From: Egibacteraceae bacterium
Lineage (GTDB): Bacteria > Actinomycetota > Nitriliruptoria > Euzebyales > Egibacteraceae
Reading direction: 5' to 3'
Assembly (NCBI GenBank): GCA_035540635.1
Contig: DATLGH010000049.1
Location: forward strand, 1 to 40,739
DNA: 40,739 bases
Shown: piece after piece, positions 1-40,739 of the stretch
Position numbering within the stretch: position 1 is the stretch's first letter
Layout of the letters: the number at the start of each line of letters is the position of its first letter
The notes under the pieces: model-generated
What the model saw: only the letters and a program-made list of their open reading frames with translations
The model's database searches: none
What the model was told of the DNA's origin: nothing
Program-made: the position numbers and the translations under genes

Positions 1-359
1 GCAGGTCCAGCGCGGGCCCGTACCTGGTGTCGACCGGCTCCAAGGCGCGATAGTCCATGGCCAGGTCCACCTCGGACTGCTCCCGGCCGTCCGAGACGCT
101 CAAGCGCACGAACGACGGCTCGGAGCGCTCCTGCTGGACCACCAAGCCCTGTCGGAGCGCGGCGCGCTCGAACGCCTCGGCCCAACGCCGCACCGCAGCC
201 GCGTCGTCAGGGCCGGCGAAATAGTCCAGCTCTCGGGTGGTGCGCTCCAACACCCCGTGCGCCGCCATGGCCGCGCCCCCAGCGAGCACGAAGCGTTCGG
301 ACTCGGCCAGACCGGCCACGAGCGCCGCCACACGCTCTTGCAGCCCCGGTCAGCGTCAC
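1..359 (-). pseudogene. AbiEii-like nucleotidyltransferase, partial and frameshifted
   Basis: Partial leftward gene that runs off the left edge. Read from about 343 down to 1, it gives a clean reading frame typical of the nucleotidyltransferase (AbiEii/AbiGii, DUF1814) family: an LQERVAALVAGLAESERF helix, then a VLAGGAAMAAHG glycine-rich motif, then RTTRELDYF where the family usually has a D-x-D metal site, then a strand ending SEVDLAMDY. The natural start would be the GTG at 359-357, which overlaps the stop of the upstream gene. From that GTG the frame only joins the conserved frame if one G of a GGGG run (345-348) is removed, and a TGA at 352-350 blocks the conserved frame from reaching further upstream. 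The first Asp of D-x-D reads Glu. The family includes type IV toxins, but the toxin role is inference and the gene looks broken. Confidence 0.6.
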
Positions 360-729
360 GGGCCGGCGACGTCCTGACGCTGCCGCTCACGAACGCGCGC
401 TCGGCAATCCTGCAGGTGCACCTGGCGGTGGCGAGCCAGCCATCCGATCCACGCCCGACTGACCACCGGGGGCAGCACGAGCTCGTCCCACAGATCGATG
501 AGCTCATCGACGTCGATGAAGTACCGGACGCCTCAGCGGTGCCCTCCCGCAACACCTGCTCATACACCCGCGCCCGTTGCCGCCGGTCGGCCAAGTCATA
601 CGTGGGGTCGGCCCGGCTCCAGTTCACCCGCCGCGGCAACGTCACGACCCCGCTGGCCTTGCGCACCGCAGGGTCATCAACGTCGTCGGGGATCTGTGGA
701 GGGACATCCCCGCGGAGGGCGTACGTCAT
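356..729 (-). pseudogene. Conserved hypothetical protein, frameshifted, paired with the nucleotidyltransferase
   Basis: Starts at ATG 729 (MTYALRGDVPPQIPDD) with no clear ribosome binding site. The N-terminal ~65 residues are in one frame, ending near YEQVLREGTAE. The protein-like continuation VRYFIDVDELIDLWDELV is in another frame, as if one base were missing near position 540. A second apparent missing base near 430 is needed to reach RQVHLQDCRARVRERQRQ and the stop at 356, which overlaps the next gene start. The gene pair layout (small protein, then AbiEii-like nucleotidyltransferase) is a recurring arrangement, but I do not know this protein's function and do not call it an antitoxin. Two or three single-base shifts in 730 bp mean real decay or poor base calling. 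Confidence 0.5.
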
Positions 730-1050
730 AGCGCCGATGCTACCCACCCGGCACCCAGCAGGCCCCGACTTGCACACACCCCACCCCGACCCTTGAGGTA
801 TCCCCCGGGCCGTGGGTTCAACAGGTTCACCCGCCCCGCCACAACCGTAGGCCATCCGCCGCTCCCTGGATGTTGGCACCGCGGCAAGTTCGAAAGGCCG
901 ACCGTGAGATATCGCCGCTATCGCTCACTGAGCTGAACACGTCGACCGAGCGCGGGTCGCCCGCCAATCCTCACAGACTGCTCGTGATCCGTCATGACAG
1001 GCCGTGCCGACGCCCCGCGCCGCTTAGCGTTTCTGCAGGTCAGCGGCCTA
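730..1050. other. Intergenic stretch, no gene recognised
   Basis: Lies between the divergent decayed pair on the left and the tRNA-like sequence on the right. Several open frames cross it, but their translations are Arg/Pro/Ser-rich and unlike proteins, so none is called. No convincing hairpin terminator or promoter was seen. Confidence 0.4.
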
Positions 1051-1133
1051 CGGCATGTCCGGCCATGCCGTGCGATGACACCCCGTTCGGTCTGGGGGGC
1101 CGGAGATCGGGGGTTCAAATCCCCCCATCCCGA
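1051..1133 (+). pseudogene. Degenerate tRNA-Pro-like sequence
   Basis: A perfect T-arm is present: GGGGG (1109-1113), TTCAAAT loop (1114-1120), CCCCC (1121-1125). It is followed by a CATCCCG acceptor strand (1126-1132) and an A discriminator. CGGCATG at 1051-1057 pairs with that strand at six of seven positions; tRNA-Pro normally has CGGGATG. CCCCG-TTCGGTC-TGGGG (1081-1097) can form an anticodon arm with anticodon CGG (proline). The D-arm is not recognisable and the variable region is about 11 nt, too long for tRNA-Pro. It therefore looks like a decayed tRNA, or a 3' tRNA fragment left by an element that used tRNA-Pro as its attachment site. No CCA is encoded. Confidence 0.45.
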
Positions 1134-1194
1134 CTGCACACCGCCGTGGTGGACGCGTCGACGGCGGCGCGTGTCCGTGCGATCCTCATCGGTC

Positions 1195-1686
1195 ATGGAG
1201 TTGAGCACCGAGCCGTACTACCGCGCGGACCTCGCACTCGTGCACCACCTCAAGTTCGGCTCCTACGCCGACCGGTGCGCGCCGGGCATCCTCGCGCTGC
1301 TCGAGCCGGTGCGCCGGCGCGCGGGGCTCGTCCTCGAGCTGGGCTGCGGCAGCGGGCACCTCACCCGCCACCTTGTCGCCGCCGGCCATCGCGTCGTCGC
1401 CACGGACGCCTCGCAGCCCCTGCTCGACCTCGCGCGGGCAGAGCTGCCCGAACCGACCCGGTGGGTACGCGACATCACGACCTTCGTCCGCGGCGGTGAC
1501 GGCACGTGGCGCCGAGCCGACGAGCGGCACGACAACGTCCTCGTCGACACCGCGCGGTTGCCGGCCATGCTCGCGCGGCACGGCGTCGAGGCGGCCGTCG
1601 GGCGCGCGTTCGACAGCCATGCGCTGCCGGACGGCCTCGCCGCGGTCGTTGGCAGGCGCCCCGCCACCGGCGGGAGCGCGCCGTGA
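1195..1686 (+). CDS. Class I SAM-dependent methyltransferase with internal deletion
   Basis: 163 residues. The N-terminus (YYRADLALVHHLKFGSYAD, then LVLELGCGSGHLTRHL) is the usual start of small class I methyltransferases, with the SAM-binding ELGCGSG motif near residue 50 and the acidic ATDAS motif II near 75. Immediately after the DLARAELPEP helix the protein jumps to WVRDITTFVRGGDGTWRRADERHDN, a segment that sits near the C-terminus in full-length relatives of about 240 residues. The reading frame is kept, so about 75-80 residues of the core sheet (motifs III-V) appear to be lost by an in-frame deletion. Activity is doubtful. The stop overlaps the GTG of the DUF72 gene by 4 bases (GTGA). 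Start chosen at ATG 1195; no strong ribosome binding site is visible. Confidence 0.6.
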   Translation: MELSTEPYYRADLALVHHLKFGSYADRCAPGILALLEPVRRRAGLVLELGCGSGHLTRHLVAAGHRVVATDASQPLLDLARAELPEPTRWVRDITTFVRGGDGTWRRADERHDNVLVDTARLPAMLARHGVEAAVGRAFDSHALPDGLAAVVGRRPATGGSAP

Positions 1687-2579
1687 GCGGCCGGCGGCTG
1701 CGGGTTGGCACCGCCTCGTGGACGGATCGCACGCTCACCCAGGAGTCGGACTGGTACCCGTCGCGCTCCATGTCGGCGACCGAGCGCCTGCGGTTCTACG
1801 CCTCGGTCTTCCCCGTCGTGGAGGTCGACGCGACGTACTACTTCCCGCCGACGCCGGACCTCGCCGGCAAGTGGGTCCACCGCAGCCCCGCCGACTTCCG
1901 CTTCGACATCAAGGCCTACTCGCTGCTCACCCACCATCCCACGAAACCCGAGTCGCTGTGGGACGACGTCGCCGGGGGACTGCCTTCGGCGCGCAAGCGC
2001 TCGGTCTACCTCGAGCACCTGCCCGACGCCGCGGTCGACCGGGCGTTCGCGCACTTCCACCAGGCACTCGCGCCGCTCTACTCGTCGGGCAAGCTCGGCG
2101 GCGTGTTCTTCCAGTTCCCGCCCTGGTTCGTCGCCTCCCGGGCGAACCGGCGCTACCTCGAGTCCCTGCCCGACCGGCTGCCCGGCTACCAGGCGGCCGT
2201 CGAGTTCCGGCACGGCAGCTGGCTCGAGGAGGACAGCGCCGCACGCACTCTCGACCTGCTCGAGCGGCTCGGCCTGACGTACGTCTGCGTCGACGGTCCC
2301 CAGGGCTTCGCGTCGTCGGTCCCGCCGGTGACCGCCGTCACCGCCGACCTCGCCGTCGTCCGCCTCCACGGGCACAACGCCGAGAACTGGGAGCGCAAAG
2401 GGATCACCGCGGCGGAGCGGTTCCGCTACCTCTACAGCAGCGAGGAGCTCGCCGGATGGGTCGAGCCGATCCACCGGCTCGCCGACCAGGCGGGCGAGAC
2501 GCACGTGCTGTTCAACAACTGCTACCGCGACTACGGGGTGCGGAACGCGCAGGAGATGAAACGCCTCCTGAACTGCTGA
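1683..2579 (+). CDS. DUF72 family protein, site of element integration
   Basis: 298 residues, full length for DUF72 (YecE-like TIM-barrel proteins of unknown biochemical role). Family signs: VGTASWTDRTL near the start, FPVVEVDATYYFPPTP, DFRFDIKAYSLLTHH, GVFFQFPPWF, AAVEFRHGSW, VVRLHGHNAENW and the C-terminal LFNNCYRDYGVRNAQEMKRLL. Starts at GTG 1683, overlapping the methyltransferase stop. Its last ~65 bases contain a 38-bp sequence repeated exactly at 16653-16690, where the reading frame encodes an alternative DUF72 tail (QQMMRLLTSENTST). The present tail (QEMKRLLNC) was therefore most likely supplied by the integrated element, which restores the gene on insertion. What is seen: the family, the repeat and the two tails. 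Inferred: which tail is original. Confidence 0.9.
   Translation: MSGRRLRVGTASWTDRTLTQESDWYPSRSMSATERLRFYASVFPVVEVDATYYFPPTPDLAGKWVHRSPADFRFDIKAYSLLTHHPTKPESLWDDVAGGLPSARKRSVYLEHLPDAAVDRAFAHFHQALAPLYSSGKLGGVFFQFPPWFVASRANRRYLESLPDRLPGYQAAVEFRHGSWLEEDSAARTLDLLERLGLTYVCVDGPQGFASSVPPVTAVTADLAVVRLHGHNAENWERKGITAAERFRYLYSSEELAGWVEPIHRLADQAGETHVLFNNCYRDYGVRNAQEMKRLLNC
2515..2552 (+). repeat. attL: 38-bp direct repeat, left copy
   Basis: Starts ACAACTGCTACCGCGACTAC and ends GCGGAACGCGCAG; identical over 38 bp to 16653-16690. It lies inside the DUF72 coding sequence, 92 bp before the integrase start codon. Similarity continues imperfectly to about 2571 (GAGATGAAACGCCTCCTGA against CAGATGATGCGCCTGCTGA). 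Upstream of the left copy the DUF72 frame continues normally; upstream of the right copy it does not, as expected for attL and attR. Confidence 0.85.
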
Positions 2580-2643
2580 AACGCATTCCCGGCCTCCGGT
2601 CGTCGCGGTTGCATGCCGCTCCTTGTGCCGTTAACGTACAGCC

Positions 2644-3576
2644 ATGGCCGAGCCGGCGCAAGACCCGCATCCGGACTTCGCGATGCTCGCCACCTCGTGG
2701 GACATGTCCATGGAGGCCGACGGCTACGGCGCCGCCACCCGCCGCGGCTACGGCAAGGCCCTCGGCTCCTTCGTCGCCTGGCTCACCGAGCACTCCCCCG
2801 GCACCGGCCCGGCCACGGTGGTTCGTGACGACGTGCGCGGCTGGCTCGTCGAGCTGCGCCGCACCCGGGCGCAGAACACCGCAAGGACGTACTATGCGGG
2901 CGTCCGCCACTTCTTCCGGTGGCTGCACGCCGAGGGCGAGACCGACCGTGACCCGTGCGAGGGCATCCGCTCCCCCTCCCCCGCCGAGCCGGTGACCGAG
3001 GTCATCGCCGCCGCCGACCTGCGCCGCCTCGTCGAGACCTGCGCTGGCCGCGACTTCGTGTCCCGCCGGGACCGCGCCATCCTCCTGCTGTTCCTCGACG
3101 GCGGCCTGCGCCTCGCCGAGCTCGCCGAGCTTTCCATCGCGGACGTGGACGTGCGCGAACGCATGGTCTACGTCGTCGGCAAGGGATCGGGGCGCAGCGG
3201 CCCCCGCCACCGCGCCGTGCCGCTGGGGATCAAGGCCGCCCAGGCCCTCGACCGCTACCTGCGCGAACGACGACGTCATCCGTGGGCGTCATGCGACGCC
3301 CTGTGGCTGGGGGCTCGAGGACGCGGGCCGATCACGGCGGCGGGTATCAAGAGGATGCTGCAGCGCCGCGGCGAGTCCGTCGGCCTGACGATCCATCCGC
3401 ACATGTTGCGCCACGTGTGGGCGCACGAGTTCCGCGCCGCAGGCGGTAGCGAAGGCGACCTCATGCTGATCGGCGGCTGGAAGTCGAGGGCGATGCTGGA
3501 CCGCTACGGGCGCTCGGCCGCTGCCGAACGGGCCCGCGACGCCGCACGCCGCTACTCCCTCGGAGACCGGCTATGA
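2644..3576 (+). CDS. Tyrosine recombinase (integrase)
   Basis: 310 residues with the normal two-part layout. An N-terminal core-binding SAM-like domain (about 12-105) contains RGYGKALGSFVAWL and TARTYYAGVRHFFRW. The catalytic domain (about 120-300) has the usual residues: Arg156 in DGGLRLAEL, Lys180 in VGKGSG, His253 and Arg256 in HPHMLRHVW, Trp279 in IGGWKS (replacing the second His) and the nucleophile Tyr288 in MLDRYG. It faces away from attL and lies just inside it, as in elements that integrate into gene 3' ends. Starts at ATG 2644 with no good ribosome binding site. It ends in an ATGA overlap with the next gene. Pieces of a close relative lie at about 16.85-17.05 and 19.79-19.87 kb. Confidence 0.93.
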   Translation: MAEPAQDPHPDFAMLATSWDMSMEADGYGAATRRGYGKALGSFVAWLTEHSPGTGPATVVRDDVRGWLVELRRTRAQNTARTYYAGVRHFFRWLHAEGETDRDPCEGIRSPSPAEPVTEVIAAADLRRLVETCAGRDFVSRRDRAILLLFLDGGLRLAELAELSIADVDVRERMVYVVGKGSGRSGPRHRAVPLGIKAAQALDRYLRERRRHPWASCDALWLGARGRGPITAAGIKRMLQRRGESVGLTIHPHMLRHVWAHEFRAAGGSEGDLMLIGGWKSRAMLDRYGRSAAAERARDAARRYSLGDRL

Positions 3577-4148
3577 AATGGTCGAAGTTCACAGTGGGGG
3601 GTCCCATAGACGGCCGGGTACGAGCCACGATAGTCGAGTTTGACCCCGACCTTCCCGCAAGCCCCCTGCGCGACGCGGTCCGGCTGATCTACGACGCTGT
3701 GTGCGAGAAGCGGGAGATCCTTCCGGACGGCTCCGAACACGTGCAACCTTGGCTCGGCAAACTCCTAGTGACCGTCCGATGCGCGCTCTGCCAAAGGCGC
3801 ATCGCATGGGTGCTCGCTGTCGTCTACACCGACGAATGGCTCGCCGCCCATTCGGACCAACAGAATCCTCGGATGTTGTATTGGGCTGAGGTCCGTAGCT
3901 CCCCGCCGTCGCGGTGGCTAGCCAAGAAGGCTCGAAGGGTTCCGGCTGCGGTGACCTTGGTCCGGGACTTGCTCGACTTCGCGTCACCACCAGGAACCGC
4001 CGACCACCCTCCCTTGCGCGTCGGCTGCGGCTCCCACCCCTCGGGCGAACTCGACCGCCAAAGCGTCGTTACGGCGGCCCGGCGGGCTGAGGCTGCGGGT
4101 GAGATGCGCACGATCGAGTTCCGACCTCCAAGCGGAGCGGCATGCTAA
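3573..4148 (+). CDS. Hypothetical protein with possible zinc-binding cysteines
   Basis: 191 residues, not recognised. The start overlaps the integrase stop (ATGA), so it is probably translated with the integrase. A CxxC pair (VRCALCQRR) lies near residue 70 and a second Cys/His cluster (VGCGSHPSG) near 152. Together they could bind one zinc, but the spacing of about 80 residues makes this a guess. No signal peptide or membrane segment. It occupies the position where elements often carry a directionality or regulatory gene, but nothing in the sequence shows that role. Base composition is slightly less GC-rich than the flanking genes, fitting mobile DNA. Confidence 0.6.
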   Translation: MKWSKFTVGGPIDGRVRATIVEFDPDLPASPLRDAVRLIYDAVCEKREILPDGSEHVQPWLGKLLVTVRCALCQRRIAWVLAVVYTDEWLAAHSDQQNPRMLYWAEVRSSPPSRWLAKKARRVPAAVTLVRDLLDFASPPGTADHPPLRVGCGSHPSGELDRQSVVTAARRAEAAGEMRTIEFRPPSGAAC

Positions 4149-4228
4149 AGTCTCGGCGGAAGATCATGTAGGCCCGCGCTGCGTCAGCGGAACCACCGGA
4201 TTGGGCCCGGAAGCCGAAAGGCTTCGCC

Positions 4229-4495
4229 GTGGCCGAATTGACGCCAGCGCGAGCATCACTGCGTGGCCGCATCGCCGCCAACGTCCGCTGGTCCCGCGAG
4301 GACCCGACAGAGAACGTCCGCCGCGCCAATGTCGGCTTCCAGGCCCGCTTCCTCGACGAGGTGGACCCGAACCGGGAGCTCCCCGAGGCCGAGCGTGAGC
4401 GCCGCGCCAAGGCCGCGATGCGCGCCTACATGTGCCAGCTCGCACTCCGGTCCTCAAAGGCCCGCGCCGCCCGAAAGCGTGGTGAGGCGGCGTGA
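4229..4495 (+). CDS. Small mobile-element-associated protein
   Basis: 88 residues, strongly helical and rich in Arg, Ala and Glu, without cysteine clusters or membrane segments. Sequence features such as SLRGRIAANVRWSREDP, ARFLDEVDPNRELPEAERERRA and YMCQLALRSSKARAARK resemble a small protein family widespread in actinobacterial integrative elements and phages; its function is unknown. GTG start at 4229 with a GAAAGG ribosome binding site 7 bases upstream. The stop overlaps the next start (GTGA). It begins a run of genes from 4229 to 9577 joined by short overlaps, so it is probably the first gene of the early operon of this element. Confidence 0.7.
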   Translation: MAELTPARASLRGRIAANVRWSREDPTENVRRANVGFQARFLDEVDPNRELPEAERERRAKAAMRAYMCQLALRSSKARAARKRGEAA

Positions 4496-5580
4496 GGGCA
4501 GAGAAACGCCCGGCGGATGGTCAGGCCGCCGGGCGCAAGTCCTCTGATGTGGGAGCACCAGGACGACCCCAGCCTAGCAGCCGCAACCGACAAGTTGCGG
4601 GAACCGCATACGGCAGGGCCGCCCTCGCCTCCGCCCTCGACCGCATCGAATCCTCCCCGGGAGGCATGCGCCACCGCACCGTGTACGCCGCATCCGCCGC
4701 CGTTGGCCAAGTGCTCACCGGCGGTGAGTTACGCGACGAGACCCCCGTGGCCGCCGCCCTCGAGGCTATGGCCCGCAACATCGGCCTGACCGACAACGAG
4801 GCCGCCCGACAAGTCCGCCGCGGCATTGAACGCGGCGCCACCACCCCGCGAAAGGCGCCCACCGACGGTCGGATGCTGCGGGACGCCGGCGACGCCCGCG
4901 ACCGCCTCGTCGCCTGGTGGGAAGCCGTCGAAGCACACCACCTGACCGGTCGAGGCGCCACGACCACCATGCGGCTGCTCGCCGCGTTCGGACTGCTCGC
5001 CATGCGAGCCGGCAAGATGCGAGTCAGCGAGTCGCACCGCCAACTCGCCGAGGCCGCCGGCGTCAACTCGGGCACCGTCGCCCGCCACCGTGGTCGCCTC
5101 GCACCGTTCGTCCGCGTCGTCGAGCGCGGCAACCGCGCCACCGGCAAACCCACGACGTGGCAGCTCGTCGTTGTGAAGCGTGTCGCATCCCGCACCAACC
5201 CGGAGGGTTCTCCTACCCGGATAAGCGGGTTGGTGCATCATGCGACACCCCTCGGCAGCCCGGCGCATGACCTGTGGTCACGCTGGCCGTCGGGTTGGCG
5301 GTTGTGGACAGTCCTTGATGAGTCCGACGCCGCCACCGTCGCCGAACTCGTGGCCGCGAGCGGCTGTCACCGCTCGACGTGCTACCGGACTCTGCCGCGC
5401 CTGGCCGCACTCGGTCTGGCCGTCACGGACGGCGAAGGCCGTTGGCGTGGCGTCGTGCCGGAAGGCATAGGTGACAGCGGCTTCGTCCGCAGTCGTAAGC
5501 GGGAACGCCACGCGGCAGAACGCGAGGCCTGGGCCGGTTGGCGCCGCCTCGCCCTCGACGAGCGCAGGAGGGCGTCGTGA
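4492..5580 (+). CDS. Replication-associated protein: primase-C-like helices plus winged helices
   Basis: 362 residues, GTG start at 4492 overlapping the previous stop. Residues about 55-118 (GGMRHRTVYAASAAVGQVL, then AALEAMARNIGLTDNEAARQ and VRRGIERG) resemble the small helical domain found at the C-terminal side of bifunctional primase-polymerase and phage primase-helicase proteins. Two helix-turn-helix-like segments follow: SHRQLAEAAGVNSGTVARHRG (about 180-200) and ATVAELVAASGCHRSTCYRTL (about 280-300). No polymerase or helicase motor is visible, so it is more likely an initiator or loader than a full primase. Its neighbours (TOPRIM protein, HTH proteins) support a replication or control module. 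The assignment is inference from partial similarity. Confidence 0.55.
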   Translation: MRAEKRPADGQAAGRKSSDVGAPGRPQPSSRNRQVAGTAYGRAALASALDRIESSPGGMRHRTVYAASAAVGQVLTGGELRDETPVAAALEAMARNIGLTDNEAARQVRRGIERGATTPRKAPTDGRMLRDAGDARDRLVAWWEAVEAHHLTGRGATTTMRLLAAFGLLAMRAGKMRVSESHRQLAEAAGVNSGTVARHRGRLAPFVRVVERGNRATGKPTTWQLVVVKRVASRTNPEGSPTRISGLVHHATPLGSPAHDLWSRWPSGWRLWTVLDESDAATVAELVAASGCHRSTCYRTLPRLAALGLAVTDGEGRWRGVVPEGIGDSGFVRSRKRERHAAEREAWAGWRRLALDERRRAS

Positions 5581-5792
5581 CCTACACCGCCGACGTCCTC
5601 GGCGTTCCCCGCTGCTCCGCGGTCACCAAGGCAGGGCGACGGTGTCGCAACACCGTGTCCTCGGCCTGGTACGGGGCGGAGAGCCGCACCGACATCCGTG
5701 AAGCGATGCTCACCCAGCGCCGCTGCCGCGTTCACGTCGACCTTCCCCTGGCACCCGTTGTGGACCTGTTCACCCGTCGGAGGCTGCCGTGA
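5577..5792 (+). CDS. Small Cys-rich putative zinc-binding protein
   Basis: 71 residues from GTG 5577, which overlaps the upstream stop (GTGA); an earlier in-frame start at 5538 is rejected because it lies inside the previous gene. The motif is RCSAVTKAGRRCRNTV followed about 25 residues later by RRCRVHV, giving C-x7-C...C-x2-H. This matches the pattern of the small DUF5763-like zinc proteins common in phages and actinobacterial elements. Role unknown. It ends in a GTGA overlap with the next gene. Confidence 0.6.
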   Translation: MTYTADVLGVPRCSAVTKAGRRCRNTVSSAWYGAESRTDIREAMLTQRRCRVHVDLPLAPVVDLFTRRRLP

Positions 5793-6394
5793 CCGCCGAC
5801 TACTACGACTCTGAGGCGACCGATCGTCTGTGGGCGTTCATGGAGCCGCCTCGTGCCACGACGGCTCCCTCGCCTGTGGATGACGACGCTGACCGTTGGG
5901 TGGGTCCGCCGGAGGATGAAGCTCGACGGCTGCGCGACCGGGGTGTCGAGACGGCGCTGAACGCCGCGGACAGCCGAGCTCGTGGCGCGGCCGAGCGTGC
6001 GTTGCGCGAGCTGGCCGAGTCTGGCCGCACCTTCACGTCCGACGACCTGCGCGAGCGCGTCGGCGCGCCCCTGGCGTGTCGCCAGAACGTGCTCGGCGCG
6101 CTGTTTCTGACCGCCGCGCAGTCGGGCCTCATCGAGCGGGTTGGCTACCGACAGTCGACCCGCCGGGAGGCGAGGGGCCGCGAGCTCAAACTGTGGCGCG
6201 GGACGGGCCGGGTGCCTGACGAGCCGGCCTCCTCGAGCCCGACCCCGGCCCCGGCCGCGAAGCCTGCCCCCGCTGCGGGCGTGTGGACCGCCGCCGACGA
6301 GCCCGCGCCGTGCTCGGTTTGCCGCAAACCGGCGTTCATGCGCGACCCGTCGGGGCGACCTCGGCACCGTGCGGCCTGCGGGGGTGGAGCGTGA
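5789..6394 (+). CDS. Winged-helix protein with C-terminal zinc ribbon
   Basis: 201 residues, GTG start at 5789. After an acidic N-terminus, residues about 60-130 form a compact domain (AERALRELAESGRTFTSDDL, then ALFLTAAQSGLIERVGY, RQSTRREARGRELKLW) that looks like a winged helix. A flexible Ala/Pro linker (about 145-170) follows, then a Cys cluster, PCSVCRK at about 176 and HRAAC near the end, which could form a zinc ribbon. Similar proteins sit in replication modules of actinobacterial prophages. It precedes, with a 4-base overlap, the TOPRIM protein, so the two may act together. Function inferred from position only. Confidence 0.6.
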   Translation: MTADYYDSEATDRLWAFMEPPRATTAPSPVDDDADRWVGPPEDEARRLRDRGVETALNAADSRARGAAERALRELAESGRTFTSDDLRERVGAPLACRQNVLGALFLTAAQSGLIERVGYRQSTRREARGRELKLWRGTGRVPDEPASSSPTPAPAAKPAPAAGVWTAADEPAPCSVCRKPAFMRDPSGRPRHRAACGGGA

Positions 6395-7314
6395 GGGCCT
6401 ACACCTCGACCCGTCCTCGCGGCATGGCGCCGTGGCGACCGCAAGCCAAGACGCTCGTGCGGCTCGACCAGGTGCAGGCGGTCCTCGACGAGTACGCCGA
6501 GCACCTGCCGCTGACGTGCAGGCAGGTCTTCTACCGGCTCGTCGGCGCCTACGGCTACCCGAAGACCGAGCAGGCCTATGACCGGCTGACCAACATGCTC
6601 GTGCGCGCTCGTCGCGCCGGGCTCATACCGTTCGACGCGTTGCGCGACGACGGCGCAACCCACGTCGACCAGGCCGGCTACGTCAACGCCGCGCACTTCC
6701 TGCGCAGCGTGCGGGGGGCCGCGCAGTCCTACCGGCGTGACCGCCAGGACCGCCAGCCCGTCGTGCTCGAGCTGTGGTGCGAGGCCGCCGGCATGGCGCC
6801 GCAACTGGCGCGCATGGTCGAGCACTACGGCATCGACGTCTACAGCTCGTCGGGCTTCGACTCGCTGACCGTCAAACACGACGCCGCGCAACGCTTCGTC
6901 CAGCGCGACCGGCGCACCGTGGTGCTGCACGTCGGCGACCACGACCCGTCGGGGCGGGCGCTGTTCGATTCCGTGGCCAGCGACGTCGCACTGTTGGCGC
7001 TCGGGCTCGACCTACCCGAGTGGCTCGTCCCGGAGTTCGTCGAGGTGGCCGTCACCCCCGCGCAGGTCGAGCGCTACGCCCTGCCGTCGTCGCCAGCCAA
7101 GGCGACCGACCGCCGCGGCGGCTGGGAAGGCGGGACCGTGCAGGCCGAGGCGCTGGCACCCGACCAGCTCGCCGCCGAAGTGCGGCAAGCCGTAGAAACC
7201 CGCTTCGACCTCTACCAGCTCGCCAAGGTGCTCGACACCGAGGAGGCCGAGCGCGCCTACCTCGTCGCCGAGCTCGACCGTCTCGCCAGCGGGGAGGTGT
7301 CGGGTGCCCCGTGA
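6391..7314 (+). CDS. TOPRIM protein related to topoisomerase VI subunit A
   Basis: 307 residues from GTG 6391, which overlaps the upstream stop. The N-terminal region has LPLTCRQVFYRLVGAYGYPK, TEQAYDRLTNMLVRARRAGLI, a winged-helix-like segment found in Topo VI A/Spo11-like phage proteins. The TOPRIM core follows: LELWCEAAGMAPQLARM carries the conserved Glu, YGIDVYSSSGFDS is the next strand, and VVLHVGDHDPSGRALF (about residues 185-200) carries the D-x-D metal site. The Spo11-type catalytic tyrosine would be in the YRL segment near residue 49 (FYRL), by analogy only. Such stand-alone proteins may nick, relax or process DNA in element replication. No subunit B (ATPase) gene is nearby, so a full topoisomerase is not encoded here. 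Confidence 0.72.
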   Translation: MRAYTSTRPRGMAPWRPQAKTLVRLDQVQAVLDEYAEHLPLTCRQVFYRLVGAYGYPKTEQAYDRLTNMLVRARRAGLIPFDALRDDGATHVDQAGYVNAAHFLRSVRGAAQSYRRDRQDRQPVVLELWCEAAGMAPQLARMVEHYGIDVYSSSGFDSLTVKHDAAQRFVQRDRRTVVLHVGDHDPSGRALFDSVASDVALLALGLDLPEWLVPEFVEVAVTPAQVERYALPSSPAKATDRRGGWEGGTVQAEALAPDQLAAEVRQAVETRFDLYQLAKVLDTEEAERAYLVAELDRLASGEVSGAP

Positions 7315-7534
7315 GGACGCCCGCACCAAGGGCGTGCGCTACCTCGCCGAAGGCCGGCTCATCGTTGAGGCCGTCGAGGGCGACTTCGTGCTCGCTCGCT
7401 GCCGAGGTAACGGGGCGATCTACGCCTGCGGCCATACACCCCGACGGGGCTGGTGGTGTGACTGCGCGGCCAAGACCCACTGCTCCCACCTGTGGGCGTT
7501 GATGACAGTGACCGTGAGAAGGAGGAACGCATGA
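7304..7534 (+). CDS. SWIM zinc-finger small protein
   Basis: 76 residues, GTG start at 7304, overlapping the end of the TOPRIM gene by 11 bases. The C-terminal half carries a SWIM-type zinc motif, CDCAAKTHCSHL (C-x-C-xn-C-x-H), preceded by YACGHTPRRGWW. The N-terminal half (RYLAEGRLIVEAVEGDFVLARCRG) fits the strands before the SWIM finger in larger proteins. SWIM domains bind DNA or protein partners. A shorter, altered copy is encoded at 7761-7883, followed by a similar partner gene, so this is the first half of a duplicated two-gene module. Confidence 0.7.
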   Translation: MPREDARTKGVRYLAEGRLIVEAVEGDFVLARCRGNGAIYACGHTPRRGWWCDCAAKTHCSHLWALMTVTVRRRNA

Positions 7535-7764
7535 CCGGCCGTCTCCACCCGCTCCGCCGAGACAACACCGCAGCACCCGACCCGCACCAGGCCCTCGCTG
7601 ACGCCCGGGCGAAGCTCAACGTGGTGCGCCAGCTCGTGGCCGAGCGAAAGGCCGGCGCGTCGTCCCTGGCCGTCGCCGAATACGAACTGAACCGAGCGCT
7701 GCTGCGAGTCGACGACGCCAGAGCTTGGGGGTCACCCAACGACGACGACCCCGAGGCCGCGTGA
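7531..7764 (+). CDS. Small helical protein, first copy of duplicated module
   Basis: 77 residues, ATG start at 7531 overlapping the SWIM gene stop (ATGA) and preceded by a strong AAGGAGG ribosome binding site. A long amphipathic helix (DPHQALADARAKLNVVRQLV, AERKAGASSLAVAEYELNRA) suggests a short coiled coil. It resembles the protein at 7880-8086 (shared pattern D-x-x-A-x-A-x-A ... V/IRQ-x-V ... A-x-AE). Function unknown. Confidence 0.6.
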   Translation: MTGRLHPLRRDNTAAPDPHQALADARAKLNVVRQLVAERKAGASSLAVAEYELNRALLRVDDARAWGSPNDDDPEAA

Positions 7765-7883
7765 CGGGCGTCCTCGGCCACACGCCCGCTCGCGGCTGGT
7801 GGTGCGATGCCCCGCTCACAACCTGCGCGCATCCCGTCGCCTTGCAGCTCGTCGTCATCCGCAACCGACGGGAGGAATCGTGA
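7761..7883 (+). CDS. Short SWIM-like protein, degenerate second copy
   Basis: 40 residues, starting at GTG 7761 in a GTGA overlap and ending in a GTGA overlap with the next gene. GHTPARGWWCDAPLTTCAHP copies the segment GHTPRRGWWCDCAAKTHCSH of the protein at 7304-7534, but the second Cys of the C-x-C pair is Ala here and the N-terminal half is missing. It is either a decayed duplicate or a minimal protein kept for translational coupling. Too short for a firm call. Confidence 0.45.
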   Translation: MTGVLGHTPARGWWCDAPLTTCAHPVALQLVVIRNRREES

Positions 7884-8086
7884 GCTTCGCACGCCCGATC
7901 AGGGATCCCCTCGACGCCGCCCGCGAGGCCCTCGCCGCCGCCACGGCGCACCTCGAGTGGATCCGCCAGCGGGTGCAGGCCGGCCAGCTCACCGGCCAGG
8001 CGTTGACCATGGCCGAGTTGCGCCGCCACCACGCGCAGCAGCGCTTCACATCCCTCCTCCGCGGCGACGGGGACTCAGCCGCGTGA
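7880..8086 (+). CDS. Small helical protein, second copy of duplicated module
   Basis: 68 residues, GTG start at 7880, ribosome binding site GGGAGGA about 5 bases upstream. The sequence DPLDAAREALAAATAHLEWI, RQRVQAGQLTGQALTMAELR parallels the protein at 7531-7764 in length and helix pattern. The order SWIM-like gene then helical gene therefore occurs twice in tandem. Function unknown; a role as small regulators or adaptors of the replication module is only a guess. Confidence 0.6.
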   Translation: MSFARPIRDPLDAAREALAAATAHLEWIRQRVQAGQLTGQALTMAELRRHHAQQRFTSLLRGDGDSAA

Positions 8087-8505
8087 AGCGCCCCGATCAT
8101 CCGGCCGTCGACGCACTAGCGTTGGCTGTGCGCCTCGCACCGGACGGCTTCGCGCACGAGTTGTACCGGGTGGTCGATTCCTACGTGTCGTCTCTGCGCC
8201 GCGACTTTGGGCGGGCGCACCCGCTCACACACTGGTTGCACCACGCGCTGCGCTGTCGGGCGCTGTCAGGCGCTACTGAGTGCGAACCGTTGCCGGACGC
8301 CGGCGGCGGTCGGGACACTCGCACCATGACGCTGCTACTGACGTACGGCGAGGTCGCCGAAGCGCTGGCGATCAGCAAGCCGCAGGTTCGCCACCTGGTC
8401 AGCGCTGGGGTGCTCCCTGTGCGCTACATCAACTCCGCGCCGCGGATCCACAGGGACGACCTCGAGTCCTACGTGGACGGTCTGCCGATGGAGCGTGCGT
8501 CATGA
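8083..8505 (+). CDS. Excisionase/MerR-like HTH protein with N-terminal extension
   Basis: 140 residues if started at the GTGA-overlapping GTG 8083. The last 59 residues, which could be made separately from ATG 8326, form a classic helix-turn-helix_17/excisionase domain: LLTYGEVAEALAISKPQVRH, LVSAGVLPVRYINSAPRIHR, DDLESYVDGL. The upstream ~80 residues (HPAVDALALAVRLAPDGFAH, ELYRVVDSYVSSLRRDFGRA) are helical and not recognised. Such proteins direct excision or repress transcription in integrative elements. It lies 4.5 kb from the integrase, so an excisionase role is possible but not shown. The choice of start is uncertain. Confidence 0.65.
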   Translation: MKRPDHPAVDALALAVRLAPDGFAHELYRVVDSYVSSLRRDFGRAHPLTHWLHHALRCRALSGATECEPLPDAGGGRDTRTMTLLLTYGEVAEALAISKPQVRHLVSAGVLPVRYINSAPRIHRDDLESYVDGLPMERAS

Positions 8506-9074
8506 GCGTTACCTCCACGCCCCCGACGGTTCGGCGGCGCAACGCTGCCCGACCGTCGGGGGCTGCTGACCGACTCGAGGCGCTACGTGAACGCGCCCGC
8601 GAGGGCGGGATCGTGCATCCCGACGAGCTCGCCGCCGCCGAGGCGGCCGACCGGGTGGAACAACTGCATGCCGAAGGTCAGGCTCGTCGGGCAGCCGAGG
8701 AAGCCCAGGAGCGGCAGCGGCAGGCGGTAGCGGACTGCCAACAGCGCATCGCCGACCTGCGCAAGGGCGAGAAGATGCGTGCCGCCTACATCGCCGCGGT
8801 GGATGCGTTCGCCACCTACGTCGGCGAAGTGCTGGACCGCAACGATGCGATCCGCTCGGACCTACAGACGGCGGAGAGCCTGGGCGTGGCCGTCGCGCCG
8901 GCACTGCGGCCGATCCCGGCCGACTACGCAAGCGCGCTCGCCGTCGGCAAGGCTCTGGACCGCCACCGACGTCGCCTGTCGGGAGCCGAGTCGCACTACT
9001 GGCGGATGGCGCTGGGCGACGGGCACGCCGCCGAACGCCGGGCCCGCGGGGCGCTGACCATGGAGGGGCGATGA
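8502..9074 (+). CDS. Coiled-coil phage/element protein
   Basis: 190 residues, ATG start at 8502 overlapping the HTH gene stop. A long helix (about 25-95), rich in Ala, Glu, Arg and Gln (AADRLEALRERAREGG, EAADRVEQLHAEGQARRAAE, AQERQRQAVADCQQRI), predicts a coiled coil. A helical C-terminal domain (about 96-190) with RAAYIAAVDAFATYVGEVLD and SHYWRMALGDGHAAERRARG follows. Relatives are seen in actinobacterial prophages without known function; some sit where scaffold-like proteins are found. No membrane or export signal. Confidence 0.6.
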   Translation: MSVTSTPPTVRRRNAARPSGAADRLEALRERAREGGIVHPDELAAAEAADRVEQLHAEGQARRAAEEAQERQRQAVADCQQRIADLRKGEKMRAAYIAAVDAFATYVGEVLDRNDAIRSDLQTAESLGVAVAPALRPIPADYASALAVGKALDRHRRRLSGAESHYWRMALGDGHAAERRARGALTMEGR

Positions 9075-9577
9075 GCACCATCGAACGGGCCGTCGCGACC
9101 CGCCGTGCCTACCGCGCCAAGGTCGACGAGATCAAGGCCAGCGACCTGACACCGGGAGCCAAGCGCGCTCAACTCGAGGAGCTCTACCACCGAACGCAGG
9201 CCGAGCTGCGCGGACTGCGCCGCCAGCACGACACCGCGCAGCAGGAGGCGGCTGCCCGCCTGACCCGCCGCCTGTTCGCCGCTCCCGGCAAGCCCGCATA
9301 CCGCGACGCCGTGACGGCTGTGACCGCGCAGGTCAAGACCCGCGATGACTACCAGCTCGTGGCCAGGCAGGCCGAGATCACCGGCGATGACCTGCTCGCG
9401 AAGGCTGCGGCGTCGGTGGCGCACGCCAACGGCTGGAGCCGGGAGGTCAGCGAGTACGCCGAGCGCAGCGGCCAGACCGACACCCTCGACGCCCTGCGCG
9501 CACAGCAGGCCACAGCCAACGACCCGACGCACCGTCTCCACCTGTCGATCGGGTTCAACGTCGCGAGGCCGACGTGA
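9071..9577 (+). CDS. Hypothetical helical phage protein
   Basis: 168 residues, ATG start at 9071 in an ATGA overlap. Mostly helical: RAYRAKVDEIKASDLTPGAK, AQLEELYHRTQAELRGLRRQ, then DDYQLVARQAEITGDDLLAK and ANGWSREVSEYAERSGQTDT. No recognised domain, cysteines or membrane segment. It pairs by overlap with the preceding coiled-coil gene and ends the early operon; the next gene begins 123 bases downstream. It may be an accessory virion or DNA-binding protein, but nothing in the sequence decides this. Confidence 0.55.
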   Translation: MSTIERAVATRRAYRAKVDEIKASDLTPGAKRAQLEELYHRTQAELRGLRRQHDTAQQEAAARLTRRLFAAPGKPAYRDAVTAVTAQVKTRDDYQLVARQAEITGDDLLAKAAASVAHANGWSREVSEYAERSGQTDTLDALRAQQATANDPTHRLHLSIGFNVARPT

Positions 9578-9700
9578 CGGGGTGGGGGCAGACCACTAGC
9601 CGGCTGGCGGCTCCTGACCAAGACGGCCAGCAGAATCTCGCCCCGACGTTTCGACCCGGCTTTCTGAAAGGCCACGTGGCCGGGGGAAGGGGCTGAAGCC
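9578..9700. promoter_or_regulatory. Gap before terS with a perfect 12-bp palindrome
   Basis: Holds GGCCACGTGGCC at 9670-9681, a perfect palindrome 20 bases before the terS start, followed by a GGGGGAAGGGG purine run that can serve as ribosome binding site. Packaging-initiation sites are often near or in small-terminase genes, so a regulatory or pac-like role is possible. This is inference; a GC-rich palindrome of this length can occur by chance. Confidence 0.3.
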
Positions 9701-10177
9701 TTGCCGCAGAGACGCAAGTCTGAGCACCTGCGGGTGCTGGAGGGCAGTCGCCCGCGCCCCGCAGCACCCAACTTGGGCGGTGGGCTGGGCACCCCCGCGG
9801 CCCCGAAGTGGCTGCCGCGTGTCGGCAAGGCGGAGTGGCGGCGGATCGTGCGGGCGTGCGCGGGTCATCCGACGTGGCTTCAAGAGGTGGACGTGGCGCT
9901 TCTGACTGCCTACTGTGCGACGTGGGCGACTTACCTCGACGCCGCCCGCGACGTGGCCGAGCGGGGCGCGCTCGTGTCGGGCCGCTCGTCGGCGGACAAG
10001 GGCGCGCTGGTCAAGAACCCGGCGGCGCAGATCGCCCGGGACTCGGCGACGCAACTGCGCAACCTCGCCCGCGAACTGGGTTTCAGCCCGGACGCCCGGG
10101 GGCGGGTCGACTTGGGCCAGCGTGAAGCGCCAAGCCGGGATGACCTGCTGTCGGACCCGTGCAGGCCTTTGTCATGA
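9701..10177 (+). CDS. Phage terminase small subunit, P27 family
   Basis: 158 residues from TTG 9701, with GGGGAAGGGG just upstream. The layout fits P27-type small terminases: a basic start with RVLEGSRPRP, the Pro-rich APKWLPRVGKAEWRRIVRAC, VDVALLTAYCATWATYLDAA, the NPAAQIARDSATQLRNLARE helix and LGFSPDARGRVDLG at the end. The protein selects viral DNA for packaging and recruits the large terminase. No large terminase, portal or capsid gene follows. The next recognisable gene is a tape-measure protein 150 bases away, so packaging would have to use another phage's machinery or the module has been deleted. Confidence 0.82.
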   Translation: MPQRRKSEHLRVLEGSRPRPAAPNLGGGLGTPAAPKWLPRVGKAEWRRIVRACAGHPTWLQEVDVALLTAYCATWATYLDAARDVAERGALVSGRSSADKGALVKNPAAQIARDSATQLRNLARELGFSPDARGRVDLGQREAPSRDDLLSDPCRPLS

Positions 10178-10317
10178 GCCCCGACGTGCTCGGTGGCATG
10201 AGGGTGCGGGCCGCAGACGGCCACCCACTACGTGCCCAAGGGGGTTCCCCCGCCGCGGTGCGCCGAGCCGAGTGCCGCGCCGTCGGCGGGGGTCAACGTT
10301 CACCGGCGGGGAGGTGA
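10174..10317 (+). CDS. Possible 47-residue ORF coupled to terS
   Basis: ATG at 10174 overlaps the terS stop (ATGA), and the frame runs to TGA 10315-10317 (MSPDVLGGMRVRAADGHPLR at the start). This is the position where the large terminase gene would begin, but the translation does not resemble a large terminase. It could be the 5' stub of a deleted gene or noncoding sequence. The same stretch holds two strong hairpins, which argues against a conserved protein. Confidence 0.25.
   Translation: MSPDVLGGMRVRAADGHPLRAQGGSPAAVRRAECRAVGGGQRSPAGR
10202..10250 (+). terminator. Hairpin pair between terS and tape-measure gene
   Basis: First hairpin GGCCG-CAGA-CGGCC (10209-10222), extended by outer GGGT/ACCC. 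The second, GGGGG-TT-CCCCC (10239-10250), follows 16 bases later. No U-tract follows, so factor-independent termination is uncertain. This is also where structural genes appear to be missing, so it may mark a deletion join. Confidence 0.35.
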
Positions 10318-10323
10318 CGGCTA

Positions 10324-12330
10324 GTGGCTGAGCGCGTTGTCACGGTTCGATACCGGGCCCTCCACGCGGACTACATGCGTGCCACGCGGGAGATGTCCGC
10401 GTCCACGCAGCAGTTCGGGACGCGGGTGGCGGATGTGACGCGGAAGAACCGCGAGCACTTCGACACGCTCGGCAAGGGCATGGCGGTGGCTGGGACCGCG
10501 ATGGTGGGGTCGGCCACTATGGCGGCCCGGTCGGCTATGCAGTGGGAATCGGCGTTCGCCGGTGTCCGCAAAACGGTTGACGCGACCGAGGGGCAGCTTG
10601 CGGCATTGTCGGGCGAGCTCCGGGAGATGGCCACGCAGATCCCGGTAACCGCGACGGAGCTCGCGGGGATCGGCGAGGCCGCAGGCCAGCTGGGCGTCCA
10701 GACGGAGAACATCGCCGCGTTCACCCGCACCATGGCTGATCTCGGGGTGGCGACGAACATGTCGTCGGACCAGGCGGCCACCAGCTTGGCGCGCTTGGCG
10801 AACATCACGCAGCTTCCCCAGACCGAGTTCGACCGGCTCGGCTCCACGATTGTGAGGTTGGGCAACAACCTCGCTACCACCGAGTCTGAGATCACCGAGA
10901 TGGGGTTGCGGATCGCGGGTGCAGGCGCGCAGATCGGCCTGGCCGAATCCGAGATTCTTGCAATCGGTGGGGCGTTGTCGTCGGTGGGCATCGAAGCTGA
11001 GGCAGGCGGGTCGGCGATCTCGCGTGTGATGATCAACATCGCCAGTCAGGTGGAGACCAGCGGTGACATGCTCGGCGAGTTCGCCCGTGTCGCCGGGACG
11101 TCGGCGGAAGAGTTCGCAGCGCAGTGGCGCGAGGACCCCGCACAAGCCCTCGTCGCGTTCGTGACCGGGTTGGGGGACATGGAGCGGCAGGGCGGCTCCA
11201 CCCTGCAGACGCTCGAGGCGTTGGGGATCACCGAGATTCGGATGCGGGACGCGTTGCTCCGCTCAGCGGGTGCCGGCAGTCTGCTGGCGGACGCGATCGG
11301 CCTGGCGAACGGTGCGTGGAAAGAGAACAACGCGCTGACGCTCGAAGCCGAGCAGCGGTATCAGACCGCCGAGTCCCGCCTGCAGATAGCGCGCAACGAG
11401 ATAACCGACTTCGCCATCGGCGTCGGCGAGAGCGTCCTCCCCGTGCTCGTGGGGGTCGCTGAGGCCGGTGCGGGTCTGGCGGGCGTGCTCGGCGACTTGC
11501 CCGAGCCTGTGCAGAGGGTCGGCGGGGTGGCCACGCTCGCCGCAGGCGGGTTGACCGCGATGGGCGGCGCCGCGCTGCTGCTGCTGCCGCGGGTGGTGGC
11601 GACCAAGGACGCCCTCACCGCTTTGAACATCACGAAAGCCACCACGCTTGCGCGGATGAGCTCGCTCGCGAAGTTCATGATCGGCCCGTGGGGCCTCGCC
11701 GTGGGGGGCGCAACCGCCGGGTTGTACGCCTGGCAGCAAGCCGCAGCAGCCACCGCCGAGGCCATCGCCGAAGTCAACGCGGCCGTCGCGGAAACGTCGG
11801 GGGAGCCGGCGGAGGCATTGCGGGCGGTCCGTGAGCAGTTCGACGCGATCGGCCGCAGCGGCGGGTTCGCCACGGACGTCGGCCGGTTCTTCCGGCAGAT
11901 GATCGGCGGCACCACGCTGGGCACCGAACGGGCGGAGATCTTCGCCGCCGCCGTCGAGACGGTCGGGGAGACGTCGGCGCGGTCGGCGCTCGAGCTGGTC
12001 GAGATGGCCGAGGCTGCGGGGCTGGTCGCCCGCGAGTCCGACGGGTCGGTGACGGCGCTGTCGCACATGGGCGACGCCACCGTGCTGACCGCCATGCAGA
12101 TCGTGAACCTCGGGGCGGCGGCGGAGAAGCAACGCCGCGAGGCCAACCTCGCCGCACAGGACAACAGCGCCCTCGGCGGGACGTTCCAGCAGCTCGGCGC
12201 CGACGCTCACACGCTCGGCGCCGAGCTCGGCGAGACGGGCTCGTTCCTCGACTCGCTGTCCGCCACCGCGAAAGCCGCGATGGAGCCGCTCGCGCACGGT
12301 TTCGACCCGTTCGACCACTACACGAGGTAG
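10324..12330 (+). CDS. Phage tail tape-measure protein, TP901 type
   Basis: 668 residues, GTG start at 10324 with GGGGAGG about 11 bases upstream. The N-terminal ~380 residues have the TP901/PhageMin_Tail pattern: EMSASTQQFGTRVADVTR, GKGMAVAGTAMVGSATMAAR, WESAFAGVRKTVDATEGQLA, LREMATQIPVTATELAGIGE, AAGQLGVQTENIAAFTRTMA and VGESVLPVLVGVAEAGAGLA. Hydrophobic stretches near 400-435 and 445-470 are typical of the membrane-like central region. It measures tail length and helps DNA entry. Most relatives exceed 1000 residues; this one stops early after FDPFDHYTR without the repeat-rich or peptidase C-terminal part, and no other tail gene follows. It is probably a truncated leftover of a tail module. 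Confidence 0.8.
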   Translation: MAERVVTVRYRALHADYMRATREMSASTQQFGTRVADVTRKNREHFDTLGKGMAVAGTAMVGSATMAARSAMQWESAFAGVRKTVDATEGQLAALSGELREMATQIPVTATELAGIGEAAGQLGVQTENIAAFTRTMADLGVATNMSSDQAATSLARLANITQLPQTEFDRLGSTIVRLGNNLATTESEITEMGLRIAGAGAQIGLAESEILAIGGALSSVGIEAEAGGSAISRVMINIASQVETSGDMLGEFARVAGTSAEEFAAQWREDPAQALVAFVTGLGDMERQGGSTLQTLEALGITEIRMRDALLRSAGAGSLLADAIGLANGAWKENNALTLEAEQRYQTAESRLQIARNEITDFAIGVGESVLPVLVGVAEAGAGLAGVLGDLPEPVQRVGGVATLAAGGLTAMGGAALLLLPRVVATKDALTALNITKATTLARMSSLAKFMIGPWGLAVGGATAGLYAWQQAAAATAEAIAEVNAAVAETSGEPAEALRAVREQFDAIGRSGGFATDVGRFFRQMIGGTTLGTERAEIFAAAVETVGETSARSALELVEMAEAAGLVARESDGSVTALSHMGDATVLTAMQIVNLGAAAEKQRREANLAAQDNSALGGTFQQLGADAHTLGAELGETGSFLDSLSATAKAAMEPLAHGFDPFDHYTR

Positions 12331-12335
12331 CCGCC

Positions 12336-13379
12336 ATGACGATGATCTGTGTCAGCGCAGCGCAGGACCACGCCGCCATCATGAGCGACACGCTGCTGCG
12401 CCAGTTCGACAGCCGCAACGCCTGGGTCGCCGAGGACGAGCGCAAGGTCATGGTGCTGCCGGAGATCAACGCGGCGGTCACCGCCCGCGGGCACGCCGGC
12501 ATGGCGCAGGTGTGGGCGGTGATGGCCGCCCGGCGTGCCGGTGAGGTCGCGGACTTCGACGAGTTCACCGAACGCGCCCAGACCATCCTCCTGGGCGTCC
12601 TCACGGCAGCCCGGGAGCGGCCGTGGTACGAGCGGCTCGAGGGCCTCGGCGTGGAGTTCGCCGGTGACCTGTGCGCCTACTTCGTCGGCTGGTCACCCCG
12701 CGCCGGCCGGTTCAAGGCTTTTGCGGCTTGCGCATCCGAGAACTTCAAGCCTGACGACATCTCCGACGAGTTCCACGCCACCCCGGTGCCGCTCGGGGCG
12801 CAGCCCACCGCGGTGGAGCGACGCATCTACGAGCGGATGGGTAACCCGCTGCCTTCCGGCCCGCCCGTCTCGGCACCGACGTCTGTCGGAGAATGGGTGG
12901 GGTTGGCGAAGCGGATTCACCGCACCCGCGCTGTGCGCAGGGACCTCGGTCTCACCCAGGACATGTGGAAAGTGGAGGTCGGCGGGCCTGTCCACCTGAC
13001 CCGTCTCGTGGAGGGCGGCCCTGCCACGCAGCAGCGGATCCACACGTTCGACGCCGAGGACTTCCGGGCCGCGTTCACGGGCAGCTTCCACCCGGTCGGC
13101 CAGCTCGGCCCTTGCCCGTGCCGCAGCGGCCGGCGCTACCTCGACTGCCACATCGCCCTCTGGCAGGACCTGCCGTGCCACTGCGAGTCCGGTGACACCC
13201 TGCGGAACTGCTGCAAGCTCGACTTGGACAGCGCCGAAGCGGTCGAGTGGCTCAGCGAGTACCCCGACCTCGCCCGCCCGGTTCCGCCCCGTCAGGCCAA
13301 GGTCGGCCGCAACGAGCCCTGCCCGTGCGGCTCAGGCGTGAAGGCGAAGAAGTGCTGTCTGGTCGGGGCGGCTGCGTGA
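12336..13379 (+). CDS. Protein with Ntn-hydrolase-like start and three SEC-C-like zinc motifs
   Basis: 347 residues, ATG start at 12336, 5 bases after the tape-measure stop. The C-terminal third has three Cys clusters in a row: GPCPCRSGRRYLDCH (about 262-276), LPCHCESGDTLRNCC (about 282-297) and the canonical SEC-C motif GRNEPCPCGSGVKAKKCC at the end. The N-terminus (MTMICVSAAQDHAAIMSDTL, then KVMVLPEINAAVTARGHAGM) resembles proteasome/HslV-like Ntn-hydrolase proteins of unknown role, with a S-D-T segment where those proteins have a conserved turn. SEC-C motifs bind zinc and often tether SecA, ribosomes or other partners. Seen: the motifs. Inferred: the N-terminal fold. No tail function is evident, so it may be cargo rather than virion. 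Confidence 0.65.
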   Translation: MTMICVSAAQDHAAIMSDTLLRQFDSRNAWVAEDERKVMVLPEINAAVTARGHAGMAQVWAVMAARRAGEVADFDEFTERAQTILLGVLTAARERPWYERLEGLGVEFAGDLCAYFVGWSPRAGRFKAFAACASENFKPDDISDEFHATPVPLGAQPTAVERRIYERMGNPLPSGPPVSAPTSVGEWVGLAKRIHRTRAVRRDLGLTQDMWKVEVGGPVHLTRLVEGGPATQQRIHTFDAEDFRAAFTGSFHPVGQLGPCPCRSGRRYLDCHIALWQDLPCHCESGDTLRNCCKLDLDSAEAVEWLSEYPDLARPVPPRQAKVGRNEPCPCGSGVKAKKCCLVGAAA

Positions 13380-13430
13380 GTGGGGAGGACTACTCCGGCC
13401 CCTCCACCGACAAGGGGATCTCCGCCAGGC

Positions 13431-13456
13431 CTCGGGGGGGGTAGACCGCCCCCGAG
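13431..13456 (+). terminator. Candidate terminator hairpin
   Basis: CTCGGGGG (13431-13438) and CCCCCGAG (13449-13456) form an 8-bp GC-rich stem with a 10-base loop, about 50 bases after the SEC-C protein gene. No U-tract follows, so it may need a factor. The 13380-13580 gap holds no supported gene. Confidence 0.45.
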
Positions 13457-13580
13457 AACCGTGTGACACTGCATAGGGCAGACCGGTAGGGTGGAAAGCG
13501 CAGTAGTTGTCCCGTGCACTTGTCGGCCGACAGGGTGAACCAGAGGCCATGAGAGGCCCGCCGGGGAAGGACGCCACCGC

Positions 13581-13799
13581 ATGTCCAGCAGCGACCGGCG
13601 GGAACGCCGAAAGCTGCAAGAGGACGCAAACAGGCAAGGTTGGGAGTTCACGGACAAGGGCCGATATGGGAAGCTCAAGTGCCCTTGCCCCGAGAGGCAC
13701 ATCAGGTTGAGCGTGCACCACAGTCCGTCCAACCCCAACTACTGGAAAGAGCTGCGCGCATGGCTCGTCCGCCACACGTGCTGGAGGGAGGACCGATGA
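13581..13799 (+). CDS. Small HicA-like protein
   Basis: 72 residues, ATG start at 13581. The pattern RRKLQEDANRQGWEFTDKGR, YGKLKCPCPERHIRLSVHHS, PSNPNYWKELRAWLVRHTCW follows the HicA-type double-stranded-RNA-binding fold: an N-terminal helix, a three-strand sheet with a conserved small-residue/His segment and a C-terminal helix after PS-x-x-x-YWK. The CPC and terminal Cys may bind metal. The stop overlaps the next start (ATGA). Full HicA toxins have a Gly-x-His segment in strand 2; here it reads as the KCPCPERH stretch, so ribonuclease activity is uncertain. Toxin role is inference. Confidence 0.55.
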   Translation: MSSSDRRERRKLQEDANRQGWEFTDKGRYGKLKCPCPERHIRLSVHHSPSNPNYWKELRAWLVRHTCWREDR

Positions 13800-14134
13800 A
13801 GTACCGCATGGGCGTGTGGCTCTCATTCTTCCAGCGGGAGGCTCCCGAGCCAGAGTGGGGCCACGAGTCATTCGAGGACTTCCTCGACGAGGTCATGGAG
13901 CATCTCCTTGACAACGACGATGTGGAAGACCCAAGCGTCGGCGGCTCACTAGCGCGACTCGACGTCGAGATCGCACTCACCCTGACCCTGCCTGACGACG
14001 CCACTACTGAGCATGTGGTTGAAGGCGGCATGGCTGCCATTCGCTCCGCCATCCACGCCGCCCGCGGCGGAACACCTGACTGGCCTACCTTCCGTGAGGG
14101 CGACTTTACTGCAGGGCCGCTCCAGCCCGCATAG
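13796..14134 (+). CDS. Partner of the HicA-like protein, hypothetical
   Basis: 112 residues, ATG start at 13796 overlapping the previous stop, ribosome binding site GGAGGGAGG just upstream. Acidic (EDFLDEVMEHLLDNDDVEDP), then LARLDVEIALTLTLPDDATT and EGGMAAIRSAIHAARGGTPD. The strand-rich C-terminal half followed by a helix is reminiscent of HicB-like partner folds, but there is no DNA-binding domain. The coupled order of a small RNA-binding-like protein followed by an acidic partner is what a toxin-antitoxin pair would look like; the pair could equally be a two-subunit protein of other use. Confidence 0.5.
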   Translation: MKYRMGVWLSFFQREAPEPEWGHESFEDFLDEVMEHLLDNDDVEDPSVGGSLARLDVEIALTLTLPDDATTEHVVEGGMAAIRSAIHAARGGTPDWPTFREGDFTAGPLQPA

Positions 14135-14179
14135 CGGGCAACCCTGCCGTGAACGCCGTCGCGGTAGGCTCTACGCCCC

Positions 14180-14644
14180 GTGGACGCCCTGCGCCTTCAC
14201 CGCGAGCCGGACCTCGGCGAGGCGCTCCCTCCCGTTGCCCCTGAGTGGTACGAGGACGCCGCCTGCGCCGACATGGACACCGAGGCGTTCTTCAACGAGA
14301 CGGCCAAAGGCGTGGCCGAGGCCAAGGCGACCTGCGCCGGCTGCCCCGTGCTCGAGGCGTGCCGCGCCGAGGCGATGGCCGATCACAGCTTGGCCGGCGT
14401 GTGGGGCGGCTGGACGGAGCACGAGCGCGGCGAGGTCCGCGCCGGCCGCGAACCCGTGGACCGCCCCCGCCGCAGCGTCGCTCAGGCGCGCCCTGAGCGC
14501 CCCCGGGGGGAGCTGCAGCCCTGCGGGACGCCTGCCGCCTACACCCGCCACCGACGGCGCGGCGAGCCCGCCTGCGAGGCGTGCCGGGAGGCCAACAGGC
14601 GGAAGGTCCGGGAACGCCGCCAAGGCAGGCAAGCGGCCGCGTAA
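14180..14644 (+). CDS. WhiB-family iron-sulfur transcription regulator
   Basis: 154 residues, GTG start at 14180. The four cluster-binding cysteines are present: Cys in DAACADMD (about 33), the C-x-x-C pair in ATCAGCPVLEAC (about 56 and 59) and the following Cys (about 65). The family turn GVWGGWTEHER follows. The C-terminal extension carries QPCGTPAAYTRHRRRGEPAC, EACREANRRK, a second Cys-containing module common in WhiB-like proteins of actinobacteriophages. WhiB proteins hold a 4Fe-4S cluster and act with the principal sigma factor. Phage-borne copies can alter host gene control and superinfection, but its targets here are unknown. It ends the rightward genes of the element. Confidence 0.85.
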   Translation: MDALRLHREPDLGEALPPVAPEWYEDAACADMDTEAFFNETAKGVAEAKATCAGCPVLEACRAEAMADHSLAGVWGGWTEHERGEVRAGREPVDRPRRSVAQARPERPRGELQPCGTPAAYTRHRRRGEPACEACREANRRKVRERRQGRQAAA

Positions 14645-14671
14645 GGGGGGGGCGTAGGAGGCCGTTATTAC

Positions 14672-15022
14672 TCAGCCGGGCAGCGTGATGACCGGAACCT
14701 GGCCAACAGGGCCTACGGGCAGCGGCTTGGTCTCTGACGCCGCACAGTCGCCGCACAGTCGGAAACCCCAGTCGTGCACGCCGACGGGGACGCGGCCGGG
14801 CGGCATCCCGCAGCTCGTGGAGACGATGGCGGACGCTTGCTCGCTCGGAATGCCGAACCCGCCCATCAGGAAGGCGATCGCGGCCTCGGCCTCCCCCCTC
14901 ACCGCTATCGCGGTGTCGGTGCCGCGCAGGCACACCACGCAGCTGTTCCTGTAGTCGCCTCGGAGTCCGGGCGCGGGCATTGGATCGGGCAGACCTCCCT
15001 GACCGACTCTGGGGTGTGGCAT
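14672..15022 (-). CDS. Hypothetical CxxC protein, last gene of the leftward cargo group
   Basis: 116 residues, ATG at 15022 with a perfect AAGGAGGG ribosome binding site 6 bases upstream, which decides the start over an overlong frame beginning at 15421. Two Cys pairs, NSCVVCLRG (about residue 29) and LCGDCAA (about 93), with a further Cys between them (STSCGMPPG), suggest a zinc-binding fold. The C-terminal strand-rich tail LPVGPVGQVPVITLPG is Gly/Pro/Val-rich. It is separated from the four-gene run upstream by a terminator hairpin, so it may have its own promoter in the short gap. Function not recognised. It converges with whiB, 27 bases apart. Confidence 0.6.
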   Translation of the reverse strand: MPHPRVGQGGLPDPMPAPGLRGDYRNSCVVCLRGTDTAIAVRGEAEAAIAFLMGGFGIPSEQASAIVSTSCGMPPGRVPVGVHDWGFRLCGDCAASETKPLPVGPVGQVPVITLPG

Positions 15023-15057
15023 GGTGACCCTCCTTCTGCGGTGCAACATTGTGACCG

Positions 15058-15087
15058 AACGGCCCCGAGCCGAAGCCCGGGGCCGTT
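15058..15087 (-). terminator. Strong hairpin terminator of the leftward cargo operon
   Basis: AACGGCCCCG (15058-15067) and CGGGGCCGTT (15078-15087) form a perfect 10-bp stem with a 10-base loop, 18 bases beyond the stop of the gene at 15105. There is no long U-run, as is common in high-GC actinobacteria. Confidence 0.65.
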
Positions 15088-15104
15088 GTGGAGCGATTGG
15101 GCGG

Positions 15105-15584
15105 CTACTCGTCGCCCTCCCCGAAGACGATGCGGCTGATGCGGCCGAGCGGGCCCTGTTGGCGCACTGTGTCGACGCGGATGATGGACCCTTCGCGCTC
15201 CAAGTCGTCGACCGCCTCGTTGAGCATCCTGCAGAACGCCACCACTTCAGGCTCGTAGTCGTCGATGCCCGGCCCGGACAGGCCGTACCGCTCGAAGGTC
15301 TCCGGGTGCTGTTCCCCCTCGACGGCGTGCTCGGCCCGCAGCGCCATCGCCGACAGCAGCACATCGACCTCCCGCAGGCCGCAGGCCTCCACAAGGTCGA
15401 GGTCGAGCGACTCGAGGTCATCCTCGGTCGCCAGCGACGGGTACCGGTCGCTCGTCCAGTCCTGCCGCAGCCGCCGGAGGCGGTCGGTCAGCTCCAACAC
15501 GGCCTCGTGGACGGCGCGGGCGAAGGGCAGGAGCTCGTCGGCCTCGGCCCGCAGATGCGCGGGGATGCGGTCGGTGTCGGTCAC
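15105..15584 (-). CDS. Acidic helical hypothetical protein
   Basis: 159 residues, GTG at 15584 overlapping the upstream gene's stop (GTGA). Acidic and helical: IPAHLRAEADELLPFARAVH, EAVLELTDRLRRLRQDW, LESLDLDLVEACGLREVDVL, VVAFCRMLNEAVDDLEREG, ending in the strand IIRVDTVRQQ and ISRIVFGEGDE. No known domain, signal or membrane segment. It is the fourth and last gene of a tightly overlapped leftward run that starts at 16517 and ends at the hairpin at 15058-15087. Function unknown. Confidence 0.6.
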   Translation of the reverse strand: MTDTDRIPAHLRAEADELLPFARAVHEAVLELTDRLRRLRQDWTSDRYPSLATEDDLESLDLDLVEACGLREVDVLLSAMALRAEHAVEGEQHPETFERYGLSGPGIDDYEPEVVAFCRMLNEAVDDLEREGSIIRVDTVRQQGPLGRISRIVFGEGDE

Positions 15585-15835
15585 GACGCCACCCGCTTGC
15601 CCTTGTCGGCGATGTACTCCAGCGTGCCTGCGGCGGCGTCCAAGGCCAGGGCGACCTCAGCGAGCGTGTGCAGGTACGGGCCCATCTCATTGAAGCCGTC
15701 GGCACGGCCGATGTACTCCGTCATGGCTGCCAGCACCTTCGCCAGCCGGCCGTGGTCTTCGCGCAGGTCGGTGATGACCTCGCCTTGTCGGAACTCGTCG
15801 ATCTCGACGACCTGTGTGATGTCGGTGTCGGTCAT
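15581..15835 (-). CDS. Small acidic hypothetical protein
   Basis: 84 residues, ATG at 15835 overlapping the preceding stop. After a short start (TDITQVVEIDEFRQGEVITD) it is a single helical bundle segment: DHGRLAKVLAAMTEYIGRAD, then LHTLAEVALALDAAAGTLEY. It shares the general acidic, helical character of its neighbours but is not clearly a paralogue. Function unknown; third gene of the leftward cargo run. Confidence 0.6.
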   Translation of the reverse strand: MTDTDITQVVEIDEFRQGEVITDLREDHGRLAKVLAAMTEYIGRADGFNEMGPYLHTLAEVALALDAAAGTLEYIADKGKRVAS

Positions 15836-16182
15836 CGTGTGCCCTCCCCGTCCTCGTCGAGCCCCAGCAGCTTCGCCGAGCGCTCCATCGCCGCATCGAG
15901 GCGCCGTCGGTTCTCCGCGACGGCCTCGTCGCGGATAGAGCGCAGGACGGCGAGCGCGTCGTCCACGAAGGCGACGACGTTGCCCGGCGCGGCCGTGTCC
16001 CGGTCGCTGTCGTACAGGACCGCCAGCACGTCGGCCAGCATGTCCGTCAGGTCGGCGTGCGCGTGGACGAGCGGGCTGCCGGTGTGGTCGGACAGGCGGC
16101 CCTTGAGCTGCGCGAGGAAGGCGTCCATCGCCTCGTAGCGCGCCTCCTCGTCCCGGACGGTGGTGGTGTCGGCGGCCGTCAC
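15832..16182 (-). CDS. Acidic helical protein, paralogue B of the cargo operon
   Basis: 116 residues, GTG at 16182 overlapping the upstream stop. The C-terminal half, DTAAPGNVVAFVDDALAVLR and DEAVAENRRRLDAA, matches the same region of the neighbouring protein at 16179-16517 almost residue by residue, so the two genes arose by tandem duplication. The N-terminal half (MDAFLAQLKGRLSDHTGSPL, HADLTDMLADVLAVLYDSDR) is also helical. No catalytic motif. Function unknown. Confidence 0.62.
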   Translation of the reverse strand: MTAADTTTVRDEEARYEAMDAFLAQLKGRLSDHTGSPLVHAHADLTDMLADVLAVLYDSDRDTAAPGNVVAFVDDALAVLRSIRDEAVAENRRRLDAAMERSAKLLGLDEDGEGTR

Positions 16183-16517
16183 GACGCACCCCCTTCCTCG
16201 GCTGCGTCTGCACGCCGCCGGGACTCGGTGACGGCCTCGGCGCGCAGGTCGTGCAGCACGCCGAGCAGCCTGTCGAGGAACGCGACCACCTGCCCGGGCG
16301 CTGCGGTGTCCCCGTCGCCGCTCTCGTGCAGCGCGTTCAACATGTAAAGGATGACGTCGGCGGTCGACTCGGCGGCGGTGCCGAGGTCGTCGGTGACGGT
16401 GCCGATGTCGCCTGTCCTGTCGGTGATGCGTGCGACGAGCTCGTCATGGCGGCTGCTGACCCGCTCGTAGCGCGCCAGCTCCTCCGGTGTCAGCTCGTCG
16501 GCTATCGTGTTGCTCAT
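16179..16517 (-). CDS. Acidic helical protein, paralogue A, first gene of the cargo operon
   Basis: 112 residues, ATG at 16517 with GGAAGGGGA 6 bases upstream, which fixes the start against an upstream in-frame extension. Helical and acidic: LTPEELARYERVSSRHDELV, ITDRTGDIGTVTDDLGTAAE, then DTAAPGQVVAFLDRLLGVLH and LRAEAVTESRRRADAA, the segment shared with paralogue B. It begins a four-gene leftward operon located just inside attR, a usual place for cargo. Function unknown; there is no toxin, nuclease or defence motif to support a specific role. Confidence 0.62.
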   Translation of the reverse strand: MSNTIADELTPEELARYERVSSRHDELVARITDRTGDIGTVTDDLGTAAESTADVILYMLNALHESGDGDTAAPGQVVAFLDRLLGVLHDLRAEAVTESRRRADAAEEGGAS

Positions 16518-16652
16518 CGGTGTCCCCTTCCAGGTGTCGGTTCCCACGAAGGAGCGAACGCGGGGCACGGGTGGATGTGCCGATAACTGGCACGGTTTCG
16601 CTCGCGGAAGACCTGCAAAAGCGCTGCTGCGCATGCCGCTATCCGCGAACAG
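16518..16652 (-). promoter_or_regulatory. Upstream region of the cargo operon, with inverted repeat
   Basis: This 135-bp gap between the operon start and attR must contain the leftward promoter. A short inverted repeat GTGCC-GATAACT-GGCAC (16577-16593) could be an operator. No clear -35/-10 pair could be assigned by eye. Confidence 0.3.
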
Positions 16653-16690
16653 ACAACTGCTACCGCGACTACGGGGTGCGGAACGCGCAG
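16653..16690 (+). repeat. attR: 38-bp direct repeat, right copy
   Basis: Identical to 2515-2552. Upstream sequence differs completely from the DUF72 gene, while downstream it continues as a DUF72 C-terminal coding end. The interval 2515-16690 is therefore the integrated element plus one repeat copy. Confidence 0.85.
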
Positions 16691-16732
16691 CAGATGATGC
16701 GCCTGCTGACCTCGGAGAACACGTCCACATAG
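16653..16732 (+). pseudogene. Displaced 3' end of a DUF72 gene
   Basis: Reading NCYRDYGVRNAQ through the repeat and then QMMRLLTSENTST to a stop at 16730-16732, this is the C-terminal tail of a DUF72 protein without its body. It represents either the original chromosomal tail or the tail brought by an earlier element. It has no start of its own in the family frame and is not expected to be expressed. Confidence 0.75.
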
Positions 16733-16849
16733 TGCGCGTTTACGCTGGCACAGCGCTTCTGGTCCCGGCAACGTTCGGCCCTATGGCGCCCGACACACTC
16801 ACCACTCTCATCCTCTGGGGTGGGCGCCCAGCCCATGGGATGCTGAGTC

Positions 16850-17629
<780 letters not shown>

Positions 17630-17633
<4 letters not shown>

Positions 17634-18106
17634 GAGCGGCGCCCCCCCAGGCGAACTCCCAGGAGTGCGGCGCCGAAGCCCGCCGTGATGCTGCCGAGCG
17701 CATAGCCGACCGCGGCACCCGTCTGGTTCGTGCCTGCAAGACGGGCGATCTCGACCGCGAAGGTCGAGAAGGTTGTGTAGCTGCCCAGCATGCCCGTGCA
17801 GAACAGCGGGATCGTCAGCGTCGTCCGCGGCGCCGCGTGCAAGAAGCGGGTGAGCAGGTAGCCGAGCAGCAGCGAGCCCGAGACGTTCTCGACGAACGTC
17901 GCCCACGGCCACGCCCCGTCCAGCGGCAACGCCACGGCGACAAGACCGCGAAGCGCTGTGCCCACGGCTCCACCGACGGCGATGGCCAGCCGCCGGCGCC
18001 ACGGCAACGGCAGGCGGCGTCGCGCCCACCGGCGGGGACGGCTCAGCAGGCGAAGGAGCAGATACCGTTCCGCGCCGTCGGGGTGGATGTGACCGTCCTG
18101 CGCCAC
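17630..18106 (-). CDS. crcB: CrcB/Fluc fluoride channel, first subunit
   Basis: 158 residues from GTG 18106, chosen because an AGGAGG ribosome binding site (18118-18113) lies 6 bases upstream. The longer frame starting at 18208 would translate the riboswitch. After a basic N-terminal extension of about 35 residues (RLLSRPRRWARRRLPLPWRR), it has four membrane helices with AVGGAVGTALRGLVAVALPL, ENVSGSLLLGYLLTRFL and the signature FCTGMLGSYTTFSTFAVEIA. It exports fluoride and pairs with the downstream crcB. The start site lies in a region that can pair with the end of the fluoride aptamer, so translation is expected to be switched by fluoride. Confidence 0.92.
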
Positions 18107-18130
18107 TTGATGGCCTCCTGGGCGTCGCAC

Positions 18131-18190
18131 AGCTCGACCAGGAGCCATCAGCCCAGGCGGGCGGTTGTCGGCGAGCCCCATCGCCTTCTC
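18131..18190 (-). ncRNA. Fluoride (crcB) riboswitch
   Basis: The leftward RNA from 18185 reads GGCGAUGGGGCUCGCC, then ACAACCGCCCG, then GGGCUGAUGGCUCCUGG (to 18138). This matches the fluoride aptamer: GGCGAUG-x-CGCC hairpin, AACCGCC pseudoknot strand and GCUGAUGGCUCCU end. It lies directly upstream of crcB. The aptamer end GATGGCTCCTGG (18149-18138) is complementary, with one bulge, to CCAGGAGGCCATC (18121-18109), which contains the crcB ribosome binding site. That suggests translational control: without fluoride the site is hidden, with fluoride the aptamer holds its end and frees it. Motif seen directly; switching direction inferred from the known fluoride-ON behaviour. Confidence 0.9.
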
Positions 18191-18262
18191 GGCGAGGCTA
18201 GCGCCCACGCGAGGCCGCGAGCTAAAGGGACATCCGGCAGCCCGCCGAACGGCTCCGCGGCA

Positions 18263-19504
18263 TCACCGACGACTGCGGGTCGCCAGCCACAGCCCGGACC
18301 CCAGGATGAGCAGGGCCAGGCCGCCGAAGACGGCGGCGAGCGGCAGGGTGAAGGCGAGGAGCACGCACAGCACCACGCCGAGGCCCGCCAGCCAGCGCGG
18401 CCAGCGCCGTTCGGCGTCCGAGAGCGTCCAGGCGGATGCGTTTGCCAGGGCGTAGTAGGTGAGCACGGCGAAGGAGCTGAACCCGATGGCGCCGCGCAGG
18501 TCGGCCACGAGGACGACCGCGCACACGATCGCCGCGGCGGTGACTTCCGCCCGGTGCGGCGTTCGGTGTGTGGGGTGCACGGCGTCCAGGAAGCCGGGCA
18601 GCTCGCGACGGCGGGCCATCGACAGGGCGGTGCGGCTGACGCCGGCGAGCAGCGACAGCAGGACACCGGCCGCCGCGATCGCGGCGCCGACGCGGACCAC
18701 CCAAGCGAACCCGGCCCAGCGGCCGGCCCCCACGGCCGCGGCCAGCGGCGCCGGCGCCTCCGCCAGGGTTTGCGGACCGACGGACAGCAACGCCGAGCCG
18801 AGGACCACCGCGTAGACCACCACGACGATGCCCAGGGCGATCGGGATGGCTCGGGGGATGGTGGTCTGCGGGTCGATGACCTCCTCACCGAGCGTGGCCA
18901 GGCGGGCGTAGCCGGCGAACGCGAAGAACAGCAGCCCACCGGACTGCAGGACTCCCCACACACCCGCAGGTAGGTCGGCGGTGAGGTTGCCGATCTGGGC
19001 GTCGCCGCCGAGTACGGTGGCGGCGACGGTCGCGGCGAGCGCGGCCAGGACGACGGCGACGATCCCGCGGGTGAGCCCGGCGGTCTTGCGGACACCGCGG
19101 TAGTTGACGGCCGCCAGCGCCACGACCGCGGCGATACCGATGGGGCGTGCCCAGTCGGAGGCGACGTACGAGCCGAAGGTCAGGGCCATGGCGGCCAGGC
19201 TGGCGGTCTTGCCGACGACGAAGCTCCACCCGGCGAGGAACCCCCAGTAGTCGCCGATGCGCTGCCGGGCGTACACGTAGGTCCCGCCGGACTCGGGGTA
19301 GAGGGCGGCGAGCTGCGCGGAGGAGGTGGCGTTGGCGTAGGCGACCAGCGCGGCAAGGGCCAGGCCGACGAGCAGCCAGCTGCCAGCGGCCGCTGCGGCG
19401 GGGCCGGGCGCGGCGAAGACGCCGGCGCCGATCATCGCGCCGAGGCCGATGACCACGGCGTCGCCGAGGGTGAGGCGGCGGGCGAGCTCGTGTCGTTCGG
19501 TCAC
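18263..19504 (-). CDS. APC-superfamily amino-acid permease
   Basis: 413 residues with about 12 membrane helices. GTG 19504 is used, preceded by GGAAGGTGG; an upstream frame from 19546 lacks a site. Family signs: RRLTLGDAVVIGLGAMIGAG in helix 1 with the GAMIGAGVF unwound substrate-binding motif, YPESGGTYVYARQRIGDYWG, GLLFFAFAGYARLATLGEEV with the helix-6 motif and conserved Glu, DPQTTIPRAIPIALG. It imports amino acids or related amines by proton or cation coupling; the substrate cannot be told. It lies upstream of the fluoride block on the same strand but has no aptamer of its own, so any link to fluoride is unproven. Confidence 0.85.
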   Translation of the reverse strand: MTERHELARRLTLGDAVVIGLGAMIGAGVFAAPGPAAAAAGSWLLVGLALAALVAYANATSSAQLAALYPESGGTYVYARQRIGDYWGFLAGWSFVVGKTASLAAMALTFGSYVASDWARPIGIAAVVALAAVNYRGVRKTAGLTRGIVAVVLAALAATVAATVLGGDAQIGNLTADLPAGVWGVLQSGGLLFFAFAGYARLATLGEEVIDPQTTIPRAIPIALGIVVVVYAVVLGSALLSVGPQTLAEAPAPLAAAVGAGRWAGFAWVVRVGAAIAAAGVLLSLLAGVSRTALSMARRRELPGFLDAVHPTHRTPHRAEVTAAAIVCAVVLVADLRGAIGFSSFAVLTYYALANASAWTLSDAERRWPRWLAGLGVVLCVLLAFTLPLAAVFGGLALLILGSGLWLATRSRR

Positions 19505-19789
19505 TGGTCCACCTTCCCTGTAGAGGCCATGAGTGGGGCATGGCAAGAGGGGCCGAGGTCCGCTGGGACAGGAGAGAAATCACAGGCCTGTAGTACCGGG
19601 GCGCGACGCGGCGAAAGCGGCATGATGCCGCACCGGCTACGGCTCGGTGAGGGTCGGGGTGACGGCCTGGGTCGATCGCCCTTCGAGGACCAGCACCTGC
19701 ACGCGGCGGGCCGGGCCCTCGCCTTGACAGAGGCTGCCAGGGTCGTCCAAGGCGATGCTCGCCCGCCGCGGTGCGACGGTCGGCCTCGC
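19505..19789. other. Upstream region of the permease; no gene recognised
   Basis: About 285 bp between the permease start and the integrase remnant. It should contain the leftward permease promoter. I see no riboswitch, tRNA or convincing ORF; open frames here have Arg/Pro/Ser-rich translations. Confidence 0.4.
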
Positions 19790-19866
19790 CCTTCACCGCC
19801 CACGCGCGGTGTCACACCTGGGCGCACGAGTTCCGCAACGCCGGCGGCAGCGAAGGTGATTGGACA
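19790..19866 (+). pseudogene. C-terminal catalytic remnant of an integrase
   Basis: HTWAHEFRNAGGSEGD (19811-19860) matches residues about 257-272 of the integrase at 2644-3576 (HVWAHEFRAAGGSEGD), the segment right after the catalytic H-x-x-R; here the Arg reads Cys. Similarity ends before the Trp and Tyr catalytic residues. Together with the N-terminal remnant at 16850-17052 it brackets the fluoride/permease block, as if one integrase gene had been split and its middle lost. Confidence 0.65.
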
Positions 19867-19887
19867 GTCGCGCGCCGGCGAGACCGA

Positions 19888-20559
19888 TCACTGCGGAGGC
19901 TGGTCCTCGTCGTAGAAGTCGAGCTGGTCCACGGGCAGCACGATCGAGGTGAGGATGTTCGACAGGTGGGCCCCGATGCGCTTGACGTACTGAGAGGCGA
20001 GCGCGACGGCGATGCTGTCCTCGCCGGGGGTTGTGGTGAGCAGGGTGTCGAGGGCTTCGTCGAGACCGTCGACGAAGGTCTGGATGGTGGCGAGCAGCCG
20101 GTTGGTCACGTCGGGGTCGCGTGTGTCGAGGGCGGCACGGACTTCGCTGAGGTGGCCGCTGGCCTGGTGGCATGCGGCGGCGAGTCGCTCGTGCGAGGGC
20201 GTGCCGGGTGGGAAAGGGCCGGCGACCCGGGCGATGCGCAACAGCTCCTTGGCGTAGTCGCCGATCCGTTCGATGTCCTTGACGATCGACATCGTTACGA
20301 GCAGCGCGGGGATGTCGGTTGCGGTGCCGTGGGTCGAGGCGTGGATGACGAGCTGGCGGCGGACCTGCTGGACGAGCTCGTTGACGTGGTAGTCGCTGTC
20401 GGACACCTGCTGGCGCAGCGTGTCGGGGTCGGTGTGGCCCAGCAGGCCTTCGCGGGCGAGCTCGAGGGTGCGCCGGTCGGCGTCGAGCATGTCGAGCAGG
20501 TGCTGCTCGATGCGCTCGAGCCCGCTGCTGTCGGCTCCGAACAACTGTCGCCAGATCAT
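19888..20559 (-). CDS. PhoU-domain protein
   Basis: 223 residues, ATG 20559 with a GGAGG site 5 bases upstream (CTGGAGGACCCATG). Helical throughout, with PhoU-type patterns: SGLERIEQHLLDMLDADRRT, LRQQVSDSDYHVNELVQQVR, and VTMSIVKDIERIGDYAKELL, where the conserved D-x-x-RIGDYA metal-binding segment is intact. A second helical repeat has TFVDGLDEALDTLL and VKRIGAHLSNILTSIV. PhoU-like proteins restrain phosphate uptake or modulate Na/phosphate symporters. No Pst or symporter gene is adjacent; only a small membrane ORF lies upstream. Next to arsenic genes it may help limit arsenate entry through phosphate carriers, which is inference. Confidence 0.82.
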   Translation of the reverse strand: MIWRQLFGADSSGLERIEQHLLDMLDADRRTLELAREGLLGHTDPDTLRQQVSDSDYHVNELVQQVRRQLVIHASTHGTATDIPALLVTMSIVKDIERIGDYAKELLRIARVAGPFPPGTPSHERLAAACHQASGHLSEVRAALDTRDPDVTNRLLATIQTFVDGLDEALDTLLTTTPGEDSIAVALASQYVKRIGAHLSNILTSIVLPVDQLDFYDEDQPPQ

Positions 20560-20570
20560 GGGTCCTCCAG

Positions 20571-20711
20571 TCAGCTGAGCGCGGCGACGCTGGCGAGCCG
20601 GGTGAACACGCCCGTGGCCAGCTCGAGGGTGAACAGCAGGGCGAGGGCGAAAAGCAGCCGCACGCCGCGGTTGCCCAAGCCGCGAGATGACGCTGCGCGT
20701 GCGTCTGGCAC
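20571..20711 (-). CDS. Small single-span membrane ORF, possibly a transporter remnant
   Basis: 46 residues from GTG 20711 to TGA 20571. After a basic start (GLGNRGVRLL) it has one hydrophobic segment, LFALALLFTLELATGVFTRL, and ends ASVAALS. It could be a small membrane protein or the C-terminal stub of a Na/phosphate symporter, which would fit its place beside PhoU. I do not recognise a family, and a lone helix is weak evidence. Confidence 0.4.
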   Translation of the reverse strand: MPDARAASSRGLGNRGVRLLFALALLFTLELATGVFTRLASVAALS

Positions 20712-20714
20712 GGG

Positions 20715-21128
20715 TCAGCGGCCGGCGGACACGCCGAGCTCGTCGAGCAGGCTGCGGACCCGCCGCTCGATCTCGTCGCGGATGGGGCGCACCGCCGCGA
20801 CGTCCTTGCCGGCCGGGTCGTCCAGCTCCCAGTCCAGGTAGCGCTTGCCCGGGACGTAGGGGCACTCGTCCCCGCAGCCCATCGTCACGACCACGTCGGT
20901 CGCATCCAGGTCGTCGTCGGTCCACTTCTCCGGCCGAGCGGCGGAGATGTCGATCCCGACCTCGGCCATCGCCTCCACCGCCGCGGGGTTGACCCGCTCG
21001 CCAGGCGCCGACCCGGCCGACAGCACCTCCACCTGGTCACCGGCGAGGTGGCGCAGCCAGCCGGCGGCCATCTGCGAGCGGCCGGCGTTGTGCACACACA
21101 GGAACAGCACGGTCGGCCTATCAGCCAT
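20715..21128 (-). CDS. arsC: Arsenate reductase, low-molecular-weight phosphatase type
   Basis: 137 residues. The phosphatase-type active loop CVHNAGRSQ (C-x5-R, Cys11 and Arg17) follows the first strand VLFLCVHNAGRSQ. The conserved EVLSAGSAPGERVNPAAVEA, MAEVGIDISAARPEKW, VVTMGCGDECPYVPGKRYLD and DWELDDPAGK segments match ArsC of the thioredoxin/mycoredoxin-linked group. It reduces arsenate to arsenite for export. ATG 21128 is preferred because GAGGAG lies 5-6 bases before it. A 27-base gap separates it from the channel gene upstream. Same strand as channel and ArsR-ArsC, so all are likely one operon. Confidence 0.92.
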   Translation of the reverse strand: MADRPTVLFLCVHNAGRSQMAAGWLRHLAGDQVEVLSAGSAPGERVNPAAVEAMAEVGIDISAARPEKWTDDDLDATDVVVTMGCGDECPYVPGKRYLDWELDDPAGKDVAAVRPIRDEIERRVRSLLDELGVSAGR

Positions 21129-21155
21129 CGACACTCCTCGGTTCGAAGACGAAGG

Positions 21156-21860
21156 TCATGGCGCGGCCACGGTCTGCTCGCGGGGCACGACGACGTCCTC
21201 GGCGGTGCGGACGTCGGGTCGGAACAGCCACCCGATCAACACTGCGGCTACCGCTGCGCCGACCAGCTGGGCGAGCAAGAAGCCGGGCACCGCGGCGGGG
21301 GCGATGCCGGTCCAGGTGTCGGTCACCATGCGAGCGACGGTGACCGCCGGGTTGGCGAATGCCGCCGACGAGGTGAAGTAGATCGCGCCGGTGATATACG
21401 CGCCGACCGCGGCCGGGACCGCCCTGACGTGGCCCGACCGCACCGCGCCGAAGATCACCACCAGCAGCCCAAAGGTCGCCACCGCCTCGCTGGCCGCCAG
21501 CGCCACGCCGGTCCGCTGCGTCGCGGCCAGCGCGACCGCCGGCTCGCCGAACAGCAGGTTCGCCCCGACGGCTCCAGCCAGCCCGCCGGCCAGCTGCACC
21601 GCCACGTAGCCGGCCGCCATCCGGGGGCGCAGCCCGCCGAACAGCGCGTCGACCAGCGTCACCACCGGGTTGAAGTGCCCTCCCGACACCGGACCGAACG
21701 TCACGATCAGCGCCGCCAGCGCCACCCCCACCACGACCGCGTGCTGGAACAGCTGCGCCGAGGCCGCCCCGTCGGACGACGCGGTGATCCCCGAGCCCAC
21801 GACGGCCAGCAGCAGCCCGGCCGTGCCCAGCGCCTCCGCGACCAGCCGCCGGGCCGTCAT
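21156..21860 (-). CDS. MIP/aquaporin-family channel, likely arsenite exit channel
   Basis: 234 residues, six membrane helices. Both pore motifs are present: GGHFNPVVTLVDALFGG (first, NPV instead of NPA) and SSAAFANPAVTVARMVTD (second, NPA with Arg). The start VAEALGTAGLLLAVVGSGIT is typical. It begins at ATG 21860 overlapping the upstream ArsR-ArsC gene (ATGA). In ars operons of bacteria an aquaglyceroporin (AqpS type) releases arsenite made by ArsC from arsenate; the context here (ArsR, ArsC on both sides, no ArsB or Acr3) fits that use. Family and motifs seen; substrate inferred. Confidence 0.87.
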   Translation of the reverse strand: MTARRLVAEALGTAGLLLAVVGSGITASSDGAASAQLFQHAVVVGVALAALIVTFGPVSGGHFNPVVTLVDALFGGLRPRMAAGYVAVQLAGGLAGAVGANLLFGEPAVALAATQRTGVALAASEAVATFGLLVVIFGAVRSGHVRAVPAAVGAYITGAIYFTSSAAFANPAVTVARMVTDTWTGIAPAAVPGFLLAQLVGAAVAAVLIGWLFRPDVRTAEDVVVPREQTVAAP

Positions 21861-22519
21861 GCCGCCGCCAGCCGCGACACACGCTCGGCGATGTCGGCGA
21901 ACGCCGCCTCGAACGTCGCGCGGTCACCGGCCACCGGGTCGGGCACCGACCAGTGCAACCGCGGACGGTCGAACGGCATCCCCGCCTCCAGCGCCCGGTC
22001 GCAGACCGACACCACGACGTCCGGGTCGAGGCGCACCTCGTCGTAGCCGCGCGGCCGCCCGCGCGACAGGTCCAACCCGTAGTCGGCGGCGACCGCCACC
22101 GCCAACGGGTGCACCGCCGCCGCCGGGTTGCTCCCGGCGCTGGCCGCCCGATGACGTGTTCGCTGCCGCCACAGCCCCGCGGCGAACTGCGAGCGCGCCG
22201 AGTTGTGCGTGCACACGAACAACGGGTTGCGCACCGCCACCGGAGCCGGCCGCGGGACCAGCCGGTCCAGCGCCCCGGGACGCAACCGGACGTAGCGCCG
22301 CCGCCGGTCCCCCTCTGACACGTGGCGCTCCACCACGCCGGCCTCCTCCAGGGTGCGCAGATGGAACGCCAGCAGGTTCCAGTCCACACCGGTCAGCTCC
22401 CGCAGCTCGCCCGGTGTGCGGTCCGAGACGGTCAGCGCATCCACCATCATCACCCGGGTGGGTTCTCCCAGCGCGCGGTGCACGGCAGCCCGCTGCGCGA
22501 TGGGTACCTCAGCTGCCAT
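21857..22519 (-). CDS. ArsR-type repressor fused to an ArsC-type phosphatase domain
   Basis: 220 residues, ATG 22519. Residues 1-75 are an ArsR-like winged helix: RAAVHRALGEPTRVMMVDAL, TVSDRTPGELRELTGVDWNL, AFHLRTLEEAGVVERHVSEG. From about 95 a low-molecular-weight phosphatase/ArsC domain follows: PLFVCTHNSARSQFAAGLWR with C-x5-R (CTHNSAR), ASAGSNPAAAVHPLAVAVAA, DVVVSVCDRALEAG and LHWSVPDPVAGDRATFEAAF. Such fusions occur in actinobacterial ars operons. The fusion may couple sensing of arsenic to reduction, or make a reductase that is DNA-bound. It is the first gene of the operon. No classical ArsR CVC metal site is visible, so the inducer site is unclear. Confidence 0.88.
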   Translation of the reverse strand: MAAEVPIAQRAAVHRALGEPTRVMMVDALTVSDRTPGELRELTGVDWNLLAFHLRTLEEAGVVERHVSEGDRRRRYVRLRPGALDRLVPRPAPVAVRNPLFVCTHNSARSQFAAGLWRQRTRHRAASAGSNPAAAVHPLAVAVAADYGLDLSRGRPRGYDEVRLDPDVVVSVCDRALEAGMPFDRPRLHWSVPDPVAGDRATFEAAFADIAERVSRLAAA

Positions 22520-22530
22520 TGAGGTAATGG
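22516..22530 (-). promoter_or_regulatory. Candidate ArsR operator over the start codon
   Basis: Perfect inverted repeat CCATT-GAGGT-AATGG spanning the ATG of the ArsR-ArsC gene. Autoregulation from a short palindrome near the start is usual for ArsR-family genes. Only one site of 5-bp arms is seen, so confidence is limited. Confidence 0.45.
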
Positions 22531-22596
22531 TACGAGATCGCCACCGCGGTCGCAAGCTCACGGTCCGGCGAGGGGACGTGATCCATGGAGCTGGCT

Positions 22597-22616
22597 CCAG
22601 GCCGGCTTGAGCCTGG
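22597..22616. terminator. Small hairpin between divergent genes
   Basis: CCAGGC (22597-22602) and GCCTGG (22611-22616) form a 6-bp stem with an 8-base loop. Lying between divergently transcribed genes, it is more likely a regulatory or chance structure than a terminator. Confidence 0.25.
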
Positions 22617-22700
22617 ATGTTGCCCGCACCACCGTCCGGCTCCGCGTGAGCTCACCAGCGCGAGCCGGTGCATTAGCCTGCACCCGACGACGGAGGTGCG

Positions 22701-23402
22701 ATGAACCGGGAGACGTGGCAGGCACTGCGATGGCTGGTCGCTCTCGCGGTCTGCGCGCTCGTGGTCGTGGTGTCGGTCCCGCTGGCCATCGACGCGCTGA
22801 CGAGCGGCATCGTCATCGGGGGCGACCCCGGGGAGGAGCAGGAGGGACGGGAGAGGGCCGTGACCCCGGCGGAACCGGCCGGGCAGGTCCCGTCTGGGCC
22901 CGTCGACGACGGCTCGGCAACCCCCGAGCTCGACTTCGCCGTGGTCGACGGCGTCGTCGGGCAGTCGACCGCGCGCACGCTCGACCTCGCCGGGGGCGCC
23001 GCCGTGCTCGTCTTCCCGCTGGTCGACGGCGACCCCGCGTGCGTCGGGACCGCGCAGCTCGAGCTCCAGCTCCTTGACGCCGATCCGACGGAGGTCGGGG
23101 TCTACGCCGCCGCGGTGACGGCGGGGGCGGACGGCGAGGAGGTCGGCGACCCGCGACGCGACGACACCGTCCACGCGCTCGCGCTCACCGACGGGTCCCC
23201 CGGCCGCCTGCGGTGGGACGTCACCGAACTCTACCGCGCTTGGGCCGGCGGGACCCTCGCGTCGCCCGGCGCGCCGTTCGCGGTGGCGGTGACTCCACCC
23301 GGCGACCCGGCGGCGCTGCGCTTCGCGGCCGCGGAGGCGGGTCCCGGCGACGCCCCGGAGCTCGTGTGGGAAGGCGTTCCCGACTGCGGCGCCTCCGCGT
23401 AG
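22701..23402 (+). CDS. Membrane-anchored extracellular protein, DNRLRE-like domain
   Basis: 233 residues, ATG 22701 with GGAGG 4 bases upstream. Residues about 9-31 form a signal anchor (WLVALAVCALVVVVSVPLAI), followed by an acidic and Pro-rich linker to about 75. The rest is strand-rich and resembles DNRLRE/TGF-beta-propeptide-like domains of secreted actinobacterial proteins: AAVLVFPLVDGDPACVGTAQ, LELQLLDADPTEVGVYAAAV, RLRWDVTELYRAWAGG and the closing ALRFAAAEAGPGDAPELVWE. Probably a surface protein with a structural or binding role. It is the only rightward gene in the core region and converges on der. The family call is from pattern, not a search. Confidence 0.65.
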   Translation: MNRETWQALRWLVALAVCALVVVVSVPLAIDALTSGIVIGGDPGEEQEGRERAVTPAEPAGQVPSGPVDDGSATPELDFAVVDGVVGQSTARTLDLAGGAAVLVFPLVDGDPACVGTAQLELQLLDADPTEVGVYAAAVTAGADGEEVGDPRRDDTVHALALTDGSPGRLRWDVTELYRAWAGGTLASPGAPFAVAVTPPGDPAALRFAAAEAGPGDAPELVWEGVPDCGASA

Positions 23403-23448
23403 GAGCTCCCCCGCGCGACGCTTCCGTCCCCCGGCGGGTGCGTGCGTC

Positions 23449-24858
23449 TCAGGTTCGGTCCTCCCAGCGCGGGCGCACCCGCACCGCGATGTCGAGCGGC
23501 GTCCCGGCGAACCCGAAGGTGTCACGCAACCGCCGTTCGAGGTAGCGCACGTAGCCCGGTGACAGCTCCCCGGTCGTGAACACGCGGAAGCGCGGTGGGC
23601 CCGTCGCCACCTGCGTGGCGTAGCGCAGGCGCACGGACCGTCCGGCGTGCAGGGGCGGCGGGTTGGCGTCGACCGCGTCGGCCAACCACTGGTTCAGCCG
23701 CGCGGTAGGGACCCGCCGGCTCCACTCCTCGTACACGGCGCCGATCGCCGGCAGCAGCTTGTCGACGCCGCGGCCCGTCGCCGCGGACGTCCGCACGAGC
23801 GGCGCGTAGCCGACGAACGACAGCTTGCGGTCCCTCTCCCGCTCGAGCATCTCGCGCCGGTACTCGTCGACGAGGTCCCACTTGTTGAGCACGAGCACGA
23901 GAGCACGTCCCACGTCGAGCACCTGCCGGGCGAGCTTCTGCTCCTGCTCCCCCACCGGCTCGGACGCGTCGAGCACGAGCAGCGCGACCGCCGCCGCGTC
24001 GAGGGCCTTGACGGTGCGCACGGTGGAGTAGTACTCCGTGGCCTGCGCGCCCCGCACCCGCGCCCGACGGCGCAGCCCCGCCGTGTCGACGAACCGGTAG
24101 GTCGTCCCGTCGGGCAGTGCGACGACGGTGTCCACGGCGTCGCGGGTGGTTCCGGGACGCTCGTCGACGATCGTGCGCTCCTCACCGAGGAGCCGGTTGA
24201 ACAAGGAAGACTTGCCGACGTTCGGTCGACCGATGAGGGCGACGCCGGGCACGTCCGCCGTCCGGCCCCCGGGGGGCCGCTCGAAGGCGCCGGCCTCGCC
24301 GAGGCGCGCGACGAAGAGGTCGAGCAGGTCGCCGGCACCCCGCCCGTGCAGCGCGCTGACCGGTGCGGGGTCGCCGACGCCGAGCGCGTAGAGCTCCGCG
24401 AGCTCGCTGGCCGAGCGCGCAGGGCTGCCGAGGTTGTCGACCTTGTTCGCGACGAGCTGGACCGGGCGTCCGGACGCGCGCAGCCAGCCGGCGATCTCGG
24501 CGTCCTCCTCGGTGATGCCGACGGCCGCGTCGACGACGAAGACGATGAGGTCGGCATCGGTGACGGCGGTCTCGGCCTGGGCGGCGACCGCGTCGTCGAG
24601 GCGGGACTGGCGCTGCCGCGTCGGCATCCACCCGCCCGTGTCGACGAGGGTGAACCGCCGGCGGTTCCACTCCGCGGTGTGGGTGGTGCGGTCGCGGGTG
24701 ACCCCCGGGCGCTCCTCGACGATCGCCTCGCGTCGGCCGACCAGACGGTTGACAAGGGTCGACTTGCCGACGTTGGGTCGCCCGACGACGGCGACCGTCG
24801 GCAGGCCGGGCTCGACGATCTGTCGCCGCGGTGCGGGACTGCGGGGCTCGGCGGTCAC
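23449..24858 (-). CDS. der: Ribosome-assembly GTPase Der (EngA)
   Basis: 469 residues with two GTPase domains and a C-terminal KH-like domain. First domain: [14 protein letters not shown] (P-loop), [15 protein letters not shown], and NKVD. Second: [29 protein letters not shown], and NKWD. The C-terminal KH part contains [17 protein letters not shown] and [20 protein letters not shown]. Essential for maturation of the 50S ribosomal subunit. GTG 24858 overlaps the cmk stop by 4 bases; earlier in-frame starts lie inside cmk and are rejected. It is the last gene of the large leftward unit. Confidence 0.96.
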
Positions 24859-25532
24859 GGGTCCTCGGCGGTGTCGGCAACGGGTGGGCGGTGGCGCTCG
24901 GCCAGGGTCAGGAGGTCGTCGACGAGGCTGTCCACGTCGCGGCCCGTCGTGTCGACCACGACCGCGTCGGGCGCCTTCACCATCCGGGCGGCGTCCGCGG
25001 CGTCCCGGCGGGCGATCGCCTCGGCGTGCGCGGCGACGACCTCGGGATCGCGTTCGCCGAGCTGGGCGGCGCGGCGGCCGGCACGCTCGGCGGGACTGGC
25101 CGTGAGCCACACCTTGAGCGGCGCGTCGGGCACCACCACCGTACCCGCATCCCGGCCCTCCACGACCGCCCCCGCCAGGCCGATCCCGGCCCGCTGCACG
25201 TCGAGCAACGCCGCGCGCACCGCCGGGTGCGCCGACACGGTGGAGACCGCCGCGGTGACCGCCGGTCCCCGGATCGCGTCCTCGACGTCCTCCCCGTCGA
25301 TGCGGGTGCGCCCGTCGCGGCGGCTGATCGACGCGCCGGCGAGGAGCGCGGCGCACGCCGCGCCGTCCCGCAGGTCCACCCCGACGCGCAGGGCGAGGAG
25401 GGTCGCCGCCCGGTAGAACGCTCCCGTGTCGATGTGCGGCACGCCGAGGCGCTCGGCGAGCCGCGCGGCGACGGTGGACTTGCCGGAGCCGGCGGGCCCG
25501 TCGATAGCGACGAGCGTGGCGCGGCGCGTCAC
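24855..25532 (-). CDS. cmk: Cytidylate kinase
   Basis: 225 residues. P-loop [20 protein letters not shown] near the start, then [16 protein letters not shown] (the CMP-binding DTG-Y-R segment), [20 protein letters not shown] (GRD-GT motif) and a C-terminal helix. It phosphorylates CMP and dCMP. GTG 25532 overlaps the aroA stop (GTGA). The Asp-Arg pair and GRDAGT are intact, so it is expected to be active. The aroA-cmk-der order is common in bacteria. Confidence 0.95.
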
Positions 25533-26824
25533 CGCTCGCGCCACTGGACGCCGAGGACGCGCAGGTCGTCCCAGAAGCCCGGGTAGGTCTTCGCGACGCA
25601 GCCGGGGTCCTCGACGACGATGCCGGCGACGCGGGCGCCGAGCGAGGCGAAGGCCATCGCCAGGCGGTGGTCGTCGTGGGTGGCCAGGGACGCCGGCCCG
25701 CAGGCGCCGCCGCCGTGGACGACGAGCCCGTCGGGCTGCTCGGCGACCGCCACCCCTGCCTTCGCGAGCTCCTGGGCGAGGGCCGCCAGGCGGTCGGTTT
25801 CGTGGCCGCGCGTCACCGCCGCCCCGGTGATCGTGGACACGCCGTCGGCGAGCGCGGCGAGGACCGCCACGGTCGTGACCTGGTCGGGCATGGCGGTGAG
25901 GTCGGCGTCGACCGGGCGCAGCGTCGCCGGCCCGGTGACGGTGACCGCGTCGCCTTCGCGCGTCACCGTGCACCCCATCGCGGCGAGGACGTCGGTCAGC
26001 GCCGCGTCGGGCTGGCGGGTGCCCGCGGTCGCGTTCGTCACGGTCACCGTGCCCCCTGTGCTGGCCGCGAGCGCGAGCAGGTGCGCCGCGGCGCTCGCGT
26101 CGTACTCGACGCGCCGGTCGCGGGCCGTGTAGCCGTGTCCGGCCGTCACCCGCCAGGCGCCTGTGCCCTCGCGTCCGACCTGCGCGCCCCAGTCGCGCAT
26201 GACCTCCGCGGTGAGGTCGACGTAGCCTCCCGCACCGGCGCCGCGCACCGCGAGGTGGACGTCACGGCGGGCGTAGGGAGCCACGAGCAGGACGGCGCTG
26301 GCGAACTGGCTCGAGGCGGTGGCGTCGACGGTCACCCGGCCGCCGTCCAGTCCGCCGCCGGCCGCGACCACCGGCGGGTAGCCCCCCTCGTCGCGCACGT
26401 CGGCGCCGAGGCCCGCCAGCGCGGCGGTGAGCGGCCCCACCGGGCGCCGCAGCAGCGGTGGTGCCCCGGTGACGACCGCGCCGCCGGGCGCGAGCACCGC
26501 AAGGCCGGCGACGAAGCGCAGCGTCGTGCCCGACAGCCCCGCCGACACCGCGCGGTCGGGCGTGCGCAGCACCCCGCCCGTGCCCGTCACCGACCAGGCC
26601 TCGGGGGAGATCCGCACCGCAGCGCCAAAGGCGCCGATGGTCTCCCGCATCACCGTGGAGTCGTCGCTCACGAGCGGGTCGTGCAGGACCGACGTGCCCG
26701 CGGCGAGGGTCGCGAGAACGAGGAGGCGGTTCGTGACGCTCTTGCTCGTGGGCGCGGCGAGCGCGCCGGCCGCCGGACCCGAGGGGATGACCTCGACCGC
26801 CTCTGCCGCCGGGCACGGGGTCAC
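25529..26824 (-). CDS. aroA: 3-phosphoshikimate 1-carboxyvinyltransferase (EPSP synthase)
   Basis: 431 residues, full length, two-domain inside-out barrel. Conserved segments: [18 protein letters not shown] (substrate-binding Lys and Ser, with T/S-K-S), [100 protein letters not shown] (catalytic D-x-HR) and the C-terminal [11 protein letters not shown]. It joins PEP to shikimate-3-phosphate. GTG 26824 overlaps the tyrA stop (GTGA). Residues TSK-S-x-NR instead of the common GSKS are within family variation. Confidence 0.95.
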
Positions 26825-27969
26825 CGCTCGTGCTCCAGGACCTCGTAGCCGATCGCCTCGAGGGCGACGCGGGCCTTCGCGGCGTTCTCCGGTCCGAGGA
26901 TGGCCAGGCGCAACAGTCCCCGGCCGCCCTCGGGGGCGTGCTCCACGCCGATGTCCTCGATGTTCACCCCGGCGAGGCCCACCGTCGTGGTGACCTCGGC
27001 GAACACGCCCGGCCGGTCGGGGATGGACAGCTGCAGCTCGAGCAGCCGCCCGCTGAGGCTCTCCTTGCCGGGCAGGGCCCTGCGGGCCGCGCGCGCGTCG
27101 GACAGGGCGCGCCGCAGCCCCTCCTCGTCGGCCACCGCGAGCACCGAGCGCAGCGCGCCGATGCGCTCGCGGTAGTCGTCGAGCACCGCGACGATCGCGT
27201 CACGGTTCTCCGCGCAGATGTCGAGCCACAGCTCGGGGTTGCTCGCGGCAACCCGGGTGGCGTCGCGGAAACCGCCCGCGGCGAGCAGCAGCAGGCCGGC
27301 GTGCTCCCCGCGGGCCCGTTCGGCGGCGAGGTTCATGAGCGTGGTGGCGGCGAGCTGCGGCAGGTGGCTCGTGACGGCGACGAGCAGGTCGTGCCGTTGG
27401 GGGCTGACGGCGAGCACCCGCGCACCGAGCCGGGTCACGAGGCCGTGCACCAGCCGGTAGGCCTCGGGCTCGGTGTGGGTCGTCGGGGTGAGCAGGTACG
27501 TCGCACCGACGAAGAGGTCGGCGAAGGCGTGCGCCGCTCCGGTCTCCGCGGAGCCGGCCATGGGGTGGCCCCCGATGACGTGGACGCCGCCCGGTGCCGC
27601 CGCCTGCAGCGCCTCGACGACGCGGGCCTTCACGCTTGCGACGTCGGTGAGGATGGCCCCCGGCCGCAGCGCGGGCCCGATCTCGGCGGCGACGGCGGGC
27701 ACCGCCGAGACGGGGACGGCGAGGACGACGAGGTCCGCACCCGCCGCCGCGTCCGCCGCGGAAACCGCCGGGCGGGTGATCGCCCCGCGTCGTGCCGCCT
27801 CGGCGAGCTGTCCCGGGTCGCGGTCGTAGCCAACGATCTCCTCGACCTCAGCCAGGCGCCCGAGGGCGAGACCGAGGGAGGCGCCGATCAGCCCGGTGCC
27901 GACGATGGCGACCTTGCGGGCGGTCGGGGGCACGGAGGCGCCCTCGTCGGTGGCGTCTCGCCACTGCAT
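26821..27969 (-). CDS. tyrA: Prephenate dehydrogenase with C-terminal ACT domain
   Basis: 382 residues. Rossmann start VAIVGTGLIGASLGLALGRL (GxGxxG), DLVVLAVPVSAVPAVAAEIG, LTDVASVKARVVEAL and GGHPMAGSAETGAAHAFADL, which carries the catalytic His and the conserved GHPMAG motif. Residues about 300-382 form an ACT domain (LELQLSIPDRPGVFAEVTTT, VNIEDIGVEH) that normally binds tyrosine for feedback control. It oxidises prephenate to 4-hydroxyphenylpyruvate. Starts at ATG 27969, 10 bases after the aroH stop, with weak AGGA close by; a later in-frame GTG (near residue 13) is an alternative. Confidence 0.93.
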   Translation of the reverse strand: MQWRDATDEGASVPPTARKVAIVGTGLIGASLGLALGRLAEVEEIVGYDRDPGQLAEAARRGAITRPAVSAADAAAGADLVVLAVPVSAVPAVAAEIGPALRPGAILTDVASVKARVVEALQAAAPGGVHVIGGHPMAGSAETGAAHAFADLFVGATYLLTPTTHTEPEAYRLVHGLVTRLGARVLAVSPQRHDLLVAVTSHLPQLAATTLMNLAAERARGEHAGLLLLAAGGFRDATRVAASNPELWLDICAENRDAIVAVLDDYRERIGALRSVLAVADEEGLRRALSDARAARRALPGKESLSGRLLELQLSIPDRPGVFAEVTTTVGLAGVNIEDIGVEHAPEGGRGLLRLAILGPENAAKARVALEAIGYEVLEHER

Positions 27970-27979
27970 CCTGGGTGCC

Positions 27980-28354
27980 CTACTCGGGCAGGTCGCTGCG
28001 CAGCTGGCGGGCGCCGCGAAGGTAGGCGTGGCGGAGGTCGCCGCGCGGCCGGTCGGTGTGCACGTGCGCCATGACCCGGATGCACCGCGCGATGTTCGAG
28101 CCGCCGTCGATCTCCAGCTCGCGGGCGCAGAGCATCGGGACGTCGGCGATCCCCGCCTCGCGCACGGCGGCCGCGGGGAACTCGCTCGTGATGTCGGCCG
28201 TGGCGGTGAACAGCAGGCTCACGACGTCGTCGGTCGACAGGCCGTTGCGTTGCATGAGCTCGTCGAGCAGCTCGGCGGTGCGCGCGAGGACCTCCTCACG
28301 GGTGTCGGCGTCGAGCGTCGTCGCCCCCCGCAGGGCCGCCACACGGTCCCTCAC
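27980..28354 (-). CDS. aroH: Chorismate mutase, AroH class
   Basis: 124 residues, the size of monofunctional AroH (Bacillus-type) trimers rather than the helical AroQ class. Conserved: VAALRGATTLDADTREEVLA (Arg in RGATT), ELLDELMQRNGLSTDDVVSL, LFTATADITSEFPAAAVREA (active-site Arg/Glu region), VPMLCARELEIDG with the Cys, and CIRVMAHVHTDRPRGDLRHA with Arg and the final Tyr-containing YLRGAR. It converts chorismate to prephenate, feeding tyrA next door. GTG 28354 overlaps the rluB stop. Confidence 0.92.
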   Translation of the reverse strand: MRDRVAALRGATTLDADTREEVLARTAELLDELMQRNGLSTDDVVSLLFTATADITSEFPAAAVREAGIADVPMLCARELEIDGGSNIARCIRVMAHVHTDRPRGDLRHAYLRGARQLRSDLPE

Positions 28355-29151
28355 GGCCGCACCCGGCCGCCGTCGCCGGCGCCGCCGCGGGCGCCGTCGG
28401 CCTGCGGCGCGTCCGGCGAGCCGAGGCCGACCGCCCGGTAGAGGTCACGCACCTCCGCGCCGGTGAGCGGCCGGTACTTGCCCGGGGAGATGTCGCCGAG
28501 GGGCAGGGGGCCGAGCTTCACGCGCGCGAGCCGCTCGACGGGGATACCGACCGCCGCGAGCATCCTGCGCACCTCCCGCTTGCGGCCCTCCGCGAGCACG
28601 ATCTCCACGAGCGTGCGGTCCGCCGCCGACCCGAGCTCGCGGACGGAGCGCGCGCGGGCGGGACCGTCCTCGAGGTCGACGCCCTCGAGCAGGGTGCGCA
28701 CGGCACGCCGGCGCAGCTGGCCGCGGACCTGCGCGACGTAGGTCTTCTCGACCTCGTAGCGGGGATGGGCGAGGCGGTTCGCGAGCTCACCGTCGTTCGT
28801 CATGATGAGCAGGCCCTCGGTGTCCTGGTCGAGCCGCCCGACGGGGTACACGCGGGGGTTGGCGGGGACTAGGCCCATGACGGTGGGGCGCCCCTGCGGG
28901 TCGGTCACCGTCGTGACGACCCCGAGGGGCTTGTTGAGCAGCAGGTGCACGAGGTCGGGGTTGGTGGCCACCCGCTCGCCGTCGACGGTCACCACCTGGC
29001 TCGTCGGGTCGACCTTGGCGCCGAGCGTGACGGTCGCGCCGTCGACGGCGACCCGCCCCGCCGCGATGAGCTCCTCGCAGGCGCGGCGGCTGCCGAGCCC
29101 GGCGGCGGCGAGGACCTTCTGCACCCGCTCGGGCTTGCGTTCCTGCGTCAC
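28351..29151 (-). CDS. rluB: 23S rRNA pseudouridine synthase, RluB/RsuA family
   Basis: 266 residues. An N-terminal S4 RNA-binding domain (ERVQKVLAAAGLGSRRACEE, LIAAGRVAVDG) is followed by the synthase core with the catalytic Asp in VYPVGRLDQDTEGLLIMTND. KTYVAQVRGQL and LAEGRKREVRRMLAAVGIPV, the family GRKREVRRM motif, follow. The C-terminal tail is Gly/Arg/Asp-rich and disordered. It makes pseudouridine in the large-subunit rRNA. ATG/GTG coupling on both sides with scpB and aroH. Specific target position cannot be read from sequence. Confidence 0.93.
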   Translation of the reverse strand: MTQERKPERVQKVLAAAGLGSRRACEELIAAGRVAVDGATVTLGAKVDPTSQVVTVDGERVATNPDLVHLLLNKPLGVVTTVTDPQGRPTVMGLVPANPRVYPVGRLDQDTEGLLIMTNDGELANRLAHPRYEVEKTYVAQVRGQLRRRAVRTLLEGVDLEDGPARARSVRELGSAADRTLVEIVLAEGRKREVRRMLAAVGIPVERLARVKLGPLPLGDISPGKYRPLTGAEVRDLYRAVGLGSPDAPQADGARGGAGDGGRVRP

Positions 29152-29795
29152 GTCGGGTCGCCCTCGCCGTCCTGCCCGTCAGGGGAGCCGGTCGACAGCG
29201 CGTCGAGCTCGCGGCGGGCCCGCTTGTAGCCCCCGGGCGCCGGCTCAGCGGGCAGCGGCCCTCCTGAGGACAGGTCGGGCAGGGCGGGCAGCTCGTCGAT
29301 GTGGGACAGCCCGAGGCGTTCGAGGAAGCTCCGGCTCGTGCCGTAGAGCAGCGGCTGCCCGGGGGCGGGGTCGCGTCCCAGCTCGGTGACGAGGCCGCGG
29401 CTGACGAGGGAGCGGACCGCCCCGTCGGCCTCCACGCCGCGGATCTCGGAGATCTGCGCGCGCGTCACCGGCTGCTTGTAGGCGATGATCGCGAGCGTCT
29501 CGAGGGCGGCCTGCGACAACCGCGCGCTCTTGCCGTGGACGACGAACCGCTCGACGTACGCGCGTGCGCCCGGGTCGGTGTAGAGCCTCCAGCCGCCGCC
29601 GGCCTCACGGAGCACGAACCCGCGTCCCTCGTCGACGTACTCGCCGCGCAGGACCTGCAGGGTGGCGGTGACCTCCTCGGTCGGCGCCTCGAGCACCTGA
29701 GCGAGCGTGTTCGCGTCGACGGGCTCCTCGACGACGAGCAGGATGGCCTCGAGGGCTTTGCGCAGGTCCGGCCCGAGCATGGCGCCGCCGCTCAC
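29148..29795 (-). CDS. scpB: Segregation and condensation protein B
   Basis: 215 residues. Two winged-helix domains: LRKALEAILLVVEEPVDANT, LAQVLEAPTEEVTATLQVLR, FVLREAGGGWRLYTDPGARA, then ARLSQAALETLAIIAYKQPV, TRAQISEIRGVEADGAVRSL and RGLVTELGRDPAPGQPLLYG. The kleisin partner ScpA is encoded just upstream. A disordered C-terminal tail of about 35 residues follows. It acts with SMC in chromosome compaction. GTG 29795 overlaps the scpA stop; ATG 29780 is an alternative. Confidence 0.95.
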   Translation of the reverse strand: MSGGAMLGPDLRKALEAILLVVEEPVDANTLAQVLEAPTEEVTATLQVLRGEYVDEGRGFVLREAGGGWRLYTDPGARAYVERFVVHGKSARLSQAALETLAIIAYKQPVTRAQISEIRGVEADGAVRSLVSRGLVTELGRDPAPGQPLLYGTSRSFLERLGLSHIDELPALPDLSSGGPLPAEPAPGGYKRARRELDALSTGSPDGQDGEGDPT

Positions 29796-30601
29796 GTCCC
29801 CTCCTCCGGCTCGCCCTGGTAGGCGTCCACGACGCCGAGGACCATGTCGCGCCCCGCGAGACCGTCGACGTCGTCCACCCACTCCACGGTCAGCGCCCCG
29901 AAGGACGAGGTCTGCAGGAGCTCGACGCGTTCGAGCTTGTAGAGCTCGAGGAGGGCGAGGAAGCAGACGACGACCTCGATGCGGTGCCGGCAGCCGGCGG
30001 TGAGCTCCGCGAACGACGCACGCCCCCCGGCACGGGCCAGCTCGTCGGCGACCATGCCGGCGGCCTCGCGCACGGTCATGCGCACGGGCTGGAGGTGGCT
30101 CAGGTCCACCGTCGGTTCGGGCTGCTCGGCTAGCGCGCGGGCCGCGAGCTCGGCGAGCTCCTCGGGGGTGAGCGACAGGTCGACGTCGGGGTGGACGCCT
30201 GCGAGCTCCGGCTCGAGCACCACCTGCCGCGGCAGGTAGCCCGCGGAGGCCGCAAGCTCGTCCCGCAGGAACACCGCGGCCTCCTTGAAGGTGCGGTAGT
30301 CGAGGAGCCGGGCGTAGAGCAGGTCGCGCATCTCGAGCGCGAGGTCGTCGAGCTCGGGTTCGTCGTCCCCGGGCAGGAGCCGCGCCGCCTTCAGCTCGAC
30401 GAGGGTGGCGGCGATGACGAGGAACTCCGTCGTGACCTCGAGGTCGACCCGTTCCATGCCGCGCAGCACCGAGAGGTAGTCCTCGGTGATCGCCGCGAGC
30501 GACACCTCGTAGATGTCGACCTTGTGCCGTGCGATGAGCTGCAACAGCAGGTCGAAGGGGCCCTCGAAGGAGCCGACGCTGACGCGAAAGGTGTCGGGCA
30601 T
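29792..30601 (-). CDS. scpA: Segregation and condensation protein A (kleisin)
   Basis: 269 residues. N-terminal FEGPFDLLLQLIARHKVDIY, EVSLAAITEDYLSVLRGMER, then ATEFLVIAATLVELKAARLL-like segment and LLPGDDEPELDDLALEMRDL. The C-terminal winged helix contains REAAGMVADELARAGGRASF and VVVCFLALLELYKLERVELL. ScpA closes the SMC ring with ScpB. It opens the eight-gene scpA-to-der leftward unit, although 59 bases separate it from the upstream thymidine phosphorylase gene. In many actinobacteria parA precedes scpA; here it does not. Confidence 0.95.
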   Translation of the reverse strand: MPDTFRVSVGSFEGPFDLLLQLIARHKVDIYEVSLAAITEDYLSVLRGMERVDLEVTTEFLVIAATLVELKAARLLPGDDEPELDDLALEMRDLLYARLLDYRTFKEAAVFLRDELAASAGYLPRQVVLEPELAGVHPDVDLSLTPEELAELAARALAEQPEPTVDLSHLQPVRMTVREAAGMVADELARAGGRASFAELTAGCRHRIEVVVCFLALLELYKLERVELLQTSSFGALTVEWVDDVDGLAGRDMVLGVVDAYQGEPEEGT

Positions 30602-30659
30602 GGTTGGCTCGCAAGTCTAGACGCCGAGGCTGCCACCGCCCCCCAACGGACCCCGACGG

Positions 30660-31904
30660 TCAGCTCGGCACGCGCGTGAGGATGGTGGGAGGCGCGGCCA
30701 CGGGAGCGTCGGCGAACCCGACGAGCGCGGCGAGGGTCGCCGCGCCCGCGTCCGCCGCCTCGTCGGTGCGCGCGTGCACCACCCCGAGCGGCTGCCCGGC
30801 GTCGACGCGGTCGCCCACCTCCACGCGCAGCTCGACGCCGACCGCGGGGTCGACAGGATCGGACTTGCCGGTTCGCCCGGCGCCGAGCCTCGCGGCGAGC
30901 TGGCCGACGGCACGGGCGGGAACCGCCTGCACCCAGCCCGACCGGGGCGCGTGCACGGTCGCGACCGCCGGCGCGCGCGGAAGCACGGCGCGCGGGTCGT
31001 CGCAGACCCGGGCGTCCCCGCCCTGGGCGGCGATCATGGCCCGCAGGCGCTCGCGCGCCTCCCCCCGCGCCCACCGGTCGTCGAGCTCCTCGCGCAGGGC
31101 GTCCACGGGGTGGTCGCGGACGAGGCTCAGGCCCTGCGCAGCGAGCTCGACGGCGAGATCCGCGAGCCGGCCGGAGGGGCGCGCGGCGAGCAGCTCGACA
31201 GCCTCGGCGACCTCGAGGGCGTTTCCGACCCCGCGGCCGAGCGGCTGGTCCATGGCCGTGACGAGCGCGACGCAGCGCCGGCCGGCGTCGGACCCGATAC
31301 GCACGCAGAGGTCGGCGAGCGCGACGGCGTCAGCACGCGCGGGCAGGAAGGCGCCGTCGCCGGTCTTCACGTCGAGGACGATCCCGCGGGCCCCCGCGGC
31401 GAGCTTCTTCGCCATGACGCTCGACGCGATGAGTGCGGGCTCGGCCACGGTGCCGGTCGCGTGCCGGAGCGCGTAGAGGGCCCGGTCGCCCGGCACCAGC
31501 CGGTCGGACTGCGCCGCGACGACACACCCGACCTCGCCCGCGACGGCCAGCAGCTCCTCGGGACGGAGGTCGGTGCGCAGGCCGGGCACCGACTCGAGCT
31601 TGTCGATCGTGCCCCCGGTGTGCCCGAGGCCCCGTCCGGACAGCTTCACGACCACCGCGCCCGCCGCCGCGAGGAGCGGCGCGACGAGCAGCGTCGTGCC
31701 GTCGCCGACGCCGCCGGTGGAGTGCTTGTCGACCGTGCGCGGGCCGAGACGGGACAGGTCGAGCTCGTCGCCGCTGCGCACGAGGACCTCGGTCAGGGCG
31801 AGTGCATCGGCGTCGGAGAACCCCCCGGCGTGCAGAGTCCCGACGAGCGTGGACTCATCAACCCTGCCCTCGATCCAGCCGGCGACGAGGTCGGCGACGG
31901 CCAT
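30660..31904 (-). CDS. deoA: Thymidine/pyrimidine-nucleoside phosphorylase
   Basis: 414 residues from ATG 31904. Family signature SGRGLGHTGGTIDKLESVPG (about 75-100), preceded by VDKHSTGGVGDGTTLLVAPL for phosphate binding. RHATGTVAEPALIASSVMAK, KLAAGARGIVLDVKTGDGAF and the C-terminal GWVQAVPARAVGQLAARLGA, DPAVGVELRVEVGDRVDAGQ follow. It cleaves thymidine (or uridine) with phosphate. Relatives begin about 20 residues earlier with an I-x-x-KRDG segment that is missing here; a GTG at 31937 adds only 11 unrelated residues and overlaps the zinc-finger gene. Substrate range (deoA or pdp type) not certain. Confidence 0.88.
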   Translation of the reverse strand: MAVADLVAGWIEGRVDESTLVGTLHAGGFSDADALALTEVLVRSGDELDLSRLGPRTVDKHSTGGVGDGTTLLVAPLLAAAGAVVVKLSGRGLGHTGGTIDKLESVPGLRTDLRPEELLAVAGEVGCVVAAQSDRLVPGDRALYALRHATGTVAEPALIASSVMAKKLAAGARGIVLDVKTGDGAFLPARADAVALADLCVRIGSDAGRRCVALVTAMDQPLGRGVGNALEVAEAVELLAARPSGRLADLAVELAAQGLSLVRDHPVDALREELDDRWARGEARERLRAMIAAQGGDARVCDDPRAVLPRAPAVATVHAPRSGWVQAVPARAVGQLAARLGAGRTGKSDPVDPAVGVELRVEVGDRVDAGQPLGVVHARTDEAADAGAATLAALVGFADAPVAAPPTILTRVPS

Positions 31905-31918
31905 GTCGCGACCCGCCC

Positions 31919-32269
31919 TCAGGCGCGGGAGGCGCACCCCACGCAGCGCACCGACAGGGGACGCGCCTCGAGGCGCGCCTCGGGGATGTCCTCGCCGCAG
32001 ACCTCGCAGACGCCGTAGGTCCCCTCTTCCATCTTCGCGAGCGCCGCCTCGACGTGGGCGAGGCGCTCGCGGGCGTTCTCGATGAACGCGAGCTTCTCGC
32101 TGCGCTCGGCCGTGGCGGAGGCGAGGTCGGCGAAGTTGTCGTCGATGCCCGCGATGTGCTCGATCCGCTCGCTGTGGGGGTCGGCCCCGTACTCGATCAG
32201 CTCGGCGATGACCGAGTCGCGTTCGTCGACGAGCTGCTTGCGGAGGCGGGTGAGCAGTTCAGGTGTCAT
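31919..32269 (-). CDS. DksA/TraR-family zinc-finger protein
   Basis: 116 residues. A helical hairpin (TRLRKQLVDERDSVIAELIE, SERIEHIAGIDDNFADLASA, RERLAHVEAALAKMEEGTYG) is followed by a four-Cys zinc finger YGVCEVCGEDIPEARLEARP to RCVGC, the DksA/TraR pattern. DksA works with ppGpp at the RNA polymerase secondary channel; actinobacterial homologues (RbpA-like partners are separate) are poorly studied. The tip of the coiled coil reads ADPHSERIEH, and only one Asp pair (IDDNF) is near the tip. ATG 32269 overlaps the xerD end by 11 bases, suggesting coupling. Confidence 0.8.
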   Translation of the reverse strand: MTPELLTRLRKQLVDERDSVIAELIEYGADPHSERIEHIAGIDDNFADLASATAERSEKLAFIENARERLAHVEAALAKMEEGTYGVCEVCGEDIPEARLEARPLSVRCVGCASRA

Positions 32270-33221
32270 GAGAACGCGTTCCTTCGACGAGAACGGCGGG
32301 AGGGTCGGCGTCGGCCAGTGCACGGGGATGGGCCTGCTCGTACACCGCCCGGAGCCGTGCACGCGAGACGAGGGTGTAGATCTGCGTGGTGTTCACGCTC
32401 GCATGGCCGAGCAGCTCCTGCACGACCCGGACGTCGCCCCCGCCGTCGAGGAAGTGGGTCGCGAACGAGTGGCGCAGCGTGTGCGGCGACACCTGGGACC
32501 CAAGGCCGACGGCATGCGCGTGCTTCTTGATGATCTTCCATCCCCCCTGACGGGTCAAACGCCCGCCCCGGCGGTTGCAGAACAGCGTGGCGTCGACGGG
32601 CGCCATGCCCGGGCGGCCGCGCACGAGCCACGCCTCCACCGCCGCGCGGGCGGGCCGGCCGATCGGCACGATCCGCTCCCGGCTGCCCTTGCCGAGGCAC
32701 CGCACCGTGCGGGTCTGCAGGTCGACGTCGACGACGTCGAGGTTGATGAGCTCGGTGATGCGCAACCCTGCGGCGTAGAGCAGCTCGAGCATCGCCCGGT
32801 CGCGCAGAGCGACCGGCGCGTCGCCGACCGGGGCGGCAAGGAGGCGCTCGACCTGCTCGGTGGACAGCGCCTTCGGCAGCGCCCGGCGGGTGCGCGGGCC
32901 GGTCACCTCGGTCGACGGGTCCGCGGGGGAAAGGCCCTCCGCCACGAGGAACTTGTGGAGCCCCCGGACCGCCACGAGCGTGCGCACGACCGTCGACTGG
33001 GCGTAGGAGCGGCCGGCCGCCGTACGCTGCTCTCGGATCCAGGCGACGAAGCCGGCGAGGTCCTCGGCCACCGCCTCCAGCGGCCCGTCGATGCCTGCCG
33101 CGTCGAGGTAGGCCGCGTAGAGGGCGAGGTCCCTGCGGTAGGCGGCCAGGCTGTGCGGGGACAGCCCCCGCTCGACGGCGAGGTGGTCGAGGTAACGGTC
33201 CGCGTAGCGCGGCAGTGTCAC
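32259..33221 (-). CDS. xerD: Chromosome dimer-resolution recombinase XerD
   Basis: 320 residues, GTG 33221. N-terminal core-binding domain (YLDHLAVERGLSPHSLAAYR, RTLVAVRGLHKFLVAEGLSP), then the catalytic domain with Arg in LLYAAGLRITELINLDVVDV, Lys in CLGKGSRERIVP, H-x-x-R in SPHTLRHSFATHFLDGGGDV, the second His in QELLGHASVNTTQIYT and the nucleophile Tyr in that segment. It resolves chromosome dimers with XerC at dif. Unlike the element integrase at 2644, it has the chromosome-type LLGH motif and lies in the conserved pyrG-nudix-xerD-scpA neighbourhood. The C-terminus extends about 22 residues past the family end. Confidence 0.94.
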   Translation of the reverse strand: MTLPRYADRYLDHLAVERGLSPHSLAAYRRDLALYAAYLDAAGIDGPLEAVAEDLAGFVAWIREQRTAAGRSYAQSTVVRTLVAVRGLHKFLVAEGLSPADPSTEVTGPRTRRALPKALSTEQVERLLAAPVGDAPVALRDRAMLELLYAAGLRITELINLDVVDVDLQTRTVRCLGKGSRERIVPIGRPARAAVEAWLVRGRPGMAPVDATLFCNRRGGRLTRQGGWKIIKKHAHAVGLGSQVSPHTLRHSFATHFLDGGGDVRVVQELLGHASVNTTQIYTLVSRARLRAVYEQAHPRALADADPPAVLVEGTRSHDT

Positions 33222-33234
33222 CGTTGCTCCCTCT

Positions 33235-34353
33235 TCAGCCGTCGAGCGCCTCCGGCAGCGGGGTGTGCGCGAGGCCGTGCGCCTCCGCCACACCCGCGTT
33301 CGTCAGCAGCCCGTCGATCGCGTTGATGCCCTGCGCGAAGCCCTGGTCGCGCCGCGCCGCCCTCCGCACCCCCTGCCCGGCGAGGCGCATCACGTACGGC
33401 AGGGTGGCGTTCGTCAACCCGTAGGTCGACGTGCGAGGCACCGCTCCGGGCATGTTCCCCACGCAGTAATGTACCACTCCGTGTTTGACATAAGTCGGCT
33501 CGGCGTGGGTGGTGACCCTGCTCGTCGCGGCGCACCCGCCCTGGTCGATGGAGATGTCGACGAGCACGCTCCCCCGGGGCATCGACGCGACCATCTCCTC
33601 GGTGAGGACCTGAGGCGCCCGCGCACCGGGGACGAGCACCGCACCGATGACGAGGTCCGCGGTCGTGACCTGCTCCTCGAGGGTGAGGCGGTTGCTCGCG
33701 AGCGTCGTGATGCGCCCGGAGTGCACGGTGTCGACGTAGCGCAGCTTGGCGATGTCGAGGTCGAGGATGGTGACGTTCGCGCCCATGCCCGAGGCGACCC
33801 AGGCGGCGTTGCGCCCGGCCGTGCCCGAGCCGATGACGACGACGTGCGCGGGCAGCACCCCGCCGATGCCGCCCATGAGCACGCCCCGCCCGCCGCGGGG
33901 ACGTTCGAGCTCGTGGGCACCGACCTGCGGGGCCATGCGCCCGGCCACCTCGCTCATGGGCTGGAGCAGGGGCAGGCCGCCCTCCCGCCCCACGACGGTC
34001 TCGTAGGCCACCGCGGTCGTCCCCGCGTCGAGCAGCGCCCGGGTGAGGGCGGGAGCCGCCGCGAGATGGAGGTAGGTGAACACCGTGAGGTCGCCGCGCA
34101 GGTGAGTGAACTCGCGCTCCACGGGCTCCTTGACCTTCAGGAGCAGGTCGGCCGCGGCCCACACCGTCGCGGCGTCCTCGACGATGTCCGCGCCGGCGGC
34201 CCGGTAGTCGTCGTCGGACAGCGCCGAGCCCTCGCCCGCTCCGGACTGCACGAGGACCTCGTGGCCGGCCAGTGCGAGCTCGCGGACGCCGGCGGGGGTG
34301 ATCGCGACCCGGTACTCCGCCTGCTTGACCTCGGTGGGGACGCCGATCCGCAT
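33235..34353 (-). CDS. ald: Alanine dehydrogenase
   Basis: 372 residues, full length. Conserved: MRIGVPTEVKQAEYRVAITP (substrate Arg), KVKEPVEREFTHLRGDLTVF, TYLHLAAAPALTRALLDAGT (active-site His), GIGGVLPAHVVVIGSGTAGR (NAD-binding GxGxxG), ANVTILDLDIAKLRYVDTVH, VDISIDQGGCAATSR (Asp and Gln) and VGNMPGAVPRTSTYGLTNAT. It interconverts alanine and pyruvate plus ammonia with NAD. ATG 34353. It sits 13 bases upstream of xerD and downstream of the nudix gene; this insertion into the block is not universal among actinobacteria. Confidence 0.95.
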   Translation of the reverse strand: MRIGVPTEVKQAEYRVAITPAGVRELALAGHEVLVQSGAGEGSALSDDDYRAAGADIVEDAATVWAAADLLLKVKEPVEREFTHLRGDLTVFTYLHLAAAPALTRALLDAGTTAVAYETVVGREGGLPLLQPMSEVAGRMAPQVGAHELERPRGGRGVLMGGIGGVLPAHVVVIGSGTAGRNAAWVASGMGANVTILDLDIAKLRYVDTVHSGRITTLASNRLTLEEQVTTADLVIGAVLVPGARAPQVLTEEMVASMPRGSVLVDISIDQGGCAATSRVTTHAEPTYVKHGVVHYCVGNMPGAVPRTSTYGLTNATLPYVMRLAGQGVRRAARRDQGFAQGINAIDGLLTNAGVAEAHGLAHTPLPEALDG

Positions 34354-34401
34354 GTGCCCTCCCGCCTCGCCGGCACGCCGGCCGCTCCGCCTGCCCCGAG
34401 T

Positions 34402-34962
34402 CTAGTGAGCGGCCCGGCCGCGGAGGCGCTCGGCGGCGAGGAGTACGCCGATGAGCGTCTTCGCGTCCGTCAGCTCACCGCGCCGGGCACGCTCGACGAC
34501 GTCGGCGAGCGGCATGCGCACGACCTCCATGTCCGCCTCCTCGGCGTGGGCGGCGAAACCCGCTGGCGCGTCGACGGGGTCCAGGCCGGTGGCGAGGTAG
34601 ACCGTCGTCGTCTCGTCCGTCCACCCGGAGGAGTTGTGGAACGTCACGAGCTCGGTGAGCCTGCCCGCGCCGAGTCCGACCTCCTCCGCGAGCTCACGGC
34701 GGACCGCCTCGTCGGGCACCTCCCCGTCGCTGTCGAGCTTGCCGGCGGGTATCTCGAGGGCCGCCTGACCGAATGGGTGGCGGTACTGGCGCAGCAGCAC
34801 GACCTGCCCGTCCTCCTCGACCGGCACCACCGCGACGGCGTTCGGATGCTCGACGATCTCCCGGTTGACGACCTCGCCGTCGGGCATGCGCACCCGATCG
34901 ACGCGAACCCGTGAGAGCTCGCCGTCGTAGGCGATCCGCGACGACTCCACCTCGTAGTCCAC
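34402..34962 (-). CDS. NUDIX hydrolase, ADP-ribose pyrophosphatase type
   Basis: 186 residues from GTG 34962. The NUDIX box is GKLDSDGEVPDEAVRRELAE followed by EVGL, i.e. G-x5-E-x7-RE-x-x-EE-x-G with the residues intact. VVLLRQYRHPFGQAALEIPA precedes it, and HNSSGWTDETTTVYLATGL and DAKTLIGVLLAAERL follow, as in ADP-ribose pyrophosphatases. It cleaves nucleoside diphosphate sugars to AMP and sugar phosphate. The frame extends upstream through pyrG, so the start is hard to fix: a CTG at 34974 would overlap the pyrG stop by CTGA, but GTG 34962 is the first standard codon. Neither has a strong ribosome binding site. Confidence 0.9.
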   Translation of the reverse strand: MDYEVESSRIAYDGELSRVRVDRVRMPDGEVVNREIVEHPNAVAVVPVEEDGQVVLLRQYRHPFGQAALEIPAGKLDSDGEVPDEAVRRELAEEVGLGAGRLTELVTFHNSSGWTDETTTVYLATGLDPVDAPAGFAAHAEEADMEVVRMPLADVVERARRGELTDAKTLIGVLLAAERLRGRAAH

Positions 34963-34970
34963 GAGGAAGC

Positions 34971-36644
34971 TCAGCGACCGGCCGGGACGGGGCTCGGCGC
35001 CGCCTCCTCCGCCGACTCGGGCACCGGCAGCCGCCCGGCCTGCGCGAGCATGCGCGCCTTGGCCGCCCCGACGAAGTCGCGGAACAGCGGCTGGGGGCGG
35101 TTGGGCCGTGACCGGAACTCGGGGTGGGCCTGCGTCCCCACGAACCACGGGTGGTCGGGCAGCTCGATCACCTCGACGAGACGGTCGTCGGGCGACAGGC
35201 CGCTGAAAACCATCCCCGCCTCCGCGAGGCGTCCGCGGTAGCGGTTGGCGACCTCCCAGCGGTGGCGGTGCCGCTCGTAGACGACCGGTTCGCCGTAAGC
35301 GGCCGCGGCCAGGGACCCCGCAGCGAGCTTGCAGGGGTAGACCCCGAGCCGCATCGTGCCGCCCATGTCGGTGACGTCGCGCTGGTCGGGCATGAGGTCG
35401 ATGACCGCGTGGGGGGTGTCGGGGGCGAACTCGCTCGAGTTCGCCTCGGTGAGCCCGAGGACGTTGCGCGCGAACTCGACGACCGCGACCTGCAGACCGA
35501 GGCAGATGCCGAGGTAGGGCACGCCACGCACGCGGGCGTGACGGGCGGCGGCGACCTTGCCCTCGATGCCCCGCACCCCGAAGCCGCCCGGGACGAGCAC
35601 GCCGTGCACCCCCTGCAGGGCCCGCTCGGCGGCACCGGGGGCCTGCAGGTCGTCGGCGGGCACCCACGCGACGTCGACCTCCACGCCGTGGTGGAGGCCG
35701 GCGTGACCGAGGGCCTCCACGACCGAGAGGTAGGCGTCGGGCAGCGCGACGTACTTGCCGACCACCGCGATGCGCACCGCGTCGCGGGGGTGCAGCGCAC
35801 GCCGCACGAGGTCGATCCAGCCGGTGAGGTCGGGTTCCACCGTCGGGTCGAGGCCGAGCTTGCGGACGACGAAGCGGTCGAGCCCCTCGTCGCGCAGCAC
35901 GAGGGGCACGCTGTAGAGGCTGTCCGCGTCGTGGACCGACACGACCCCCTCGAGGTCGACGTCGGAGAGCATGGCGATCTTGCGCTTGAGGTCGTGGCCG
36001 ATGGGGCGTTCGCTGCGCGCGACGACCGCGTCCGGCTGGATCCCGATCGAGCGCAGCTCCCGCACGGAGTGCTGCGCCGGCTTCGTCTTGAGCTCGCCGG
36101 TCGGGCCGATGAACGGCACGAGGGCGCAGTGGACGTAGCAGATGTTCTCCCGGCCGACGTCGTAGCGCAGCTGCCGGATCGCCTCGAGGAAGGGCAGGCC
36201 CTCGATGTCTCCTACGGTGCCGCCGACCTCGGTGATGACGACGTCGGCGTCGTCGGCGAGCGCGAGGATGCGCGACTTGATCTCGTTCGTGATGTGCGGG
36301 ACGACCTGCACGGTCTCGCCCACGTAGTCGCCGCGCCGCTCCTTGGCGATCACCGCCGAGTAGATCTGGCCGGTCGACACGCTGGCGGAGCGCGGCAGGT
36401 TCTCGTCGATGAAGCGCTCGTAGTGGCCGAGGTCGAGGTCGGTCTCGCCGCCGTCCTCCGTGACGAACACCTCACCGTGCTGGAAGGGGTTCATGGTGCC
36501 GGGGTCGACGTTGACATAGGGGTCGAGCTTCTGGAGGGTGACCCGCAGGCCGCGAGCCTTCAGCAACCTGCCGAGCGAGGCGGCGGTGATCCCCTTGCCG
36601 AGCGAGGACGACACGCCACCGGTGACGAGGATGTGCTTGGCCAC
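34971..36644 (-). CDS. pyrG: CTP synthase
   Basis: 557 residues. N-terminal synthetase domain: [60 protein letters not shown] and [21 protein letters not shown]-terminal glutamine amidotransferase: [39 protein letters not shown] (catalytic Cys in GICLG), [13 protein letters not shown] and [20 protein letters not shown] with catalytic His and Glu. It makes CTP from UTP, ATP and glutamine. GTG 36644 is used, with GGAGG about 10 bases upstream, over an earlier ATG at 36674. A candidate promoter lies at 36758-36787. Confidence 0.96.
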
Positions 36645-36757
36645 GCTGATCGAACCTCCGGACTCACTTCGCAACCGTCACCCGAGCGCTGGGCTCGGGC
36701 GCAGAGCTCGGGGCTGAGCTCGGGGGGAAGGCGGAACCGCGCTGCGCAGCCTCGGCC

Positions 36758-36787
36758 ACCGTAGCAGCACTGGCGCCGTCGCCTCAA
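36758..36787 (-). promoter_or_regulatory. Candidate promoter upstream of pyrG
   Basis: Leftward TTGAGG (36787-36782) and TACGGT (36763-36758), separated by 18 bases, resemble -35 and -10 elements. The -35 overlaps the stop codon of the upstream gene. The 140-bp gap downstream also has short direct repeats of GAGCTCGGG type of unknown use (36693-36724). Confidence 0.35.
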
Positions 36788-37698
36788 CGACCCTGCGCCG
36801 CCCCCAGGGCGGGCGCCGCCGCCGGCTCGTTCGGGTCGGGCGGGCCCGGCTCACCCGCGGGCTTGACCTCGATGTGGACGTGCGGCAGCCGGCTGTCGAG
36901 CTGCGCGTCGACGGCCCGCCTGAACGGGAGCGGGCGCACGAGCCCGAGCGGTGTCTGGGCTGCTGCGACGACGTCGCCGGGGGCCACGGCGGGGCGCTGG
37001 AGGTGGACGACGACGACGTGCAGGCTCGGGCGGTCCGCGGCCTCGATGACGACCCGGTAGTCGCGGACGCCGCCTTCCATCGCGTACTCGCGGACCTGGG
37101 CGACCCGGCCCGCGACGGGGGCGAGCACGGTCGCCTCGGGTTGCAGGACGATGTCAACGGCGCTCGTGGCCGCGCGCGGCTTCCCCTCGGAGGCGAGCAC
37201 GACGTAGTCGGGCCCCCGCACGTCGCGGGGCGGCTCGTACCGGTGATGGTCGTTCGCGAGCAGCCGCCCGACGGGGCGCAGCTCGAGCGCCTCGGCGCGA
37301 GTGCCCTCGCCGAAGGCGACGAGGACCGGCTCGAGGTGCGGCAGCGCGAGCGCGAGCTCCTCGCCGTAGGCGAACGTCGCCCCGGGCCTGACCCGGCTTT
37401 CGCTGCGCGACGCGCGGACGGATCCTTCCCCGGCGGGGCGGTTGGGGACGGGCTCGACCGCGGAAGCCGGGCCGTCCGATGGCGCGGGCTCCTCGGAGCC
37501 GGAGGCGGCGAACCCGAGCCAGGCCAGGGCGACGACTCCCGCCGCGAGCGCCGCGATCATCGTGCGGGGCAGCCGCGGTCGGCGGCGTGCCGGCCCGGGC
37601 CCGCGGCGCACGGGGACGCGGCGACGGCGGCGGGTGGGGTTCCCGCCGCCGCCCAGCGACTCGCTCAACCGCCCGAGCGCACGAAGGTCGGTGGACAT
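36784..37698 (-). CDS. Membrane-anchored M23-like protein, probably without peptidase activity
   Basis: 304 residues. A basic cytoplasmic N-terminus (about 1-45), one membrane segment (TMIAALAAGVVALAWLGFAA, about 46-66), a Pro/Ala/Glu-rich linker and an extracellular region from about 108. The end (SAVDIVLQPEATVLAPVAGR, VVVHLQRPAVAPGDVVAAAQ, LPHVHIEVKP) follows the LytM/M23 fold: the D of H-x-x-x-D and the HxH pair are present, but the first metal-binding His is Thr. It may bind peptidoglycan or regulate a hydrolase instead of cutting. In Mycobacterium the recN-pyrG gap holds other membrane proteins, so this position varies. It lies between recN and pyrG on the same strand. Confidence 0.7.
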   Translation of the reverse strand: MSTDLRALGRLSESLGGGGNPTRRRRRVPVRRGPGPARRRPRLPRTMIAALAAGVVALAWLGFAASGSEEPAPSDGPASAVEPVPNRPAGEGSVRASRSESRVRPGATFAYGEELALALPHLEPVLVAFGEGTRAEALELRPVGRLLANDHHRYEPPRDVRGPDYVVLASEGKPRAATSAVDIVLQPEATVLAPVAGRVAQVREYAMEGGVRDYRVVIEAADRPSLHVVVVHLQRPAVAPGDVVAAAQTPLGLVRPLPFRRAVDAQLDSRLPHVHIEVKPAGEPGPPDPNEPAAAPALGAAQGR

Positions 37699-37739
37699 GG
37701 GGAGTAGTCATACCACAGCGGGGCGCCGCAGGCGCCGTC

Positions 37740-39401
37740 TCAGCGTTCGGTCGTCGCCGCCCGCGCCGCCGATCGCAGCTCGGCGGCGTGGTCGACGGCG
37801 GCGGCGCTGTCGGGGTCGCCCGACAGCATGCGTGCGAGCTCGGCGACGCGGCCCGGCTCGTCGAGGCGGCGCACCGCCGCCACCGTGCGCCCGCCCTCTT
37901 CGGCCTTGGCCACGACGAAGTGCGCGTCGGCGAAGGCGGCGAGCTGGGCGAGGTGGGTGACGCAGAGCACCTGGCGCCCCCGCGCGAGGCGGGCGAGCTG
38001 GGAGCCGACGGCGCGGCCAACCCGGCCGCCGATCCCGGCGTCGACCTCGTCGAACACGAGCACGGGGGTCTCGTCCGCGTCGGCGAGGGCGAGACGCACG
38101 GCTAGTGCCACCCTGCTGCGCTCCCCCCCGGAGGCCGCCTTGGCCAGCGACAGGGCCGGCTCGCCGGCGTTGGCGGACAGCAGCAGCTCCACCCGGTCGG
38201 CGCCGTGGGGGCCGGGCTCGACCGGCTCGAGCCGGACCTCGAGGCGGGCGGCGGGCATGGCGAGCTCGCCGAGGTGGCCGGCCACCGCCTCGGCAAGGCG
38301 TTCGCCGGCGGCCCGGCGGGCGCCGGTCAGCCGCCCAGCGGCCTCGCGCACCTCCGCCTCCAGCCGCGCGGCCTCGGCCGCGAGCAGCCGGGCCCGGTCC
38401 CCCGACCCCTCGAGGGCCAGCACCCGCTCACGTGCGGCGTCGGCGTAGTCCGCCACCGCCGCGGCATTCTGACCGTACTTGCGGGTCAGGCGGGCGAGCG
38501 CGGCGCGGCGGGCCCGCAGCTCCTCGAGCCGCCCGGGATCCGGTTCGACGGACGCGGCGTAGCGCCGCAGCTCGAGGACGAGGTCCTGCGCCTCAGCCGC
38601 GAGCGCCTCGGCACGGGCGGCGAGCCCGTCGAGCTGCTCGTCGATGCCGGCGGTGGCCCGCAGCGCCGCCACGCCCGCCCCGAGCGCGTCACGCGCGCCG
38701 CCCTCGTCGGCGACCGCAGCCGCGGCCGTCGCGGCCGCCTGGGTGAGGGTTTCGGCGTGCTCGAGCCGGCGCAGCTCGGCATCGACGGGCCCCTCCTCGC
38801 CGGCCTCGGGGGCGACGGCGTCGATCTCGGCGAGCTCGAAGCGCAAACGGTCGAGTTCGCGCGCCCGGTCGCGTTCGTCGTCACGCAGGCTCGCGAGCTG
38901 CGCCCCGACCTCCCGCCATGGGCGGTGGACGGACGTGTACGCGTCCGCCGCCGCGGCGACCTGTGCACCGCCGAACCGGTCGAGCAGGCTGCGCTGCACC
39001 GCCGGCGCGGACAGGCGCACGGACGCCGACTGGCCGTGCACCTCGACCGCCTCCCCGAGCGCCGTCGCGAGCGCCGAGGCCGGAGCGAGGCGTCCGCCGA
39101 GCCGCGCCCGGCTGCGGCCCTCGCCGAGCTGGCGGGTGACGACGAGCTCGTCGTCACCGTCCTCGAGCCACTCGGCCGCAGCCGGCGGGGTTGGGCGCAG
39201 GACGGCCTCGACGACCGCCGCGCCCGCTCCGCCGCGCACCCGGTCGCTGTCCGCTCGGGCGCCGAGCAGCAGCTCGATCGCGGACACGATCATGGTCTTG
39301 CCAGCGCCGGTCTCGCCCGTGAGGACGTTCAGGCCTGGAGCCAGCTCGAGCGTCACCTCGTCGATGACGCCGAGGTTGCGGATCATCAGCTCGGAGAACA
39401 T
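37740..39401 (-). CDS. recN: DNA repair protein RecN
   Basis: 553 residues, SMC-like. N-terminal FSELMIRNLGVIDEVTLELA, P-loop NVLTGETGAGKTMIVSAIEL, then a long coiled-coil middle (about 150-370) rich in Arg, Ala and Glu. The C-terminal signature LAKAASGGERSRVALAVRLA, Walker B VLVFDEVDAGIGGRVGRAVG and CVTHLAQLAAFADAHFVVAK complete the ATPase head. It acts in double-strand-break repair by joining DNA ends. Typical length is about 550-590. ATG 39401. Followed 41 bases later by the M23-like gene and preceded by nadK, the standard actinobacterial order. Confidence 0.96.
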   Translation of the reverse strand: MFSELMIRNLGVIDEVTLELAPGLNVLTGETGAGKTMIVSAIELLLGARADSDRVRGGAGAAVVEAVLRPTPPAAAEWLEDGDDELVVTRQLGEGRSRARLGGRLAPASALATALGEAVEVHGQSASVRLSAPAVQRSLLDRFGGAQVAAAADAYTSVHRPWREVGAQLASLRDDERDRARELDRLRFELAEIDAVAPEAGEEGPVDAELRRLEHAETLTQAAATAAAAVADEGGARDALGAGVAALRATAGIDEQLDGLAARAEALAAEAQDLVLELRRYAASVEPDPGRLEELRARRAALARLTRKYGQNAAAVADYADAARERVLALEGSGDRARLLAAEAARLEAEVREAAGRLTGARRAAGERLAEAVAGHLGELAMPAARLEVRLEPVEPGPHGADRVELLLSANAGEPALSLAKAASGGERSRVALAVRLALADADETPVLVFDEVDAGIGGRVGRAVGSQLARLARGRQVLCVTHLAQLAAFADAHFVVAKAEEGGRTVAAVRRLDEPGRVAELARMLSGDPDSAAAVDHAAELRSAARAATTER

Positions 39402-39440
39402 CTCGGGCGCAGTGTAGGAGGAGGCGGGCGCGGGCAGCGC

Positions 39441-40352
39441 TCACTGCAACCCGAACTTGCGCCGCACCCTCCCGTAGAAGTCCGACGCGCCAAGCCGCAC
39501 CATCCGCACCGGCGCGGCTCCGCGGTGCACGACCACCGAGCCCCCGTCAGGCACGGCGAGCGGTTCCCGGCCGTCGAGGCTCACGACCGCCGCCGGACCG
39601 GCGACGGGGCGCAGCGACAGCGACTCGCGGGGGTCGACGACGAGGGTCCGGTCGAACAGCGAGTGCGGCGCCACGGGCACGAGCAGGATCGCCTCGACGA
39701 GCGGCGACAGGATCGGCCCGCGGGCACTGAACGCATACGCCGTCGACCCCGTGGGCGTCGCGCAGATCATCGCGTCGGCGGGCACGCGCGCGAACAGCGT
39801 GTCGCCGACCCGGACCTCGATGACGATGAGCCGCTGGGGCACCACCCGCTCGACGGAGGCCTCGTTCAGCGCCCAGCTCGTCGCGACGGTCCCCCCGGAC
39901 GCGTCGCGCACCTCAACGGTGAGCGTCATGCGCTCCTCGACCGTGAACTCCCCCGCGACGATCCGGCGCAGGGCGGCCGGCACGTCGGCGACCTCGACCT
40001 CGGACAGGAAGCCGAGGCGACCGAGGTTCACCCCGAGCAGCGGCAGCCCGCGGTCGCGGGCGAGGTAGGCGGCCCGCAGGAACGTCCCGTCCCCGCCGAA
40101 CACCACGACGACGTCGACCTCCGAGCAGAACGCCGCGGCATCACGAGCGTCGACCGCGGCGCTCACCGGATCGAGCTCGGACGTCCCGGCCAGCCAGCCG
40201 TCGTCCACGCAGCCGACGAGCCGCACCCCGGTGTCGCGCAGCGCCTCCACGGCTGCCGCTGCGGCGGTCCGCGCGACCGGCCGCCCTCCGTGGACGACGA
40301 TGCCGACGACCTTCGGGGGCGTGCCGTTAGCCGGTCCCCGGGGCGCGTTCAC
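39441..40352 (-). CDS. nadK: NAD kinase
   Basis: 303 residues from GTG 40352; a TTG at 40367 would add five residues. Conserved: VVGIVVHGGRPVARTAAAAA, VDVVVVFGGDGTFLRAAYLA (GGDGT motif), GVNLGRLGFLSEVEVADVPA, TSWALNEASVERVVPQRLIV (NE motif), ICATPTGSTAYAFSARGPIL and the C-terminal VVDPRESLSLRP. It phosphorylates NAD to NADP with ATP or polyphosphate. It lies between tlyA and recN as in mycobacteria; spacing to recN is 39 bases and to tlyA about 105. Confidence 0.95.
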   Translation of the reverse strand: MNAPRGPANGTPPKVVGIVVHGGRPVARTAAAAAVEALRDTGVRLVGCVDDGWLAGTSELDPVSAAVDARDAAAFCSEVDVVVVFGGDGTFLRAAYLARDRGLPLLGVNLGRLGFLSEVEVADVPAALRRIVAGEFTVEERMTLTVEVRDASGGTVATSWALNEASVERVVPQRLIVIEVRVGDTLFARVPADAMICATPTGSTAYAFSARGPILSPLVEAILLVPVAPHSLFDRTLVVDPRESLSLRPVAGPAAVVSLDGREPLAVPDGGSVVVHRGAAPVRMVRLGASDFYGRVRRKFGLQ

Positions 40353-40457
40353 GCAGGCGGCCCGCAAGGGGTCACGGCGCGCCGCCCGGCCGGCGCACGC
40401 GCCGGGGCGGCCGCCCGGGCCGCAGCCTGTCCGTCGACGCCCTCCACGGCGGACATG

Positions 40458-40739
40458 CTAACGATCCTCGTCGCGTTCCTGGGGGAGCGACCGGCCGGTG
40501 ACCGCCAAGCCCGCCTCGACGGCGCCCGCCACGACGGCCCCGACCGGCTGCGCCGCTCCGACCCGCAGGTGGACGAAGAACTCGACGTTGCCCGACGGTC
40601 CCGGCAGGGTCGACGCCGCGGCGCCGGCGAGCCCGAGACCGGCCGCGCCACCGGCGGCCACCACGCCGGCGAGCGCCTCCCCCCACACCGCCGGGTCCCG
40701 CACGACCCCGCCCTTGCCCACCCGCCCGCGCCCCGCCTC
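40458..40739 (-). CDS. tlyA: TlyA-type rRNA 2'-O-methyltransferase, C-terminal part
   Basis: C-terminal ~90 residues only; the gene continues beyond the right edge. GKGGVVRDPAVWGEALAGVV and STLPGPSGNVEFFVHLRVGA are characteristic of the end of TlyA (hemolysin-like FtsJ-fold methyltransferase), where PGP-GNVE-F follows the last strand. TlyA methylates C1409 of 16S and C1920 of 23S rRNA in mycobacteria. The place next to nadK and recN supports the call. The extra ~25 residues after HLR (AAQPVGAVVAGAVEAGLAVT) make a longer tail than usual. Start and catalytic motifs are outside the window. Confidence 0.85.
   Translation of the reverse strand, partial: EAGRGRVGKGGVVRDPAVWGEALAGVVAAGGAAGLGLAGAAASTLPGPSGNVEFFVHLRVGAAQPVGAVVAGAVEAGLAVTGRSLPQERDEDR

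Follow-up and report, generated by a model that had tools for sequence, protein, structure and literature searches.

A stand-alone small terminase and a short tape-measure protein in a 14.1-kb integrated element: a candidate PICI-like satellite in a high-GC genome

The closest described counterparts of the locus analyzed here are phage satellites and reduced prophage-like islands. PICIs are given a size range of 10–15 kb (PMC11364771), and the small terminase (TerS) of SaPIs redirects the packaging of the helper phage (PMC10690885). In Vibrio cholerae, the PLE satellites have a gene for a tape-measure protein (TMP) of their own, which is placed into chimeric tails, and a PLE without its TMP loses ~96–99.9% of transduction (PMC12987554); predicted tmp genes are also present in some cf-PICIs (PMC12987554, Extended Data Fig. 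10). Among the Actinomycetota, candidate mycobacterial PICIs and phiRv-like elements are reduced prophage-like islands with an integrase and part of the virion genes, the candidates being defined by a major capsid protein (PMC10654092); the word "tape" is absent from the main text of that paper.

The element described here resembles Gram-positive PICIs of the SaPI type in having a terminal integrase, candidate genes for regulation and replication and a stand-alone TerS within ~14 kb, without a large terminase (TerL) or a capsid set, but differs from them in encoding a TMP, in lacking recognised capsid-size or TerS-interference genes, in having no known helper and in its high-GC host. Two features by which a TerS-type PICI is known, an integrated element of ~10–15 kb with an integrase and attachment repeats (here 14.1 kb, 38-bp repeats and an intact integrase) and a TerS unaccompanied by TerL, portal, capsid or lysis genes, are present. 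Like PLE1, PLE4 and PLE11, the element encodes a TMP, which in the PLEs substitutes for that of the helper; the PLEs, however, reside in Vibrio, pair their TMP with a tail chaperone and have a contractile-tailed helper, whereas here the TMP is paired with TerS and a chaperone is not recognised, and only the TMP idea is common to both. From the entire capsid and packaging set of the cf-PICIs (own capsid, portal, protease, TerS and TerL) the element has TerS alone, and, although it is comparable to the reduced mycobacterial islands, it is without the major capsid protein that defines those candidates.

The window, that is the whole stretch of DNA that was analyzed, is one entire contig of 40,739 bp from a 3.46-Mb draft genome of 110 contigs. 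It contains a discrete element of 14.1 kb, inserted at the 3′ terminus of a DUF72 gene and bounded by 38-bp direct repeats (Table 1). The last codons of the DUF72 gene in the window come from the element: its terminus reads NAQEMKRLLNC, against NAR..LG.LLGEGLQ or similar in relatives, and the native DUF72 genes of related genomes end in other peptides (e.g. NARQLGELLGEGLQPGA). Because the native ends differ from that in the window, the element must replace the end of the gene with one that it brings along, which is usual for integrating elements. The integrase begins 64 bp past the DUF72 stop codon.

Table 1. Features of the element and its attachment sites (window coordinates).
Feature	Coordinates	Strand	Evidence or remark
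DUF72 host gene; 3′ end is the integration target	1506..2579	+	PF01904 E=4.2e-60
attL core, 38 bp, identical to attR	2515..2552		direct repeat D3
Tyrosine integrase, 310 aa, intact	2644..3576	+	PF00589 E=3.3e-24; 56–61% identical to integrases of L103, L162 and L163
Small conserved gene near integrase (int-neighbour gene), 88 aa	4229..4495	+	52% identical to L163 counterpart
Probable replication/regulatory protein	4492..5580	+	tblastn to phage primases E=2e-5; HTH_29 E=4.9e-6
Topoisomerase-like protein, GDHDPSG (TOPRIM-like) motif	6391..7314	+	phrog_6247 E=1.9e-32
HTH_17 (excisionase/AlpA-type) DNA-binding protein	8083..8505	+	PF12728 E=4.8e-7, over Pfam cut-off
Charged protein, overlapping start of next gene	8502..9074	+	gene call; no significant family in Pfam and PHROGs
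Protein directly upstream of terS	9071..9577	+	gene call; one weak match in 296 genomes of phylum
P27-type TerS, 158 aa, without TerL partner	9701..10177	+	Pfam Terminase_4 PF05119 E=6.3e-21; phrog_83 E=6.4e-27, nearly whole protein
146-bp spacer, TerS to TMP	10178..10323		GGGGAGGTGA = ribosome-binding site for TMP; coding remnant not recognised
TMP, 668 aa	10324..12330	+	phrog_13339 E=2e-131; PhageMin_Tail E=1.8e-23
SEC-C zinc-motif protein; start 5 bp past TMP stop	12336..13379	+	PF02810 E=1.3e-12
WhiB-type regulator, resembling phage WhiB proteins	14180..14644	+	PF02467 E=7.2e-19; phrog_12112 E=1.8e-24
Right-end group, five small genes, two alike	14672..16517	-	gene calls; translations
attR core; ACAG directly before	16653..16690		repeat D3; ACAG = element-derived arm
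Remnant of older integrase of same family, immediately beyond attR	16836..17051	+	49% identity match; repeats D1, D2

The genes between 4229 and 9577 form a near-continuous chain, mostly overlapping and without pseudogenes. The int-neighbour gene that opens it is kept in ~60 loci of the integrase family, and its product is possibly an excision or integration accessory factor; the protein carries the motif RAxxLRKAHFxxLALRSAxAR. PICIs carry a replication initiator or primase gene; the next gene here encodes a product with likeness to part of phage primases only, plus winged helices. PICI regulators typically stand in a divergent arrangement; an HTH_17 protein that could answer to the AlpA/Stl-type regulator is present, but its arrangement is not divergent. 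The SEC-C protein downstream of the TMP was considered as a TerL since phrog_13702 carries the label "terminase large subunit", and was rejected because the match covers only the first 143 aa (E=5.5e-7), Pfam gives no terminase domain and the protein is too short. Its N-terminal start reads like an Ntn-hydrolase, an unconfirmed impression, and a single-sequence fold was discarded (pLDDT 39). Defence-system matches in PADLOC were weak or confined to the zinc motif, and were likewise set aside. In the right-end group, two adjacent similar small genes (15832–16517, minus strand; 116 and 112 aa) apparently arose by tandem duplication. The WhiB gene, together with a GC content of ~72%, suggests a host among the Actinomycetota. 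No close relatives of the topoisomerase, the SEC-C protein or the genes upstream of terS were found, and the interior genes have only distant homologues in phage records, IMG/VR and 100–300 related genomes per query.

A previous sequence-only reading of this locus had described a P27-type small terminase followed after about 150 bp by a shortened tape-measure protein, and had seen neither a large terminase nor portal, capsid, further tail or lysis genes in the 14 kb; our searches bear out each part of this description. The small terminase is recognised as P27-type by both Pfam and PHROGs, and the TMP gene follows on the same strand after 146 bp. Among the scanned proteins of 2.6–16.5 kb, Pfam and PHROGs recognise no structural or lysis gene besides TerS and the TMP, and the TMP is the only called gene long enough to hide an unrecognised TerL or portal. 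As a control, an iterated TerL profile was run on 80 IMG/VR loci with TerS relatives and on two annotated phages: it places TerL within 2.5 kb downstream of TerS in all 80 loci and in both phages, and by the same profile TerL is missing near TerS from the window and from one reduced relative described below (L220). Nowhere in the assembly is there a PF03354 TerL, nor was a second copy of TerS found in it, and, as judged by PF03354 TerL only, no helper phage is visible. TerS alone as an IMG/VR query gave no confirmed relative. TerS and TMP lie ~8.3–9.9 kb apart in ordinary phages (L011, L012, prophiT36-2a and AGM15), as against 146 bp in the element; remnants of terL, chaperone or tail genes were recognised neither in 10178–10323 nor just past 12330. 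The tblastx matches of the 146-bp spacer were GC-rich only and fell in scattered places, and we regard them as noise. The otherwise tight gene chain is broken on the two sides of terS, by 123 and 146 bp.

That the TMP is shortened becomes clear when it is set against its nearest high-GC homologues (L013–L015 and L018; 70% GC), which measure 948–958 aa and are thus ~280 aa longer. The alignment is strong to about residue 500–510 and then fades, and the C-terminal HGGEV...GE region of the homologues is missing. A length of 668 aa is within TMP size, the small phages of the DUF72 site having TMPs of ~336–573 aa that belong to another family, and the gene retains its reading frame and coding bias and is preceded by a strong ribosome-binding site. 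Among the genes of the element, none was recognised as a tail chaperone.

Relatives of the integrase in IMG/VR lie near the ends of many prophages, and the nearest (55–61% identity) include other DUF72-targeting elements: L162/L234, L163, L233/L165, L235 and L103, the last being a DUF72-site element within a bacterial genome. The element-derived ACAG arm is found too at attP of L162, L163 and L165/L233, and the DUF72 3′ end with the attP arm CAGACAACTG is a recognisable site by which members of a single integrase family, from reduced elements to more complete phages, can be compared. We searched IMG/VR and 396 genomes of the phylum with a pattern on the element-side attachment arm, CAGACAACTGYTAYNNNGACTWY; just six IMG/VR contigs and two of the 396 genomes contain it, this genome being one of the two. 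The copy in the second genome (G267 contig C36, 2436–2458; locus L240) suggests that this contig holds another DUF72-site element, cut by the contig end. Small siphophages with structural modules account for four of the six arm-bearing contigs (L233, L234, L235 and L237); the fifth is L163 and the sixth L236.

The siphophages of the DUF72 site (L162/L234, L233, L235 and L237) use the same attachment site as the element and have short TMPs; the integrase family is common to the element and L162/L234, L233 and L235, where the contig covers the integrase, and the int-neighbour gene to the element and at least L162/L234 and L235. Within the reach of each contig, these phages carry TerL, portal, capsid and tail genes; none has a P27 TerS and their TMP is of another type, so that they are not the parent of the element. 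In L233, portal and capsid genes lie on one strand and terL on the other. The sequence-only reading held that a complete prophage with both flanks in common would refute a satellite: on the left flank, the attachment site and the integrase are indeed shared with phages that have structural modules, but the interior and right-hand genes are not, and phage records, IMG/VR and 100–300 related genomes per query yielded no complete phage with the interior of the element.

Two further elements of the integrase family are themselves reduced. L163 (1–9089 of a ~9-kb contig) has the DUF72 site in common with the element, its integrase and int-neighbour gene being 57% and 52% identical, and carries an integrase, the int-neighbour gene, a replication protein, a capsid, two small genes and a TMP, followed by a minus-strand ORF. 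Its sole recognised head gene is an HK97-type capsid (PF05065, E=2e-22) and its TMP has 576 aa (PF20155, E=1.7e-32); TerL, portal and tail-tip genes were not recognised in the contig, and no tail gene was called after the TMP. As attP lies inside its contig, L163 comes from a non-integrated form; that it is a complete satellite is no more than a possibility, the contig having attP inside but open ends. A small circle would be consistent with the minus-strand ORFs close to its two ends. L220, a 7.6-kb contig, has a more distant integrase (41%), a replication initiator and two different adjacent P27 TerS (4311–5312) without TerL, and is possibly a satellite of 5–6 kb; a LuxR-type regulator follows the TerS pair on the other strand. 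The conserved set without capsid genes that was expected among relatives of a satellite was not found as such: L163 and L220 are reduced too and belong to the same integrase family, but their gene sets are not that of the element.

We favour, at about an even chance, the explanation that the element is a PICI-like satellite that gives its own TerS and short TMP, its sole virion genes, to a helper phage, over a prophage reduced by deletion. This preference is based on the near-gapless genes without pseudogenes and on the fact that satellite TMPs are now documented (PMC12987554), as well as on the two large losses that deletion needs, both with clean gene ends and with no remnants recognised at the junctions; in addition, none of the known phages of the site is the parent, and the integrase family includes two more elements that are reduced. 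The size within the PICI range, the intact attachment repeats and integrase, the TerS without the TerL that accompanies it in all 80 related loci, and the preserved frame, coding bias and ribosome-binding site of the TMP speak for it as well. Against it stands the TMP itself, in which the C-terminal part seen in homologues is missing and beside which no chaperone is recognised, whereas the PLEs have both TMP and chaperone; no second element with the pair was found, and no helper phage is visible in the assembly by PF03354 TerL. In the proposed mechanism, induction of or infection by a helper phage would lead the element to excise at DUF72 by means of its integrase and an excisionase, for which the HTH_17 protein is a candidate, and then to replicate. 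TerS would bind element DNA and recruit the TerL and portal of the helper, as in the staphylococcal islands, so that helper heads would be filled with element DNA. The element's TMP would replace or compete with the helper TMP in tail assembly, as in the Vibrio PLEs, and either yield chimeric tails or hold back the helper's own; with its C-terminal part missing and no chaperone recognised, the TMP may instead have a blocking role. The TerS–TMP pair itself may stem from a deletion in an ancestral prophage and have then been retained. More tentatively, the element could represent a high-GC satellite lineage that seizes two helper checkpoints, the choice of DNA through TerS and tail length or injection through the TMP, with sisters such as L163 supplying capsid and TMP instead; we consider this wider proposal possible but doubtful.

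A defective prophage is a serious alternative, although we place it short of an even chance. Here a siphophage at DUF72 would have lost two blocks, one of ~8.5 kb between terS and the TMP and another reaching from the 3′ part of the TMP through the distal tail and lysis genes, and what is left would be undecayed and have no virion role. TerS followed by TMP on one strand is the canonical order, found 8.3–9.9 kb apart in the phages named above; the C-terminal truncation relative to L013–L018, the gaps on either side of terS, the use of the same integrase and site by small phages with structural modules, and the single copy of the element all agree with it, as does the degraded older integrase adjoining attR, which indicates that elements decay here. 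On the other hand, at least two large deletions are required, all with clean gene ends, including the 5-bp join between the TMP and the next gene; terL, chaperone and tail-gene remnants are unrecognised at the joints, and the known phages at the site have no P27 TerS and another TMP type, and hence are not the parent. The sequence-only reading had taken the tape-measure fragment as pointing to a deleted prophage. This premise is weakened by the Vibrio PLEs, satellites whose own TMP goes into chimeric tails (PMC12987554); a TMP would have spoken for a prophage before that work, but no longer does so. Deletion is nevertheless plausible, the order and strand of TerS and TMP being canonical. Satellite and deletion are also compatible with each other, as pruning of a prophage can give rise to a satellite, and both stay proposals because the exact TerS–TMP pair is present in one genome only, no second element with the same pair having been found.

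It is improbable, in our judgement, that the element is a satellite or immunity island whose short TMP acts as an interference factor, titrating tail chaperones or capping the tails of a helper or invader, and is not part of satellite virions. Conservation of the N-terminal region with loss of the C-terminal one is what a dominant-negative protein would predict, and satellites and prophages are known to disrupt tail assembly through Tai (PMC11364771) and Rta (PMC12987554), but neither of these is a TMP fragment. A chimeric integrative element with chance-acquired phage genes, or a join made in metagenome assembly, would suit a 110-contig draft genome and a single known copy, but the smooth frames, GC and coding bias through the junctions and the match of both att sites make it very unlikely.

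If the element is a satellite, it carries satellite tail manipulation, which to date has been shown in Vibrio PLEs only, into a distant group of bacteria and couples it to TerS-based packaging control; if it is a deleted prophage, it is a caution against calling satellites from a lone TerS.

The site seems to have been used before. We infer from the integrase remnant beyond attR that an older element had occupied the DUF72 site and that the present one sits in front of it. The attR copy continues into a second non-native DUF72 3′ end, NAQQMMRLLTS, and a 41-bp piece at 19819–19859 matches the C-terminal part of the integrase at 88%, so that the remnant of the older element spans 16653–19860. 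Between the N-terminal integrase piece (16836–17051) and the 41-bp piece lie CrcB-like (fluoride channel) genes and an amino-acid permease-like gene.
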